Source: Eutreptiella sp. 'Long Island Sound 2002' (lineage: Eukaryota > Euglenozoa > Euglenophyceae > Eutreptiales > Eutreptiaceae). Taken from it: a stretch of DNA of 64,000 nt. The notes below the pieces were generated by a model. The model had not been told where the DNA came from. It searched no databases and was given only the letters and a program-made list of their open reading frames with translations. Of the stretch, positions 1 through 64,000 are shown one piece after another; the first letter of the stretch is position 1, and each line of letters starts with the position of its first letter. Made by a program: the position numbers and the translations under genes. The stretch is taken from the NCBI GenBank assembly GCA_964036045.1, contig OZ038378.1:43543639-43607638 (forward strand), read 5' to 3'.

Positions 1-1108
1 GCCGGTGGCGGCCCGGTTGGAGCTGGAGGGGGAGAAGAGGCTGCCGGAGGGGGCGTCGTGGCGGTTTGGGGAGCCTGGGGATGAGGCCTGCAGGATGGGG
101 GGGACGGGATGGTACCGGCAGGTCACCATCACAGAGAAGGAGGGGGGGGTGGAGAGGAAGACCAACCTCACCCTCCCCTCCTATGTGTGGGTTGGGGGGG
201 AAACGGCCAAGTGGCCGCAAGCCGCAGAGGGGGAAACGGTTGCGGCTTTTTTGTGTTTGTTTGGGATGAGCGACCCCCCCCAAAGGAAATCTTATTTCCT
301 TTTGAGGGTGTGTTTTTTGTGGGAGGGGGAGTATACGGGGAGGGAAGTGTGGCAGAAGCTGCACAGGGGGGGGGACATCCACCAGGTTGGTGGGTATGAC
401 CCCCCCCCTTCTGTGGTGGACGCCACTGCCGATTGGGTTCGGCAGTATGCACCCAAGGGGGGAAGGCCGGGAAAAGGCCAGACGAAGCGGGGACCAGACG
501 TGGTGGTGGTTGAGCCGGATGCCCCCCCCCCCCTTAGGGGTAAGGGCCAAACCCCCGCCCCCAAGCCCTCCCCCAAGCCATCGAAGGTGGCAAAGGTGGC
601 GGCAGCCCAGCCCCCCCATGAGGCCCTGGACGTGGAGGCCTTGGGGGCCAGTGTGGCCACCCACGTGACGGACGCTTGCCAGGTTTTGGTGGAGCAGGCG
701 GCCGCCACGGGGGTCGAGGCCGCACTGGCCAAGGGTCGGTCGGCCGACCACAGGTCGGCCTTGGCAAAGGCCGAAAAGGCCCAGGGCAACACCCAGCGTG
801 CCCTGGACCAGGCCCTCAACCTGGCCGCCAAGAGGGGGGAGGAGGTGGAGGCGATGAGGGAGGCCCTGAGGGAGGCCCAGGAGGGGAGGCGGAAGGCGGA
901 GGTGGAGGTGGCCCAGCTTAGGGTGGAGGTGGAGGGGCAGCGGAGGAGGGGGGATGACCTTGGGCAGCGCTTGGGGGTGGCTGAGGCGCAGGTGCGCAGC
1001 CTCACCTCCACCCTCTGTGCCTCCTTCGGGGCGCAGCAGGCCCAGCAGGGGCTGGCGCCGCAAGGGTTGCAGAGTCAGGGTAGCGGGAGTAGGAGTGGGA
1101 GCCAATGA
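1..1108 (+). CDS. Family A unit 1 (A1): coiled-coil exon, 5' partial
   Basis: The frame is open from base 2 to the TGA at 1106-1108; its first codons match the A2 exon from about 17440, so the window opens inside an exon. The protein has a globular N-terminal part of about 150 residues with GGETAKWPQAAEGETVAAF, a Lys/Pro linker (residues 155-205), then about 130 residues of heptad-like Ala/Glu/Arg/Leu sequence predicted as coiled coil, and a Gly/Ser/Gln tail. By comparison with A2 and B2 it is the second exon of a dioxygenase/coiled-coil fusion. It probably mediates oligomerisation or DNA contact for the transposon; that role is inference. Unlike A2 this copy is uninterrupted. No known family recognised. 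Confidence 0.6.
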   Translation, partial: PVAARLELEGEKRLPEGASWRFGEPGDEACRMGGTGWYRQVTITEKEGGVERKTNLTLPSYVWVGGETAKWPQAAEGETVAAFLCLFGMSDPPQRKSYFLLRVCFLWEGEYTGREVWQKLHRGGDIHQVGGYDPPPSVVDATADWVRQYAPKGGRPGKGQTKRGPDVVVVEPDAPPPLRGKGQTPAPKPSPKPSKVAKVAAAQPPHEALDVEALGASVATHVTDACQVLVEQAAATGVEAALAKGRSADHRSALAKAEKAQGNTQRALDQALNLAAKRGEEVEAMREALREAQEGRRKAEVEVAQLRVEVEGQRRRGDDLGQRLGVAEAQVRSLTSTLCASFGAQQAQQGLAPQGLQSQGSGSRSGSQ

Positions 1109-1111
1109 CTA

Positions 1112-1440
1112 GTGGATTTGCTCAGGGGGTTGCCCAAGGGCATTTTTCGTGGGGAGGAGCGATATGGGGCCCAAGTGGACATGTGCCACTTTGGCCTCGT
1201 GGGAAGTGGAAACCCCAACCCCTCTAATTTTAGGGCGACCCACATGGCCGCTGCTACCCTCAGGCCTGCCCTCACCCCCTTGGTAGCAGACCTCAATGGG
1301 TATTGCACCTCCAATGCTCCACCATGGTTCACATGGTGTAGCATCCAAATTGTTCGCCCCCAAGGGACGGACACCATGGGCCTCCACTCCCATTTGCGGG
1401 ATGGGGCGCCCATGGCGCTTATTGTGTGTGTGGGCACTAA
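1112..1440 (+). pseudogene. A1 truncated oxygenase-like module
   Basis: A frame beginning 4 bases after the coiled-coil stop encodes LLRGLPKGIFRGEERYGAQV and continues to GLHSHLRDGAPMALIVCVG. It is nearly identical to 18546-18866 of A2. In A2 the frame continues as FTGVEFWVESGG; here it jumps straight to the repeat array because about 570 bp is missing. The RYGAQVD, HLRDG and FTGVEFWVE segments recall the double-stranded beta-helix of TET/JBP-type 2OG dioxygenases, but the usual HxD is not cleanly present, so that is a weak suggestion. How it joins the preceding exon is unclear. Non-functional as it stands. Confidence 0.4.
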
Positions 1441-1577
1441 CCCCTGCTCTAACTAGTTATCGCGGGGGTTATCGCGCTCTAACTGGGTGCTCTAACTAGT
1501 TATCGCGGGGGGTTATCGCGGGGGTTATCGCGCGATAACCTAGTTATCGCGGGGGTTATCGCGTGGGTTATCGCGTG
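1436..1577 (+). repeat. A1 palindrome array upstream of the transposase
   Basis: Dense iteration of CTCTAACTAGTTATCGCG and GTTATCGCG, including the perfect palindrome GGTTATCGCGCGATAACC. It ends about 45 bp before a 3' splice-like site (cgcgcccag/gtcctc, AG at 1623-1624) that precedes the transposase ATG. The motif orientation is mainly forward here and reverse downstream of the transposase. This is the same array as 17124-17307 and 19433-19612. Candidate transposase binding or modification sites. Confidence 0.85.
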
Positions 1578-1639
1578 TGTTTTTTGGGCCCTTGCTTCAA
1601 AACCCTCCCTCATTTCGCGCCCAGGTCCTCTTATTCTTC

Positions 1640-3298
1640 ATGGACAATGCTGTCAATGAGGCCCTGCGGGCTCTCAACACAGCCAACCTGCGGCGGTACA
1701 CCGATCTGCAGTGCCCCAAGGCCCGGCGGCGGCGTTTGAAGGCGGTTCAGCGGCTGGTGCGAGTTCTATTGGGTGACCCAGACGTCGTGTGTGGCACCAA
1801 CACCAAAGGCGAAGTTTGTTTAAGTGGTGGGGCGTGCACTGCCCTGTCTGGCCCACTTGGCGGCCATCTTGCATTAACAGCTCAGGAGCATGAGGCCCTG
1901 AGCATGCTACGCATGGCATGCAGCATGCATCTCTCCCAACGGGCCCTTTTGCGAATGCCCCGCCGTTGCACACAACGGGACCTAAGGACCGTTCGGCAAC
2001 GGATCATGCCCTACTTTCCCCAAACCACCATTGTAAAGTCTACCACAGGCCGCAATAGGGCAGCTGCCCATGTGCCTTTGCAATCAATTGTGCAAAATGC
2101 AATATCTATGGCCCGAGTTATTGGGAAACCCCCCCCTAGTGGCGTTGCCATTATTGTTATTTCAGTTGATGCGACTTCCTTGTGGAAGGCATCCTCCACC
2201 CGTGCGGATGTATGGGTTAATGTATGGGGGGGGGCAAAATATGCTTCGAAGGTGAAGCTATGGGCCTCATGGTTTTGCATGGATGGCGGGGATGAACAGG
2301 CTTTTTTGAGAAGCCTTGACATCTCCGCCAACCTCAACCAAGAGGTGAGGGATGTGGAAGAGGACGTTGTCCTCTTTCAAAACCAATTTTTGACTTGCAC
2401 TGTCATTTTGACAGGGGATGGGAAGGGGATGCAAGCAATGGGGGGGGCTGGGTCTAAGTGTTGGTTGTGCAAAGACCCCAATGGGATTGTTGAGCAAATG
2501 GGGGTGGAGTCCACCTCAAGATGGGGGTCATTCTTGAGAAGTGTGACCCCTGATAGGCGGCCGGGGGACTACCAACATGCAGCATGCCGCATCCTAAACG
2601 GCATTGCAAAGCGCATTGAGACCACCCTCCAGGCCCTCCCCCCTAGTACCCCTGGTAAGGCCCAAGCTCTTGCAGCTTTGCAGGCCTTCAAACAAGCCCT
2701 CAAGGATGAGACCGCAGGCATCCCTCTTAGGGAACGCCTCCCTTCGGCCTCGAGGGCCACAGAAAAAGATTTCGATCTAACCAGCACCAAAGTTTTCCTA
2801 ACCTCCCCCCCCTTCCAAAGGCAATTTGTGGAATGCCTCAAAGAGCATGTCCCCACAGTGAGGACCCCTGGGGGACCTATGTTATGGGTTGTTGTGCATG
2901 TCATGGTGAAATGCATTGAGGGTTTGTATGAGCTTTGGAGGGTGAGGGAGTTGTACACTCTAACCCAAGTGGAACGCCACCGTGCGTTGACCACAAAATT
3001 TTCAAAAGCGTGGGGAGACTCAGGTTGGTCCCCCACCAGGTGGATCCATTGGTGCTTGGCACATTCCACCTTTTTTGCCGAGAAATGGAGGAACATTTTT
3101 CAGTTTTCCTCCATCCCAACGGAGTATCGGCATGGGCCTTACAAGAGGAGGCTCAAAAATTGTTTTAAGGGTTGGTCTTTGGTGAGGCCAAGTATGTCCC
3201 TCCGCCACATGCACCATTGCATGTCCATGAACGCCCTGGAGCAAGGGCTTTTGGGACTGGAGGCAGCCAAGGCCTCAGACATTGATGACTTTGTATGA
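1640..3298 (+). CDS. Family A transposase (D-D-E, CxxC insert), intact copy
   Basis: 552 codons from ATG 1640; the frame is open from 1577, but only GTG lies there and a splice acceptor at 1624 precedes the ATG. Likely catalytic acids are D177 (in SVDATSLWKAS), D260 (in LTGDGKGMQAM) and E495 (in SIPTEYRHGPYKRRLK). A CWLC pair at residues 274-277 follows the second Asp. RWIHWCLAHSTFFAEKWR precedes the Glu. This D-D-C2C-E order recurs in the family B transposase (12231-13994) and resembles the large RNase H-fold transposase group with a C(2)C/H insert (hAT, MuDR, KDZ/Zisupton). I cannot place it in a named family. This copy is intact; A2 is disrupted. Confidence 0.7.
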   Translation: MDNAVNEALRALNTANLRRYTDLQCPKARRRRLKAVQRLVRVLLGDPDVVCGTNTKGEVCLSGGACTALSGPLGGHLALTAQEHEALSMLRMACSMHLSQRALLRMPRRCTQRDLRTVRQRIMPYFPQTTIVKSTTGRNRAAAHVPLQSIVQNAISMARVIGKPPPSGVAIIVISVDATSLWKASSTRADVWVNVWGGAKYASKVKLWASWFCMDGGDEQAFLRSLDISANLNQEVRDVEEDVVLFQNQFLTCTVILTGDGKGMQAMGGAGSKCWLCKDPNGIVEQMGVESTSRWGSFLRSVTPDRRPGDYQHAACRILNGIAKRIETTLQALPPSTPGKAQALAALQAFKQALKDETAGIPLRERLPSASRATEKDFDLTSTKVFLTSPPFQRQFVECLKEHVPTVRTPGGPMLWVVVHVMVKCIEGLYELWRVRELYTLTQVERHRALTTKFSKAWGDSGWSPTRWIHWCLAHSTFFAEKWRNIFQFSSIPTEYRHGPYKRRLKNCFKGWSLVRPSMSLRHMHHCMSMNALEQGLLGLEAAKASDIDDFV

Positions 3299-3367
3299 AA
3301 AACGACCACAGATGCTTTGTGCCAAGTGTTTTGTGTTGTTTGTCCTAGGGAGGGAGGGAGGAGGGGT

Positions 3368-3490
3368 GCGCGATAACTACCCGCGATAACTGCGCGATAA
3401 CTGAGTTATCGCGCGATAACTAGCGCGATAACGAGTTAGAGCAAGGTGCTCTAACTGCGTTCTAACTCTGTTCTAACTGTGCTCTAACTC
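3368..3490 (+). repeat. A1 palindrome array downstream of the transposase
   Basis: CGCGATAAC half-sites, now in the opposite orientation to 1436-1577, followed by repeated TCTAACT/GTTAGAGC motifs including TTAGAGCAAGGTGCTCTAA. The two arrays flank the transposase as inverted repeats. The same sequence lies at 23634-23756. Confidence 0.8.
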
Positions 3491-3639
3491 TTTGACCCCC
3501 CCCCCAAAAACCACCCCCATGATGCGGGTTATGTGGGGAAAGAAAGGGGATGGGGGGTTTTTGAGGGTGCTGAATCCATTTTTTTAGGTGGTTTGCCCCA
3601 AAATTGAGGGTAGGTGGGTGTTCCAGAAATTGCGTTCTA
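3491..3639. other. Non-coding spacer between A1 and A2
   Basis: C-run and A-run rich stretch with no supported gene. It is closely matched by 23757-23906, so it belongs to the repeated unit. The unit boundary of family A must lie here or in the flanking array, but I see no sharp terminal repeat. Confidence 0.6.
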
Positions 3640-3970
3640 ACTAGGGGTTCCGCACCACGCCCTAGAACGCTGCATCCCACACCTCCTGGAGCACGATTTT
3701 TTGAGTGACATTCAGCTGCAAAGTCTTTTGGAAGATTTGGATAGGGTGCCTCTCTCAGAGAAGGCACCCATTTTCAATGAGAACCCCCCCATTGTCGGCA
3801 GGCCCAAAGATTCTGGGACCCGCCGCACATTGTATGGCAACTATGGGGGTGCCGACCACCACAAGCACAACCCCCACAAGCTCCATGATCTGCCAGTCCT
3901 CAAAAGGGTGGCAGATCGTGTGCTTGAGACCGCGAAGAAGACTGTGGTGGGGGGGGTCGGATGGATGTAC
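3640..3970 (+). pseudogene. A2 dioxygenase, N-terminal part, split by B1
   Basis: An open frame without a clear ATG reads LERCIPHLLEHDFLSDIQLQ and continues to KRVADRVLETAKKTVVGG, where a G run meets the B1 left end. The remainder of the same gene resumes at 16054. Removing B1 with one GTAC copy leaves the two halves out of frame by one base. The G8 run just before the junction could account for this, as a single-base length change there would align the frames. Its start is unknown; the first 30 bases also occur at 23915-23947, showing that a third unit began there. Confidence 0.5.
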
Positions 3971-4199
3971 CCTTCGTGAACCGGCCGTTTGAATCCGAGA
4001 TTCACGGTACCGTGAATTTCACCTATTTTTGTTGTGTTTTGCTCGTAACTTGGTGCTATCGTGTGCTTTTGTCGTGCTATCTTCGCCCAAAGTAAGATCC
4101 AACAAATGTGTGCAATTTACAGTTTTGAAGTAGCCGCATGGTTCAACACATTTGGTGAGATCGCCGTGAATGTGAAATTCACGCACCCAAATTCACGCA

Positions 4200-4320
4200 T
4201 AAATTCACGCTAGATTCACAGATTCACAAGAATGTGAAATTCGCACGAATTTCGTACGAATTCGTACGAATTTCGTACGAATTTCGTGCGAATTTCGTGC
4301 GAATTCGTACGAATCGGCCC
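4200..4320 (+). repeat. B1 left subterminal TTCGTACGAA array
   Basis: Tandem overlapping copies of the palindrome TTCGTACGAA and variants (TTCGTGCGAA, TTCGCACGAA), preceded by TTCACG repeats. The equivalent at the B2 left end is 7815-7882. Confidence 0.85.
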
Positions 4321-4329
4321 CAATTTTGT

Positions 4330-5100
4330 CTTGTCACTGCTATTTGTTGCACACATTGGATATTGAACAATTTGTTTTGTAGATCCCTAGATACACGCTA
4401 GCACGCACAATTTCGTTCTAGCCTAAAACGACATCGCGAGGGCGTTCTAGCCTACAACATCTAGCTAGAACGTAGACTAGAACAGGAATCATTCTAGCCT
4501 AGATTTGTTCTACACTAGAACACACATAACAAATCAAACCATTATACACATTACATTTCTTATGCTTTGTTGCGTTGCTCACAAATTTGTTGGGAAGGGC
4601 ATAGGTTATAGGTGATAGTGGATGCAGTGGTGGGGGGTCCATTCTGGTCAAACCATTGTTGCATTGCTCACACAGTTGTTGGGAAGGGCAAAGGTGATAG
4701 TTGCTAGTAGATGCATGAGGGTGGGGTGGGGGGGTCCATTGGGTCAAACCATAGGAGCATAATCAACCACGTCTAGGGTTGAGAGGGGGGGGGGGGGGCA
4801 AGGAGACCCCCACTTACACCTGAGTGTCTGGGTGTGGGGTTAGGAGGGTGTCTTGCTTGTTGCAGTGCGGTTAAGGTTAGGGAGGGTACTCCTTTTCTCT
4901 TCACAGGTTTTTTCTACGTGCGACCATGCACAAAATGCAGCAATGTGCAAGCAACCATGAAGACAAATTACAAACATGACACAGACAGCAACAAGCACAC
5001 AGAGCAATCAACAGCACAGACCAATCACCATATTATTTCTACGTGCGATTGGGTGCATCCAGACTGAGGTATGTTGCGTGTAGTTGTTTCGTGCTGCCAC
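4330..5100. other. B1 interior, no gene seen
   Basis: Contains iterated CTAGAAC/GTTCTAGCCT motifs at about 4417-4525 and a two-copy direct repeat of about 89 bp (starts near 4567 and 4656, sharing GTTGGGAAGGGCA). No coding signal. Confidence 0.6.
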
Positions 5101-5103
5101 ATA

Positions 5104-5106
<3 letters not shown>

Positions 5107-5168
<62 letters not shown>
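5107..5168 (+). repeat. (GT)n microsatellite
   Basis: Nearly pure GT dinucleotides. A second, shorter GT tract lies at 5299-5337. Confidence 0.95.
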
Positions 5169-5689
5169 CTCCTCGGGAACTGTGGTGCATGAAATAAGGG
5201 GTGGCCCCCCAGTGATCGACCAAGGGGGGGCGCCAGCCCCCCCGGGAGCTTCTTTGGATATTGCGGTACATGAAAGAAGGGGTGGCCCCCTCCTCCTGTG
5301 TGTGTGTGTGTGTGTCTGTGCGGTGTGTGTGTGTGTGTACATTGCTGCACTTTATGTGTGTGTGGGTGCCGGGGGGGCAGGTATAGGGAAATGTGTGTGG
5401 GTGCATGCATCGGGCAAAAAGGAAAACACAATGGGTGGGGCATGTGTGGGGCATGCCTAGTGCAGTGCAATACACACATGGCCGACAAGATGGAGTAAAT
5501 CCCCCAAGTGATCAGGGGGTCCCCCATGTGCGCAGGGGGTTTTTCAATGGGGACGACCCACGAATGAGTGGGGGGGCGTTGTCCCCAGGGGCCACATCTG
5601 TAAATCCCCCAAGTGTTCAGGGGGTCCCCCATGTGCAAAGGGGGTACTTTTGATTTCATACAACGGGGATGACCCACGCAAGAGTGGAT

Positions 5690-6022
5690 GTGTGTACAAC
5701 ATGTGTGTACATTGCTGCACTGTATGTGTGTGTGGGTGCCGGGGGGGCAGGTATAGGGAAATGTGTGTGGGTGTGGGGACTCCGGTACATGCATAGGTGG
5801 TGTTGGTGTGGCTCTTCTGCCAGTGTCCTGCAAAAATGGTGCGAGATTCGTACGAAGTTCGCACGAAATTCGTACGAAATTCGTGCGAATTTCGTACGAA
5901 TTTCGTGCGAATTTCGTACGAATTTCGTACGAATTTCGTCCCTCAATACGTACCGTGAATGTGGTTGTTACGAATTTCGTACGAAATTCGTACGAAATTC
6001 GTACGAAATTCGTACGAATTCA
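5690..6022 (+). repeat. Inverted-repeat arm 1 with TTCGTACGAA array
   Basis: Reads ...GGGGCAGGTATAGGGAAATG..., then GTGTGGCTCTTCTGCCAGTG, then a TTCGTACGAA array (5841-6022). The same order occurs in reverse complement at 7085-7345, forming a stem of about 0.3 kb around the 281-bp tandem repeats. Confidence 0.75.
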
Positions 6023-6169
6023 AACAATTTGCATGAATTTGTGTCATTTTTGTGTGTGTGTGGGTGTGCCTGGTCGGAGGGGTTGTTGTTTGTGTGGGCA
6101 TGGGTGCATGGTGTGTGCGTGCCTGGGTGATATGTGCATGCATTGGTGGTTCTTGGGTTCTTGGGTGGT

Positions 6170-7060
6170 TTTGTTGAATCATGTGGGACAATACTTTTGT
6201 GTTGTTTGTAGTTTGTGACTGTCTATCGTTTGTGTTTGTTGCTGCTGAATGTCATTATGTGTGTTTAATGCCTGCTTTTCGACTGCGTTGGTATCGCTGT
6301 TTTGCTTGCTGCTTGTTGTGCTTCGTCTGTCTGCTGCTCCTCACTGGTGACTGTTGCTGATGACCTGACTGTGTTGTTCTTCTGTGTTGTTGTTGTGTTG
6401 CTGTGCTGTGTGCTATGAGTGGGTGTGGATGGTTGGATGGGTGGCTGCCTGTTGTTGAATCCTGTGGGACAATACTTTTGTGCTGTTTGTAGTTTGTGAC
6501 TGTCTGTCATTTGTGTTTGTTGCTGCTGATTGTCATGATGTGTGTGTAATGCCTGCTTTTCGGCTGTGTTGGTATCGCTGTTTTGCTTGCTGCTTGTTGT
6601 GCTTCGTCTGTCTGCTGCTCCTCACTGGTGACTGTTGCTGATGACCTGACTGTGTTGTTCTTCTGTGTTGTTGTTGTGTTGCTGTGCTGTGTGCTATGAG
6701 TGGGTGTGGATGGTTGGATGGGTGGCTGCCTGTTGTTGAATCCTGTGGGACAATACTTTTGTGCTGTTTGTAGTTTGTGACTGTCTGTCATTTGTGTTTG
6801 TTGCTGCTGATTGTCATGATGTGTGTGTAATGCCTGCTTTTCGGCTGTGTTGGTACCGTTGTTTTGCTTGCTGCTTGTTGTGCTTCGTCTGTCTGCTGCT
6901 CCTCATTGGTGACTGTTGCTGATGACCTGACTGTGTTGTTCTTCTGTGTTGCTGTTGTGTTGCTGTGCTGTGTGATATGGGGTGACTGTGTTGTTCTTCT
7001 GTGTTGTTGTTGTGTTGCTGTGCTGTGTGCTATGGGCTGAGTGTGTTTGTTCTGCATAAA
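6170..7060 (+). repeat. 281-bp tandem repeat, about three copies
   Basis: GTGACTGTCT(A/G)TC recurs at about 6216, 6496 and 6777, a period of 281 bp. Units are GT/TGC-rich with near-identical sequence; the last is partly degenerate and contains a shorter internal duplication. The frames seen on the - strand are repeat artefacts. Confidence 0.85.
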
Positions 7061-7084
7061 AATGATACAAATTCATGCAAATTG

Positions 7085-7345
7085 GTCGAAATTCGTACGA
7101 AATTCGTGCGAAATTCGTGCGAATTTCGTACGAAATTCTTAACAACCAAATTCACGGTACACTTTGGGGACGAATTTCGTACGAAATTCGCACGAATTTC
7201 GTACGAATTTCGTGCGAATTTCGTGCGAATTTCGTACCATTTTTGCAGGACACTGGCAGAAGAGCCACACCAACACCACCTATGCAATAACGAAGTCCCC
7301 ACACCCACACCCATTTCCCTGTACCTGCCCCCCCCCCCGGCACAC
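7085..7345 (-). repeat. Inverted-repeat arm 2
   Basis: Reverse complement of the order at 5690-6022: TTCGTACGAA array (7085-7245), then GCAGGACACTGGCAGAAGAG, then the CCCATTTCCCTGTACCTG stretch. Confidence 0.75.
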
Positions 7346-7556
7346 ACGCACACACACAAACACACACACACACAGACACACACACACACCCATGCACAAA
7401 CACACACATACCCTCAATGAAAGCAAACAGCCCCCCATGCACTCGACCCACACCCACACACTGCCCGCTCACACACCCTCATACGTACCTGGACAGTGGA
7501 TGTGCCACGGTTAGATGTTTAGGGGGGGGGGGGGTTCTGTGTGTGTGTGTGTGTAC
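7346..7556. repeat. CA/GT-rich B1 satellite piece
   Basis: CACACA tracts and a segment ending in GTACCTGGACAGTGGATGTG that recurs at about 14870. It is part of the B1 interior split by the B2 insertion. No gene. Confidence 0.6.
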
Positions 7557-7814
7557 CCTTCGTGAACCGGCCGTTTGAATCGGAGATTCACGGTACCGTG
7601 AATTTCACCCAATTTTGCTGTGTTTTGCTCGTAACTTGGTGCTATCGTGTGCTTTTGTCGTGCTACCTTCGCCCAAAGTAAGATGCAACAAATAGGTGCA
7701 ATTTAGAGGTTTAAAGTCCCCGCATGGTTTAACAGATTTGGTGAGATTCACGTGAATGTGAGATTCACGCACCTAAATTCACGCAAAAATTCACGCTAGA
7801 TTCACAGATTCACA

Positions 7815-7882
7815 GTATGTGAAATTCGTACGAAATTCGTACGAAATTCGTACGAATTTCGTACGAATTTCGTACGAATTTA
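7815..7882 (+). repeat. TTCGTACGAA array before the B2 dioxygenase
   Basis: Six or so overlapping AATTCGTACGAA units, ending 50 bp before the ATG of the dioxygenase. Possible promoter-proximal binding sites. Confidence 0.85.
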
Positions 7883-7931
7883 CCCTCATTTCCACTGTTT
7901 CGCTTTCCCACAGCTCTCAAACTCTTTGACA

Positions 7932-9851
7932 ATGTCGCAGCAGACTATGTCTCAGCTCGCCAGCCTGGCCTCGCGCCCCGACCCCGCAGCCGACACCCTC
8001 GCCCACTACCAAGCCCTCCCCGTTGCCCACCATCAATTGGAGGAGGCAACGTACGAGTCGGAGGCACTGGGGGTGGATGCCATCGTGGGCTGGGCAGCCT
8101 CCCTCGACCCCTCCCCCGATGTCATCCACATCGACATGCGCAGCCCCACCCGCAACAGCTACCTCGGGGGGAGGGGATGGGCCACAACCCTGTGGAGGGA
8201 ACTGCGCCACCAACTCCCCACCCTCAAATTTCTCCATCTGACCCCTCTCCCCTCCAGTGTTGACCAGCTCCTCAACTCGATGAGGAATAACCCTGTGGGG
8301 AAGCCTAAGGACGCCCACGTCCAGGTGTACCCCACCGCTAACCTCGTACACACCCCCCCCCACTGCGATATGGTGTGCCTGCAGGATCTTGCTGCAGGTG
8401 CACCAGCAGGCCACTGTTTTTTCCCCTTTTCTTGGCATCTTGCCAACCCCCGGTGGTGGGATGATTTGGGCATCGCCCCTTTCCATCCCACCATCCCCCC
8501 CCAGGTGCACGTCCCCGACGTCACCCACCCCACCTTCTACAGCACAACTTCTTTGCAATGGTACCGTGGTGCCTCATGCGCCCCCCCCTTCATTTCGAGT
8601 GAACCCCCCCTCCGCACTGAACCCCTTCCCGACCCCCCTCATGGGGTGACGGGCAGCCCTGACCCCGCCCCCGACAGGGTTGGCCCCTCTCAGCCGCCCC
8701 TCAACTTTGTTGATGGGAACGGCTACATTGTGCTTCGGGGGCTTGTGGAGGAACGGGATTGTGAGATGGGGTGGAACAAGGTGATGAAGGCGTGGGGCAG
8801 CGGCGACGAAAAAGTCGTCGCAAAAAATTTTGAGCTCCTTTTCAACGCCGCGCGGAGTGAGGAGCAGGCCAAGGATCCCGAGCTCCCCCGCCGGTGGCAA
8901 AGCAAGAGCGCCTTGGGGTCGGGGTTGGGGGGGCCTCTCTTCAAGAAGTTCCACCCCCACCTCACCGAAAGTGTCCCTGGGGTTGAGGACCTCCACCCAA
9001 TGACGCCGGGCAGCGTCATTGTGGCCAGTGTGGGGAGTGGGCCGCAGCTCCCCCACACCGACGTGACCACCCACCCCGAAGTCCTCCCCCCCAGCGACAA
9101 GGCGGTGGGGGACTGCCACCTGAGTAGCTTCCTCTGCTTGTCAGAGGACTACCAGGTGGCGGTGCAGGCGGGGACGGCCCTGGGGGAGGCGGCGGAGGCG
9201 CGCTGGGACACCGTTCAGCTGCATCGGGGGGACATGCTGCTGATGGTGGCCACCAGCCGCCATCATGGATTGCCTGCCCACCCTGACTCCAAGGATGGGC
9301 TGCAGGGGGCTCTTTTTAACTTGTGGACCCCCGACCCCCGACACAAACACCACCAGGCCAACACCACACACTTGGACGCCATCCCCCCCAAGGAGGCCCT
9401 GGACGTTGCTGGGGATTTGTCCAGCTGGGACCTCCCCAGCGTGGACCAGGTGTTGTGGGTGGGGAAGGGGGCGGTTGCGAGGGTGGGGTTGTGGGAGGGG
9501 GAGGCTGCCCAGGCCCTGTTCGCCGACCCCCCGCAGACGCTCCCGGCAGGCCCCCCCACCTGCCCCTTCCACCCCACCTTCATCTCCCGGTCGGCCCCGG
9601 CCGCCGACCTCGCCGTCATCGAGGTCGGCCCCCAGTGCATGCTGTTTTTCCTGGGCAGCGTGCACCAGCTGGAGGTCGTGAAGGGGGGCGATGTCGACGC
9701 GGAGTCGGAGATCCACTTCGCCTTGTCCGGCATTGCCCCCCCGGGTCGGCCGACCACGCTGTGGCACCTGGTGAACACGGTCCCAGCGTGGCGGTCGCCC
9801 AAGTGCGCGAGGACCGGGGCATGGAGCATCACCTGCCCATGCGACTGCAAG
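7932..9851 (+). CDS. B2 exon 1: 2OG-Fe(II) dioxygenase-like protein
   Basis: 640 codons from ATG 7932 (an upstream TTG is not needed). The likely iron ligands are H375 and D377 in GPQLPHTDV and H444/H445 in MVATSRHHGLPAH, with a double-stranded beta-helix pattern between (LSSFLCLSEDYQVAVQAGT, then HRGDMLLM). This is the HxD...H signature of the 2-oxoglutarate/Fe(II) oxygenase superfamily. About 350 residues of unrecognised sequence precede it. The exon ends at a donor (gactgcaag/gtgtgc) after CPCDCK; A2 has CPCHQ at the same point. Splicing to 10137 keeps phase 0. TET/JBP-like 5-methylcytosine oxidation would suit a transposon with CpG arrays, but substrate and subfamily are inference. Possible alternative: a protein or small-molecule hydroxylase. 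Confidence 0.65.
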
Positions 9852-10136
9852 GTGTGCCTGCTTGTGTGTTTGCTTTGTGTATTTGCAACAATTGGACGAA
9901 ATTCACGTGAAATTCGTACGAAATTCGTACGAAATTCGTACGAATTTCGTACGAATTTCACGTGAATAAATTTCTGTGAACTTTCTCGAGATGTGAAATT
10001 CGTACGAAATTCGTACGAATTTCGTACGAATTTCTGTGAATTTCGTCCAATTTGCTCCTATTGTTCTTGCATTGCCCCGTCTCCACTCCCCCTTTCTCAA
10101 TTTTTGCCTTGCACACCTCCCCACATCTGCATGCAG
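9852..10136 (+). repeat. B2 intron carrying a TTCGTACGAA array
   Basis: Begins GTGTGCCTGC and ends CATCTGCATGCAG; removal joins two open frames in phase 0. From 9897 to about 10048 it is mostly TTCACGTGAA and TTCGTACGAA palindromes, the same array that bounds the element. The family A intron 17097-17338 also carries its own family array, so the placement is conserved. Confidence 0.7.
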
Positions 10137-11579
10137 GTCCCGTTCACCGCTTGGTCGCCGGATATTCGGCACCACACCAGGCGCCAGTACAAGCCCCGGC
10201 CCCGATTGCCTGAGGAGCACGCCGAGCCCGCCGAAGGCCCCGGTGGCGCCCAGCCCGCAGGCACCGGCGGTGGACGGGCACCAAGCGAGGCCGGCAGCGT
10301 GCGCAGTGTGGGGTCGCAGCGCTCTCGGCGTTCGGGAGGCAGCGAGGCCAGCACCGCCAGGGGGCATATGGCGCGCGAGGTGGTGGTGCCCCAGCCGTCC
10401 CGCGACGAGCTGGGCGAGGCCCACACCGACCCCCCCCTGGACCGGGTCACCCTGGCCGCCAGGCAGCCGGATCCGGCCTGGACCCAGCAGGTGCCGCCCG
10501 GGCCGGATGGGCGGCAGCGGCACCTCAGTGCCGTGTGGGACATGGAGTTGGAGTCGCGGGGGGTGCAGGGCACCCTCCGCATCTCCTTCCCCTGCCCCAT
10601 TGTGCTCCGGGGGGGGTCCAACCTGCCTGCGGGGCAGGAGCTGGTTGGCATGTTTGCCTACCGGCTTGTGAGTGGGCACTGGCGGGTGCAGACGGGGGTG
10701 TCGGGGATCGGGGAGGGGGGGATGGTGACGACGGCAGGGATTTGTGGGCTGAATGTGCTCACGGGTTGGGAGCAGCGGAGGCCGGAGTGGGTGGACGTGG
10801 CATGGGTTGCCATGCGCGTCCATGTGGGGAGGCAGCGGAAGATGGGGGTGGTGGCTGACGTCATTGACGTCGAGGAGGACGAACCCCCCCCCACGCGCAA
10901 GCGGAAAGGGCGCCCCGAAGGGGACACGGGCCCCACCCCCCCCCCCAAAGCCCCGCGTACGGCCACCCCGGGGGAGCGGGCAGGGCGGGCGGAGCAGGCG
11001 GAGCCGTCGGGGGGGCGGGGGCAGAGGGGGGTGGTCCAGGAGTGGGTGGACCAGCAGCGGGCGGGGGCGTGGGAGGCACGCGCCATCAGCGCGGAGGCCG
11101 CCAACCGCGACCTCGAGGCCCGTCTGCGGGACTGCGAGTCGCGGTTGGCGGACGTCACCAGGGAGCGTGACCGGCTGGCCACCAAGGTGAAGACCCTGGA
11201 GCGTGACGTGACGACGTTGCGCAAGGCAAAGCCAGCGGCACAGCCAGCAGAGGCAGTGGAGAGGGCTGAGGGTGCCGAGGCCCCCGCCCCCCCGGGTGAC
11301 AGGGGGGGGGCCAGTGCTGCCGGTGTCCGGTACCTCCCGGCCGGCGCACAGGCCTGGCATGCCCAGGCCGAGGCATGCGCCGGCCAGGTGTCCGCAGTGT
11401 CCACCGGCCTGCGGATGGCCATGATGGCCAGTGGCCAGCAGGTCAATGTGGACAGCGTGGCCCCGGACGCCCCCAAGGTGACTGCCGCAATGGAGGATGT
11501 GCGCCGGCAGTACCCCCCCCACCGCCTCACGTCGGCGGCCATGGACCCCTCCTCTGCTCCCGGGGGGGGGGGTGTGTAG
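10137..11579 (+). CDS. B2 exon 2: coiled-coil protein module
   Basis: 480 codons to the TAG at 11577-11579, in phase with exon 1, giving a fusion of about 1120 residues. Order: low-complexity Ser/Arg/Gly segment; a domain of about 120 residues (GTLRISFPCPIVLRGG to WVAMRVHVG) that parallels the N-terminal domain of the A1 exon; a basic patch TRKRKGRPEG that could be a nuclear localisation signal; a coiled coil of about 80 residues (EARAISAEAANRDLEARLRD onward); and a Pro/Gly tail ending in a G run. Function unknown; architecture matches the family A module, so it is probably a required partner of the dioxygenase or transposase. Confidence 0.6.
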   Translation, partial: VPFTAWSPDIRHHTRRQYKPRPRLPEEHAEPAEGPGGAQPAGTGGGRAPSEAGSVRSVGSQRSRRSGGSEASTARGHMAREVVVPQPSRDELGEAHTDPPLDRVTLAARQPDPAWTQQVPPGPDGRQRHLSAVWDMELESRGVQGTLRISFPCPIVLRGGSNLPAGQELVGMFAYRLVSGHWRVQTGVSGIGEGGMVTTAGICGLNVLTGWEQRRPEWVDVAWVAMRVHVGRQRKMGVVADVIDVEEDEPPPTRKRKGRPEGDTGPTPPPKAPRTATPGERAGRAEQAEPSGGRGQRGVVQEWVDQQRAGAWEARAISAEAANRDLEARLRDCESRLADVTRERDRLATKVKTLERDVTTLRKAKPAAQPAEAVERAEGAEAPAPPGDRGGASAAGVRYLPAGAQAWHAQAEACAGQVSAVSTGLRMAMMASGQQVNVDSVAPDAPKVTAAMEDVRRQYPPHRLTSAAMDPSSAPGGGGV

Positions 11580-12230
11580 GTACCCTCCGGAGCACCTGTC
11601 CTTTCTAACCACGCCTTTCTAACCACGACGAATGTTATCCTGCCCCCCCCCCCCCCCAAGCATGGGCAGTTTGACCGATATGTGGGGTACTCCCCCCCCA
11701 CTGTGCGAAATTTTCTGCAGCACTGTTTGTACATTACCCCCTGACCTGATGTGCCCCCTGACCTGTTAACCTGTTAACCTGTTAATTTGCGATTCCTTTC
11801 TGCGGAACTGTTTGTATATTACACTGCTGGCTGAGTGACAGCCGGAATGACAGGATGAGACAATGACAATGACAATGACAGCATGAGCACCATCCTGAGC
11901 TTGCTTTGTGAGGGTCAACGAGGGCACAAGGATGAGGCTTTGGCAGAAATTCTGTGACAGTCATGTGAAATTCGCACGAAATTCGTACGAAATTCGTACG
12001 AATTTCGTACGAATTTCACATTTTCAGAATATTCACACATTTCTATTCATGTGAAATTCGTACGAAATTCGTACGAAATTCGTACGAATTTCGTACGAAT
12101 TTCGTGCGAATCTATGTGAATTTCTTTTAATTGCATGCGAATCACAGTAGAGAGAGTGGTCTGCGGCAGGGGGATGGTAGAAACTTTGCGATGACTGCCT
12201 GCCCATTCAACAGGTCCTGTATCTCACATC
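11580..12230. other. B2 spacer with TTCGTACGAA arrays, possible intron
   Basis: Includes a C16 run, a short CTGTTAAC triplication (about 11760-11785), a GACAAT repeat, and two TTCGTACGAA blocks between 11964 and 12123. It ends at an acceptor-like site (attcaacag/gtcctg) 18 bp before the transposase ATG. The family A transposase has the same arrangement (cccag/gtcctc...ATG). No gene of its own. Confidence 0.6.
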
Positions 12231-13994
12231 ATGCCACGGCCCAAGGAGCCATTCCATCTGGTAGCGGATCGTACACGACGGCGGCGCGTACAAGAGCTCC
12301 AGGAGGTTGTTTCCAAGGAGCTTGCAGCACCCTACACCGTCAAGTACCTGCCCGACTCGGGGCAAATAGTGCTCACCCCCGAAACAAGAATTGTAGCCAC
12401 CGTCCAGCCCGAGCCCACCCAGGAGGAGAGGTTGATTATGGCCGTGTGGAGGATCCGGTCATTGCACCTCTCTAGGACAGAGTCCCGGTACCTGGTGGGG
12501 AGCATGACGTACGGTGTGGTATGGGACCAGGTGTACGGCATGCTCCGGCAGCTAGCGTTGCCGGAGTCCCGGGCGTTTACTGCCTATACGGGTGACGACA
12601 CGGCCATCAATGGTGCGGCCTGCTACCTACCTGACCGCATCGCCCACCTATTCAAGTGTCGACCACCACCACCCTCGGCCATCATGCAGCCCGGGGACCG
12701 ACGGCTGCATTGGTTGCCTATTGCGGTGGACGGTACATCGAGGCATGAGGCCTCGTACGTCCATTGCACGCTTGGTGGCACCGCCAGCCCCAACCAACTA
12801 TCTAGTTGGTGGCTACTAGGGGGCAGTGAAAAGTGGGACACCCTCTACGCGGCCTCCCAGGAAATTGATTTTGATGATGAGTTGCGCAAGGCCGCAACCG
12901 TAAGTTTTAAGGATACGGCAGGGACCGATAGGCAGTCCCTTTTTTTTCTGTGTGCAGATGGTAAGGCACAGGTGCTCATGGCGGGCTGCCAAAACTGGAA
13001 GGCAGAATCCCCTGGTGCCACTGTGTGTTGGGTCTGCATGCGTAACCGTGCTCTGTGCCTTGCTACCTTTGGCACAGCAAGTGCGATAGACGGCAACTGG
13101 GAACCAGCCGTTGCCATAAGTGCTATATATAGGACCATTATGAGTGATAGGCGAGTGCCTGATTATGGCCTCCATGGGGTCCTTCGTGTCCTGTTGTGTG
13201 CAGTCAACGGGACACGGGACCTAGTTGTACAATTGACAGGGAAGGCACCGGCCACTGTGGCACGCACCATGCTGCAACCGGTTTTAGATGAGGCACGGCT
13301 TGCTGCACGAACTTGCACCCGTGCCTCATTAAATAATGACAAGGCAAACAGCAAGGGGAAGGTGAGGATGGAGTGTGCTGCTGCCATCCATTTCATGCGC
13401 AATAAGGGTTGGGAGAAGATAATAGATGCTTGCCTAGAGCAGCCTAGTGTCAGGCAGCATCAAGTAGGGGGAAAAAGTTGGGAGTCGGTGTGCAAAACGT
13501 GGTGGGAGAATTTTGCAAGCATGTGTGTATACGCGTGGCGTTCCGCATGGTTCTCCGGGGCCGACTTGGGGCGGCTCCGGAACCATAGCATAGCCATGGG
13601 CGCTGCCCACAATGAGCTCCAGTGGGGCAAACTTCTTTGGACGCATCTTTGGATCGACCACATGTATTATTTTGCAAAGAAGTGGAGAATCTTGTCAAAG
13701 TTCTCCTGCTTTGCCATGGAGGGAAGTCACCGGAGGCTGAAGCGCATGTTGCGCAACAGCGGGGGCCTAAGCCTCCTCCGGGGGAGACTAGGGGTGCAAG
13801 TGGTTGTGGACAACCACACCATTGACGATAGCCTTTGGTTGCATGGGTGGGATGCGACCAAAAGGGCTCAACATGGGCAAGGGCCCATAAGTGTACAAAC
13901 GTATGCAAGCCGCACAAGAAGACGGCTTCTAACCGACATGCAGCACCTTCAGACTCTACAGCGGCGGTTCCGGTGCCGCAAGAGACGGACATGA
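12231..13994 (+). CDS. B2 transposase (D-D-E, CxxC insert)
   Basis: 587 codons from ATG 12231. Candidate catalytic residues: D167 (IAVDGTSRHEAS), D243 (FLCADGKAQVLMAG), E497 (FSCFAMEGSHRRLKRML), with CWVC at 266-269 between the second D and the E. The stretch LLWTHLWIDHMYYFAKKWR before the Glu aligns with the A1 protein, and the D-D and D-E spacings are close (76 and 254 here, 83 and 235 in A1). Overall identity to A1 is low, so these are distant members of one family. The C-terminus is basic and rich in Arg. Probably cuts at the B termini and may bind TTCGTACGAA sites; both are inference. Confidence 0.7.
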   Translation: MPRPKEPFHLVADRTRRRRVQELQEVVSKELAAPYTVKYLPDSGQIVLTPETRIVATVQPEPTQEERLIMAVWRIRSLHLSRTESRYLVGSMTYGVVWDQVYGMLRQLALPESRAFTAYTGDDTAINGAACYLPDRIAHLFKCRPPPPSAIMQPGDRRLHWLPIAVDGTSRHEASYVHCTLGGTASPNQLSSWWLLGGSEKWDTLYAASQEIDFDDELRKAATVSFKDTAGTDRQSLFFLCADGKAQVLMAGCQNWKAESPGATVCWVCMRNRALCLATFGTASAIDGNWEPAVAISAIYRTIMSDRRVPDYGLHGVLRVLLCAVNGTRDLVVQLTGKAPATVARTMLQPVLDEARLAARTCTRASLNNDKANSKGKVRMECAAAIHFMRNKGWEKIIDACLEQPSVRQHQVGGKSWESVCKTWWENFASMCVYAWRSAWFSGADLGRLRNHSIAMGAAHNELQWGKLLWTHLWIDHMYYFAKKWRILSKFSCFAMEGSHRRLKRMLRNSGGLSLLRGRLGVQVVVDNHTIDDSLWLHGWDATKRAQHGQGPISVQTYASRTRRRLLTDMQHLQTLQRRFRCRKRRT

Positions 13995-14451
13995 GATGAC
14001 CTTACGAACCCAGACCATTGTTGCCTGTGACCGGGGTGCATGCTGGGGGGCTTACTAGGGGTGTGAGGACAAATCTGGGGGTGCACACGGGTAACATTTG
14101 TGTAAATTCACGTGAATTCACGTGAATTCACGTGAAATTCGTACGAAATTCGTACGAAATTCGTACGAATTTCACGTGAATTCACGTGAATTCACGGCTG
14201 TGAATCGGCTACAGGCTTGCCGGGTTCCGGCACCTCTCGTTTTGGGCACGGTGCAGTCATGATGCATGCTTTTGGGGCGGGACTTTCATTGGATGATGCG
14301 TAACAAAGCTAGGGGAGGAATTTTGGCCCCTCAAAGCCCTTGAAATGAACCAAGAATATGGCATTTTCCCCCAAAAACCTCAAATTTTGGGTAAATTCAC
14401 GTGAAATTCACGCAATTATTCAAACGGCCACTTAACGGCCGTTCACGAAGG
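13995..14451 (+). other. B2 right-end region with palindrome array
   Basis: TTCACGTGAA and TTCGTACGAA array at about 14101-14200, then about 180 bp of unique sequence shared with 15800-15985 of B1, then the right terminal repeat. No gene. Confidence 0.8.
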
Positions 14452-14455
14452 GTAC

Positions 14456-15695
14456 ATGTATGTGTGTCTGCCTGTGTGTGTGGATGGGTTTCTGCGGATG
14501 TGTGTGTGTGTGTGGGTGGGTGGGTCGTTGTGTCCATGCGTAGTTGGGTGTCCGGTTGTGTGTGTTTGTGTGTATGCGCGTGTTGGTGTGAGGTGCAGGA
14601 AGGGTGTGTCTGTATGTGTGTGTGTGTGTGTCTGTGTGTGTGTGTATGGCTTGTGCGTATATCTGGTTTGGTGCTCCTCACATCCTCACCTGCCCCACAC
14701 ACACATGCGCACGCCCACACCCATAACCAAAAAGACAGTCATACACCCCCCCCCCCCACACAGAGACACACACACACCCATGCACAAACACACACATACC
14801 CTCAATGAAAGCAAACAGCCCCCCACTCGACCCATACCCACACACTGCCCGCCCACACACCCTCATACGTACCTGGACAGTGGATGTGTCACGGTGAAAT
14901 GTTTAGGGGGGTGATTCTGTGTGTGTGTGTATGCGTATGGTTTGTGCGGATGCGTGTATGTGGGTCGGTGTGTCCATGTGTAGTTGGGTGTGTGGTTGTG
15001 TGTGTTTGTGTGTGCGCGCGTGTTGGTGTGAGTTGCGGGAAGGGTGTGCGTGTGTGTGTGTAAGGCTTGTGCGTATATGTGCATGGTTTGGTGCTCCTCA
15101 CATCCTCACAGACAGTCGTACATGTAGCCCCCCCCCCCACACACACACCCACATGCCATTAGTGGAATCAACCCGCCCTGCCACCCCACCCACACCCACA
15201 CACTGCCCAGCCCCACATACGCACACACACCTGCATAGTGGATGTGTCGTGGTTAGGTGTGTGGGGCGGGATCATTGTGGGTGTGTCTATGTGTGTGTGT
15301 GTGTGTGTGTGTTGATTGGTTTGTGCGCGTGGGTGTGTGTTTGTGTGTGGGTGTGCATCCATGGGTCCGTGGTTGTGTGTGTGGGTGTGTGGGTGTTGGT
15401 CTGAGGTTTGGGACGGGTTTGTGTGCGTATGTGGTCGGGTGGCCCCCACATCCTCACACACACCAACACACAGACGCACGCCCGCACGTAGAAACAAACA
15501 GGAAGTCACGCATCCACCCACATGCAAACCCAACCATACAACCATACACAAACCCACACAAACCCACACACCCCACACAAAGGCACACCCACACACATGT
15601 GCACATGTTGCCTGTAGCCAGGGTGCCTGCAGGGGTGTTTGGGGGGGAGGTACCCCGGGTGTTAGGACAAACGAGGGGGTGCACAAGGGTGAAAT
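14456..15695 (+). repeat. B1 right interior: GT/CA satellite of about 0.4 kb units
   Basis: Three degenerate units (starts near 14456, 14914 and 15276) each run from a GT-rich half, through GGTGCTCCTCACATCCTCAC or a variant, to a CA-rich half, then (V)-like TACCTGGACAGTGGATGTG. Open frames here reflect dinucleotide bias, not genes. Confidence 0.7.
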
Positions 15696-16049
15696 TGGTA
15701 TGAATTCACGTGAATTCACGTGAAATTCGTACGAAATTCGTACGAAATTCGTGCGAATTCGTGCGAATTTCGTACGAATTCACGTGAATTCACGGCCGTG
15801 AATCAGCTACAGGCTTGCCGGGTTTCGGCACCTCTCGTTTTGGGCACGGTTCGGACATGATGGATGCTTTTGGGGCGGGACCTTCATTGGATGATGCGTA
15901 ACGAAGCTAGGGGAGGAATTTTGGCCCCTCAAATCCCTCGGAATGAACCAATAATATGGCATTTTCCCCCAAAAACCTCAAAATTTGGGTAAATTCACGT
16001 GAAATTCACGCAATTATTCAAACGGCCACTTAACGGCCGTTCACGAAGG
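15696..16049 (+). repeat. B1 right terminus
   Basis: TTCACGTGAA/TTCGTACGAA array (about 15700-15798), shared unique block, then the terminal inverted repeat ending CGTTCACGAAGG. It corresponds position by position to 14100-14451 of B2. Confidence 0.85.
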
Positions 16050-16053
16050 GTAC

Positions 16054-17096
16054 AGAGCTGCACCATCCTTGACATGGCCGAAATTTCGAGCTATGACCAC
16101 ACCCCCCAGCACCTCCATCGCGACGCCCCTCCCTACACCATTCCTGAAGGCACATTGATTGTCAATTGCCTTATTATGCTAACCCATAATCATGAGGAGG
16201 AGGATGGGTCACATTTTCTTTTTGTGCCCTCCAGCAGTTCGGGGTTCCCTGACCCTTGGGTGGAGAGGGCTGTGCCATTCAAGAGGGGCACTGTCTTTTT
16301 TTTTAATGCCCTTGATGTACACCGGGGGTCGGGGATTCCCAAGGCCTCCCCCACGGGGGTGTCCCACCCCCGCCTCATGGCATTTTTTGCCATTGAGCTT
16401 ACCCAGGGGGGGAATCTTCGATTCCCCAACCTGCACGTGACGCAGTCCATTAAAAGGCCCCAGCTGGGGGCACCTGGTGGCCGGGTGGCCAAGACAGTCC
16501 AGTGTGATGGGGCGGTTAGGTGTAGGGGGAAGGTGGTAGCCAATTGCTACGGATGCAATCGGCTGATTTTGTGCACCGCCCACAAAGATGGCCTTTGTGT
16601 GCCATGCCAGGAGGGGGAGGAGGTGGAGGGGGGGGAGGAGGAGGAGGTGGTGGTGGACCCCAATGGGCTCCGCATTGAGCAATCTGCTCAGTGCTTGCTC
16701 CCGGTGGGAACAACCACCGGGCATTTTTTGTTGTTGGGGTGGGGGATTGGGAAGGAGGTGATTGCCCCCCTCACTAATGAGGAGGCGGGGGCAATCGCAG
16801 GCCACCCCGATAAGTGCCCCTTGGCCAAGGTGTGCCATTGGGAGGCACTGCCCTGGCCCTCCCTGCAAGGGCATGTTGGGATTAAGGTGCCGGCGGGCAC
16901 CATTTTGGTGGTGAGGAGGGGGTTGTATGGGGGAGTGGCAAGGGTGGCCCCTGAGGTGGAGGGGGTGGCCCAGGTGGTGGAGTGGCGGCAGGTGGGGGAG
17001 TATGCGGCCGTCACGGACTTCGTGTGGCTGCGGAGGCTGGGCCTGGTGCTGGACGACGCCAAGAAGGAGGGCCAAGGTATGTGTCCATGTCACCAG
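16054..17096 (+). pseudogene. A2 dioxygenase main exon (split from its N-terminus)
   Basis: Downstream half of the gene interrupted at 3970. It reads TILDMAEISSYDHTPQHLHR, then D of the HxD pair (His codon 16116, Asp codon 16122), a core strand region, a second His at 16320 in NALDVHRGSG, and PRLMAFFAIEL with the Arg typical of 2-oxoglutarate binding. This completes an HxD...H...R oxygenase signature more clearly than in B2. A cysteine-rich segment (CYGCNRLILCTAHKDGLCVP) may bind zinc, followed by an acidic stretch and a second domain that parallels residues 500-620 of B2. Exon end: CPCHQ then gtgtga donor, phase 0. Without its N-terminus the copy is probably dead. Confidence 0.65.
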
Positions 17097-17338
17097 GTGT
17101 GAAAACTTCCCACAACACCCTGCTCTAACCCCTGCTTCAACTAGTTATCGCGCTAGGTTATCACGTTCTAACTGGGTGCTCTAACTAGTTATCGCGCTAG
17201 GTTATCGCGTTCTAACTAGTTATCGCGGGGTTATCACGGGGGGTTATCGCGGGGGTTATCGCGCGATAACCTAGTTATCGCGGGGGTTATCGCGCGGGTT
17301 AACGCATGTTTTTTTTTTGTTTCTTTTGTTTTTTTCAG
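17097..17338 (+). repeat. A2 intron carrying the GTTATCGCG array
   Basis: Starts gtgtgaaaac and ends in a long pyrimidine run plus CAG. Between 17124 and 17307 it is an array of CTCTAACTAGTTATCGCG and GTTATCGCG, nearly identical to the array before the transposase. An alternative donor at 17077 (gtatgt) would give the wrong phase. Confidence 0.7.
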
Positions 17339-18540
17339 GCTACCATCTTGCAGCTGCCCCGTATCTTCGTCAAGGACGACGCCCAGGCGGCCGAGGCAGC
17401 AGAAGGAGCAGCAGAAGCAGCAGGGGCACGGCCCGCCAAGCCGGTGGCGGCCCGGGTGGAGCTGGAGCGGGAGAAGAGGCTGCCGGAGGGGGCGTCGTGG
17501 CGGTGGGGGGAGCCTGGGGATGAGGCCTGCAGGATGGGGGGGACGGGATGGTACCGGCAGGTCACCATCACCGAGAAGGAGGGGGGGGTTGAGAGGAAGA
17601 CCAACCTCACCCTCCCCTGCTATGTGTGGGTTGGGGGGGAAACGGCCAAGTGGCCGAATGCTGCAGAGGGGGAAACGGTTGCGGCTTTTTTGTGTTTGTT
17701 TGGGATGAGCGACTCCCCCCCAAAGGAAATCTTATTTCCTTTTGAGGGTGTGTTTTTTTTTGGGGGGGGGTATACGGGGAGGGAAGTGTGGCAGAAGCTG
17801 CACAGGGGGGGGGGGCATCCACCAGGTTGGTGGGTATGACCCCCCCCCTTCTGTGGTGGACGCCACTGCCGATTGGGTTCGGCAGTATGCACCGAAGGGG
17901 GGAAGGCCAGGAAAGCAGACAAAGCGGGGACCTGAGGTGGTGGTGGTTGAGCCGGATGCCCCCCCCCCCCTTAGGGGTAAGGGCCAAACCCCCGCCCCCA
18001 AGCCCTCCCCCAAGCCATCGAAGGTGGCAAAGGTGGCGGCGGCCCATCCCCCCCATGAGGCCCCGGACGTGGAGGCCTTGGGGGTCAGTGTGGCCACCCA
18101 CGTGACGGACGCTTGCCAGGTTTTGGTGGAGCAGGCGGCCGCCACGGGGGTCGAGGCCGCACTGGCCAAGGGTCGGTCGGCCGACCACAAGTCGGCCTTG
18201 GCGAAGGTTGAAAAGGTCCAGGGCAACACCCAGCGTGCCCTGGACCAGGCCCTCAACCTGGCCACCAAGAGGGGGGAGGAGGTGGAGGCGATGAGGGAGG
18301 CCCTGAGGGAGGCCCAGGAGGGGAGGCGGAAGGCGGAGGTGGAGGCGACCCAGCTGAGGGTGGAGGTGGAGGGGCAGCGGAGGAGGGGGGATGATTCAGA
18401 CCTCCAGCAGCGCTTGGGGGTGGCTGAGGCGTAGGTGCGCAGCCTCACCTCCACCCTCAGTGCCTCCTTCACCGCCCAGCAGGGGCTGGCGCCGCAAGGG
18501 TTGCAGAGTCAGGGTAGGGGGAGTAGGAGTGGGAGCCAAT
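17339..18540 (+). pseudogene. A2 coiled-coil exon, frameshifted
   Basis: Opens ATILQLPRIFVKDDAQAAEA, providing the start missing from A1. It then follows A1 until about 17720, where C- and G-run length differences (17717-17724, 17753-17770, 17804-17815) shift frame; the correct frame resumes by about 17820. A second lesion replaces the CAG of A1 with TAG at 18432-18434, removing the last 36 or so codons. The coiled coil otherwise stays readable. Either decay or homopolymer sequencing error explains the shifts; the TAG is a real base difference. Confidence 0.65.
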
Positions 18541-18545
18541 GATTC

Positions 18546-19082
18546 GTGGGTTTGCTAAGGGGGTTGCCCAAGGGCATTTTTCGTGGGGAGGAGCGATATG
18601 GGGCCCAAGTGGACATGTGCCACTTCGGCTTCGTGGGAAGTGGAAACCCCAACCCCTCTAATTTTAGGGCGACCCACATGGCCGCTGCTACCCTCAGGCC
18701 TGCCCTCACCCCCTTGGTTGCAGACCTCAATGGGTATTGCACCTCCAATGCTCCACCATGGTTCACATGGTGTAGCATCCAAGTTGTTCGCCCCCAAGGG
18801 ACGGACACCATGGGCCTCCACTCCCATTTGCGAGATGGGGCGCCCATGGCGCTTATTGTGTGTGTGGGGTCTTTCACGGGGGTTGAGTTTTGGGTGGAGA
18901 GTGGTGGCCTGCTGAATCCCTCCATGAGGGAAAAAAAGCGGCACACCCGTGTGTGCAAGGGTAGCGCCATGGAGGGTTGGGCATGCACCGCCACCCTGGG
19001 TGGGACCCCCAAGCCCCGCCGTTGTTCAACACCAGGGCACTACACGCTCCATTGCCATGGGAGGGCGAGCGATGGAGGGTGA
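18546..19082 (+). CDS. A2 oxygenase-like module of unknown status
   Basis: About 178 codons without a clear ATG, just after the coiled-coil stop. Encodes RGLPKGIFRGEERYGAQVD, GLHSHLRDGAPMALIVCVGS, FTGVEFWVESGG and a C-terminal HYTLHCHGRASDGG. The glycine-rich FTGVEFWVE strand and the flanking His residues suggest a second double-stranded beta-helix fold, as in TET/JBP oxygenases, but the ligand triad is not convincing. It is the intact version of 1112-1440. It might be joined to neighbouring exons by splicing; I cannot fix the junctions. Family B has no equivalent. Confidence 0.4.
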   Translation: MGLLRGLPKGIFRGEERYGAQVDMCHFGFVGSGNPNPSNFRATHMAAATLRPALTPLVADLNGYCTSNAPPWFTWCSIQVVRPQGTDTMGLHSHLRDGAPMALIVCVGSFTGVEFWVESGGLLNPSMREKKRHTRVCKGSAMEGWACTATLGGTPKPRRCSTPGHYTLHCHGRASDGG

Positions 19083-19432
19083 TTTTTTATAGTGCGGGGG
19101 GGGTTCTGCACTGCACGCCTCTGTGGCGGCAGCAGCTGGTGTCCATGGGTTTTGGGGTGCCCAATGCTTGCTCTAACCCCTCCAGCTAGTGTAATTTGTG
19201 ATTCGATTGTTGTTCATTGTTTCTATTTTTTGTGCTTTGGTGGGATGCTCACCATGGTGTACTCTTTCAGCTGAGGAGGGGCAACTAGCCCGAAACCCGT
19301 CCATTTGACTGATTTGAAATTGTGATTGTGCCCCGTGCCTGCACATTGTTGACATCTCCAAGGTTTCCTGGGTGCAAAATCAAGGTTTGTGAAGGTTCTA
19401 GGCTGCCCAACGCTTGCTCTAACCCCTCCAGT
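19083..19432. other. A2 spacer, no gene seen
   Basis: Mixed-composition sequence absent from A1 (part of the roughly 570 bp A1 deletion). No motif recognised. Confidence 0.5.
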
Positions 19433-19612
19433 TAGTGCGCACTAACCCCTGCTCTAACTAGTTATCGCGGGGGTTATCGCGCGATAACTTGGTGCTCTAA
19501 CTAGTTATCGCGGGGGGTTATCGCGCTCTAACTAGTTATCGCGGGGGGTTATCGCAGGGGTTATCGCGCGATAACCTAGTTATCGCGGGCGTTACCGCGT
19601 GGGTTATCGCGC
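19433..19612 (+). repeat. A2 palindrome array upstream of the transposase
   Basis: GTTATCGCG / CTCTAACTAG array like 1436-1577, longer by two units, ending before the acceptor-like cgtgcccag/gtcctc. Confidence 0.85.
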
Positions 19613-19675
19613 GTGTTTTTTGGGCCCTTGCTTCAAGACCCTCCCTCATTCCGTGCCCAGGTCCTCTTATTCTTC

Positions 19676-20044
19676 ATGGATAGTGCTGTCAATGAGGCCC
19701 TGCGGGCTCTCAACACAGCTAACCTCCGGCGGTACACCGATCTGCAGTGCCCCAAGGCCCGGCGGCGGCGTTTGAAGGCGGTTCAGCGGCTGGTGCGAGT
19801 TCTATTGGGTGACCCAAACGTTGTGTGTGGCACCAACACCAAAGGCGAAGTTTGTTTAATCAGTGGGGCGTGCACTGCCCTGTTTGGCCCACTTGGCGGC
19901 CATCTTGAATTAACAGCTCAGGAGCATGAGGCCCTGAGCATGCTACGCATGGCATGCCGCATGCATCTCTCCCAACGGGCCCTTTTGCGAATGCCCCGCC
20001 GTTGCACACAACGGGACCTAAGGACCGTTCGGCAACGGATCATC
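19676..20044 (+). pseudogene. A2 transposase, 5' fragment
   Basis: From ATG 19676 the frame matches the first 123 residues of the A1 transposase up to LRTVRQRI, where the 20045-22272 insertion begins. Lacks all catalytic residues. Continues at 22273. Confidence 0.85.
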
Positions 20045-22272
20045 CCCGCCGGTTTTCATTCTGTGTCCACATTGTTCCATTCTCGGGATGGCAGTGACAA
20101 GGCGTAGCCCTTGCTGATCCGCCATGATCCTTTGATTGTACAGTTTAGTGTACAGGGTACCCAAAATATTGAACATGGCAAACTGATGAAAAATCTGTTC
20201 ATTGGCAAGGCCAATCCACATACACTGTGAAAATCACTGCCCTTTGGCACCATTGGAGTGTTGTGTGGGTTGTTGGGTTGTGTCTTTCCCCTTTCTGCAG
20301 TGCCACAAACTAGAATTCATTGTTTACCTGCAGACTGTAGAGGTCGCCTGGTCTTTTAAAACCAAAAGAAAAAAAAGGGAACAAAAAGATAGTGGTAGAT
20401 GAGCCAGTGTTGTCTGGTGCTGTTTATGGCACACTAAGAGCAAAAACCGGCAAAGCGATGAAGTTGGGGTAAAGTGATCACTCAGAGAAAAGTGTGAGGA
20501 CAGATTAATGTACTCAGGCCGAGGAGATGGCGTCCAGAGGATGTGACAAGAATATTTATATTAAAAGAGAGCGACCAAAAATATAATACCCTATTAGCAG
20601 ATTTGTAAGTTCAGCATTAGTCTGAGCTATAGCTGTAGTAGTCGTTCTGGTCTTCGGGCTCTTCAGAAGCTTCAGTTGAGGACCCATCATCGATGATGGA
20701 ATGTAACAGTTGATCGGAGTAGATGCCATAGATCATAAGGTTGGCGTGAGTGCTGGTGGGGTTCTTGGAGGTGATGGCACTGAAGGAATAGGATCTACCA
20801 AAGTCGTTTTTACCGTGGAATGTGGTTGGCTCTGGAGGACCGGGGAATGATTTGAGGGGGCAGGTAGGAGTGGAAACCCATGGCGCATAGTGAATGGACG
20901 TTGTTGGTACTTGACAACCATGGGTGGCGAGAAAGGAGTGGAGGCTTTTTGTTGGAGCTTGCCTCGGGTTCTTTGGTAGTTGGTGAGCGGCTGCAAAATC
21001 CTGCCAATGCCTGGAATGGAAGGTGCTCTGTCGTTGATACGCTTTCAATAGCTCAGCGAGCGACGCTTGTTTGATGTTGTTTTCGTTGACTCCATCAAAT
21101 ACCGAGGACCATTTCTTTGCTTCGAGTCGAGCAACCTCTTGGGCTTGCTCTTGGCGGTTGGTGTTCAGGAATTCAAAATAGGGTTTGAAGAAACCAATGC
21201 AGATGCTCTGGCGTCCAGGGTCGTAATCTTCATTGATTTTGTGCCATATTTTGCTGAAATCAAAGTACTCGGGCGGTTGCGGTTGATAGATAACCTGGTC
21301 CGATTCGACACTGGTGTCAAGGGCTTCTAATGGCGCATGAGGGTTGGTGTTGATGGGATCGGTGGCGTCGGCGTCAGGGCATTGATCAAAAGCTATTGGG
21401 ATGTGGGAGTCGGCGATTGGGGACTTCTGCTGGTCCCTGGTAGGCGGAGGAGTAACATGTTCATTGGAGATTGCTGCTGATGAGTGTGAGTTGTTGAGCG
21501 GCAGTTTTGGCGAGGTTGGTTCTTTGTGGGCAATGGAGTCATCATAGATTGTTGGTGTTGATCTTTAGCCTCCAGTCTCATCCGGTGATCTTGGAGCGAT
21601 TGAGCGGTAGTTCGGAGAGACTTCTGCTTGTTCTTGACTTGCTTGTGCTTGACGGACGTGATTCTGGTACGGAGCGTGAGTGCTGAATGCAGGAGGGCAT
21701 GCGTGGGAATTGTAGGGAGAAAGAGCCTTCGGTGAAGTTGGAGTGGTTGCGCATTGTGCTTGTCGTGCTCGTTGCTCGTAGTTTTAGGGCTGATCGGCGT
21801 ATGGAGAAGAACATGTCTTGGTGTTGTAGGGAGAGTGTGTGGTGGAGGTGTGACAGGCGGCGATCAAACGTGATACTACGTTGAGTAGGTCGCTGACGAT
21901 CAGGCTAGTGTTGCAGTCGGAGATGTGGCGCATGGTTTGGAGATCGTAATCAGATGAGACACTCTGAGGTGGTGGAGTCGGCGTCAGTTGTGGTTTTTGC
22001 CACAGTCACGTAGTTTGGCGGTAGGGCTTCGATTGGATACGCTCTGATGGTTTTGATGAATTCGTCGTTGACGGCGTTCTTTGGGTTGTCGAAAATTTTA
22101 CTTTTCGTGATTGCTGCGGCGCTGGGCGAACTTCTGCAACGGGAACTACGGGAAATCATCCACGATCTCATCGAACTTCGAAAAACATGAAAATTGTTAC
22201 CTGTAATCTTTGTAATGTAAAACTTCATTTCTTCTGTGATTGCCAGACATTGCGACGCGCGCGAACCGTTTT
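20045..22272. mobile_element. 2.2 kb insertion of lower GC content in the A2 transposase
   Basis: A1 is continuous (ggatcatgccctactttcccc) where A2 is broken, so 20045-22272 is an insertion, with the small uncertainty of shared C bases at the edges. Its composition is much more AT-rich and lacks the poly-G/C runs of its host. It carries a degenerate - strand gag-like frame (20617-21850) and a short - strand frame 20018-20221 with HQFAMFNILGTLYTKLYNQR. No long terminal repeats, TIRs or reverse transcriptase seen. Could be a solo fragment of a retroelement or captured genomic DNA. Confidence 0.6.
20617..21850 (-). pseudogene. Degenerate gag-like frame inside the insertion
   Basis: Reading leftwards, one frame stays open from about 21563 to the stop at 20617 (about 315 codons) without an early ATG; it includes PEYFDFSKIWHKINEDYDPG, KPYFEFLNTNRQEQAQEVAR and an Asp/Ser/Tyr-rich tail. 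The same frame continues upstream across a TAA at about 21563 and another near 21787, through a Pro/Gln/Ser-rich part with repeated LSPYN(T/S) segments. A proline/glutamine-rich N-terminus followed by a helical block resembles retroelement gag proteins, but no zinc knuckle is seen. Weak assignment; stops indicate decay. Confidence 0.4.
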
Positions 22273-23567
22273 GCTTCCCCAAACAACCATTGTAAAGTCT
22301 ACCACAGGCCGCAATAGGGCAGCTGCCCATGTGCCTTTGCAATCAATTGTGCAAAATGCAATATCTATGGCCCGAGTTATCGGGAAACCCCCCCCTAGTG
22401 GCGTTGCCATTGTTGTTATTTCAGTTGATGCGACTTCCTTGTGGAAGGCATCCTCTACCTGTGCGGATGTATGGGTTATTATGTATGGGGGGGGGGGGGG
22501 GCAAAATATGCTTCGAAGGTGAAGCTATGGGCCTCATGGTTTTGCATGGATGGCGGGGATGAACAGGCTTTTTTGAGAAGCCTGGACATCTCCGCCAACC
22601 TCAACCAAGAGGTGAGGGATGTGGAGGAGGACGTTGTCCTCTTTCAAAACCAATTTTTGACTTGCACTGTCATTTTGACAGGGGATGGGAAGGGGATGCA
22701 AGCAATGGGTGGGGCTGGGTCTAAGTGTTGGTTGTGCAAAGACCCCAATGGGATTGTTGAGCAAAGGGGGGTGGAGTCCACCTCAAGATGGGGGGCATTC
22801 TTGAGAAGTGTGACCCCTGATAGGCGGCCGGGGGACTACCAACATGCAGCATGCCGCATCCTAAACGGCATTGCAAAGCGCATTGAGACCACCCTTCAGG
22901 CCCTCCCCCCTGGTACCCCTGGTAAGGCCCAAGCTCTTGCAGCTTTGCAGGCCTTCAAACAAGCCCTCAAGGATGAGACCTCAGGCATCCCTCTGAGGGA
23001 ACGCCTCCCTTCGGCCTCGAGGGCCACAGAAAAAGATTTCGATCTAACAAGCACCAAAGTTTTCCTAACCCCCCCCCCTTCCAAAGGCAATTTGTGGATT
23101 GCCTCAAAGAGCATGTCCCCACAGTGAGGACCCCTGGGGGACCTATGTTATGGGTCGTTGTGCATGTCATGGTGAAATGCATTGAGGGTTTGTATGAGCT
23201 TTGGAGGGTGAGGGAGTTGTACACTCTAACCCAAGTGGAACGCCACCGTGCGTTGACCACAAAATTTTCAAAAGCGTGGGGAGACTCAGGTTGGTCCCCC
23301 ACCAGGTGGATCCATTGGTGCTTGGCACATTCCACCTTTTTTGCCGAGAAATGGAGGAATATTTTTCAGTTTTCCTCCATCCCAACGGAGTATCGGCATG
23401 GGCCTTACAAAAGGAGGCTCAAAAATTGTTTTAAGGGTTGGTCCTTGGTGAGGCCAAGTGTGTCCCTCCGCCACATGCACCATTGCATGTCCATGAACGC
23501 CCTGGAGCAAGGGCTTTTGGGACTGGAGGCAGCCAAGGCCTCAGACATTGATGACTTTGTATGAAAA
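22273..23567 (+). pseudogene. A2 transposase, 3' fragment with two frameshifts
   Basis: Picks up the A1 transposase at QTTIVKSTTGRNRAAAHV and runs to ASDIDDFV plus stop. All three catalytic segments are present (SVDATSLWKAS, LTGDGKGMQAM, PTEYRHGPYKRR), but the frame shifts at an expanded G run (22489-22501) and a changed C run (23071-23079). Together with the insertion this copy is inactive unless the homopolymer lengths are errors. Confidence 0.85.
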
Positions 23568-23633
23568 ACGACCACACATGCTTTGTGCCAAGTGTTTTGT
23601 GTTGTTTGTCCTAGGGAGGGAGGGAGGAGGGGT

Positions 23634-23756
23634 GCGCGATAACTACACGCGATGACTACGCGATAACTGAGTTATCGCGCGATAACTAGCGCGATACCTA
23701 GTTAGAGCAAGGTGCTCTAACTGCGTTCTAACTCTGTTCTAACTGTGCTCTAACTC
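23634..23756 (+). repeat. A2 palindrome array downstream of the transposase
   Basis: CGCGATAAC sites and TCTAACT repeats as at 3368-3490. Confidence 0.85.
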
Positions 23757-23947
23757 TTTGACCCCCCCCCAAAAAACCACCCCTACAATGAGGGTTATGT
23801 GGGGAAAGAAAAGGGGATGGGGGGTTTTTGAGGGTGCTGAATCCATTTTTTTAGGTGGTTTGCCCCAAAATTGAGGGTAGGTGGGTGTTCCAGAAATTGC
23901 GTTGTAACTAGGGGTTCCGCACCACGCCCTAGAACGCTGCATCCCAT
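23757..23947 (+). other. Start of a third family A unit (A3), truncated
   Basis: Matches 3491-3680, including the first codons of the dioxygenase frame (LERCIP). It is cut at 23947 by the 5'-truncated non-LTR copy. This shows that family A units lay head to tail: the gctgcatccca point recurs at 3686 and 23947, which is about 5.95 kb once B1 and the 2.2 kb insertion are removed. Confidence 0.7.
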
Positions 23948-26265
23948 AGGGAACATCATGGGCTGGCCTCGCGAGGTGCTGCTGGTCCTCGAACAGCCTC
24001 TGTGCGGCCTCCCGGTTCTGGCAGTGGCCATCGTGCTGGACGTGGGGGCGTTTTGGCTGTATGACCGGCAACTGCGACGGGTCATTCCGGCAGTGACGGA
24101 GCGGCGATCCATGGCCGTGGTAGTGGGTTCCAAGCAGCTTGCACGGATTCAGGGGGACGAGGCACAGGGCCACATCACGGAGGCACTGTTCTCTCTCCCT
24201 GAGGGAGATGACAACGTGGCTGCCGACGCCCGTCACACCCTTGATGCCTCAGGCTTGGCAGCGGTCGTCCAGGCTCGGTCGGGAGGACAACGCTCGGTTC
24301 TCGCGTTCGTCAGGGGCCCAGGGCTGGCCAGGGTAGATGTCATCGGAGAGATCGTACGAGACTATGACTGGAAGCTCCCAACGCACGGCTCACACAGCCA
24401 CAAGGTGGTGCGGTGGCCCCGGCTGCTGGAGAGCCTTCCGATGATGCCGAACGGACAGCCGATACTCAGCCCGGTGTCCACGCTGGAGGAAGCGAGACGG
24501 AGCCTGCTCAATTGTGCCACTGCACAAGCGCTGGCGGGTGCGTTGCTTTGCCACCAGGAGGCGTGCTGTGATGTGTGGCGGGACCTGTGGTCGCAATGCT
24601 GTGATGGCGGCCGCGTCCCGTCGCGGTCGGTGCTCCCGCTGCGATGCCGCGGGTGCAGGGAGACGGCGCCGGTTTGGGTGCATTAGTGTGCCTCCGCCCC
24701 ACTCTGCGGGTCGTGTCGGGAGCGTGCCGGTAGGGGCTGGCCTAAAGCAAGGTGGGCGCTACGGCACTCTGGGTAGCTATCGTCAAGTGCCTGGGTGGCG
24801 CTCCAGGGTGACCTAAGGGGCCTCCGGGTGGATGGGGTGAGATGCCCCGGTGCGCCGACAGAGGCCCTGCCCCTACTGCTGTGGTGGGCAGCTCCCCATG
24901 GTGACTCGCGGATTCTTTGGTTGTGGCATCACGGAGGGCGTGGTGAGGAAGCAGTGGGAGCCAGGGGTAATGCAGCTTGACGGAGTGTGGGAGATATGGG
25001 TACGCTTGCCACCGTCCCTATGCTGGACGCAGCGGCGGTGGTGGCTCATGGGAAGCAGTGTCCTAATGGCCTGAGTGCGCGCTGACGGCAGACGGCGTAT
25101 GACGGCCAACGCGGTGTGACAGGTCGTGCCGGCCTGACGGTGAGCCGTACTGCCCCCGTGCACGAGGGTCGGAGAGAGGTGCCTCAGCCGCCTGCCCCGG
25201 GTCGCCGCATACAACACTGAGGTGTCATGGGTCGTCCCAACCAGGGGAATAAGGCCCAAACCCCTGTAGGGTATTCCCATGACGTCGGGGTCTCTACCGG
25301 CGGCCCGGTTACGGTAGTCACAAGGGTGATTCCTCGGGTTACTCCGAGGGTTGACGGGTCAGCATGGGGGCGAGCGACAGCGCTGCAGTGAGTGGGGTGA
25401 GACGCCCCCTGGTCCTGGGATCGGAGCAGGGAGTTGGGAGAGCTGCATGAAGGCCCCGGATGAGGCGAAGTGCGGATAGGAGATAGGGACGGCGTGATGG
25501 TAAGATGAACCGTATGTTGGATGTACTTGGGATGGCGTGGCGTTGTGGGAGATGTTGTCATGAAGGGTACGTGGCGTCGCAGATGGCTGTGTACTCGGAT
25601 CACGGGGGTACACGTGGCAGTATTCGGGTCCGTATGGTGGGAGTACCGGGGAAGCGCGGCGGTACTGGGGAGCCGTACAGTGGGAGTGCTACGGGGTCGC
25701 CTGGCACTACTGGGGTGTCCCCCTGACCCCTTCAACCACTCAGTGGGAGTACAGGGGCATCCCCTGGCCCCGTGAACAAAATAGAGGGACAATCCCTGCG
25801 GGCATGTACATAGTCTAACCGTCTGACCTTGGCCTGCGGCTTGCGGTCGCAGTGCTGTGTGTGTTGGCGGCTCACATATGGCAGCAGCAACATGGCGGAG
25901 TGGCGGTATGGCCCGGCGGCGGTGCTACACGGCGGGGTAGCACCAAGTATGCAGTCGCCTCCATATGAGTGTAACGTACCTGGTATTATCGGCAGCAAAA
26001 TGCTCCTGGGGGGTGCATACCTGATCGGCTCGTGAAGAAATGTAGAGTGGTCCAGGGGGTGACGCGCGGGCCAAAGCTATAAGTAGGCATGCCACGTCGT
26101 CCGTGGAGGCCGAACCTGCGGCCTGGACGCTACTGTGGCGGAGGCGGCGCAACCACGGGAGCTGGCCAATCACTGCAGGTAAGGCTCCATGGTAGGCGTC
26201 AGGGCAATGTATGTGGGCCAGATGAGGTGAACCTGGTTAGCACGGCCCGGGACGAACCTCTGGTG

Positions 26266-26269
<4 letters not shown>
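23948..26269 (+). mobile_element. 5'-truncated non-LTR retrotransposon copy
   Basis: Homologous, in opposite orientation, to the 3' 2.27 kb of the full-length element (27917-30185). The 5' junction falls inside the coding region (equivalent to GNVVGWPREVLP), as expected when target-primed reverse transcription aborts. The 3' end is CCTCTGGTGGGTA followed directly by (TA)n. Diverged by many substitutions. Confidence 0.85.
23957..24686 (+). pseudogene. ORF2 C-terminal remnant of the truncated copy
   Basis: Frame encodes GWPREVLLVLEQPLCGLPVL through CCDVWRDLWSQCCDGG to RCRGCRETAPVWVH, then TAG. The full-length element has CAG (VHQCASAP) at that codon, so this is a nonsense change within a C-terminal Cys-rich motif. 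Further codons downstream drift out of frame. Confidence 0.85.

Positions 26270-26351
<82 letters not shown>
26268..26351. repeat. (TA)n tract 1
   Basis: Pure TA apart from one C. Flanked on the left by CCTCTGGTGGGTA and on the right by its inverse TACCCACCAGAGG. Confidence 0.95.
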
Positions 26352-26353
<2 letters not shown>

Positions 26354-26858
26354 CACCAGAGGTTATATTATACGTGGGCAAGTGGATGCCTCGAAGCTGA
26401 TTGGGTGCTGGCCCCTGGCATGGAGTGCCGGCATGGTATATATCAGGGGTGTGGGAGCAGCTCAGGGTCCCGGGGACGTGGAATTGGTACCGTGTTTCTG
26501 TACTATACTAGGGGGATGGTGCGGTGGGTCGGTGGCGTACATTGTGGAGACATGGGGGCGATGAAAGCTGAGGGCCAGGCTAGGCTGGAGCCTCCCAGAA
26601 ACCCTGGCAATGCACATACGGGCTATTGCGTGCTGGCAGTGGGGTACGTGGAGTCAGGGGTGGTGGGCAATTTCGAGAACGCAGACGGCAATGGATTCTA
26701 GGGGGTCATGGGTGATGGATGTCTCTACGGTGGCGGGGGTACGCGAACGACGGAGGGTCGGCTCTCGCTTCGCCGCATGCGTGCTGCTTTGTTCCTTGGT
26801 TGCCGCTTTGCGACGGACAGAGAAGCCCTTGCTTTCTACTTGTTGCGATGCTGCTGCG
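26352..26858 (+). mobile_element. Element E2, partial copy a
   Basis: Sequence from GTGGGCAAGTGGATGCC to TGTTGCGATGCTGCTGCG repeats, in inverse, at 27300-27790 and, forward, at 51350-51820. The right end is lost into (TA)n at 26859. No coding capacity seen. Confidence 0.7.
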
Positions 26859-27916
<1,058 letters not shown>

Positions 27917-29147
27917 TACCCACCAGAGGCTCGCCCCGGGCCGTGGTTACCAGGTGCACCTCATCTGGCCCACATACAATGCCCTGGCGCCTACCCTTGA
28001 CCCTTACCTGCACTGTTTGGCCAGCTTCCGTGGTTGCGCCTCTTCCGCCACAGCAGCGGCCAGGCCGCAGGTTCGGCCCCCACCGACGACGTGGCGAGCC
28101 TACTTATAGCATTGGCCCGCGCGTCACCCCCCGGACCACTCAGCACGCCGCTCCCCTGCCCTCCTCGCCTCTAGCCGACCGGACTGGTGCCCCCCAGGGG
28201 TAAGTCGTTACAGTGGTGAGGCGACTGCATACTCTTCACTACGACGCCGCGCAGTACCGCCGTTGCCATGCCGACGCCACCTGCTAGCCGCCACGACACT
28301 CACCACTGCAACCACAAGGCCAAGGTCAGAGGTTAGACTATGTACATGCCCGCAGGCACGGTCCCTCTAGTTTGTTAACGGGGCCAGGGGATGCCCCCGC
28401 GCTCCCCCTGAGTTGTTAGAGGGGTCAGGGGGACACCCCAGTACCTCCATGCTTCCCCGCTGCTCCCCCACTGCACGGCTCCCCAGTACCGCCGCGTACC
28501 CCCGCCGTACGGATCCCAGTACCGCCGCGTTGACCCCCAAGACTCCAGTACTCCGCCACCTGGAACTCCACGTGCCCCCTGTGAGCGCTCCCTCCAGGCT
28601 GCCATGCCGTCTCCACGACGCCCGCCATACTGTCCCCCTGATGATCCCACCGTCATAACCTTCCACGCACACATCTTCGCCCCGTCGCCGCTCCTGGGGC
28701 CTGCAGGCTGACCCCGCAACCCCGTGTAACACTCCCAGGGGGCGCCGCAGCGCTGTAACCCCCAAACAACTCCGTGCACCCCCGGTGTATCCCGAGCAAC
28801 CACTCCCAACACTGCCGTAGCCGGGCCGCCAGTAGAGACCCCGGTGCCATGGGAATACCCTACAGGGGTTTGGGCCTTATTACCCTGGTCGGGACGACCC
28901 ATGACACCTCACTGTTGTATGCGGCGACCCGGGGCAGGCGGGTGAAGCATCCCTGTCCGACCCTCATGCACGGGGGCAGTACGGCTCACCATCAGGCCGG
29001 CACGACCTGTCACATCGCGTTGGCCGTCATACGCCGCCTGCCAGTACCGCACAATCAGGCCGCGTAGGCACTGCTTCTCTGGCGCCACTCCCTCCGCTGC
29101 GTCCAGCGTAGGGATGGCAGCTGGTGCACCCACAATTCCCCTCCCCA
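27917..29147 (-). other. 3' untranslated region of the non-LTR element
   Basis: About 1.2 kb without a gene; shared with 24990-26269 in inverse. Contains repeated GTACTGGGG-type segments (28430-28560). Confidence 0.75.
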
Positions 29148-32100
29148 TCAACCTGCACCCCCGGCACCCACCACTCCGTCACCATTTCCTCCGTGATGCC
29201 ACAACCAGAGTATCCGTGAGTCGCCCTCCAGAGCCGCCCACCACAGCATCAGGGGCAGGGCCGCAGACGGCGCTCCAGGGCACCGTACCCCTTCCACTCG
29301 GACGCTCTTCAGGCCACCCTGGATAGTCGTCCAGGCACTTGAGGACATCCGTCCAGAGTGCCGCAGTGCCCACCTCGCCTTAGGCCACCCCCTGTCGGCA
29401 TGCTCCTGACATGTCCCGCACAGCGGGGCGGAGGCACACTGATGAACCCAAACGGACACCGTCTCCCCGCACCCGTGGCATCGCTGCGGAAGCACAGACC
29501 GCGATGGAACGCAGCTACCATCACAGCACTGCGACCACAGGTCCTGCCATACATCGCAGCACGCGTCCTGGAGCCCGAGCAAAGCCCCTGTCAGCGTGCG
29601 TGCTGTGGCACTGCTGAGGAGGCTGCGCCTCGCCTCCTCCCACGTGGACACCGGGCGGAGTATCGGTTGTCCGTCGGGCATCTCCGGCAGGCTCTCAAGC
29701 AGCCGGGGCCACCGCGCCACCTTGGGGCCGCGCGTGCCATGCGCCAGGAGCTCCCAACCGTAGTCCCGCAAGACCTCCCCGATGACAACAACCCCGTCCT
29801 GCTCCGGGCCCCTGGCGGAAGCCAGAACCAAGCGTTGCCCTCCCGCCCGAGCCTCAATGACCGCCCTGAGACCCAGGGTGTCAAGGGTGTGACGGGCATC
29901 GGCAGCCACGTGGTCGTCCCCCTCTGGCAGAGAGAACATGGCCTCCGTGACTTGGCCTTGCGCGTCGTCGCCCTGTACCCGCGCCAGCTGCTCGGAGCCC
30001 ACTAACACTGCCATGGACCGCTGCTCCGTGACCGCCGGTACGGCTCGTCGCAGCTGCCGGTCACATAGCCACAACGTACCCACGTCAAGTACGACAGCCA
30101 CCGCCAGGACTGGGAGACCGCACAGAGGTTGCTGAAGGACTGGCAGCACCTCGCGAGGCCAGCCCACGACGTTCCCCACCGCTGGATGGTTGGCGTACAC
30201 CTGGAGCCAGGGATCACTCTGGCCGTCAGGGTGTCTCACCTTGGTACCCCGCACCTGGGCCCAGGACTGCGCCGACACCACGCGGGACCACTCCCTGAAT
30301 GCCGTGATGTCTCGCGCCACCCAGGAACCGATCCACCGGTCGAAGGCCTGCGCCACCGCCGCCATCCAGTGAGGGAACAAGGACAGGGCCTCCTCACGCT
30401 CGATGCACGACCGCGACACCAGCAGTGCGTGCAGCGGTGCCCTCAGAAAGGTTGCCCGCAGGTCGCCGGGGAGGCCGGCAAACGGGTTCCACGGCGGACG
30501 CTGCAGGATCCTCCCTGCCGGCGGGCAGAAGGGTGTGTCACCGCGCAGGAACGCGTATACCGCCCTCCTTCGATCTTGCATCGGCAGCTGCATGATCTGG
30601 GTGAGCCGATGGTTCCTGCGGGCATACACATCTTCCCCAATCTGGACCATGTCCTCCACAAAGAGTCTGGCCTTGGCAGGTCCCCGGGACGACGCCGCTC
30701 GCACCGCAGCGAACAGCCGCTTCAGGTCCCCGGGTACGACACCTGCCATCAGGGATTCTGCCCACCTGCAGCCGTGCTCCCTCCACGCCACGAACTCCAC
30801 CGCCCTGTCCGTTAGGGGTAGCTCCGCCGTGAACTCCTCCACACGCCTGCACAGAAGCCCAGCCACCTCCTCGTCCCGCGCACACAGTAGGCGCATGTGG
30901 CCGATGTCCTCCTCCGGCCCCCCACAGAAGATGCAGGGGTGGGCTGGTATTGCCACACGCGTGAGCTTCTGTCTCCACCGTCGCATGACCTGCATGGTGG
31001 ACAAGCGACCGTCACGTGCCCGCAGCATATTCCTGTGCGTTGGGCCGTGGTGCACAGCTCCCAGGGACATCGCCTCGCAGGCGCCAGCTAGTGGCGTGTG
31101 CGCCCTGGTGCGTGCCGCTAGCGAGCGCCACTCTATCTCCCGGACCTGCTGAAGGGCTTGCATGGATGGTACACGCGGCTCGAGCTCACCATTATCCCCC
31201 GGTACCAAGAGGATGGCGTGCTCCTTCGGCAGGACAAGATGGACTGGCGGGGCCATCGCACGGGCCGCGGCAGAGTCCGGTGCCTCAAGCGGGACCGCCG
31301 CTAAGTGCGAGCTCTGCCTCACCACCCAGTGGTGCGGCCCCCCAACTCGGCGCGGCAGCCGCCGCAGCCCCTCCACTATCCAGCTCAGTGCATGTTGATT
31401 GACCAGATGTGACGTCGGCCCCTTGATGCCACGGTACAGGGCCTCCTGCGCCCTGCGGAGATGCGCTCCTATGACGGACGCATCCACCACGTGTACCGTG
31501 CACGCTGACGGGGGCGTGTGCAACAAGTACGCCGCCGCGCCAATGATCTCTGCCTCCGGGACCGTGCCGTAGATGGCACCCGTCCACGTGGGGATTCCGT
31601 GGCTGGCTACCGCCACATTTGTGGCGTCGTCTCCCTGGGGCGACGCGTCAGACGATGTGACTTTAGTCGCCACCGGCACCCAGCAGTACCGGTGGGGCTC
31701 TAGCCACGCCACGTCGGAGTGGGGGCTCTGCACCACCTTTCCCAGAGACGCCGCGCTGGAGGCCGTGAGCTCCGGGGACAGGACCACCCTCGGTCGATAC
31801 ACCGCATGTGGTCTCCAGGCCAGGTCACATCCGCAGACTGACTTGATGGCGTCCAGGGCGGTGGTGTATTCCGCCCCCCAAACCGTTGCGGAGCAGGAAG
31901 GCTGGTACACCACGACAGACCCCTGCTCCACTGCGCCACCACCACGTAACGACGTGACGGCGACATGCGGATCATGCGGCACGTTGGACATTCGGACCAC
32001 TTCCGGGACCGAGTGCTCATCCGGATCCGGGATTGGGCCTGCCGGCAGCAGAAGAACAATTGCCCATTCGCTGCACTTGTGCACCGCCGCGCACGCCCTG

Positions 32101-35100
32101 GAAAACGCTGGCTGTCCGTGCACAACCCATAGTGGTGGCGGGCTTATGCCGCCCCCGACGTGGGGAGTGAGTAGGGGGACGGACGCCGGATCGTCTTGCT
32201 GCTGGTAGCCCTCAAAGACGTCCCCCAGCAGAAACAGGAGGGCGGCCAGCGGGACGAACGGCATGGACAGCCCCGGGTTGGCCGGGTCCCATCCTTCCTC
32301 CCTGTATCCGCCCACCACATACACGTCCCCCGCAGCGGACTGTCTATTGCGTTTGCTGGCCTTCTTTCGGCGCACTGGGTGAATGAGCCGGTGAGTCAAC
32401 GGACCGGGCAGCTGCGGCCGGAAGACGTCGCGAAGCCCCGTGAGCCACACGTGGTCCAGCTGGTGGGGTCCTACTCCCGCGTGCGGAAGGTGCAGGTGGT
32501 CCTCGTGGCACTCCTGTAGCTGGACCGCCCAGTGCCCAGGCGTAGGGCAGGGGAGCCGCGCATGCAGGAGGTCATTTGCGGGATCAGTCAGGGACTGCAC
32601 TGCCGCATCCGTGCGGGGCCCCGAGAGAATGCAGATGTCCCTACCCTTGAAGGCGTAGGATTGGGATACCCACTTCCGCCCTGCCCACTGCACTTGCGGC
32701 AGATGGGCGTGTGCACACGAGTACACCGACGACGGCATGAGAAGCCCCACGCGCAACGTCCCCATCGCCCTGAGCACCCTGTCCACCCACGTATTGCCAG
32801 CGTGTGTGGCGAATGACGCAGAGGGCACCATGAACTGCCCGCACACTCCGTACTGCACGTGCATGTCTCGGAGCATGGCCCGCAGCTCATCACGGACCGT
32901 CATCGACCTGTGGTGGGTGAGTTGAGTCACGGTCGCCACGACGGAGTCGCGGCATATAACCTGGACATCTGCCAACCGTAGCCCATGACCTGACCGCACC
33001 GCCACGTTGGACAGGTCCTTGGGCAGCTTCTCAAACTGCAGGGCCGCAGCCTTGATGGCAGTATTCAGCTTGACCACCGCCTCCGCCGTGTCGGACAGGT
33101 AGGGCGCCGCGTACCGCACGATGCCACCAACCACGGCCGCCATCACCTCATGAGGCACCGACGCTGGCCCCAGCGTGTTCTTGCACCAGCCCAGCAGGGC
33201 TTCACACCGGAGTACATGTTTCTCCTTCATGGTCGCCATCCCCCTGGGATCGAGGCGCAGGCCCAAGTATGGTACCGTGCCCTTGGCACGTAAGCATACC
33301 CATGGGGCCGCTGTGTCCCCCGGGTTCAGGTATACCATAATCGAGTGGATGCGAGCAGTACTGGCATAGGCGCATTTGCTCACGTTGAGGGACATGCCCA
33401 TGTCCGTGAGATACCGCGCTATCATCGCCGCATACTCCAGGAATTGCGGCAGGGAGTGCGCTATCAGCAGGAGGTCATCACAGTACGCCTGTACCAGGGG
33501 TGGCACCGCGTGGCGAGCATCCCCCCGCGCCTTACAGGCAAGGCTCCGCAGGAGAGGCTCCAATAGGAGGAGGTAGAGCACAGCGCTCTCCGCACTGCCC
33601 TGCCGCAGGCCCCTGTGGAGCCGTATGCTCGGCGTCGGGCCATGCGCAGTGACGATGCGCACCAGGGACCCGCAGCTGAGGGTGTGGAAGAGCCTGATGA
33701 GCTCCTCCGGGACACCCATGTGGCGCAGGAGTAGCGCCAGTGCTCCGTGCGGCGCTGTGTCAAAAGCTTTCGACACATCGAAGGCCAGGACGTGGTTTTC
33801 CTCCATCCCACGCTGCAGCCTGCGCTGGGCCAGGAACACCGGGGCAGCCGCCGTGGAGCCCGGCATGGCTCCGAACTGCCAGTCCGCGGCCAGTCCCTTG
33901 CGTGCCAGAACAGCTGTGAACCTCCGCATGAGGGGGGTCATGAGCATTCGCATGTCTTGCTGCCCCAGCGCTATCGGCCTGTACTCGTCCAGGTTGCCCG
34001 TGGCTGTGCCCTTGGGCATCAGCCAGATAATGGCCTCGTGCCAGGACTCCGGGACATCCGCACCCCGCAGGATTGCCCTGTACGCATGCACCAGGAGCCC
34101 CTGCACCGGTTCAGGCAGCTCTGCTATGAGGGCTGCCGTGACCCGGTTGGACCCCGGAGCTTTGTCGTCCGCCACGGCCTGCCTCACGGCGTCTTTAAGG
34201 TCCTGCATGGTGTAGTCCTGTACCGACCTCCACTCCTCCGGCACCCCTTTGGGAATGTGGGCCCGGACCAGCCGCTCGAAGGCCGGCAGGTTCACTGGCC
34301 GCTTGGCGTACAGCGCCTCCCAATACCTCTGGACCTCGCCAATGACGTCCGAGGCCTCCAAGAGCACCTTCTCCGACTCGCGGACGCGTACGGACCATAG
34401 GCCTGACGGGGCATAGTTCACCACGTTGATGGCCCCCCGTATCGCCGTCCATCGGAGCTGCAGGTCCGGTACCCTGCCCCGCCAGTAGTCCTTGATGGAC
34501 CGGCGCCTGTTGCTCCTGAGGACATCCCGCAGCTCCTCCACGCGTGTCTCCAGCTGGCGGAGCTGTTGGTCCAATGCGGCACGCAGGTCCTCAACCGAGG
34601 CGGGGGACAGGTCGGGGTCCACTCGCCGGAGGTGCTGTAGCAGGGCAGTCGCTTCCTGGGAGTGGAGTCCGGCCGCCGCCGCGTCCCGTTGCCACAGCTG
34701 ATGGGCACGCCAGGCCAGGGCCTGCTGATCCGAGAGGACCTGGTCCAGCGACGCCTCCGTTTCCGCCTGCCCGTGTGGGTACTGCGGGTCCACGCCGGAA
34801 GGCATGCGCACTCCCGTGACCCTGGACACGTCATCACGGAAGGCGTAGAGCAGGTCAAAGACCGCTTGCACCTCCGACGTGCCCATGGTGGCAGTGTCCT
34901 GGTCCGATGAGAGCCACGCCTGTAGCCGCTGATCCCCGCAGGCCTTCTGCAGTACTGCCGCCACCGCCTCACGAACCCCCGGGGAGTCCGGGCGTATGGC
35001 GTGCAGCCTGCCCTGGGCGTGCGAGTAGGCCATCCTGGTGACCCTCTCTTTGCCGGCCACCGCTAGCGGGATGTCCAGGACCACAGGGCCATGATCCGAC

Positions 35101-35852
35101 CCCAGCGACGCTGGAGACCGCCCCGGCGCCAAGTGAGGGTGCTCACGCGCCGCCCACGGGACCAGAGGCGAGTTCAGAAGGAAGGAGTCCAGTCGGTGCC
35201 CCGCCCTCGTGGGCCTCCTGTCCTCCTCCCGTTCCGGGCCTGCCCTGCGGAAGCCACACTGTTCCCACAGGGCTTGGAACCTCCTCGTGGTAGGGTGCCA
35301 CGGGGACTCCAGCCACACGTTGAAGTCCCCTCCGAGGAGCACGGCCCTGGTGCCACCCGCGCTCTTGGCCGCCGCGTACATGGCCACGTCAGCCCAGAAG
35401 GACGCCTTAGACGCCCAGGAGTCGCCGCCGCTACCCGGGCCGTGGACGTTGATGACCGTGAGGGTGCCACCTGCGGTCACCACATCCAGGGCCATGGCCT
35501 TGCCCGGCACGATGTCCACGATGTCTCGAACCTCCTCCGCGGCGAACACGTCCGCCCGAAGGGCAATCAAGAGCCCGCCGCGCACCGCCGCCGCCGACGC
35601 CGCCTGGGCATCCACCCCTGGGTATGTATGATACCCATGGTGACGCCACTGGTTCTCGGAGTGCACCACACCTTGAGGGTCCTGCAGGCCAGTCTCCTGG
35701 AATAGGCCCAGGATGGCACCCTCGGCCTTCATGATACCCGCCGCCACCGCATCACCGTCGAGCATACCTGGGGTCACTGGTACACCGTCCCCCCGCATCG
35801 AGCCCTGGACGTTCCAGGACACCGCCGATCTGGTGTCGGAGGCGGGGCCCCT
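29148..35852 (-). CDS. Non-LTR ORF2: APE endonuclease, reverse transcriptase, zinc fingers
   Basis: The frame opens right after the ORF1 TGA (35853-35855); there is no ATG at its head, only GTG at 35822. Numbering from 35822: APE-type endonuclease about residues 1-240 (SWNVQG, FQETGL, LGGDFNVW, LGSDHGPVVLDIPL); reverse transcriptase about 520-830 (EYRPIALGQQDMR, FDVSKAFDTAPHG, RGLRQGSAESAV, catalytic YCDD near 780, MGMSLNVSKCAY); a region near 1400-1520 with spaced acidic residues that may be RNase H-like (low confidence); a CCHC finger near 1630 (CIFCGGPEEDIGHMRLLC), typical of non-LTR C-termini; and a CxxC...CxxC motif near 2114. It nicks target DNA and primes cDNA synthesis in the nucleus. 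Translation probably needs TGA readthrough or reinitiation. Confidence 0.9.
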   Translation of the reverse strand, partial: RGPASDTRSAVSWNVQGSMRGDGVPVTPGMLDGDAVAAGIMKAEGAILGLFQETGLQDPQGVVHSENQWRHHGYHTYPGVDAQAASAAAVRGGLLIALRADVFAAEEVRDIVDIVPGKAMALDVVTAGGTLTVINVHGPGSGGDSWASKASFWADVAMYAAAKSAGGTRAVLLGGDFNVWLESPWHPTTRRFQALWEQCGFRRAGPEREEDRRPTRAGHRLDSFLLNSPLVPWAAREHPHLAPGRSPASLGSDHGPVVLDIPLAVAGKERVTRMAYSHAQGRLHAIRPDSPGVREAVAAVLQKACGDQRLQAWLSSDQDTATMGTSEVQAVFDLLYAFRDDVSRVTGVRMPSGVDPQYPHGQAETEASLDQVLSDQQALAWRAHQLWQRDAAAAGLHSQEATALLQHLRRVDPDLSPASVEDLRAALDQQLRQLETRVEELRDVLRSNRRRSIKDYWRGRVPDLQLRWTAIRGAINVVNYAPSGLWSVRVRESEKVLLEASDVIGEVQRYWEALYAKRPVNLPAFERLVRAHIPKGVPEEWRSVQDYTMQDLKDAVRQAVADDKAPGSNRVTAALIAELPEPVQGLLVHAYRAILRGADVPESWHEAIIWLMPKGTATGNLDEYRPIALGQQDMRMLMTPLMRRFTAVLARKGLAADWQFGAMPGSTAAAPVFLAQRRLQRGMEENHVLAFDVSKAFDTAPHGALALLLRHMGVPEELIRLFHTLSCGSLVRIVTAHGPTPSIRLHRGLRQGSAESAVLYLLLLEPLLRSLACKARGDARHAVPPLVQAYCDDLLLIAHSLPQFLEYAAMIARYLTDMGMSLNVSKCAYASTARIHSIMVYLNPGDTAAPWVCLRAKGTVPYLGLRLDPRGMATMKEKHVLRCEALLGWCKNTLGPASVPHEVMAAVVGGIVRYAAPYLSDTAEAVVKLNTAIKAAALQFEKLPKDLSNVAVRSGHGLRLADVQVICRDSVVATVTQLTHHRSMTVRDELRAMLRDMHVQYGVCGQFMVPSASFATHAGNTWVDRVLRAMGTLRVGLLMPSSVYSCAHAHLPQVQWAGRKWVSQSYAFKGRDICILSGPRTDAAVQSLTDPANDLLHARLPCPTPGHWAVQLQECHEDHLHLPHAGVGPHQLDHVWLTGLRDVFRPQLPGPLTHRLIHPVRRKKASKRNRQSAAGDVYVVGGYREEGWDPANPGLSMPFVPLAALLFLLGDVFEGYQQQDDPASVPLLTPHVGGGISPPPLWVVHGQPAFSRACAAVHKCSEWAIVLLLPAGPIPDPDEHSVPEVVRMSNVPHDPHVAVTSLRGGGAVEQGSVVVYQPSCSATVWGAEYTTALDAIKSVCGCDLAWRPHAVYRPRVVLSPELTASSAASLGKVVQSPHSDVAWLEPHRYCWVPVATKVTSSDASPQGDDATNVAVASHGIPTWTGAIYGTVPEAEIIGAAAYLLHTPPSACTVHVVDASVIGAHLRRAQEALYRGIKGPTSHLVNQHALSWIVEGLRRLPRRVGGPHHWVVRQSSHLAAVPLEAPDSAAARAMAPPVHLVLPKEHAILLVPGDNGELEPRVPSMQALQQVREIEWRSLAARTRAHTPLAGACEAMSLGAVHHGPTHRNMLRARDGRLSTMQVMRRWRQKLTRVAIPAHPCIFCGGPEEDIGHMRLLCARDEEVAGLLCRRVEEFTAELPLTDRAVEFVAWREHGCRWAESLMAGVVPGDLKRLFAAVRAASSRGPAKARLFVEDMVQIGEDVYARRNHRLTQIMQLPMQDRRRAVYAFLRGDTPFCPPAGRILQRPPWNPFAGLPGDLRATFLRAPLHALLVSRSCIEREEALSLFPHWMAAVAQAFDRWIGSWVARDITAFREWSRVVSAQSWAQVRGTKVRHPDGQSDPWLQVYANHPAVGNVVGWPREVLPVLQQPLCGLPVLAVAVVLDVGTLWLCDRQLRRAVPAVTEQRSMAVLVGSEQLARVQGDDAQGQVTEAMFSLPEGDDHVAADARHTLDTLGLRAVIEARAGGQRLVLASARGPEQDGVVVIGEVLRDYGWELLAHGTRGPKVARWPRLLESLPEMPDGQPILRPVSTWEEARRSLLSSATARTLTGALLGLQDACCDVWQDLWSQCCDGSCVPSRSVLPQRCHGCGETVSVWVHQCASAPLCGTCQEHADRGWPKARWALRHSGRMSSSAWTTIQGGLKSVRVEGVRCPGAPSAALPLMLWWAALEGDSRILWLWHHGGNGDGVVGAGGAG

Positions 35853-38800
35853 TCATGGCTGCACGTGCGGATCGGGGCCCCCCGCCGGATCCGGATCACT
35901 GGATGGAGAGGGGCCACCAGCAGGCTCTGGGGGACCACCTGCATCCGGCGCGGGTGGCTGGCGAGGTGGCCCCTGACCCCGTGGGCCTCCGCCCGAGGAT
36001 GTCGTCGCCTGCCGAGACCCGGCAGATGCGGCGGGCTCCCCCTCAGTCTGCCCGCCGGACGTACTTGCCGCCGTACTCCCCGTAGAAGTCACCGCCCCTC
36101 GCCGCGCTGCAGACCCAATCGCCCGAGACCGTGCTGCCGACGGCGACGCCCCGCGCCCCGCCGCAGGGCGGGCACCCGTGGGCAGCGTGAGCGCTCTGGA
36201 CCCCGCCTGGGCCGACGCGAAAGGCCCCGCCTGGCCCCCCGGCATAACGCCAGCCAGCATGGCCAGCGCCTGGTCCCGTTGTGCCGGATCAGTCACATGG
36301 TCCCGCTGGATGTGGTCTAGCAGGTCCTTGGGGTGGAGGTGGGTAGGCCGGCAGTGCGTGCCAGCTTTCCATGTGCAGTGACCAGCCCCATCCAGCCGAG
36401 ACCAGGGGCAGACGTTGATCGTCTTTGTCCCACGCTGATCCGTGGCCAAGTCACCGCCGAAGTGCCGCAGCACGTACCGAATGTTGACATAGGCGCCATA
36501 CTGAGGCGGGGGGCTCCTCTTGGGCGGCGGCTGGGGCGCCGCTTTCGGGGCCTGCTTCGCCGCCGCAGCCGGGGGCGCCGCAGGCCGCACTGGTGGCACG
36601 CTTGGTGGTTGCGGCAGGTGCAGCATTCCCCCCACGGGAAACTGCTCATCCACCCAGCGGCGCCACGCGTCGGCGAACTTCTCCCGGTCGCCCTCGACCC
36701 TCCACCTGGAAGTGGAGAACGCCCGGAGCCACGGCCCCATGTTCTCCGCCATAACCAGGCGGAGGGCATCTCCTCCGCTCTGCCGGCGGAAGCGTGTCGC
36801 GGCCGCGCCTGCCACGGTCCCCTGGAGGTACAGCGCGTCGCCCCCGTCGCCACTCAGTGCACTAAGGTGCAGGGCCTCCAGGTCGGCGGGGCGGACCGTG
36901 AGCACCGTGCCCTGCCCGCGATCGTACAGGCGCAGCGCCGAGGAGTGGGGCTCCAACGCCGCCACAACCCAGTACCACGCCCGCGACGCGCTATGCAGCA
37001 GTGCAAGCGAGGCTGCCGGCCTGTTGCTGGACGACTGCGCCGCCGGGGCCCTGGGGAGGGCCGTCGCGTGACCCTGCAGCGCCTTGCATATGCCAGCTGC
37101 ATGCTCAGCCTGCCACATGTTGCTCGGGACTACGGGCCAGACGTCCTGCCCCTGGACCACTGGCGGCCGCGTGACCTCCACGAAGACCGCCGGCGCTGGC
37201 GGGATGTCCTCGGCCGTGCACCTGTGCGCCCTGCGCACCGGCCCCAGCCCACTGAGGCACTCCTGGAACACCCGGTAGCAGGCCGGGCCCCTGGACTGCA
37301 GCCTCCTGAGCCGGCACGCGGTGACTACGACCCACTCCAGTCCCCCCGTTTCCACCCGAACACAGGCCCAATACTCCGCCCCCTCCAACACCACCAACCG
37401 CCCCATATCCGCCATGCCCACCGTATGGGTGGAGGACACGCTCTCCACCCGCAGCCACCGCTTGGCGCTCTCTTCCCACGGCTGGGGGGCATGCATCCGC
37501 TGCTGCTGCATCGCGTCCTGCACGTGCTGCAGGGACACTGTCGCCAGCATGGACATCCCCCCGTCCGACGCCGCTGCCATACACAGCAGGGCATGTTGCA
37601 TGCGCGCCCCGGGCAGCCCCACGTTGTGCGGGACGTTTGCCAGGTCCAAGGGCGCGCGGGGCGCCGGCAGGGCCTCCAACACCGCCGCAGGCAGCTCCCC
37701 CAGGGACGGCAGACGCGCGATGGGCCCCATGTCCCTGTTGAGGACCACCGCCGCCACCCACCGCCTGTCCAGCGCGGACAGGAGGTTGCCCGGCCTCGGC
37801 ACCCTGAGGAGGGTACCGACGGCGGACATGAGGGCGCACACGCCACAGTCCTTGGTGTTGCCGGCCGGCTGCTGCACCTGAGCCGCCCGGGCCTCCGCCA
37901 GCAGACGCTCCGCACCCGGCCATCCCGCCCTCTGGCCCCTGGGTGCCATGCGCATCGTCCGGACCGCCATGTCCCACGTGTGCGGCCATTGGGGCGGGGC
38001 CCCCGACACCACAGGCCGGCCCAGCGGGTCCACTGCCAACCGCGTGTCAGGGGCCACGAGGTGGTGGGCCGTCCAGTGCCGCATGTCCGGCGTCTCCAAC
38101 CGGTCGAGGTACACCGCCTCTGAGCCCCCCAGCTCGACGTACCTCGCAATGAGGAGGGCAGCCGGGGTTTGGTCGTGCCGCTGGCCTTCCCACCCCTCCC
38201 TCGGGAGCATCATGGCGTGGGGGGCCAGGCACTGCACCACGTCGGCTGCCAGCGCGACCACGTCGTCGCTGAGCTCCACCCCATGGTCCGCGGCCACCAG
38301 GAATTGGTGCCTGGGCTCGGAGTACACTCGCTCCAGGGCGCCCCGCAACTCAGCTGGCGGGGGAGAGGCGTCTCCGCAGCCCCGCAGCCAGGGGAGTGCG
38401 CCCGGGAGGTGCCGCCCCGCCCCTCCTGACCAGACGGCGGCCCTAAGGACCGGCAGGTCCCGCCAGACAGCCACTGCGACCTGATCGCGCCAGGGCTGCG
38501 GCTTGTTGGCACCCCACTGGAGGACGGCCACTACAGCATGCGTGGTCAGGGGCTCCGCTGTGAGCTGCAACGCCGTCCCCCCGTCGGTCTCGATCACCGT
38601 GCCCCTTGGGGCAGTGAAGACGTGGCCATCGGCCCCACGGACCGCCACCCATCCCCACAAGACCGCCACGGTCTCCCAGCTGGGGTGGTTGGTCCTCCTG
38701 GGCAGGACCACCACCGGTGGGCACGGGCCGTTGGCGGCCCACACGCGCCATTCCACTCCCACAAGACGCTCGTGACCAGGGGGCCGGTACACCTGGGGCC

Positions 38801-41800
38801 ACGCGTCTGGGAGCTGGCGATGGACAGCGGTCCACACGTCAGCCCCGCCAGCCCGCGTGAACTGAAGTCCCCCCAGGATGTCCCCGTCCACAGGGCTGGG
38901 GAGGCGGGCGGTGCGAACTTCCAGCCCCTGACTCAGGCGAAGCCCTGGCCCCTCTCGGTCTCCCAGCAGCGAGACCTCCGGGTCCGTGGTCGCAAGACGA
39001 GCCGCCACCGTGGGGAGATGCAGGGAGACAGTCCACGGCTGGACTGAGACGGGCTCGCGAGGGAGGTCAGGGCAGGCCGCCACAGCACTGCCATCCCTCG
39101 CCCAGCTGAGCGCCCTGTCCCACCACTGCGCCCACGTACCCGGCGCTGCCGGCAACGACCAGGACAGGTACGTCACGACCGCCTTAGCCTGCCACTCGCG
39201 AGGGTCCATGCCGGCAGGATGTGTGTGCCACGTACACACCCATCCCAGGTTGGCCTCCTGGACGGTGACCATGTCCCTCCATGGGACCACCGGGAACGGA
39301 GTGAGCAGGGCCGCCATGCCACACGGCAACGCCACCGCCCACTCGGTCAGGCCCCCACTCTCCACCGCATACACCACCGCCGGGAGTCCTCCCCCTTGCG
39401 CCTTTACCACCGCATCCTGCAGCAACGTCCCGTGGCCCCTGCCGTGGTCCCGGCTGCGGTCCAGGCTGAGAGCCCCCACACGGGCCATGGCCTGGAGGAT
39501 CAGGAGCAACTCCTGGGGTACTCCCCGCGGCACCGGCGGCTGGGGGTGGGCGTACCGGCAGGCATCTGCCCGCATGCACCATCCCTTGGCCCAGTGCCTG
39601 CAGGTTTCCTCCTCCCCCGTCTTCGGCCCAGCCTTATTCGCCACCCCCGGCTCCCTGGGGCTCACCTCACGCGCTTCCTTCGCCCCCACGATCACCAGCT
39701 CCTCGTCCTGCTCCCCGGCACCCTGCGCCTCCTCACCCTTGAACTCCGGCTCCTCGTCCTGTTCCATGGCGACCTGCGCATCCTCACCCCCCCTGCGCTG
39801 GTCCTCCTCCTCCAGTTCCTCCGTCGTCGGCGGCGGGCCCGCAGCATCCGAGATCCTCGCCAGGGCCGCCGCCACAATGGCCTGCACGTCCACCTCCTCC
39901 CTGGCCACCTCCGGCTGATCCTGCTGCTGCTCCTCCCCCGTGGGCTGCTCTTGCCCCACCTCGTCACCGCCACGGCCTGCTTCCCCGTCTCCTCCCACCG
40001 GGATCGCGCGTTCGGACCCCTGGGGGGCGGCGCTCCCGTCGAGGCGCGTGCCCACCACCACCAGCAGCTTGAGGTCACCGCCGCGGCTCTCAAGGCGGTA
40101 GCTGCTGGAGGTGGGGACGAGGACCGCCCCATCCCCGGTCAGCAGCAGGCGGTCCGCGCCGAACACGACCTCTGCACCCTCGGGGTGCAACGCCACCAGG
40201 AGCGCATGGGACCCCAGCGCCTGGGGTGTGAGGGGCCGCCCAGCCTGCTCGCGACGCCAAGCGTCAGCCCCACCCCGCCACAAGGCCACGTACAGGCCTT
40301 CATCCCGCCGCACGTCCTCCAGCCCTGCCTCGCCCATCAGGCGCACCACGGACAGGCGCACCGACAGGGGGAGGCTTTCCTGGGGCTCGGCCGCCCGGAC
40401 ATCACCGGGGTGATGACCCAGGACCGCCGCATCCCCCAGTTGGACACAGCGGACCTGGCCGTCGCCCTGGGACGCCGCCGCCAGGGCCATCTCCCGGGCG
40501 ACCTGCCCTGGGCGCTGGAGCTCATAGCGCTCCAGGGCGCTTGCCAGCATCTCTGCCCCCCGCTGCCCCGTGCCCGTGAGGCGGTGCCTGTGGGCGCCCT
40601 CGGCCGCATGGTACCTGCAGTGCCGCCGCTCACAGCTCCCCAGGGGAGGGGGCGGCACCGCAGTGGGCATGGGCCGCAGCGGCTCGTTGGCCGGGTCCTC
40701 GTCCATGCCGGCGTAGACGTCGGGCCCGGCGTCGTCCTCAAACATGAGGGCCAGCGCCGACTCGCCGGGCCCGTATGCCTCCTCGTCCTCCACTTCCTCC
40801 GCTTCCTGCCCCCCCTCCGCCCCGTCCCCGGCTGCGACCACCGCCGGCGGCGTGTCCGGCCGCGGCGGGAAGGGCGCCAGAGGCCGCTCGTCAGCGCCTC
40901 CGCCCCTTGCCGCCTCCGCCGCGTCCAGCCGTGCCCGGATGGTGTCGGGCAGCCGGGCCCAGCTGGTGCCCGCATGGAGGTCCATGCTGTACGCCAGCCC
41001 CGCCGGACACGGCACACCGGGTGCCACCTGGCGCCACTCCCGCCACTCCCACATCCACTCCTCCACTCCTTCCCCCTTGGCACGTCCCCCACTGGGCTCC
41101 ACAACCCCGCCGCCCTCCGCTGGCGTTTGCGCCTTCGGTACACCCCGCCCCGCGTCCTGTCCCCCCGAAGAAACCGCCTCCGTCGACGTCTCCTTGGCCC
41201 CGTCCGTCCTCGGGGCGACAGCCGCGAGCGCCTGCGCGATTAGCTCGCCGGCGTCAGCCCCTTCCGGCGCTGCTCCCCCACTCCTCACGGCCGTCCGCCG
41301 GTACTCCTCCAGGGCCTGCGCGAGCAGCTCGCTGATGCCCCGCGGGCCAGCCACTGCCGCCTCCTGCGCCGCATCCTCCCCCGCTTGTACCCCCGTCGTA
41401 GTCCTCCCCGCGGGGGCCGCGCCCTGCATCCCACCCGGCACCACTGGCTCCGGGCCCGTCGGCACCACGGGCGGGGCCTCGCGCGGCACGGCCGGGTCCG
41501 GCATCTGGACCGTCCGCGGTGGCGACCCCGCCGCGGGAACCTCCGGTTGAGGCTCTGCCAGGGGCGGCGCAGGTGCCCCCATACTCTTCGCCTCGCCCGG
41601 GGGCACACCATGTGCTGCCTCCCCTTGCGACACCCCCTGCTGCTGGGCGCCCCGCCCCGGTCCTGGAGCCGGCACCGGCACTGGCACCGACACGGCGTGC
41701 TGAGGCATCGGCCGTGAGTGCCGCCGGGGCGGGGGGCGAGGGCATTCCACATGCAGGTGCGGACTGTGATGGTGATGGTGACGGTGAGGGTGGACGGGGT

Positions 41801-42977
41801 GCCGTGGCACAGCCTCTTGCGACACCCCCTGTTGTTGGGCGCTCCGCCCCGGCCCAGGCACCGGTACCGGCTCTAGCACCGGCATTGTGTGCTGAGGCCG
41901 CCGTGGGTGCTGCTGGGGTAGGGGATGTGGGTACTCCACATGCTGGTGTGGACGATGCTGGTGATGGTGATGGTGAAGGTGGACTGGGTGCAGTGGCCCA
42001 GCTCCTTGCGAAACCCCCTGCTGCTGGGCGTCCCACCCTGGCTCAGGCACCGGAACCGATTCCGGCACCGGCATCGTGTGCTGAGGCGTCAGTAATTGCT
42101 GCTGGGGCAGGGAATGTGGGTACTCCACTTGCTGGTGCGGATGGTGATGGTGACGGTGATGGTGAAAGTGGACGAGGTGCTGTGGCACAGCCCCTTGCGA
42201 CACCCCTTGCTGCTGGGCACTCCGCCCCGGCCCAGGCACCGGCACCGGTTCCGGCACCGGCACCGTGTGCTGAGGCGGTCTTGGGTGCTGCTGGGGCAGG
42301 GGATGCGGGTACTCCACATGCCGGTGCGGTTGGTGATGATGATGGTGATGGTGCAGGTGGACAGGGTGCTGTGGCACAGCCGCCAGTTGGTGGTGAAGGT
42401 GAAGATGGACTGGGGGCTGTGGCACAGCTGCCGGGTGTACGTGTTGGTGTGGGAGGTGATGCTGCATCATGGGGAACCCGACGGGGTGATGAAGTAGGTG
42501 ATGGAGATGAAGTTGGTGGTGGTGGTGAGTCCCAAAGGGCGGGATGGGCATGGGCCCGAGGCCAGGGGGCGGCGGCATCGGAAACGCAGCCGGCGCCGCA
42601 TACCCCGGCTGCCCCGCCAACCCCACCGGGGGCCGTCCGCGCTGCGCGTCCTCGAGCTGCCCGAGATCTTGTAGACACCGGAGTAGTCGGTTGAGCAGGT
42701 GCACCCCGAACGGCACCGTGCCCGCTGCGAACCGCGCCTGAACGTCGGGCGCGTTGTACGGGTGGGGATCGCGGGCCAACATCTGCCGCAAGCAGACGTC
42801 GACGAAGTGGTCCCACCCGTTGTCCCTGGCCGGACGGTCCGCGTCCACGCGCGCCTGGAACGCCGCGTACGTGTGCGGCCCGTGTCTGACGAGATCAGAC
42901 ACCGTGTCTACCAGGCGCCGGGCACGTCGCCGGAAGGCTGGCAACTCCGCGGGATTGGTGGGGACAGATAGCGACAT
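35853..42977 (-). CDS. Non-LTR ORF1: His-rich repeats, CCCH finger, Ulp1-like protease
   Basis: 2374 codons from ATG 42977 (MSLSVPTNPAELPAFRRRAR). Order: helical N-terminus (1-120); Pro/His-rich zone with four 63-residue repeats (about 200-450); a long acidic/Pro region; CCCH finger near 1124-1142 (CRHWAKGWCMRADACRYAH); a Ulp1/C48-like cysteine protease with HWTAHHLVAPDTRLAVDPLG near 1634 (His and Asp) and KDCGVCALMSAV near 1711 (nucleophile Cys); and a C-terminal Cys/His segment near 2170-2215 (CPWSRLDGAGHC, HLHPKDLLDHIQRDH). CCCH fingers bind RNA, suiting an ORF1 nucleic-acid chaperone. The protease could process a readthrough polyprotein or act on host ubiquitin-like modifiers; both are inference. 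Ends HVQP then TGA. Confidence 0.8.
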   Translation of the reverse strand: MSLSVPTNPAELPAFRRRARRLVDTVSDLVRHGPHTYAAFQARVDADRPARDNGWDHFVDVCLRQMLARDPHPYNAPDVQARFAAGTVPFGVHLLNRLLRCLQDLGQLEDAQRGRPPVGLAGQPGYAAPAAFPMPPPPGLGPMPIPPFGTHHHHQLHLHHLLHHPVGFPMMQHHLPHQHVHPAAVPQPPVHLHLHHQLAAVPQHPVHLHHHHHHHQPHRHVEYPHPLPQQHPRPPQHTVPVPEPVPVPGPGRSAQQQGVSQGAVPQHLVHFHHHRHHHHPHQQVEYPHSLPQQQLLTPQHTMPVPESVPVPEPGWDAQQQGVSQGAGPLHPVHLHHHHHQHRPHQHVEYPHPLPQQHPRRPQHTMPVLEPVPVPGPGRSAQQQGVSQEAVPRHPVHPHRHHHHHSPHLHVECPRPPPRRHSRPMPQHAVSVPVPVPAPGPGRGAQQQGVSQGEAAHGVPPGEAKSMGAPAPPLAEPQPEVPAAGSPPRTVQMPDPAVPREAPPVVPTGPEPVVPGGMQGAAPAGRTTTGVQAGEDAAQEAAVAGPRGISELLAQALEEYRRTAVRSGGAAPEGADAGELIAQALAAVAPRTDGAKETSTEAVSSGGQDAGRGVPKAQTPAEGGGVVEPSGGRAKGEGVEEWMWEWREWRQVAPGVPCPAGLAYSMDLHAGTSWARLPDTIRARLDAAEAARGGGADERPLAPFPPRPDTPPAVVAAGDGAEGGQEAEEVEDEEAYGPGESALALMFEDDAGPDVYAGMDEDPANEPLRPMPTAVPPPPLGSCERRHCRYHAAEGAHRHRLTGTGQRGAEMLASALERYELQRPGQVAREMALAAASQGDGQVRCVQLGDAAVLGHHPGDVRAAEPQESLPLSVRLSVVRLMGEAGLEDVRRDEGLYVALWRGGADAWRREQAGRPLTPQALGSHALLVALHPEGAEVVFGADRLLLTGDGAVLVPTSSSYRLESRGGDLKLLVVVGTRLDGSAAPQGSERAIPVGGDGEAGRGGDEVGQEQPTGEEQQQDQPEVAREEVDVQAIVAAALARISDAAGPPPTTEELEEEDQRRGGEDAQVAMEQDEEPEFKGEEAQGAGEQDEELVIVGAKEAREVSPREPGVANKAGPKTGEEETCRHWAKGWCMRADACRYAHPQPPVPRGVPQELLLILQAMARVGALSLDRSRDHGRGHGTLLQDAVVKAQGGGLPAVVYAVESGGLTEWAVALPCGMAALLTPFPVVPWRDMVTVQEANLGWVCTWHTHPAGMDPREWQAKAVVTYLSWSLPAAPGTWAQWWDRALSWARDGSAVAACPDLPREPVSVQPWTVSLHLPTVAARLATTDPEVSLLGDREGPGLRLSQGLEVRTARLPSPVDGDILGGLQFTRAGGADVWTAVHRQLPDAWPQVYRPPGHERLVGVEWRVWAANGPCPPVVVLPRRTNHPSWETVAVLWGWVAVRGADGHVFTAPRGTVIETDGGTALQLTAEPLTTHAVVAVLQWGANKPQPWRDQVAVAVWRDLPVLRAAVWSGGAGRHLPGALPWLRGCGDASPPPAELRGALERVYSEPRHQFLVAADHGVELSDDVVALAADVVQCLAPHAMMLPREGWEGQRHDQTPAALLIARYVELGGSEAVYLDRLETPDMRHWTAHHLVAPDTRLAVDPLGRPVVSGAPPQWPHTWDMAVRTMRMAPRGQRAGWPGAERLLAEARAAQVQQPAGNTKDCGVCALMSAVGTLLRVPRPGNLLSALDRRWVAAVVLNRDMGPIARLPSLGELPAAVLEALPAPRAPLDLANVPHNVGLPGARMQHALLCMAAASDGGMSMLATVSLQHVQDAMQQQRMHAPQPWEESAKRWLRVESVSSTHTVGMADMGRLVVLEGAEYWACVRVETGGLEWVVVTACRLRRLQSRGPACYRVFQECLSGLGPVRRAHRCTAEDIPPAPAVFVEVTRPPVVQGQDVWPVVPSNMWQAEHAAGICKALQGHATALPRAPAAQSSSNRPAASLALLHSASRAWYWVVAALEPHSSALRLYDRGQGTVLTVRPADLEALHLSALSGDGGDALYLQGTVAGAAATRFRRQSGGDALRLVMAENMGPWLRAFSTSRWRVEGDREKFADAWRRWVDEQFPVGGMLHLPQPPSVPPVRPAAPPAAAAKQAPKAAPQPPPKRSPPPQYGAYVNIRYVLRHFGGDLATDQRGTKTINVCPWSRLDGAGHCTWKAGTHCRPTHLHPKDLLDHIQRDHVTDPAQRDQALAMLAGVMPGGQAGPFASAQAGSRALTLPTGARPAAGRGASPSAARSRAIGSAARRGAVTSTGSTAASTSGGQTEGEPAASAGSRQATTSSGGGPRGQGPPRQPPAPDAGGPPEPAGGPSPSSDPDPAGGPDPHVQP
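41640..42420 (-). repeat. 189-bp tandem repeat in ORF1 (63-residue units)
   Basis: Four units each run: (V/G)P.HPVHLHHHHH, HVEYPHPLPQQHP, PQHTMPVPEPVPVPGPG, AQQQGVSQ. A partial unit lies before the first. Units diverge by several substitutions. Confidence 0.85.
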
Positions 42978-45680
42978 TTAGCTAACGAAGGCTGTGTGAG
43001 CTAAGGACACGGGAGAACGGGTGGACTCCATGGCCCGTCCCGCTTGCCATTGGTGTATGGTTGCACGACACTTCGCACGACACAGCTGCGCACCCCCCTT
43101 GCTCGCCCCTTCTCCCCTCCGTGTTCCCGTGCCCCCGACTGTGTGCGCTTGGTGTGCCCCTTGGCCCTTGGGTTGGGGGGGGGGGGGGGCGCCCGACGCT
43201 GGCTCTGGTCCCTCCCCCCGGGAGTTTCCCCACGGGGGGGCCGATGCATGCACTCCCCGTCAGGGTGTAACTCTGTTGTACGGGCCGTCCATTTGTACCC
43301 GCTCAGTACAAATGGACCTGCGTCGTAACCAGGTACGTCGGCCCTTCCCCACACCGGGGTCGGGTACACTGTGGGTCTCTGGGGAGTCCTTGCGGGTTAG
43401 GCACGTCTCTTGCCTACCCCGATGGACGGTGTGCCCTACCCGCAGCCCCTCACAGGACACGAACCGCAGTACGTGCCGTGGGGAGTGCTCCTGGTCAGGC
43501 CCATTGGCCACCCCCCCAGGCCGGTGCCACCTCGGGCCGCTGGCCATCGGTCCCGGGCGTAACCCACCTTATTGCTCGCGCTCAGATGGGGCCGATACGG
43601 ACACCGGGGGGGCCCCCAAACCCCAGAGGTCGGGTACCTCACCAGCGTCGTTCGCGGGCCCTTGTCACCCCGCCCCCCCCCGTTGGTCCCTGCTCCCCTG
43701 CTTTCTTCCCCAGGGGCCCTGGCCCCTTGCTGCGCCCCCTGGCTCCCGCCCTGTCCCGTTTGCCCCTGCTGCCTGTCCCTGCTCCGGCATGTTGGTGCCC
43801 TTGGTTGCTCGCTTTGTGTTTTTTTTTTTTTTTTTTTTTTGCCGCCCTCGCCCTTTCTGCGGGTGGGCGTCGGAGTTGGAGGCGGGGGGGCGGGGGGGGT
43901 TCTCGCTGTCCTCCCTTTTGCGCAAGGGGGGGGGGGGGTTGCCGTGTGGCCCCCGTCGTCACCCTACCCTTCCTGCGGTTGCACCCCCGGCGGTCCCCCC
44001 GTGGGGGCTTGCACGGCGCGTGCCCCCCTTGGGCACGGTCGTCTCGCCCCTCTGTCTCTCCACCCCGCCGCGGTGTCCCCGGGGGGGCTTCCGCCGCTCG
44101 CTACCGTCATCCCTCTTGTCCCCTCGCCATCTCCCCGTTGCCCTCGCCTCTGTCCTTGGTGGGTGCGGGAGGTGGGGGCGAGGGGGGGGGGGTGCGCCCT
44201 CGTTGCCCTTCCTCCGGCGTAAGCTCGTCGCAGGCACGGCACTGGCACGCGGCACGGCACTTGTCCTCCTGCTGGGGTGTGAGGCACGCCGCGTGGCCCT
44301 TGCCTTTGCCCTGTCCACGCTGCGTGCTCTCCCCCGGTGCCCCCCCCGCTGGTGAGGGGGGGCCGCTGCCCGCCCTTCCCTTCCCGCAACCCTCACCCTT
44401 GGGGGGGCGGAGGCTTGTGGGGGGGGGGGGGGGCTTGTCGTTTTCCTGCCGTTGCCCTCGCGTCGTAGGCACGAGGCGTGGTTTTCGTCCCTCTGCAGGG
44501 GGGGGGGGTTAGCCTCGCGGCTCCCTCCGTCGCCCCTTCTATCCTACGCCCGCACCCCCGGTGGTCCCCCCGCCGGGGCTTGCACGGAGCGCGCCCTCTA
44601 CGGGCACGGTCGTGTGGCTCGTCCCGCACTCTCCTTCCTCTGCCTCCCCACCCTGCCGCGTCGTCCTCGGGGGGGGGGGGGGGGGCGCTTTTCGCCCCCT
44701 CCCTTCCCGCATTCGCCCTCGGGGGGGTGGTGGTGGTGGGGGGGGGTGGGGCGCCCTTTTCGCCCCCCATCCGTTGCACGCACGTCGCAGGCATGTCGTA
44801 GGCAGAGCACAACCACGGGGCGAGGCACTTGGCTGCCGCGGGGGGGGGGGGAGGTTTCCCTTTGGGCCTTCCCGCCCTGCTCCATGGTAAAGGCCCCGCA
44901 CTCCATGATCACCAGCCGCTGTTGCCCCCTCGGCGGTAGTCGCCGCGTCTCCGCATGGTGCTCAGTGTCCCGTGCCTGCTCCCTCCTGTGCCCATACTTA
45001 CTGGAGGAAGTACGTACCCGGGTGGATTCGGAAGATGATGAAGTGCGGGCAGCGGGGAGGACTTACCGTACGCCTCGAAGGCTTCTTGCGCCATCCGCCG
45101 CCCTGGACGAGGGGTGGGCCCCTGTTTCGGCACCCAACAGCCCGGGGGGGGCCGACCTCCCACCCTCTCCCTGGTGCCTGTGTATCCACTTCCGAGCGTC
45201 CTGATACCGGTGCCGTGGTATCAGTCCGCTGGAAGTGGCGGCTACAAAGCGGCCGGACGCTCGCGTCCCCCGGGCCTCTACCACCCCCGAGCGCGATGGA
45301 GGCCCCTGAGGTCCTATGGCAGAGACGCGGGGAGGCGGATGGGGGATTCATTTGTGGCATCCCCTGGCCACCTAGTTAATCAGTACAGTTCAATTTACGC
45401 CGCAGGGGGCCCACCGGTTGGCGCCGCTGGTGCCCGTCCCCTCTGCGTCACACGCTCCGCGACAGGCGCAGGGGGTCCAGTGGATGGCGCCACTGGTGCG
45501 CGTCCCCTCTGCGTCACTGGTGGGGTCACTGCACGGGAGGCCCTACGGATGGCGCCGTAGGTGCCCGTCCCCCCGTGTCGCTTCCTGCTTCCTGTCCTAG
45601 GCGTGACGGACAAGACATGTCGCATGGATGAGGTCAGAGTAGGTTGCAGGACGCGCACGGCGCACGGCACGACGTTTGGC
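42978..45680. other. GC-rich 5' region of the non-LTR element, no gene supported
   Basis: Extreme G- and C-run content. A perfect hairpin (GTCCATTTGTAC, 7-base loop, GTACAAATGGAC) lies at 43287-43317, and a second, CTGATACC/GGTATCAG, near 45200. A two-copy direct repeat of about 568 bp starts near 43984 and 44552 (GGTCCCCCCG...GGGGCTTGCACGG). A degenerate 70-75 bp repeat (GGCGCC...GCCCGTCCCCTCTGCGTCAC) lies at 45400-45575. Long frames on both strands lack domains and are likely composition effects. Confidence 0.55.
43287..43317. repeat. Perfect 12-bp hairpin
   Basis: GTCCATTTGTAC at 43287-43298 and GTACAAATGGAC at 43306-43317, loop CCGCTCA. It stands out in an otherwise GC-saturated stretch upstream of ORF1. 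Confidence 0.9.
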
Positions 45681-45689
45681 AACTATCCC

Positions 45690-47400
45690 CTACCCTGCCC
45701 CCGCTGCTCCCTCCCTCGCCCCCTGTGCTCGCCATACGCTGCGCTTGCCCCTGTCCCCCTCGTCGCCCCCTCCCTCTGCTCTGGCCAGCCCTTTGTGCCC
45801 CTGTCTCCTTGTCCTCGTCTTCGCTGTACCCTCCCCGCCACACACCTCTCCCTTGCCCTCTCCCCCTTGCCTCCCCCTGGCGCCCCGGCCCCCAGGCCTG
45901 AGGCTCGCTGGTCGCTCCGCACTCCCCTGCGGGCTTCTTCACTCTTCGCCCGCCTTGCCTCCCCCTCCCTCTCCTGCCCTGTGTCCCCTCTACCTCTCGC
46001 TGGCCACCGTGTAGGCAAGTCGCACGCACGCACCTGGCCCTCGTGGTATGTCTCTACGCTGCGCTCCGCCTTGTCCGGTGCCCCCGCGTACTGCGGGCGG
46101 CTCGCTCGGCAGTGGGGCACCTTTGTGCTTCTGCCCCACGCCCACCCCTTCATGCCGCTGTGGCACACCCTCGTCCCTGCCCTGCCTTCTCTGCCCCTCC
46201 GCCCTCCGGCCAGCGCGAGCACATTGCGGAGCATTTCGCGTGGCAGCGCCCTCCCTTTGCCCCCTCTCTCTGTCCTGGCCCCTCGGCCCTGTCCTGCCCC
46301 CTGTCTGCTCACACTCCCTCGTCCCCACTTGCCCCCCTTCCCTGGCCCCTTGGTCCCTGGCCCTCTGTGTCCCTGTCCTCGTCTGCCCTTTACCCCCCCG
46401 GCATGCATTTCGCGGAGCAACACGCGAGGCACCCCTCACTCCCCCTTCACCTTGCCGCCCCCTGGTTCTCTGGTTCTGTCTGCACCGCAGCCCGCGGCCC
46501 TCTTCTCCCGCCCTACCTCCCCCTCCCTCCCCTGCCCTTGCCCCTCTCTATTCTTACCTGTTGTCCCCTCGCTGGGCACGTTGTCGGCATGTCGCACGCA
46601 TGTCGCAGGTTCGCTTCCTGCATCCCCCTTCCTGCCCCGCCCTTTCCCCCCTCTTCTCCACGCAGTTGCATGCACGTCGCAGGCACGCACCTGGCCCTCG
46701 TCGTGTGACTCTACGTGGGGCGGACCTCTTCGCGGCAACGCGCCGCGGCTCCCCTCCTTGTCCATTGCTACTGCGCATTGCGGGCGGCTCGCTCGGTGGT
46801 GGGGCACCTTTGAGCTTCCGCCCCACGCTCGCTCTTTTGTGCCGTCGTGGCACCTGCCCTGCCCTGCTTTCTCTGCCCCTCTGCCCTCCGGCCAGCACGA
46901 GCACAATGCGGAGCAATTCGCGTGGCAGCGCTCCCTCTCCGCCCTTCCTCTCTGCCCTGGCTCCTTGGCCCCGTCCTGCCGTCTGCTCGCCCCCCCTCGT
47001 CCTCTCGTGCCTCCTAGGTCCCTCGGTCACTGGCCCTCGGTGTCCCTGTCCCCGTCCTCTCTTCACCCTCCCTGCTTACACTTCGCAGAGCAATTCGCGA
47101 GGCACCCCTCCAACTCCCCCTCCACCTTGCCGCTCCCTGGCGCCCTGGTTCCGTTCGCACCGGCCCGCAGCCTGCGGCCCTCTTCTCCCGCCCTATCTCC
47201 CTCTCCCTCCCCTGCCCTCTTCCTCCTCCACACTCCGCAGTACACTTCGCAGGACACTTTGTTGGCATGTCGCATGCATGTCGCAGGCACTCGCCTGGCC
47301 CCTCCCTCTCCGCCCTGCCCTGTCCTCTCTCTACACTACGCAGGACACTCCGCAAAACACTGTGTTGACACTTCGCACGCATGTCGCAGGCACGCACCTG
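45690..47400. repeat. Tandem monomers of about 0.66-0.7 kb
   Basis: CGCACCTGGCCCTCGT(G) recurs at about 46029, 46686 and 47392, and the intervening blocks align (GCGGGCGGCTCGCTCGG, TGGGGCACCTTTG, CACTTCGCAGAGCAATTCGCG variants). Upstream-monomer arrays of this kind occur in the 5' regions of some L1-type elements, and the position here, upstream of ORF1 on the - strand, fits. No protein signal. Confidence 0.65.
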
Positions 47401-47638
47401 GCTTTTATTGGCGGCGTCGTCGGGAGGGCTGGCTCCACGCTGTGACCGCCCGCCGTTGCCGCAGCCCCCGCGGGAGCCGCCGCCGCGGGCAGCCACTCCA
47501 TATGCCGCGGGGGGCGCGGCCCTGGTAGGCCCCGGCTGCCCCCCGGCCAGGGTTTCACTGTACCCCCCGCGGCGCCTGGTCGCCTGGGGGGATCCATCAC
47601 AAGATTCTGCAAGACATCGAAAAAAAATAGACACTCAG

Positions 47639-47896
<258 letters not shown>

Positions 47897-49099
47897 CCTC
47901 TAATCTACACCCCTCTCCCAACTCTAGGTGGCTCCACCACACGGCTCTAAGGTACGGGCGAAGGGCACAAAGTGGTGCATACATGTGGTGGAAGGGGCTA
48001 AACTCGGTCAAAACGGGCTCAAAACGGGCTAAAAACACTTGTTTGAGCATCCCAAATGGTCTGGGATCACTTTTGGAAAAACGCGTTTTTGACCCATTTT
48101 TGACCCATTTTTGGTCCCAAAATGGCCCATTTTCAAGGCATTTTGGGATTTCCCATGAGCCCAAACCTGTCGCCACGGGCTCAAAATGGGCTAAAACCAC
48201 TTGTTTGAGCATCATAAATGGTCCAGGATCACTTTTGGAAAAACGCGTTTTTCACCCACTTTTGACGCATTGTTGGTCCCAAAACGGCCCATTTTCAAGG
48301 TATTTTGGGATTTTCCATGGCCCAAAACGCGCCACCACAAGCTCAAAACGGCCCAAAAACACTTGTTTGAGCATCACAAGTGGTCTAGGAACAACTTTGG
48401 AAAAAATCTTTTTTTCGCCCCGGGGACCCTGGTGGACCCACCTTTGGCCCCCACTGTGCGTGGGCTGGCCGGCCCTCCGGCTGCACCAAGTGACCACTGG
48501 TACGGGGGTCTACGTGGATCGTTGGGCGATTCTGAGGCTTGGAAGCCATAAAAAGTGGGGCGTTGCGGGTGGACTAGGTGCCCTCGGAATTCATTTTTGA
48601 GCCACGTAGCCCAAGATACGGCCCGTTCTTGGTTTCGGGGTGCTGGTGCACATTGCGCAGTTTTTGGGGCTTTTTGGCGCCTTTTTGGGCCGTTTCTCGA
48701 ACATATCGTGGTGTTAGAGGGCACCAAAGGTCCCTTGGTCACGAGAAAGTCAAGCCGCACGTGCAATGTAGCATCCGTTTGCCTTCGTTTGGCTGTTTTG
48801 AGCCCTTACTAGGGCTGTTTTGGGCGAAAAATGGCTGTTTTTGGCCCAAAACTGCGCAGATTTGGGAGGGCACGTTCCGACTTGGCGCCACCGCCCCGGG
48901 CCCCCACCGGTGAGTTTCTGGCTCAAAACTTGGATTTGGCAAGGCCACCACCTCGGCTCCAAGATGGCTGCATGTGCAAATGATCCGAGGCGTTGGGACG
49001 GAGCAATGGCCAAAACGGCAAGGAGACGTGTTGTTGTTGCTTGTTGCTTGTTGTTGTTGTTGCTTGTTGTTAGCTAAATTGAAGGGGAGCGGGGTGTAG

Positions 49100-49101
<2 letters not shown>
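47897..49101 (+). mobile_element. Element E1, copy a
   Basis: About 1.2 kb between two (TA)n tracts. Near-terminal inverted repeats: TACACCCCTCTCCC at 47906-47919 and its inverse (GGGAGCGGGGTGTA here, GGGAGAGGGGTGTA in copies b and c) at the right end. Contains three 162-bp direct repeats and a T/G-rich right part (GTTGTTGTTG). Open frames are not conserved as proteins. Non-autonomous DNA element by structure. Confidence 0.75.
48036..48520 (+). repeat. 162-bp direct repeats inside E1
   Basis: CACTTGTTTGAGCATC starts at 48036, 48198 and 48360, exactly 162 bp apart; each unit continues GGATCACTTTTGGAAAAACG. The same triplication is in copies b and c. Confidence 0.9.

Positions 49102-49179
<78 letters not shown>
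49102..49179. repeat. (TA)n tract 4
   Basis: Pure TA at the centre of the inverted pair E1a/E1b. Confidence 0.95.
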
Positions 49180-49181
<2 letters not shown>

Positions 49182-50363
49182 CTACACCCCTCTCCCCTTA
49201 AATTTAGCTAACAAGCAAGCAACAACAACAACACGTCTCCGTGCCGTTTTGGCCATTGCACCTTCCCAACGCCTCGGGCCTGACTCTACTTTAGCCATCC
49301 TAGAGCCGAGGTGGTGGCCTTGCCAAATCCAAGTTTTGAGCCAAAAACTCACCGGTGGCGGCCCGGGGCGGTGGCGCCAAGTTGGGAGGTGCCCTCCCAA
49401 ATCTGCGCAGTTCTGGGCCAAAAACAGCCATTTTTCGCCCAAAACAGCCCTAGTAAGGGTTCAAAACAGCCAAACGAAGGCAAACGGCTGCTACACTCCA
49501 CGTGCGGCTTGACTTTCTCGTGACCAAGGGACCTTTGGTGCCCTCTAACTCCACGATATGTCCGAGAAACGACCCAAAAAGGCCCCAAAAAGCCCCAAAA
49601 GCTGCGCAATGTGCACCAGCACCCCGAAACCAAGCACGGGCCGTATCTTGGGCTACGTGACTCAAATCCGAATTCCGAGGGCACCTAGTCCACCCGCAAC
49701 CCCCCACTTTTTGAGGTTTCCAAGCCTCAGAATCGCCCAACGAGCCACCTAGACCCCCGTACCAGTGGTCACTTGGTGGAGGCGGAGGGCAGCCCGGCCC
49801 GCGCACGGCGGGGGCCAACGGTGGGTCCACCAGAGTCCCCGGGGCGAAAAAAATCATTTTTTCCAAAGTTGTTCCTAGACCACTTGGGATGCTCAAATAC
49901 GTGTTTTTAGCCGGTTTTGAGCTCGTGGTGGCGCGTTTTGGGCCACAGAAAATCCCAAAATGCCTTGAAATTGGGCCGTTTTGGGACCAAAACTGGTCCA
50001 AAATGGGTCAAAAACGCGTTTTTCTAAAAATGATCCTGGACCATTTATAATGCTCAAAGAAGTGGTTTTAGCCCATTTTCAGCCCGTGGCGACGGGTTGG
50101 GGCTCCTGGAAACTTCCAAAATGCCTTGAAAATGGGCCATTTTGGGACCAAAAGTGGGTCAAAAATGGGTCAAAAACGTCTTTTTCCAAAAGTGATCCTG
50201 GACCATTTGGGATGCTCAAACAAGTGTTTTTAGCCCGTTTTGACCCCGTTTTGACCGAGTTTAGCCCCTTCCACCACATGTATGCACCACTTTGTGCCCT
50301 TCGCACGTACCTTAGAGCCGTGTGGTGGAGCCACCTAGAGTTGGGAGAGGGGTGTAGATTAGA

Positions 50364-50365
<2 letters not shown>
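49180..50365 (-). mobile_element. Element E1, copy b (inverted)
   Basis: Begins TACTACACCCCTCTCCCC and ends GAGGGGTGTAGATTAGAGG; reverse complement of copy a with scattered substitutions. With copy a it makes a 2.4 kb palindrome. Confidence 0.8.

Positions 50366-50434
<69 letters not shown>
50366..50434. repeat. (TA)n tract 5
   Basis: TA repeat with one TATGTA interruption. Confidence 0.95.
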
Positions 50435-50439
<5 letters not shown>

Positions 50440-51035
50440 CAACGTGCAACGCCCCCCCCCCCCTAGGGACCCACCGGCCGGGGGTTGGTTGGGGTTAGGG
50501 ACCCCCCCCCCTATTTTTGGGTCGAGGAATTCAAAAAAAGAGGAATTAGAGCCGTTTGGGACAGTGGTGGGATGCTATGACCCTTCAAAGTTGCTAAAAA
50601 TAGGTATTTCTTACCGAGTGACATCATCACCAAAAATAGCCTCAAAATCCTAAAAATTGCCCCATTCACCTCACAAAACCCACAAAACCCCCAGCTCATT
50701 GCCGTCAATGCCTTCATTTGGATCCATTCATCACCCTTTTGCCCTACTAGGGGCAGGGGAAGGGGCACCTACACCCCAGCGTACCAATTTGTGAGCCTAC
50801 CTTGCATATTTTGCTATTTTTAGTTCACTGGTTAGGACCCTATTTTTGGTGATGTCATACCCTATTTTTAGCCCTACCCACACCTTTGTGCGACCAAATG
50901 CTCCACCCCAACTATCCGAAAACCTTCTCAAAGGTGTTTATTTGTGTTCCCCACCCTTAAAATAGGGGGTGTGGTCCTTACTTGCCCTCCAACCCTCCCC
51001 AAGTCACGGAGGTGGGGGGGGGGGGATTGCACGTT

Positions 51036-51041
<6 letters not shown>
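50435..51041. mobile_element. Element E3, TIR element
   Basis: 607 bp between two (TA)n tracts. Left terminus TGGCACAACGTGCAACGCCC and inverted right terminus TGGCATAACGTGCAATCCCC agree at 17 of 20 positions. The interior has C-run stretches and CACCAAAAATAG-type sequence, no gene. Short non-autonomous DNA transposon (MITE-like). Confidence 0.75.
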
Positions 51042-51115
<74 letters not shown>

Positions 51116-51157
51116 CATATATATATACATATATATATATATATGTATATATGTATA

Positions 51158-51212
<55 letters not shown>
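51042..51212. repeat. (TA)n tract 6
   Basis: TA repeat with ATACAT and ATGTAT interruptions. Confidence 0.95.
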
Positions 51213-51213
<1 letters not shown>

Positions 51214-52076
51214 CCCCTACAGGGGGTAGATAATCAAGCTACGGCACCCGCCGGCCCGAGTCCCAGCCAGCGATATTCACGGGCTGCGCCTCTCGCGCCA
51301 CGGGGCGCCCGTCGTCCCCCCTGTAGACCCTCTTGGTATATTATAAGTCAGAATGTGCGAGTACCACGAAGGCGATTGGGTAATGACCCCTGACATGGAG
51401 CACCGGCACTGTATATATCTGTCATGGGGTGTGGGTGTGGGGTGTGGGTGCGACTATGGGCAAAGGAGAGTCTGGGGTTGCTACTGGATGCTTCTGTACC
51501 ATACTAGGGGGGACCTACGCTGGGTCGGCGGCGTACAATATGAGGACCAGGGGGCGATGAAGGCTGAGGGCCAGGCTAGGCTGGAGCCTCCCAGAAATCC
51601 CGGCTATGTATCTACGGGCTGTTGCGTGTGCGCGGCTGGCAGTGGATTACATGGGGTCAGGGGTGGTGGACGTCTCCACGGTAGCGGAGGTGAGCGAACA
51701 GCAGGGGGCCCGTTCTTGCTTGGCCGCATGCGTGCTGCTTTGTACCTTGCTTGCTGCGTTGCACCCATAAGAGGCGCCCTTGCTTTCTGCTTGTTGCTAT
51801 GCTGTTGCGTTGCTATGCCTTGCCCCTTTACCCCCGGCGAACAAACGGGCCAGTGTCCGTCGCCGTTGCTAATGCTAAGGCTTGCAGTTGCCACTGCCCC
51901 CAAAGCCTGGTTGGCCGGTATCCCCGGTCCTTTGGGTCCTCCGTCATGCTGTGGGCCACCTGAGGCAGCCCTGGGACCCATGGGATCGAGCAAGGCAGGA
52001 ACCACCTGTCGGTGCGAGATGCCCTGTACCTCCAGTCTACGGCATGATAAGTGGTCATGACTATGACTATGACTAC
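51213..52076 (+). mobile_element. Element E2, copy c
   Basis: Starts ACCCCTACAGGGGGTAGATA and ends ATGACTATGACTATGACTAC before (TA)n; matches copy b over its length. Confidence 0.7.
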
Positions 52077-52115
52077 ATATATATCTATCTATCTATATGT
52101 ATATACATATATATA

Positions 52116-52164
<49 letters not shown>

Positions 52165-52205
52165 ATATATATCTATATATATATATATATATATATCTAT
52201 ATATC

Positions 52206-52247
<42 letters not shown>

Positions 52248-52250
52248 TAT
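52077..52250. repeat. (TA)n tract 7
   Basis: TA with CTAT interruptions. Confidence 0.95.
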
Positions 52251-53443
52251 CCTCCAATCTACACCGCTCTCCCAACTCTAGGTGGCTCCACCACACGGCT
52301 CTAAGGTACGGGCGAAGGGCACAAAGTGGTGCATACATGTGGTGGAAGGGGCTAAACTCGGTCAAAACGGGCTCAAAACGGGCTAAAAACACTTGTTTGA
52401 GCATCCCAAATGGTTCGGGATCACTTTTGGAAAAACGCGTTTTTGACCCATTTTTGACCCATTTTTGGTCCCAAAATTGCCCATTTTCAAGGCATTTTGG
52501 GATTTTCCATGAGCCAAAACCCGTCGCCACGGGCTCCAAATCGGCTAAAACCACTTGTTTGAGCATCATAAATGGTCCAGGATCACTTTTGGAAAAACGC
52601 GTTTTTCACCCATTTTTGACCCTTTGTTGGTCCCAAAACGGCCCATTTTCAAGGTATTTTGGGATTTTCCATGGCCCAAAACGCGCCACCACGGGCTCAA
52701 AACGGCCTAAAAACACTTGTTTGAGCATCCCAAGTGGTCTAGGAACAACTTTGGAAAAAATCATTTTTTTCGCCCCGGGGACCCTGGTGGACCCACCGTT
52801 GGCCCCCACCGTGTGCGTGGGCTGGCCGGCCCTCCGGCTGCACCAAGTGACCACTGGTACGGGGGTCTACGTGTCTCGTTGGGCGATTCTGAGGCTTGGA
52901 AACCACCAAAAGTGGGGGGTTTCGGGTGGACTAGGTGCCCTCGGAATTCGGATTTGAGCCACATAGCCCAAGATACGGCCCGTTCTTGGTTTCGGGGTGC
53001 TGGTGCACATTGCGCAGATTTTGGGGCTTTTTGGCGCCTTTTTGGGCCGTTTCTCGGAAATATCGTGGAGTTAGAGGGCACCAAAGATCCCTTGGTCACG
53101 AGAAAGGCAAGCCGCACGTGCAGTGTAGCAGCCGTTTGCCTTCGTTTGGCTGTTTTGAGCCCTTACTAGGGCCGTTTTGGGCGAAAAATGGCTGTTTTTG
53201 GCCCAAAACTGCGCAGATTTGGGAGGGCACCTCCCAACTTGGCGCCACCGCCCCGGGCCGCCACCGGTGAGTTTTTGGCTCAAAACTTGGATTTGGCAAG
53301 GCCACCACCTAGGCTCTAGGATGGCTAAAGTAGAGTCAAGCTCAAGGCGATGGGAAGGTGCAGTGGCCAAAACGGAATGGTGACGTGTTGTTGTTGTTGT
53401 TGTTGTTGTTGTTAGCTAAATTTAAGGGGAGAGGGGTGTAGTA
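52251..53443 (+). mobile_element. Element E1, copy c
   Basis: Same orientation as copy a, same ends (one mismatch, TACACCGCTCTCCC, on the left) and the same three 162-bp repeats. Confidence 0.8.
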
Positions 53444-53464
53444 ATATATATATCTATCTATATA

Positions 53465-53507
<43 letters not shown>

Positions 53508-53513
53508 ATATAT
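53444..53513. repeat. (TA)n tract 8
   Basis: TA/CTAT repeat marking the left edge of the gene X/PiggyBac unit copy 1. Confidence 0.9.
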
Positions 53514-53900
53514 TCCTTTGTCCACCACGCGCAGAACGGAATTAACGTTTTTTGTTCGTCAAAAATGAATCCATAAAGTTTTGTTGTTCCGGGGGGTTTT
53601 CGAACGTGCCGGACGTCATGGAAGCATCCGTTTTGTTCATTTCCACTGTTTTCCATGTGAGAAGCGTATCGTGCCGTTGCCTCTACCTTGGCTTTCGTGC
53701 TCCGTGTGCCGCGCGTGTTACGCGTGTTACGTGTTCTAAGCGTTCGCTTCTAGGTGTGCCTCTGGAACTCGAATAACTCGTGTCGCATATCCGTGCAAGG
53801 CGTGTTCCGCGTTCCGCACGTAACCGACATCACGCTTCTGGAGGCCGGAACCCACGTTTTGCGCGAGCTACGCGTCCTCCTGTACCTCAGCCCTTTCTTT
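53514..53900 (+). other. 5' leader of unit copy 1
   Basis: TATTCCTTTG, ACCACGCG and TTCCGGGGGGTTTTCGA match 59853-59960 at the start of copy 2, so this is the conserved left part of the unit. It includes GCGTGTTACGCGTGTTACGTG and TGCCTCTGGA motifs like those in the introns; an untranslated exon and intron are likely but not placed. Confidence 0.55.
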
Positions 53901-56900
53901 ATGCCCGCACCGCTTTTCCCGGATAGCCACAAGCAGTGGCTCGCCAAGGGGGGCCACCTGGGCAGTTGGGGAAGCGCGGCCACGCTGAAGCACAACGCGT
54001 TCATCGTGTTCCAGATCAAACAACAGACATGTATGTGATTGTTCAATGGGGTGGAGTACGGGTGTTGTGCCTTTCGATGTCCCCCAAGTCGATGTCGTTC
54101 GTTTCACTTTTTTTTTTTCTGCTTCTGGGCCGTGCCACGCATTTCTGCACAGCTGGGTGGCACGCAGCCTGGGTCAACCGCAAGAAGCCCGGCAGCAAGG
54201 ATCGCCGAGAAGATGAGATGTACCTCACCAACGTCACCGCATATCAAGTATGCATGCATGACAAGTGCCATTATGTTCCGTTTCGTCGCACCGTGCCGGT
54301 CCCTAGTCTCCATTTTCGATAAGCTGCTTACCCCACCAACTGCCTGCAGATCAAGACGAAGCCAAGCAAGCCCCGGGATCCCGCAAAAGTCCAAGATTGC
54401 CGCGCTAAGCCGGATGGATGGTTCGATTACACAAAGGTTGTTCTGGGCGTGCTGCGTGTTGCATCTGTACGTGATTCTGCCCCCTGTTCTACGTGTGTTG
54501 CGCGTGTTGCGCGTTCTGCACGTTCCGCCGGTGTGCCTCTCGCTCCGCCTCTGGGGGCACCACCACCGTGTTACGCGTGCTGCGCGTTCTGCAGATCCAA
54601 GCGAACCGGTTGTGGACCTGGTTGGAGGGCGAGGCAGAAGAGAGTGAGGAGGAGGAGGAGGAGGAGGAGGAGGATGCAGCGGACGATGGAGACGAGGAGG
54701 AGGAAGAGGAGGAAGAGGAGGAAGACGACGACGTGCCATTGACACCCCATGGCAAGAAGCAGGCCCGAGGCACAGTGAAGAGGGAGCATTCAGGGGACGA
54801 GCCAGATGATGTGCCGGAGAAACACTCCTCTTCTGCTGCAAAGGCTTCTGGAAAGGCAGCACGGTCCACCATGCTGGAGGTCAAGTAGGAGCCGCAGACA
54901 ATGGCAGAGAAGAAGAAGCGGAAGGCAGAGGAGCGGAGCCCGCCCAAGGTGCCACCGAAGAAGTCCGAGGCCGAGATGCCCAAGAAAAAGAAGGACAAGG
55001 ACAAGCCGGCCCGTGGGAACGTGTCCTTTGCGATCGGCGGGAAGGGCCCGCAGAAGAGCATCAGGGCCGCACCGACAAGAGCAGGGAAGTTCCAGCATGA
55101 AGGCGGGTACGACCGTGATCTGGACACAAGGCAGAGAATCTTGGAGACGGACTTCAATGCGACCGTGGGTCGCCTGGTGATGCACTACAAGGAGTGCCTG
55201 TCGGAGGAACCCAAGTCCAAGCAAGAGCTCGGGTTGGCCCTGCTGCTGCACACCAGTGTGCGGGCCCTGAGCGTGCAAAGCGTGCTGAGATTTCGGACCA
55301 AGAACGCCCAGTCGGCTGCAGCAGCCCGTGAGCACTTCGAGAAGCGCTACCCATCAAGCAGCCCAAGACAAGTGGCGGAGGGGTTTTTGAAGGGCCTTTC
55401 GGTTTGTACGGGTTGCACCGCCGCGCCGCAATGGCCGGTGGACCTCAGCCCGCCGGCAGAGGGCCTGAGTTTGGCCAAGCTGAAAATGGAGGGCCTGCGA
55501 GGTGGTCGTGGAGGTGGGGTCAGCGATCGGGTGAGCGCAATGGGCATCGAAGACATCGTTGACATGGACACGGATGTTTTGCAGGTGTTGCGCGCGTCCT
55601 CTGTTGTGTTTCTACGTAGTCGCTCCGCGCGTCATGCGCGTTCTGCGCGTTCTGCGTGTTTGCTTCTACTGTGCCTCTGAAGGACCGATCGTGTTTTCCG
55701 CGTTCTGCAGGAGAAGTTTGTCCGGTTTGTCCGGATGGCCGGCCTGATGGCGTACGAATTGGAAGAGGAACGGCAACTCGAACTTCCGGCGTCTGGAGCA
55801 TGGTCGTTGGTGCGCACCCGAGAGCTGGCGGCGAAGAAACCGCGGGTATCTGTGTGCTTTGTGGTCTCGGTGGTGTGCGCGCTGGTGCCTCCGCGCCGCC
55901 TCTGGAGGCCCATGGTAGCGTGATGCGCGTTCTACGCGTGTTACACGCATGATTCCTTGCACGCTTCTGGAGGAGGACTTGCCCGCACCTGCCAGGCCCG
56001 CCACCGCAGTACCAGCAGTCGTACGACGAAGACCCGCAGTGGCCCAGCTATCCGCCACTGCCGCCGGGCCCGCCGCCGCATGGCCAGCCGCCGCGGGGCC
56101 ACCCGCCTCCCTTGCCCTATGGTGCGCCGCCGCGGGGCCACCCCCCTCCCCTGCCGTATGGCGCGCCGCCGCGGGGTTCCCCGCCTCCCCTGCCCTATGG
56201 CGCGCCCCCCGGCGCATCGGGCGATCCGCCGGAGCTTCGTCCGAAGGCGCCGCTCGGCCCATTCGCCGATGTGGCAGAGAGCAAGAAGGTGCGTGGGCGG
56301 CTGGGGAACCAACCCGATCGTACGTCCTCTGTTGCGGTTTTCAATGCGTGGTTTGTACGGAGCCGTGAGTCACATGTATGTGGAGCCCCGGTCTCGTCTG
56401 CCCGATGTTCTGCCACTTGGTTGCCCCCCTCGTGTTTCCACAGGATCCGCAGGAGACGGGCGAGACGCGGGACGATCCCCAGAGCATCAAAACAGAAGGA
56501 TCTGGCGCCGTTGGGATGCAGGTGGAGCAGGTGGCTGTGCTGCGTGTTCTCCACGCGTGCTTCTTTGTCGCCTCTAGAGGCTGGTACGCCCCGTGTTGCG
56601 CGTGTTGCGCGTTCTCCGCGTTCTACATGTCTTGCCTCCGCCGTGCCTCTGGAGGACAGACATCACGTCGTTCGCGTTCTGCAGAAGCCTCCCCCGGAGA
56701 CGGAAGGTCAGGGGGCCAAAGAAGGACCCAAGGAGCCCGCAGAAGGCGCTGCAGAAGGCGTTGCCGCACGCGCGGAGGTCTCAGCAGGGGGCGATGGTGG
56801 TCCGGCAGGTGAGCAGGTGCGCGTTGCGGGGTCACTGCTGTTTGCGCGTCATGCCGGTATGGTTTTGTTGTGCCTCTGGAATCCGCCCTGGCATGTGTTG

Positions 56901-57111
56901 CGCGTTCCGCGCGTGTTACGCGTTACACGTGTCTCGATTCTGGCCTTCCTCTGGAGGACAGCACCCCGTTTTCCGCGTTCTGCAGGCGCCTGTGCGAGTG
57001 AAGGAGGAGCCCCCCGACTCCCCGGAACGCCATGCCGAACCGGAGGGGGATCCAGATACGGAGACGGCAGCCGAGGGCAAGATGACGGACGGCGAAATCC
57101 AAGAAGTGTAG
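53901..57111 (+). pseudogene. Gene X copy 1: nine-exon acidic/Pro-rich protein with internal TAG
   Basis: Exons inferred by comparison with copy 2: 53901-54030, 54153-54247, 54350-54436, 54595-55584, 55711-55845, 56010-56288, 56444-56530, 56685-56816, 56986-57111. All introns are GT-AG; the first three exons have exactly the same lengths as in copy 2 (130, 95, 87). The product (about 686 residues) starts MPAPLFPDSHKQWLAKGG, then TSGWHAAWVNRKKPGSKD, an acidic run, a Lys-rich run, a conserved domain of about 200 residues (RILETDFNATVGRLVMHYKE, ELGLALLLHTSVRALSVQSV, FEKRYPSSSP), AGLMAYELEEER, proline-rich repeats (HPPPLPYGAPPRG), and a tail with VKEEPP resembling a sumoylation site. TAG at 54886-54888 interrupts exon 4. 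Family not recognised. Confidence 0.65.
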
Positions 57112-57190
57112 AGGGTTGGGAGGGCTGGGAGGGGGAGGAGGGGTGGGAGGGGGAGGGGTCCCAGGGGTTTTTCTCCCCGCTTGGGGAACC

Positions 57191-57335
57191 GAGTCCGGGA
57201 TGGCCGGACCCCGACGAGTCCCGGGGGCGGCAGAGTTCGCAGCCCGCTTTGCGGGTCCCCCCTTGGGAAGTTTCAGCGCAGACAGGCGCTTTTTCTCAAC
57301 AGGCGCCGGACTGGTGGCGTCGTAATATGTGGTAG
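57191..57335 (+). other. Conserved downstream peptide block, copy 1
   Basis: Frame reads GWPDPDESRGRQSSQPALRV, ending PDWWRRNMW and a stop. Copy 2 has EWPDPDEVRGRQTSQP...PQWWHR and a stop at 63306-63437. Conservation of peptide and stop while the surrounding DNA diverges suggests a coding exon, perhaps an alternative 3' exon of gene X. Confidence 0.5.
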
Positions 57336-57731
57336 CTATACCCGGTTTCTTGGCTGTACGATAACGGAGTATTATGGCGATCGGACATGTAGTGCCCGGC
57401 GCCAAGCACAAGCGAACTGGTGGTGTCCCGCAAAAAAAGATACCACACCTTTTGCCTATTGCTCTGCGGTCGGGGAATCGAGGTTGAAACCCCCCCCCTC
57501 CGCTGCAGGTTGCTGTGTGGTAGGGGAATTGAGGCTCAAACCACCCCCCCCCATGAAAAAAACACCCACAGTGCCCTGTGCTACGTGTGCTGCGTGTTGC
57601 CTCTGACTGTGCCTCTGGACTGTGTGTGGCGCGTTCTGCGCGTGTTGCGCGTTCTCCGCGTTGCTTCCGGTTCTGCCTCTGGAGCCTAAAAGTACGTGTT
57701 CCGTGTTGTGCAGACACACCGCTCTTCAAAA
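57336..57731 (+). other. Spacer before transposase 1, intron-like
   Basis: Ends with intron-type sequence (TGCCTCTGGAGCC, CCGTGTTGTGCAG) 19 bases before the transposase ATG, so the transposase probably has an upstream untranslated exon. No other gene. Confidence 0.5.
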
Positions 57732-59353
57732 ATGCCATTTCCCACGAATCTTTGGGCGGGTTCACTCCCCGTGGAGGACTGTGCAGCAAATATCATGCAT
57801 GGAGTCCGGCCAGGCCAAACTGAATTAGTCGGGTACACCGAGGATGAGGTGTGGGACCACATGTTGGCCCCCATCCAGGAATTACAGCGGGCATCCCTCC
57901 GGAAGGCGAACCTCTCCCACTTGATCCCCCTAGTACCAAGGTGTGTCCCACTTGATTCTAGCGGTTCGGCCAATCGATTGTAGTGTTTGCCCCAATGGAT
58001 GTGGCTCCCATTTCCGTAGGTACAACGCCTTCATCCTCCTACTAGGCATGGTACGGCCCATGCAAGTAGACGGCATCTGGGAACGGGACGGGTTACTGTA
58101 CAACCCCTTCATGGCACAATTGCTAAGCCGCAAGCAGTACTACGTCTTGCGCCGTAACATCCGGCCCGACGTTGTTGAACTACTGGAGGAGTGCAATGGG
58201 CAGTGGGCTGGTGCCTGGCGGTTGGGTGGCGCGGCTTGTGGGGATGAGTCCGTGGTGCCGCACAAAGGCATACGTGCCGGCCCACTGCGGATGTTCATCG
58301 CCCGCAAGCCCCACTCCACCGGCATCAAGCTCTATTGCCTTGCCGATGCCACCAGTGGGTACGTGGTGGACATGTACCTGTACACGGGTAGACGCGGGCA
58401 CCTGCGGCGGTTCGGCAACAGCGCGGGCAACTACAATGCCCAGCAGATCATGACCATGTGGGCAGGTCTCCTCCCTTCCGGGACCATCCTCTGTGCGGAT
58501 TCCTTTTTTGGATCCCACGAGCTAGCGCGTGACCTCGCTGCGGAGGAGAAAGCATTCTTGATGATGACGAAGCGCTCCACGTACGGGGTGGACAGGGCAG
58601 GAGAGCTTCTAGGAGAAGGACAAACCGCCACGTGCACTGTGGACGACGCGAGGTACGCCATGGTGGTCTTCAAGAACCCAAAGGTGGGTCACAAGCCGCC
58701 CCGCGTAGTGCCGATGCTCACCAACGTCCACTTCCCACAAGCCGGACCCGTGCATCGCCGCAGCGGGAATGAGGTGAACCCGGTGGTCGCCAGCTACCGC
58801 CAGCTATCGCGTGGGGTAGATGGCGTCAACCAGATGGCGCTCCAGATGCGCCAGATGGGACGTCAGATGACGTGGTCGCATGCGGTGCGTGCGTTCGTCC
58901 TCCGGTATGCCGTGGTCAACGCATACGCGACCTGCCGGTCCCTCGGGGGGGGCCCGAACGGGTACCATGTTTGACTGGCAGTGGGACCTTATCCGGCGCC
59001 GTTTTTGTACAGTGGCGGTGGCCAAGCCCATCCACGTGCCGGTGCGGATGCCGGGCCGCCGGGTGTGCGCCCATTGCAACCGGGGCAAGACCCACTACGT
59101 TTGTTGTGGGTGCGGCAAGTGGTACCATGTGGGGTGCTTTGCCGTGGCGCATGGGGTGACCGGGGTGGTAGAGGCGGATGTGGAGGAGGAGGGCGACGAG
59201 GCCGAGGAGGATGGAAGCGAGAGGGAGGAGAGTCAGGATGACACGGAGGAGGAGAGTGAGGAGGAGGGGGAGGAGGATGAGGAGGAAGAGAGTGAGGAGG
59301 AGGAGGAGAGTGACGGGGAAGAGGACGAGGACATGGAGGATGACGAAGATTAG
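57732..59353 (+). CDS. PiggyBac-like transposase, copy 1
   Basis: Exon 1 57732-57940; a 79-base GT-AG intron 57941-58019; exon 2 from 58020. Splicing restores NLSHLIPLVP + RYNAFILLLGMVRP. The DDD triad of the PiggyBac family is visible: Asp codon 58345 (IKLYCLADATSGY), 58498 (ILCADSFFGSHELA), 58819 (LSRGVDGVNQMALQ). A C-terminal cysteine-rich domain follows (CAHCNRGKTHYVCCGCGKWY, then HVGCF), also typical, then an acidic tail. Between them, at the G8 run 58947-58954, the frame changes by one; as written the catalytic frame stops at 58974 and the Cys-rich frame runs to 59353. It would excise and integrate DNA, classically at TTAA. Its companion is gene X. Confidence 0.8.
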
Positions 59354-59747
59354 GAAGGAGAAGGTGGTGGAGGGCGGACGTGGTGGAATCGTGAACTTCA
59401 TGGCCGCCAAGCCTGTGCCATCCCTATTCATGGGACCAGTGCGAACCCTGGGGGACAACCGCGTAGGCTGGATACCCAAACTGTGAGGACGCGGCCCCCC
59501 AAAAGTGCGCGCGTGTACAATAGTGACGTGCTACGCGTGCTACGCGTTTTGCGCGTGCCGGAAGTCTGCTTCTAAGTCTGCCTCTAGAACTCCGTGCTGC
59601 GCGTTCTGCGCGTTCTGCGCGTGATGCCTGTGTTGTTTGCGTTCTGCACGTGCTGCGCGTGCCGCGCCTTTTGAAGCAACACGCGCAGCACGTATTGTGC
59701 CGCGCAGAGCGCTTCCGGACAGAAACGTCCCCTCTGTAGACAATGGA
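59354..59747. other. Spacer between units, repeat-rich
   Basis: From 59528 it is made of CGTGCTACGCG/GCGTTCTGCGCG repeats and TCTGCCTCTAGAAC, as in the gene X introns. A hairpin lies at 59648-59693. Confidence 0.6.
59648..59693. repeat. Hairpin near the end of unit copy 1
   Basis: ACGTGCTGCGCGTG (59648-59661) pairs with CACGCGCAGCACGT (59680-59693) across an 18-base loop. Could be a terminator-like or terminal structure of the unit. Confidence 0.75.
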
Positions 59748-59788
59748 ATATGTATATATATCTATATATTTGTATATATATATCTATA

Positions 59789-59827
<39 letters not shown>

Positions 59828-59854
59828 ATATCTATCTATCTATATATATATATA
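59748..59854. repeat. (TA)n tract 9
   Basis: TA with CTAT and TTTAT interruptions at the left edge of unit copy 2, like tract 8 at copy 1. Confidence 0.9.
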
Positions 59855-60446
59855 TTCCTTTGGCTACCACGCGTAGAAAGCATAGCACGAAACTTTGTCG
59901 CGTTTTTGCTTTTATGATTGTTTTGTGCTTCCGGGGGGTTTTCGAGGGTGCCCGACGCAATGGAACTATCCGTTTAGCTCAATTCAACCATTTTCGAGGA
60001 GAGAAGCACAATTGCCTCCTCCCTCTGCCTCTGTCTTGGTGCTACGCGTGCTGCGTGTGTTGCGCGTCCTGTGTGTTTCGGTCCGGTGCCTCTGAGTCTG
60101 CCTCCGGAAGTCTTCCTACGCGTTCTACGCGTTCTGCAGGGGCTAAGCGCTTCACACCTATCATACCACCCCTGATTTTTTTTTTTGCCATGCTTTCAGC
60201 CGTGTACTCTGCCACACACCTGCACTGGTTCCCAATGGAACTTAAATGTGCGTATTCCAACGACAATTGCCTTCTGCCTATCTGTTTGCCTTGGTGCTAC
60301 ATTGCCCACGTGTGTTGGGTGTTTTGTGTGTTGTCGTTTTTCGCTTCTGACGTTGCCTCTGGAGCCGTTGTACGCGTGCTACGTGCTCTGCAGCATGTTT
60401 TTGTCCCATCATTCATAGGCCGCTCTGCTTTTATGGTGCAGGAGCC
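59855..60446 (+). other. 5' leader of unit copy 2
   Basis: Shares ATTCCTTTGG, ACCACGCG and CTTCCGGGGGGTTTTCGA with 53514-53620. Contains intron-like segments ending CGTTCTGCAG (60140) and TTATGGTGCAG (60441), just before the gene X ATG. Confidence 0.5.
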
Positions 60447-63238
60447 ATGCCTGCACCCCTGTACCCCGCCACACATTCCCAATGGTTGCAGAAGGGTGGG
60501 AAGCTGGGAGAGTGGAAGCATCCGGAGAAACTGAAGCACGACGCCTTCGTTGTCTTTCAAATGAAACAAGCCACGAGTATGTGTGTGTGTGTCTTCGTTT
60601 TCATCTCGCTTCTCGCCTTGCACCGCTATCCTCCTCACCCCCTTGTGTCGCAGCGGGGTGGCATGCCGGATGGGTCAATCGGAAGAAGAAAGGGGCCAAG
60701 GACAAGCAGGAGAAAGAATTTTGGTTGACGAACCTCACAACGTATCAGGTGTACCACGTTCACGGGTTTGCGGTTGATGTGACCACTGTTTTACGCTGCC
60801 TGTTCTCCCCTACCGCCTCTTGCACCCTTTCACAGGTCAAGGCCCCGAAGGGCAAGCCACATGCGCCGCATGTGGTGCAGGACGTCCGCAACAAGAAGGA
60901 TGGCTACTTGAAATACAAAAAGGTGTTTTATGTGTTCTGCGCGTTTTATCCGTTCCCTTTCTCGTTGCCTCTGGATCTGCCTCTGGTTGTGTGTTATGCA
61001 TTTTGCGCGTTCTTGGCGCTCTGCGTGCTTCCTCTGGTATTGCCTCTGGGGTTGCCTCCATGTGTCTTGCAGGTTCTGCATGTTTTACAGATTCCGCGCG
61101 ACCGGCTGTGGACGTGGATCCAAGATGAGGGAACCACGGAGAGTTCGGATGAGGACGAGTCGGAAGAGGATTCGGAAGAGGAGCCGGAGGAGGCAGAGGA
61201 GGCGGAGGAGGAGGAGGAGGAGGAGGGCAGTGATGCTGCCAGTGTGAAGGACGAGGACGAGCCCTCCCTCGCCCAACGCGCACCCCGAAGCACCCACCTC
61301 GAGGTGGTTGCCCGCATGGCCGCAAAGGGGACCCCTGTGAAGGCGAAGCCAGAGGCAAAGCCAGAGGCAAGGCCAGAGCCGGAGGAGCTGTCCAAGAAGA
61401 AGAAGGAAAAGACGAAGAGTCCACCCAAGAAGAAGAGCAGCAAGGGCAAGAAGGTGGAGGAGAGGCCCAAGCATGTGCGTTACGCAGTGGAAGGCGAACC
61501 GCACCGGACGATGCCCACAGGTGCAACCCGAGGGGAGAAGTACCAAGCCGGTGCCACCTACGACAACGATGTGCAGGTCATGCAGCGCACCCTGGAGTCG
61601 GAATATGAAGTGTCACTCGGACGAGTATGCCAACACTACAAAGTGTGTTTGGCCGAGGAAACACAAGCGCGCCGCGAATTGGGCCTGGCGCTGCTTCTGG
61701 TGACGGACGTGCGGGCGTACAGTGTGCAGATGGTCCTCCGCTGTGGCACGAAGAATGCACAAAGCACAGCCGCTACCAGAGAACTGTTTGAGGAGCGATA
61801 CCCCAGCAGCTCACCCCGCCAAGGCGCAACCGGGTTGTTCAAGGGGGTGTCGGTGTGCACGAACTGTGTCGGAGCCCCGGACTGGCCTACGGAATTTGGT
61901 GACCCCGCAGCTGCAGGCCTGCCGTTGGCGAAATTGAAGGGGGAGCCCCTGTCGTCTGGATACCGACCACGGCGCAGCATGGACCAGCTGAGTGCGTTTG
62001 GTGCGGAGGACATTGTCGACATGCCCACTGACACTTTGCAGGTGTACTGCATGTGTTGCGTGTTCCCTCTGTAACGCCTCCAGTGCAGCGTGTAGCGCGT
62101 CTTCGGCGTTCTGCGCGTGCTACGTGTTCCCGACGTTGCGCCTCTTCGTTGCCTCTGGGGGTGCCTTCCGGTGTTGCACGCCCTTTGCGTGGTCTGTACA
62201 GGAGAAGCTGTCGCGCACGGTCCGCATGGCTGGCCTCATGGCCTACACCTTAACGGAGGACAGAGGTGTCGACCTCCCCGACACAGGGGCCTGGACACTC
62301 GTGAGAACAAAGGATGCAAAGAGGCAGCGGGTGTGCATTCCTGTGCTGGGCGTCGTGGCACGGGTCTTTTCACTTGCCTCTGGAGTTGCCTCCTGTCTGC
62401 TTTGGGCGTCCTACGCGTTCTACGCGGTCTGCACGTTCGATTCTGTGACTGCCTCTGGATTTGCCTTCCCATGTCTTACCTGTTTTGCGCGCTCTGCATG
62501 TTCTGCAGACAACCTGGGAGGAGTATGGGTATCCGCAGCAGCATGGGTATCCGTATGAGCCGCGATACGAGTATGAGCCGCGGTACGAGTACCAGCCGAT
62601 GAAGACGGATCCGGAAATGCCTTCGAGCTCCGGGAGCCTCCCGTATGGGTCCGACCCGTACAGGTACCGGCCCCAGGATTATCCGCCGCCACCCACGTAT
62701 CCTCCTCCGCAAGGAATGCTGCAGCCACCGCCACCGCCGGGGATCCCACCAGCGCCAATACTCCCACCACCCCAGCCACTGCCGCCAGGACCTCCGCCAC
62801 CACTGCCACCGTCCGGGGAGCAGCAAGGCAGGCCGAAGATGGGGCCGGAGACGGGACCCCCGCACACGGAAGGTGCACAGGTGCGCGTTGCACATTGGTA
62901 CTATGCGTTCTAGGGGATTTGCGCGTAGCCTCCGGGTGTGCCTGTGGATGCGAGCCCCGTGTTCTCCGCGTTCTGCACGTTCCACACGTTTTCTTTTTGG
63001 TGCCTCTCGGATTGTATCTAGAGGTGGGTTGCATGTTTCACGCGTGTTCCGTGTTCTGCAGCACCCAATCAAAACGGAGCCGGAGGAGGAGTCGACCGCG
63101 CCAATGGATCCACCGCAGGAGCCGGAGGCAGCCAAGGAAGAGAGCGCTGGGGCGCCGAAGAGCGATGCGGAAATGGGAGAGGAGAACCGGACGAAGCCGC
63201 AGCGGCGGGAGAGGAGATGGAGGAGAAGGACGAGATAG
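60447..63238 (+). CDS. Gene X copy 2: spliced acidic/Pro-rich protein
   Basis: Exons 60447-60576, 60654-60748, 60836-60922, 61091-62041, 62202-62330, 62509-62880, 63062-63238; from exon 3 on all junctions are phase 0. Product about 660 residues: MPAPLYPATHSQWLQKGG; TGWHAGWVNRKKKGAKDK; VKAPKGKPHAPHVVQDVRNK; RLWTWIQDEG; an acidic run; a Lys/Pro run; the conserved domain (MQRTLESEYEVSLGRVCQHY, RELGLALLLVTDVRAYSVQM); AGLMAYTLTEDR; a Tyr/Pro-rich stretch (YEYEPRYEYQPMK, then polyproline); and HPIKTEPEEES. No internal stop, unlike copy 1. The tail differs from copy 1 by one frame after about 63170: the alternative frame DEAAAAGEEMEEKDEIVQI matches copy 1 DTETAAEGKMTDGEIQEV. Nuclear scaffold-like composition; function unknown. 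Confidence 0.65.
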
Positions 63239-63305
63239 TGCAGATTTAGTAAATCGGGCCGACCTAAGTTGGAGCAGCCCAGGCAGCATTTTTTCAAACA
63301 CACAG

Positions 63306-63437
63306 GAGGGGGATGAGTGGCCCGACCCCGATGAGGTCCGCGGCAGACAAACCTCACAACCCCTCTTCTTTTCCAGGCCAGTGCCGTTGGCCCAGCAAGC
63401 ACATTCACAACCAACCCCACAGTGGTGGCATCGGTAG
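63306..63437 (+). other. Conserved downstream peptide block, copy 2
   Basis: After an acceptor-like cacacag at 63299-63305 the frame reads EGDEWPDPDEVRGRQTSQP and ends PQWWHR stop. A donor-like gtaaat lies at 63249. Counterpart of 57191-57335. Confidence 0.5.
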
Positions 63438-63816
63438 GCGGCGCTTCCATTGGGGCACCGACGCCGGTATTTATTGCGTTGTGAATACTTTTTTGACGTT
63501 CGGATGAAGGGTGGCGGCTGCGGCCGCTGCTCTGCGTGGACCATGTAGGGTGCACGGACACCGTTTCAAGAAAGGAACAATTGACTTGTTCGTGTTGCCG
63601 CCCACATTGCCCCATCCCCTGTCCTGCGTGTGTTTCGTGTAATACGCGCTCTACGTGTCTGCTTCTGTGTCTGCCTCTGGAGGTCGTGTTACGCGTTCTG
63701 CGTGTGCTGCGCGTTCTGCACGTTCCGCTTTTGCTGCCTCTGCTGTTGCCTCTGGAACTGCCACTGGTGTGTTGCGTGTTCTACAGAGTCTCATTTCTCA
63801 ACAATCTTTGGTTGTG
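63438..63816 (+). other. Spacer before transposase 2, intron-like
   Basis: TGCCTCTGGAGG, GCGTTCTGCGTGTGCTGCGCG and a 3' site TGTTCTACAG at 63786, as before copy 1. No gene. Confidence 0.5.
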
Positions 63817-64000
63817 ATGCCACCAAAATTTCAACCACCGCTGTACGACCATAGGCTCCCACGGGAGGACTGTGCGGCCGATATCCAATACGGTATCCGG
63901 CCCGGGGAATCCTGGCTCATCGGCTATACTGAGGACGAGGTGTGGGACCATATCATGGCCCCCATAGAGAATCTACAATGCCAAGCCCTACGGGACCACG
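63817..64000 (+). CDS. PiggyBac-like transposase, copy 2, N-terminus only
   Basis: From ATG 63817: MPPKFQPPLYDHRLPREDCA, then GYTEDEVWDHIMAPIENLQC, running off the window. Copy 1 has LPVEDCAANIMHGVRPGQ and GYTEDEVWDHMLAPIQELQ at the same place. Catalytic part not in view. The distance between the two transposase starts is 6085 bp, so the unit is repeated in tandem. Confidence 0.8.
   Translation, partial: MPPKFQPPLYDHRLPREDCAADIQYGIRPGESWLIGYTEDEVWDHIMAPIENLQCQALRDH

Follow-up and report, generated by a model that had tools for sequence, protein, structure and literature searches.

RAG1 and Transib transposons generate 5-bp target-site duplications (TSDs). In CMC elements such as Spm, a second protein binds subterminal repeats near the element ends; TnpA, the second protein of Spm/En, is not known to have an oxygenase-like domain. 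TnpA activates Spm, with demethylation (PMC10398659). The tandem repeats that lie in non-coding parts of VANDAL elements are bound by VANC proteins (PMC10398659); VANDALs are of the MuDR type (PMC12730594). Fungal DNA transposons carrying TET include the CMCT (CACTA/Transib/RAG1) lineages EnSpm, ESTA and Plavaka (Kojima 2025, PMC12730594); within Plavaka, that paper places TET in PlavakaB and not in PlavakaA. KDZ transposons carry oxygenase genes in fungi and have TSDs of 7 bp (Kyakuja) or 8 bp (Dileera and Zisupton; PMC12730594).

Here we analyse a 64,000-nucleotide stretch of the Eutreptiella sp. genome (the window) that holds a DNA transposon, element C. It and its relatives are RAG1/CACTA-type transposons that carry a gene for a probable oxygenase with a coiled coil, and their non-coding gaps hold palindrome arrays; the element and its layout are well supported, and the enzyme and its role are conjectural. 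Element C resembles the TET-carrying fungal transposons in combining a DDE transposase of CMCT motif with an oxygenase-type gene, and PlavakaA in its 2-bp TSDs and TGT..ACA ends (PMC12730594). It differs from the TET carriers in that its exon 1 has no detectable TET/JBP similarity and is spliced to a coiled-coil exon, and in that arrays fill its gaps. KDZ elements bear oxygenase genes in fungi, as C putatively does, and are unlike it in TSD length. Family-specific tandem motif arrays in non-coding parts, differing between related families, are common to C and the VANDALs; however, the latter are MuDR-type elements, and VANC, unlike the putative product of C, is not known as an oxygenase (PMC10398659). 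Spm/En, a CACTA element, likewise has a second gene beside a CMC transposase, with a link of TnpA to demethylation, whereas the arrays of C also occupy an intron and a spacer. A search of a partial literature library revealed no apparent description of element C.

Borders, copies and nesting of element C

Element C, 6905 bp long (7552..14456, forward strand) and with termini TGTACCC..GGGTACA, is a DNA transposon of the cut-and-paste type that has been active recently. Its 16-bp terminal inverted repeats (TGTACCCTTCGTGAAC) match perfectly, start with TGTACCC and lie at 7552..7567 (forward strand) and 14441..14456 (reverse strand), flanked by the 2-bp TSD TG at 7550-7551 and 14457-14458. A preliminary description of this DNA had recognized the inverted repeats, but placed the borders at 7557..14451 and read GTAC as their flanks. 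The borders are fixed independently by the related element B, whose similarity to C starts at 7552 (C) and 3966 (B) and ends at 14456 (C) and 16054 (B). GTAC instead sits within the inverted repeat and is ruled out as a target duplication, because the similarity of B and C begins at TGT and every copy with both ends has matching dinucleotides on its two sides. The sample comprised 21 copies, the window's own and 20 from the genome, in 9 of which one exact end or both were missing from the stretch taken; the dinucleotides were equal in all 12 others (TG, TA, CA, TC, AA, TT, TG, AA, AT, TA, GG and GA).

Element C is abundant in the 2.28-Gb genome searched (2205 contigs, with pieces of up to at least 200 Mb). 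Of 1958 candidates for the transposase DNA, the best 40 were scored, and each was at least 99% identical. The exon 1 search gave 1560 candidates; scoring of 40 yielded 40 full-length matches of 99-100% identity and a pair of partial matches of 83-84%. At least 19 of the best 40 exon 1 places have one of the best 40 transposase places about 4.2-6.5 kb downstream on the same strand. In the protein set, the clusters closest to the C transposase and to exon 1 have 203 and 193 members. Among the 21 copies, the transposase is a single stop-free open piece in 18, exon 1 is open over its full or nearly full length in 10 (in one from residue 5) and exon 2 is in one full piece in 6, counts that favour the transposase because the copies were chosen for an intact one. 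Many copies carry internal deletions, and exon 1 or exon 2 is missing from several whose transposase is intact. Copies lacking the genes between the same ends, which the preliminary description would have counted against its proposal, occur in part: element B has no genes and several C copies are internally deleted, with exon 1 kept open in the 10 just given. Among copies, the transposase has a pN/pS of 0.42 (21 copies) and exon 1 one of 0.56, from 12 copies of which two are not fully open; for exon 2 the value is 0.91, near neutral (13 copies).

Two rounds of nesting, missed earlier, surround the element: C is inserted into B, and B into the oxygenase-like gene of an element of a distantly related family, A. 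Element B (3966..16054; 5182 bp without C) has the same ends and arrays as C and the TSD GA, and outside C it shows no matches to C or A proteins. At its insertion site the A gene has GGVGW-SCT[IV]LD in its other copies (4/4 sequences listed), which fits a 2-bp duplication of GA. Two family A copies are present, both on the forward strand. A1 (1..3683), whose left part lies outside the window, comprises a coiled-coil exon (1-1107), a spacer array (1457-1568), a transposase (1640-3298) and a right array (3369-3424). A2 continues after the B insertion at 16055..23946, with its 5' part at 3684-3965; its oxygenase-like exon ends at 17075 and is followed by an intron array (17145-17287), a coiled-coil exon (17342-18541) with frame changes and one stop in this copy, a spacer array (19462-19604) and a transposase split by an insertion at 20048-22274. 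A third family A open reading frame (18543-19082) was assigned to no family, its best PDB match having an E value of only 1.8.

The transposase and its class

The C transposase (12231..13994, forward strand; 587 aa, RAG1/Transib-like) is an open frame with the residues D167-D243-C266xxC269-H472x4H477-E497, which bears out the D-D-CxxC-E transposase read earlier at this place. Its second H and its E are 20 residues apart, as in RAG1. The resulting D-D-C(2)C-H(4)H-E signature matches the motif definition of the CMCT clade in PMC12730594. In a fold comparison of a low-confidence predicted model of the protein, RAG1-type and Transib entries took ranks 1-26; RAG1, Transib and BbRAGL have the same residue order as C, but are only 6-11% identical to it, and the 2-bp TSD of C, varied in sequence, sets it apart from them. 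As judged from the motifs and from this predicted fold, the C transposase belongs to the CMCT (CACTA/Transib/RAG1-like) clade. TGT..ACA ends are given for PlavakaA, within the clade, but those of C are not decisive for membership because the end motif is stated to hold in 'most cases' (PMC12730594). The family A transposase is 22% identical to that of C and has the corresponding residues C274/C277, H470/H475 and E495.

The link to KDZ transposons drawn in the preliminary description is not supported: KDZ was rejected for element C on its 2-bp TSD, as opposed to 7-8 bp, and on the lack of a Pfam match, and motifs as well as fold comparison favour CMCT/RAG1. Neither hAT nor MuDR gave a Pfam match to the C transposase, and no Pfam family matched the transposases P0001 and P0050 at E<=10, so that Pfam revealed no sequence similarity to Plavaka either. 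Searches of viral contigs with P0050 and P0047 matched nothing.

The spliced first gene and its counterparts

Upstream of the transposase lies a gene of two open exons on the forward strand. Exon 1 (7932..9851; 640 aa) consists of an N-terminal region of no recognized kind and a putative 2OG-Fe(II) oxygenase-like domain (H375xD377 ... H445G), and exon 2 (10137..11579, open over 10137-11576; 480 aa) contributes a small conserved domain, an acidic/PPP/basic stretch and a coiled coil to the putative accessory protein. The intron between them (GTGTGC..TGCAG, 9852..10136) joins the exons in phase 0 across GT..AG, as first proposed; donor and acceptor are identical in all 16 copies, among the 21 examined, that retain both.

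Exon 1 probably encodes a diverged domain of the 2-oxoglutarate/Fe(II)-oxygenase-like kind, an assignment that we base on motifs. It contains QLPHTDV and, after about 70 residues, RGDMLLMV..RHHG, in the order expected of a 2OG-Fe(II) double-stranded beta-helix; H375, D377 and H445 would form the HxD...H iron site at the motif level. An upstream 'GYIVLRGL' resembles PhyH-like proteins. The HxD...H pattern noted earlier is present, but the identification as an oxygenase that went with it was not confirmed: searches of Pfam, PHROGs, NCBIfam and PDB sequences returned nothing usable for exon 1, and its AlphaFold model, at a pLDDT of 29.8, gave no usable fold. After the second H there is no clear Arg or Lys to serve as the 2OG-binding basic residue, the sequence being DGLQG in C and PRLM in A. 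A TET/JBP affiliation, also suggested before, is not supported: neither exon 1 nor its relatives match the Pfam Tet_JBP profile, which hit the 2.28-Gb genome in a single place, on contig C2034 outside the elements read (9 candidates scored). Chance-level matches to a PHROG minor head protein (E 0.5), an Erwinia phage protein (E 7) and the PDB entries Toc34 (E 0.83) and OEP34 (E 0.75) were discarded.

The layout of a spliced exon 1/coiled-coil gene beside a transposase, as originally described for C, recurs in two further families. Family D has a transposase (P0025-type) 59% identical to that of C; 93 of 6477 candidates from the genome were scored, and three copies were read (L030, L031 and L032), in which the transposase is open over 609-615 residues. 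The order of exon 1, exon 2 and transposase is that of C. Over its main pieces, D exon 1 shares 46-48% identity with C (32-61% by piece); each of the three copies has it broken by frame changes or stops, with the transposase open. HxD is present in all three and RHHG in one, L031 being without that part and L032 disrupted there. Exon 2 (29% identical to C, E 2e-14) was matched in L030 and L032 and not in L031. The ends read TGTACCC, with TGCACCC at the left of one copy, and the TSD dinucleotides (TA, TA and TG) match in 3/3 copies. The borders, layout and recurrence of element C are well supported.

The layout of family A is analogous to that of C and D: an oxygenase-like exon with an HRD..HRG motif is followed by an intron and a coiled-coil exon. 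Of seven proteins scanned, four gave weak matches (E 0.012-0.1) to PhyH (best E 0.012) and 2OG-FeII_Oxy_3 (best E 0.022), all below Pfam's cut-offs, and a Tse2 ADPRT match (E 0.13) was discarded as chance-level. Neither BLAST nor an hhalign profile comparison found similarity between C exon 1 and the A exon; hand-picked motif segments gave 58/2000 shuffles in global and 185/2000 in local comparison, figures biased by the choice. For exon 2, A and C share the stretch DV[IV]xVExDxPPPxR (BLAST E 0.026 over 16 residues), and regions picked by eye (162 and 180 residues) gave 0/1000 shuffles global and 2/1000 local.

Palindrome arrays and the possible role of the first gene

The palindrome TTCGTACGAA occurs 42 times in the window, every time within B and C. 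In C it forms four arrays, with 5 sites in the left subterminal region (array 1, 7821..7881), 7 in the intron (array 2), 7 in the spacer before the transposase (array 3, 11967..12111) and 3 in the right subterminal region (array 4, 14105..14196), and has no site in exon 1, exon 2 or the transposase. Spacing inside these arrays is mostly 10-11 bp, one helical turn. The palindrome sequence differs between families C, A and D, and B shares that of C. The family A motif (TTATCGCG/CGCGATAA) occurs 38 times, with 9 sites in the intron, 9 and 10 in the spacers and 6 and 4 at the right ends, and is absent from coding parts and from the rest of the window, the left end of A lying outside it. The family D motif (TTCGCGCGAA) occupies the same four gaps in L030 and L032 and three in L031, which is without the intron region; as in C and A, no array lies in coding parts.

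We favour, with a probability of roughly 45%, the reading that the first gene of C encodes an accessory protein, oxygenase-like with a coiled coil, that acts in trans on the arrays against silencing. The protein, perhaps with the transposase, would assemble in the non-coding gaps on the palindrome arrays, which are helically phased and contain CpG; once bound, it would keep the array regions active by altering modified bases or chromatin, and it could do so in trans on related copies such as B, which has arrays without genes. We infer that, most likely, the protein attaches to the arrays and helps copies to stay active, be it by oxidising bases, by modifying chromatin or as an accessory factor of transposition. 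An oxygenase activity, a nuclear location and an anti-silencing effect would be expected of it as well, and escape from silencing by element C is plausible, with precedents in VANC and TnpA.

We think it rather unlikely that the first gene instead encodes a TnpA-like accessory transposition protein that bridges the ends through the arrays, with an oxygenase-like domain that is non-catalytic or no oxygenase at all. Arrays do sit near both ends, in gene-less B as well, exon 1 has neither a recognizable family nor a clear 2OG-binding basic residue, and Spm-type CMC elements offer the precedent of a second, repeat-binding protein. TnpA also activates Spm (PMC10398659). End pairing, however, does not need the arrays in the intron and spacer, and the family D copies keep HxD in 3/3 cases and RHHG in the one that is neither deleted nor disrupted there. 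More improbable is an oxygenase that acts on protein (a histone, a chromatin factor or the transposase itself) and not on DNA: family A weakly matches PhyH and 2OG-FeII_Oxy_3 and not Tet_JBP, which the genome search found once only and outside the elements read, but the CpG-containing palindrome arrays point to DNA as a recognized partner. That a captured host gene rides along as passive cargo, useless to the element, is very unlikely given that C and D share gene order and an exon 1 about 46-48% identical over its main pieces, that A has an analogous gene and that exon 1 pN/pS in C copies is 0.56, even though exon 1 is broken in all three D copies read and internal deletions are frequent.

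The favoured reading, an array-directed accessory protein, also has a stronger form that we regard as doubtful: an undescribed RAG1/CACTA-type lineage with its own sequence-targeted eraser, in which the oxygenase-coiled-coil protein is recruited to family-specific arrays, including one in its own intron, with array and protein co-diversifying. If true, two known strategies against silencing, a transposon-borne oxygenase and sequence-specific anti-silencing by arrays, would be joined in one element, outside the detectable TET/JBP family and on a RAG1-lineage transposase. The co-evolution of array and protein could then be tested directly, one genome holding three families that differ in their palindromes.

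CpG patterns vary along the elements. The observed/expected ratio reaches 1.4-1.7 in the left end and intron of C and in the intron and spacer of A2; it is 0.87 in the C spacer, 1.05 at the C right end and 0.38-0.73 in coding parts. In six of seven segments, CpG transitions among C copies are more frequent than other C>T changes. The excess is slight in exon 2 and clear in the transposase (0.0025 versus 0.0005) and right end (0.0143 versus 0.0012), and it fits host CpG methylation without proving it. The C intron has no CpG transitions at 634 CpG sites, with about 3 expected (Poisson chance 0.047). Between B and C, transitions at CpG number 1/11 in the left ends and 14/22 in the right ends.

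Apparent nesting of the transposon copies

The right end of A1 (1-3683), one copy of the distantly related transposon family A, seemingly lies within the 5′ part of the oxygenase-like gene of the second copy, A2, so the window would show a nested order in which A1 appears to have inserted into A2, element B into A2, and element C, which carries the putative oxygenase/coiled-coil gene, into element B. The transposase of A2 is itself interrupted by a 2.2-kb insertion (20048-22274), and element B contains a tandem repeat of 2.9 copies of a 281-bp unit (6171-6979).

An additional frame in family A

Family A carries a further open frame of 179 amino acids (18543-19082) between the coiled-coil exon and the transposase. 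A family search with this frame returned no match. The frame contains the stretch LHSHLRDG..GSFTGVEFWV, which by eye resembles the HxD region of a TET-like oxygenase, but with the D replaced by H. In a search of the 2.28-Gb genome, the sole match to the TET/JBP dioxygenase profile (Tet_JBP) among the 9 candidates scored is locus L033 (G000:C2034:19243-19665, E 6.6e-18).

Other repeats and mobile-element-like frames

Two long reverse-strand frames of 2,234 and 2,374 amino acids (29148-42977) resemble a non-LTR retrotransposon when inspected by eye, and there is a diverged inverted piece at 23949-25357. Judged in the same way, a 346-amino-acid frame (57934-58974) looks like a PiggyBac-type transposase. 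The window also holds a long inverted repeat of 91% identity (47827-50435) with related copies at 52074-53513. Elsewhere in the genome, 7 of the 93 scored transposase matches of the related family D form a local cluster within about 0.8 Mb of one contig (G000:C3:170960985-171743634).
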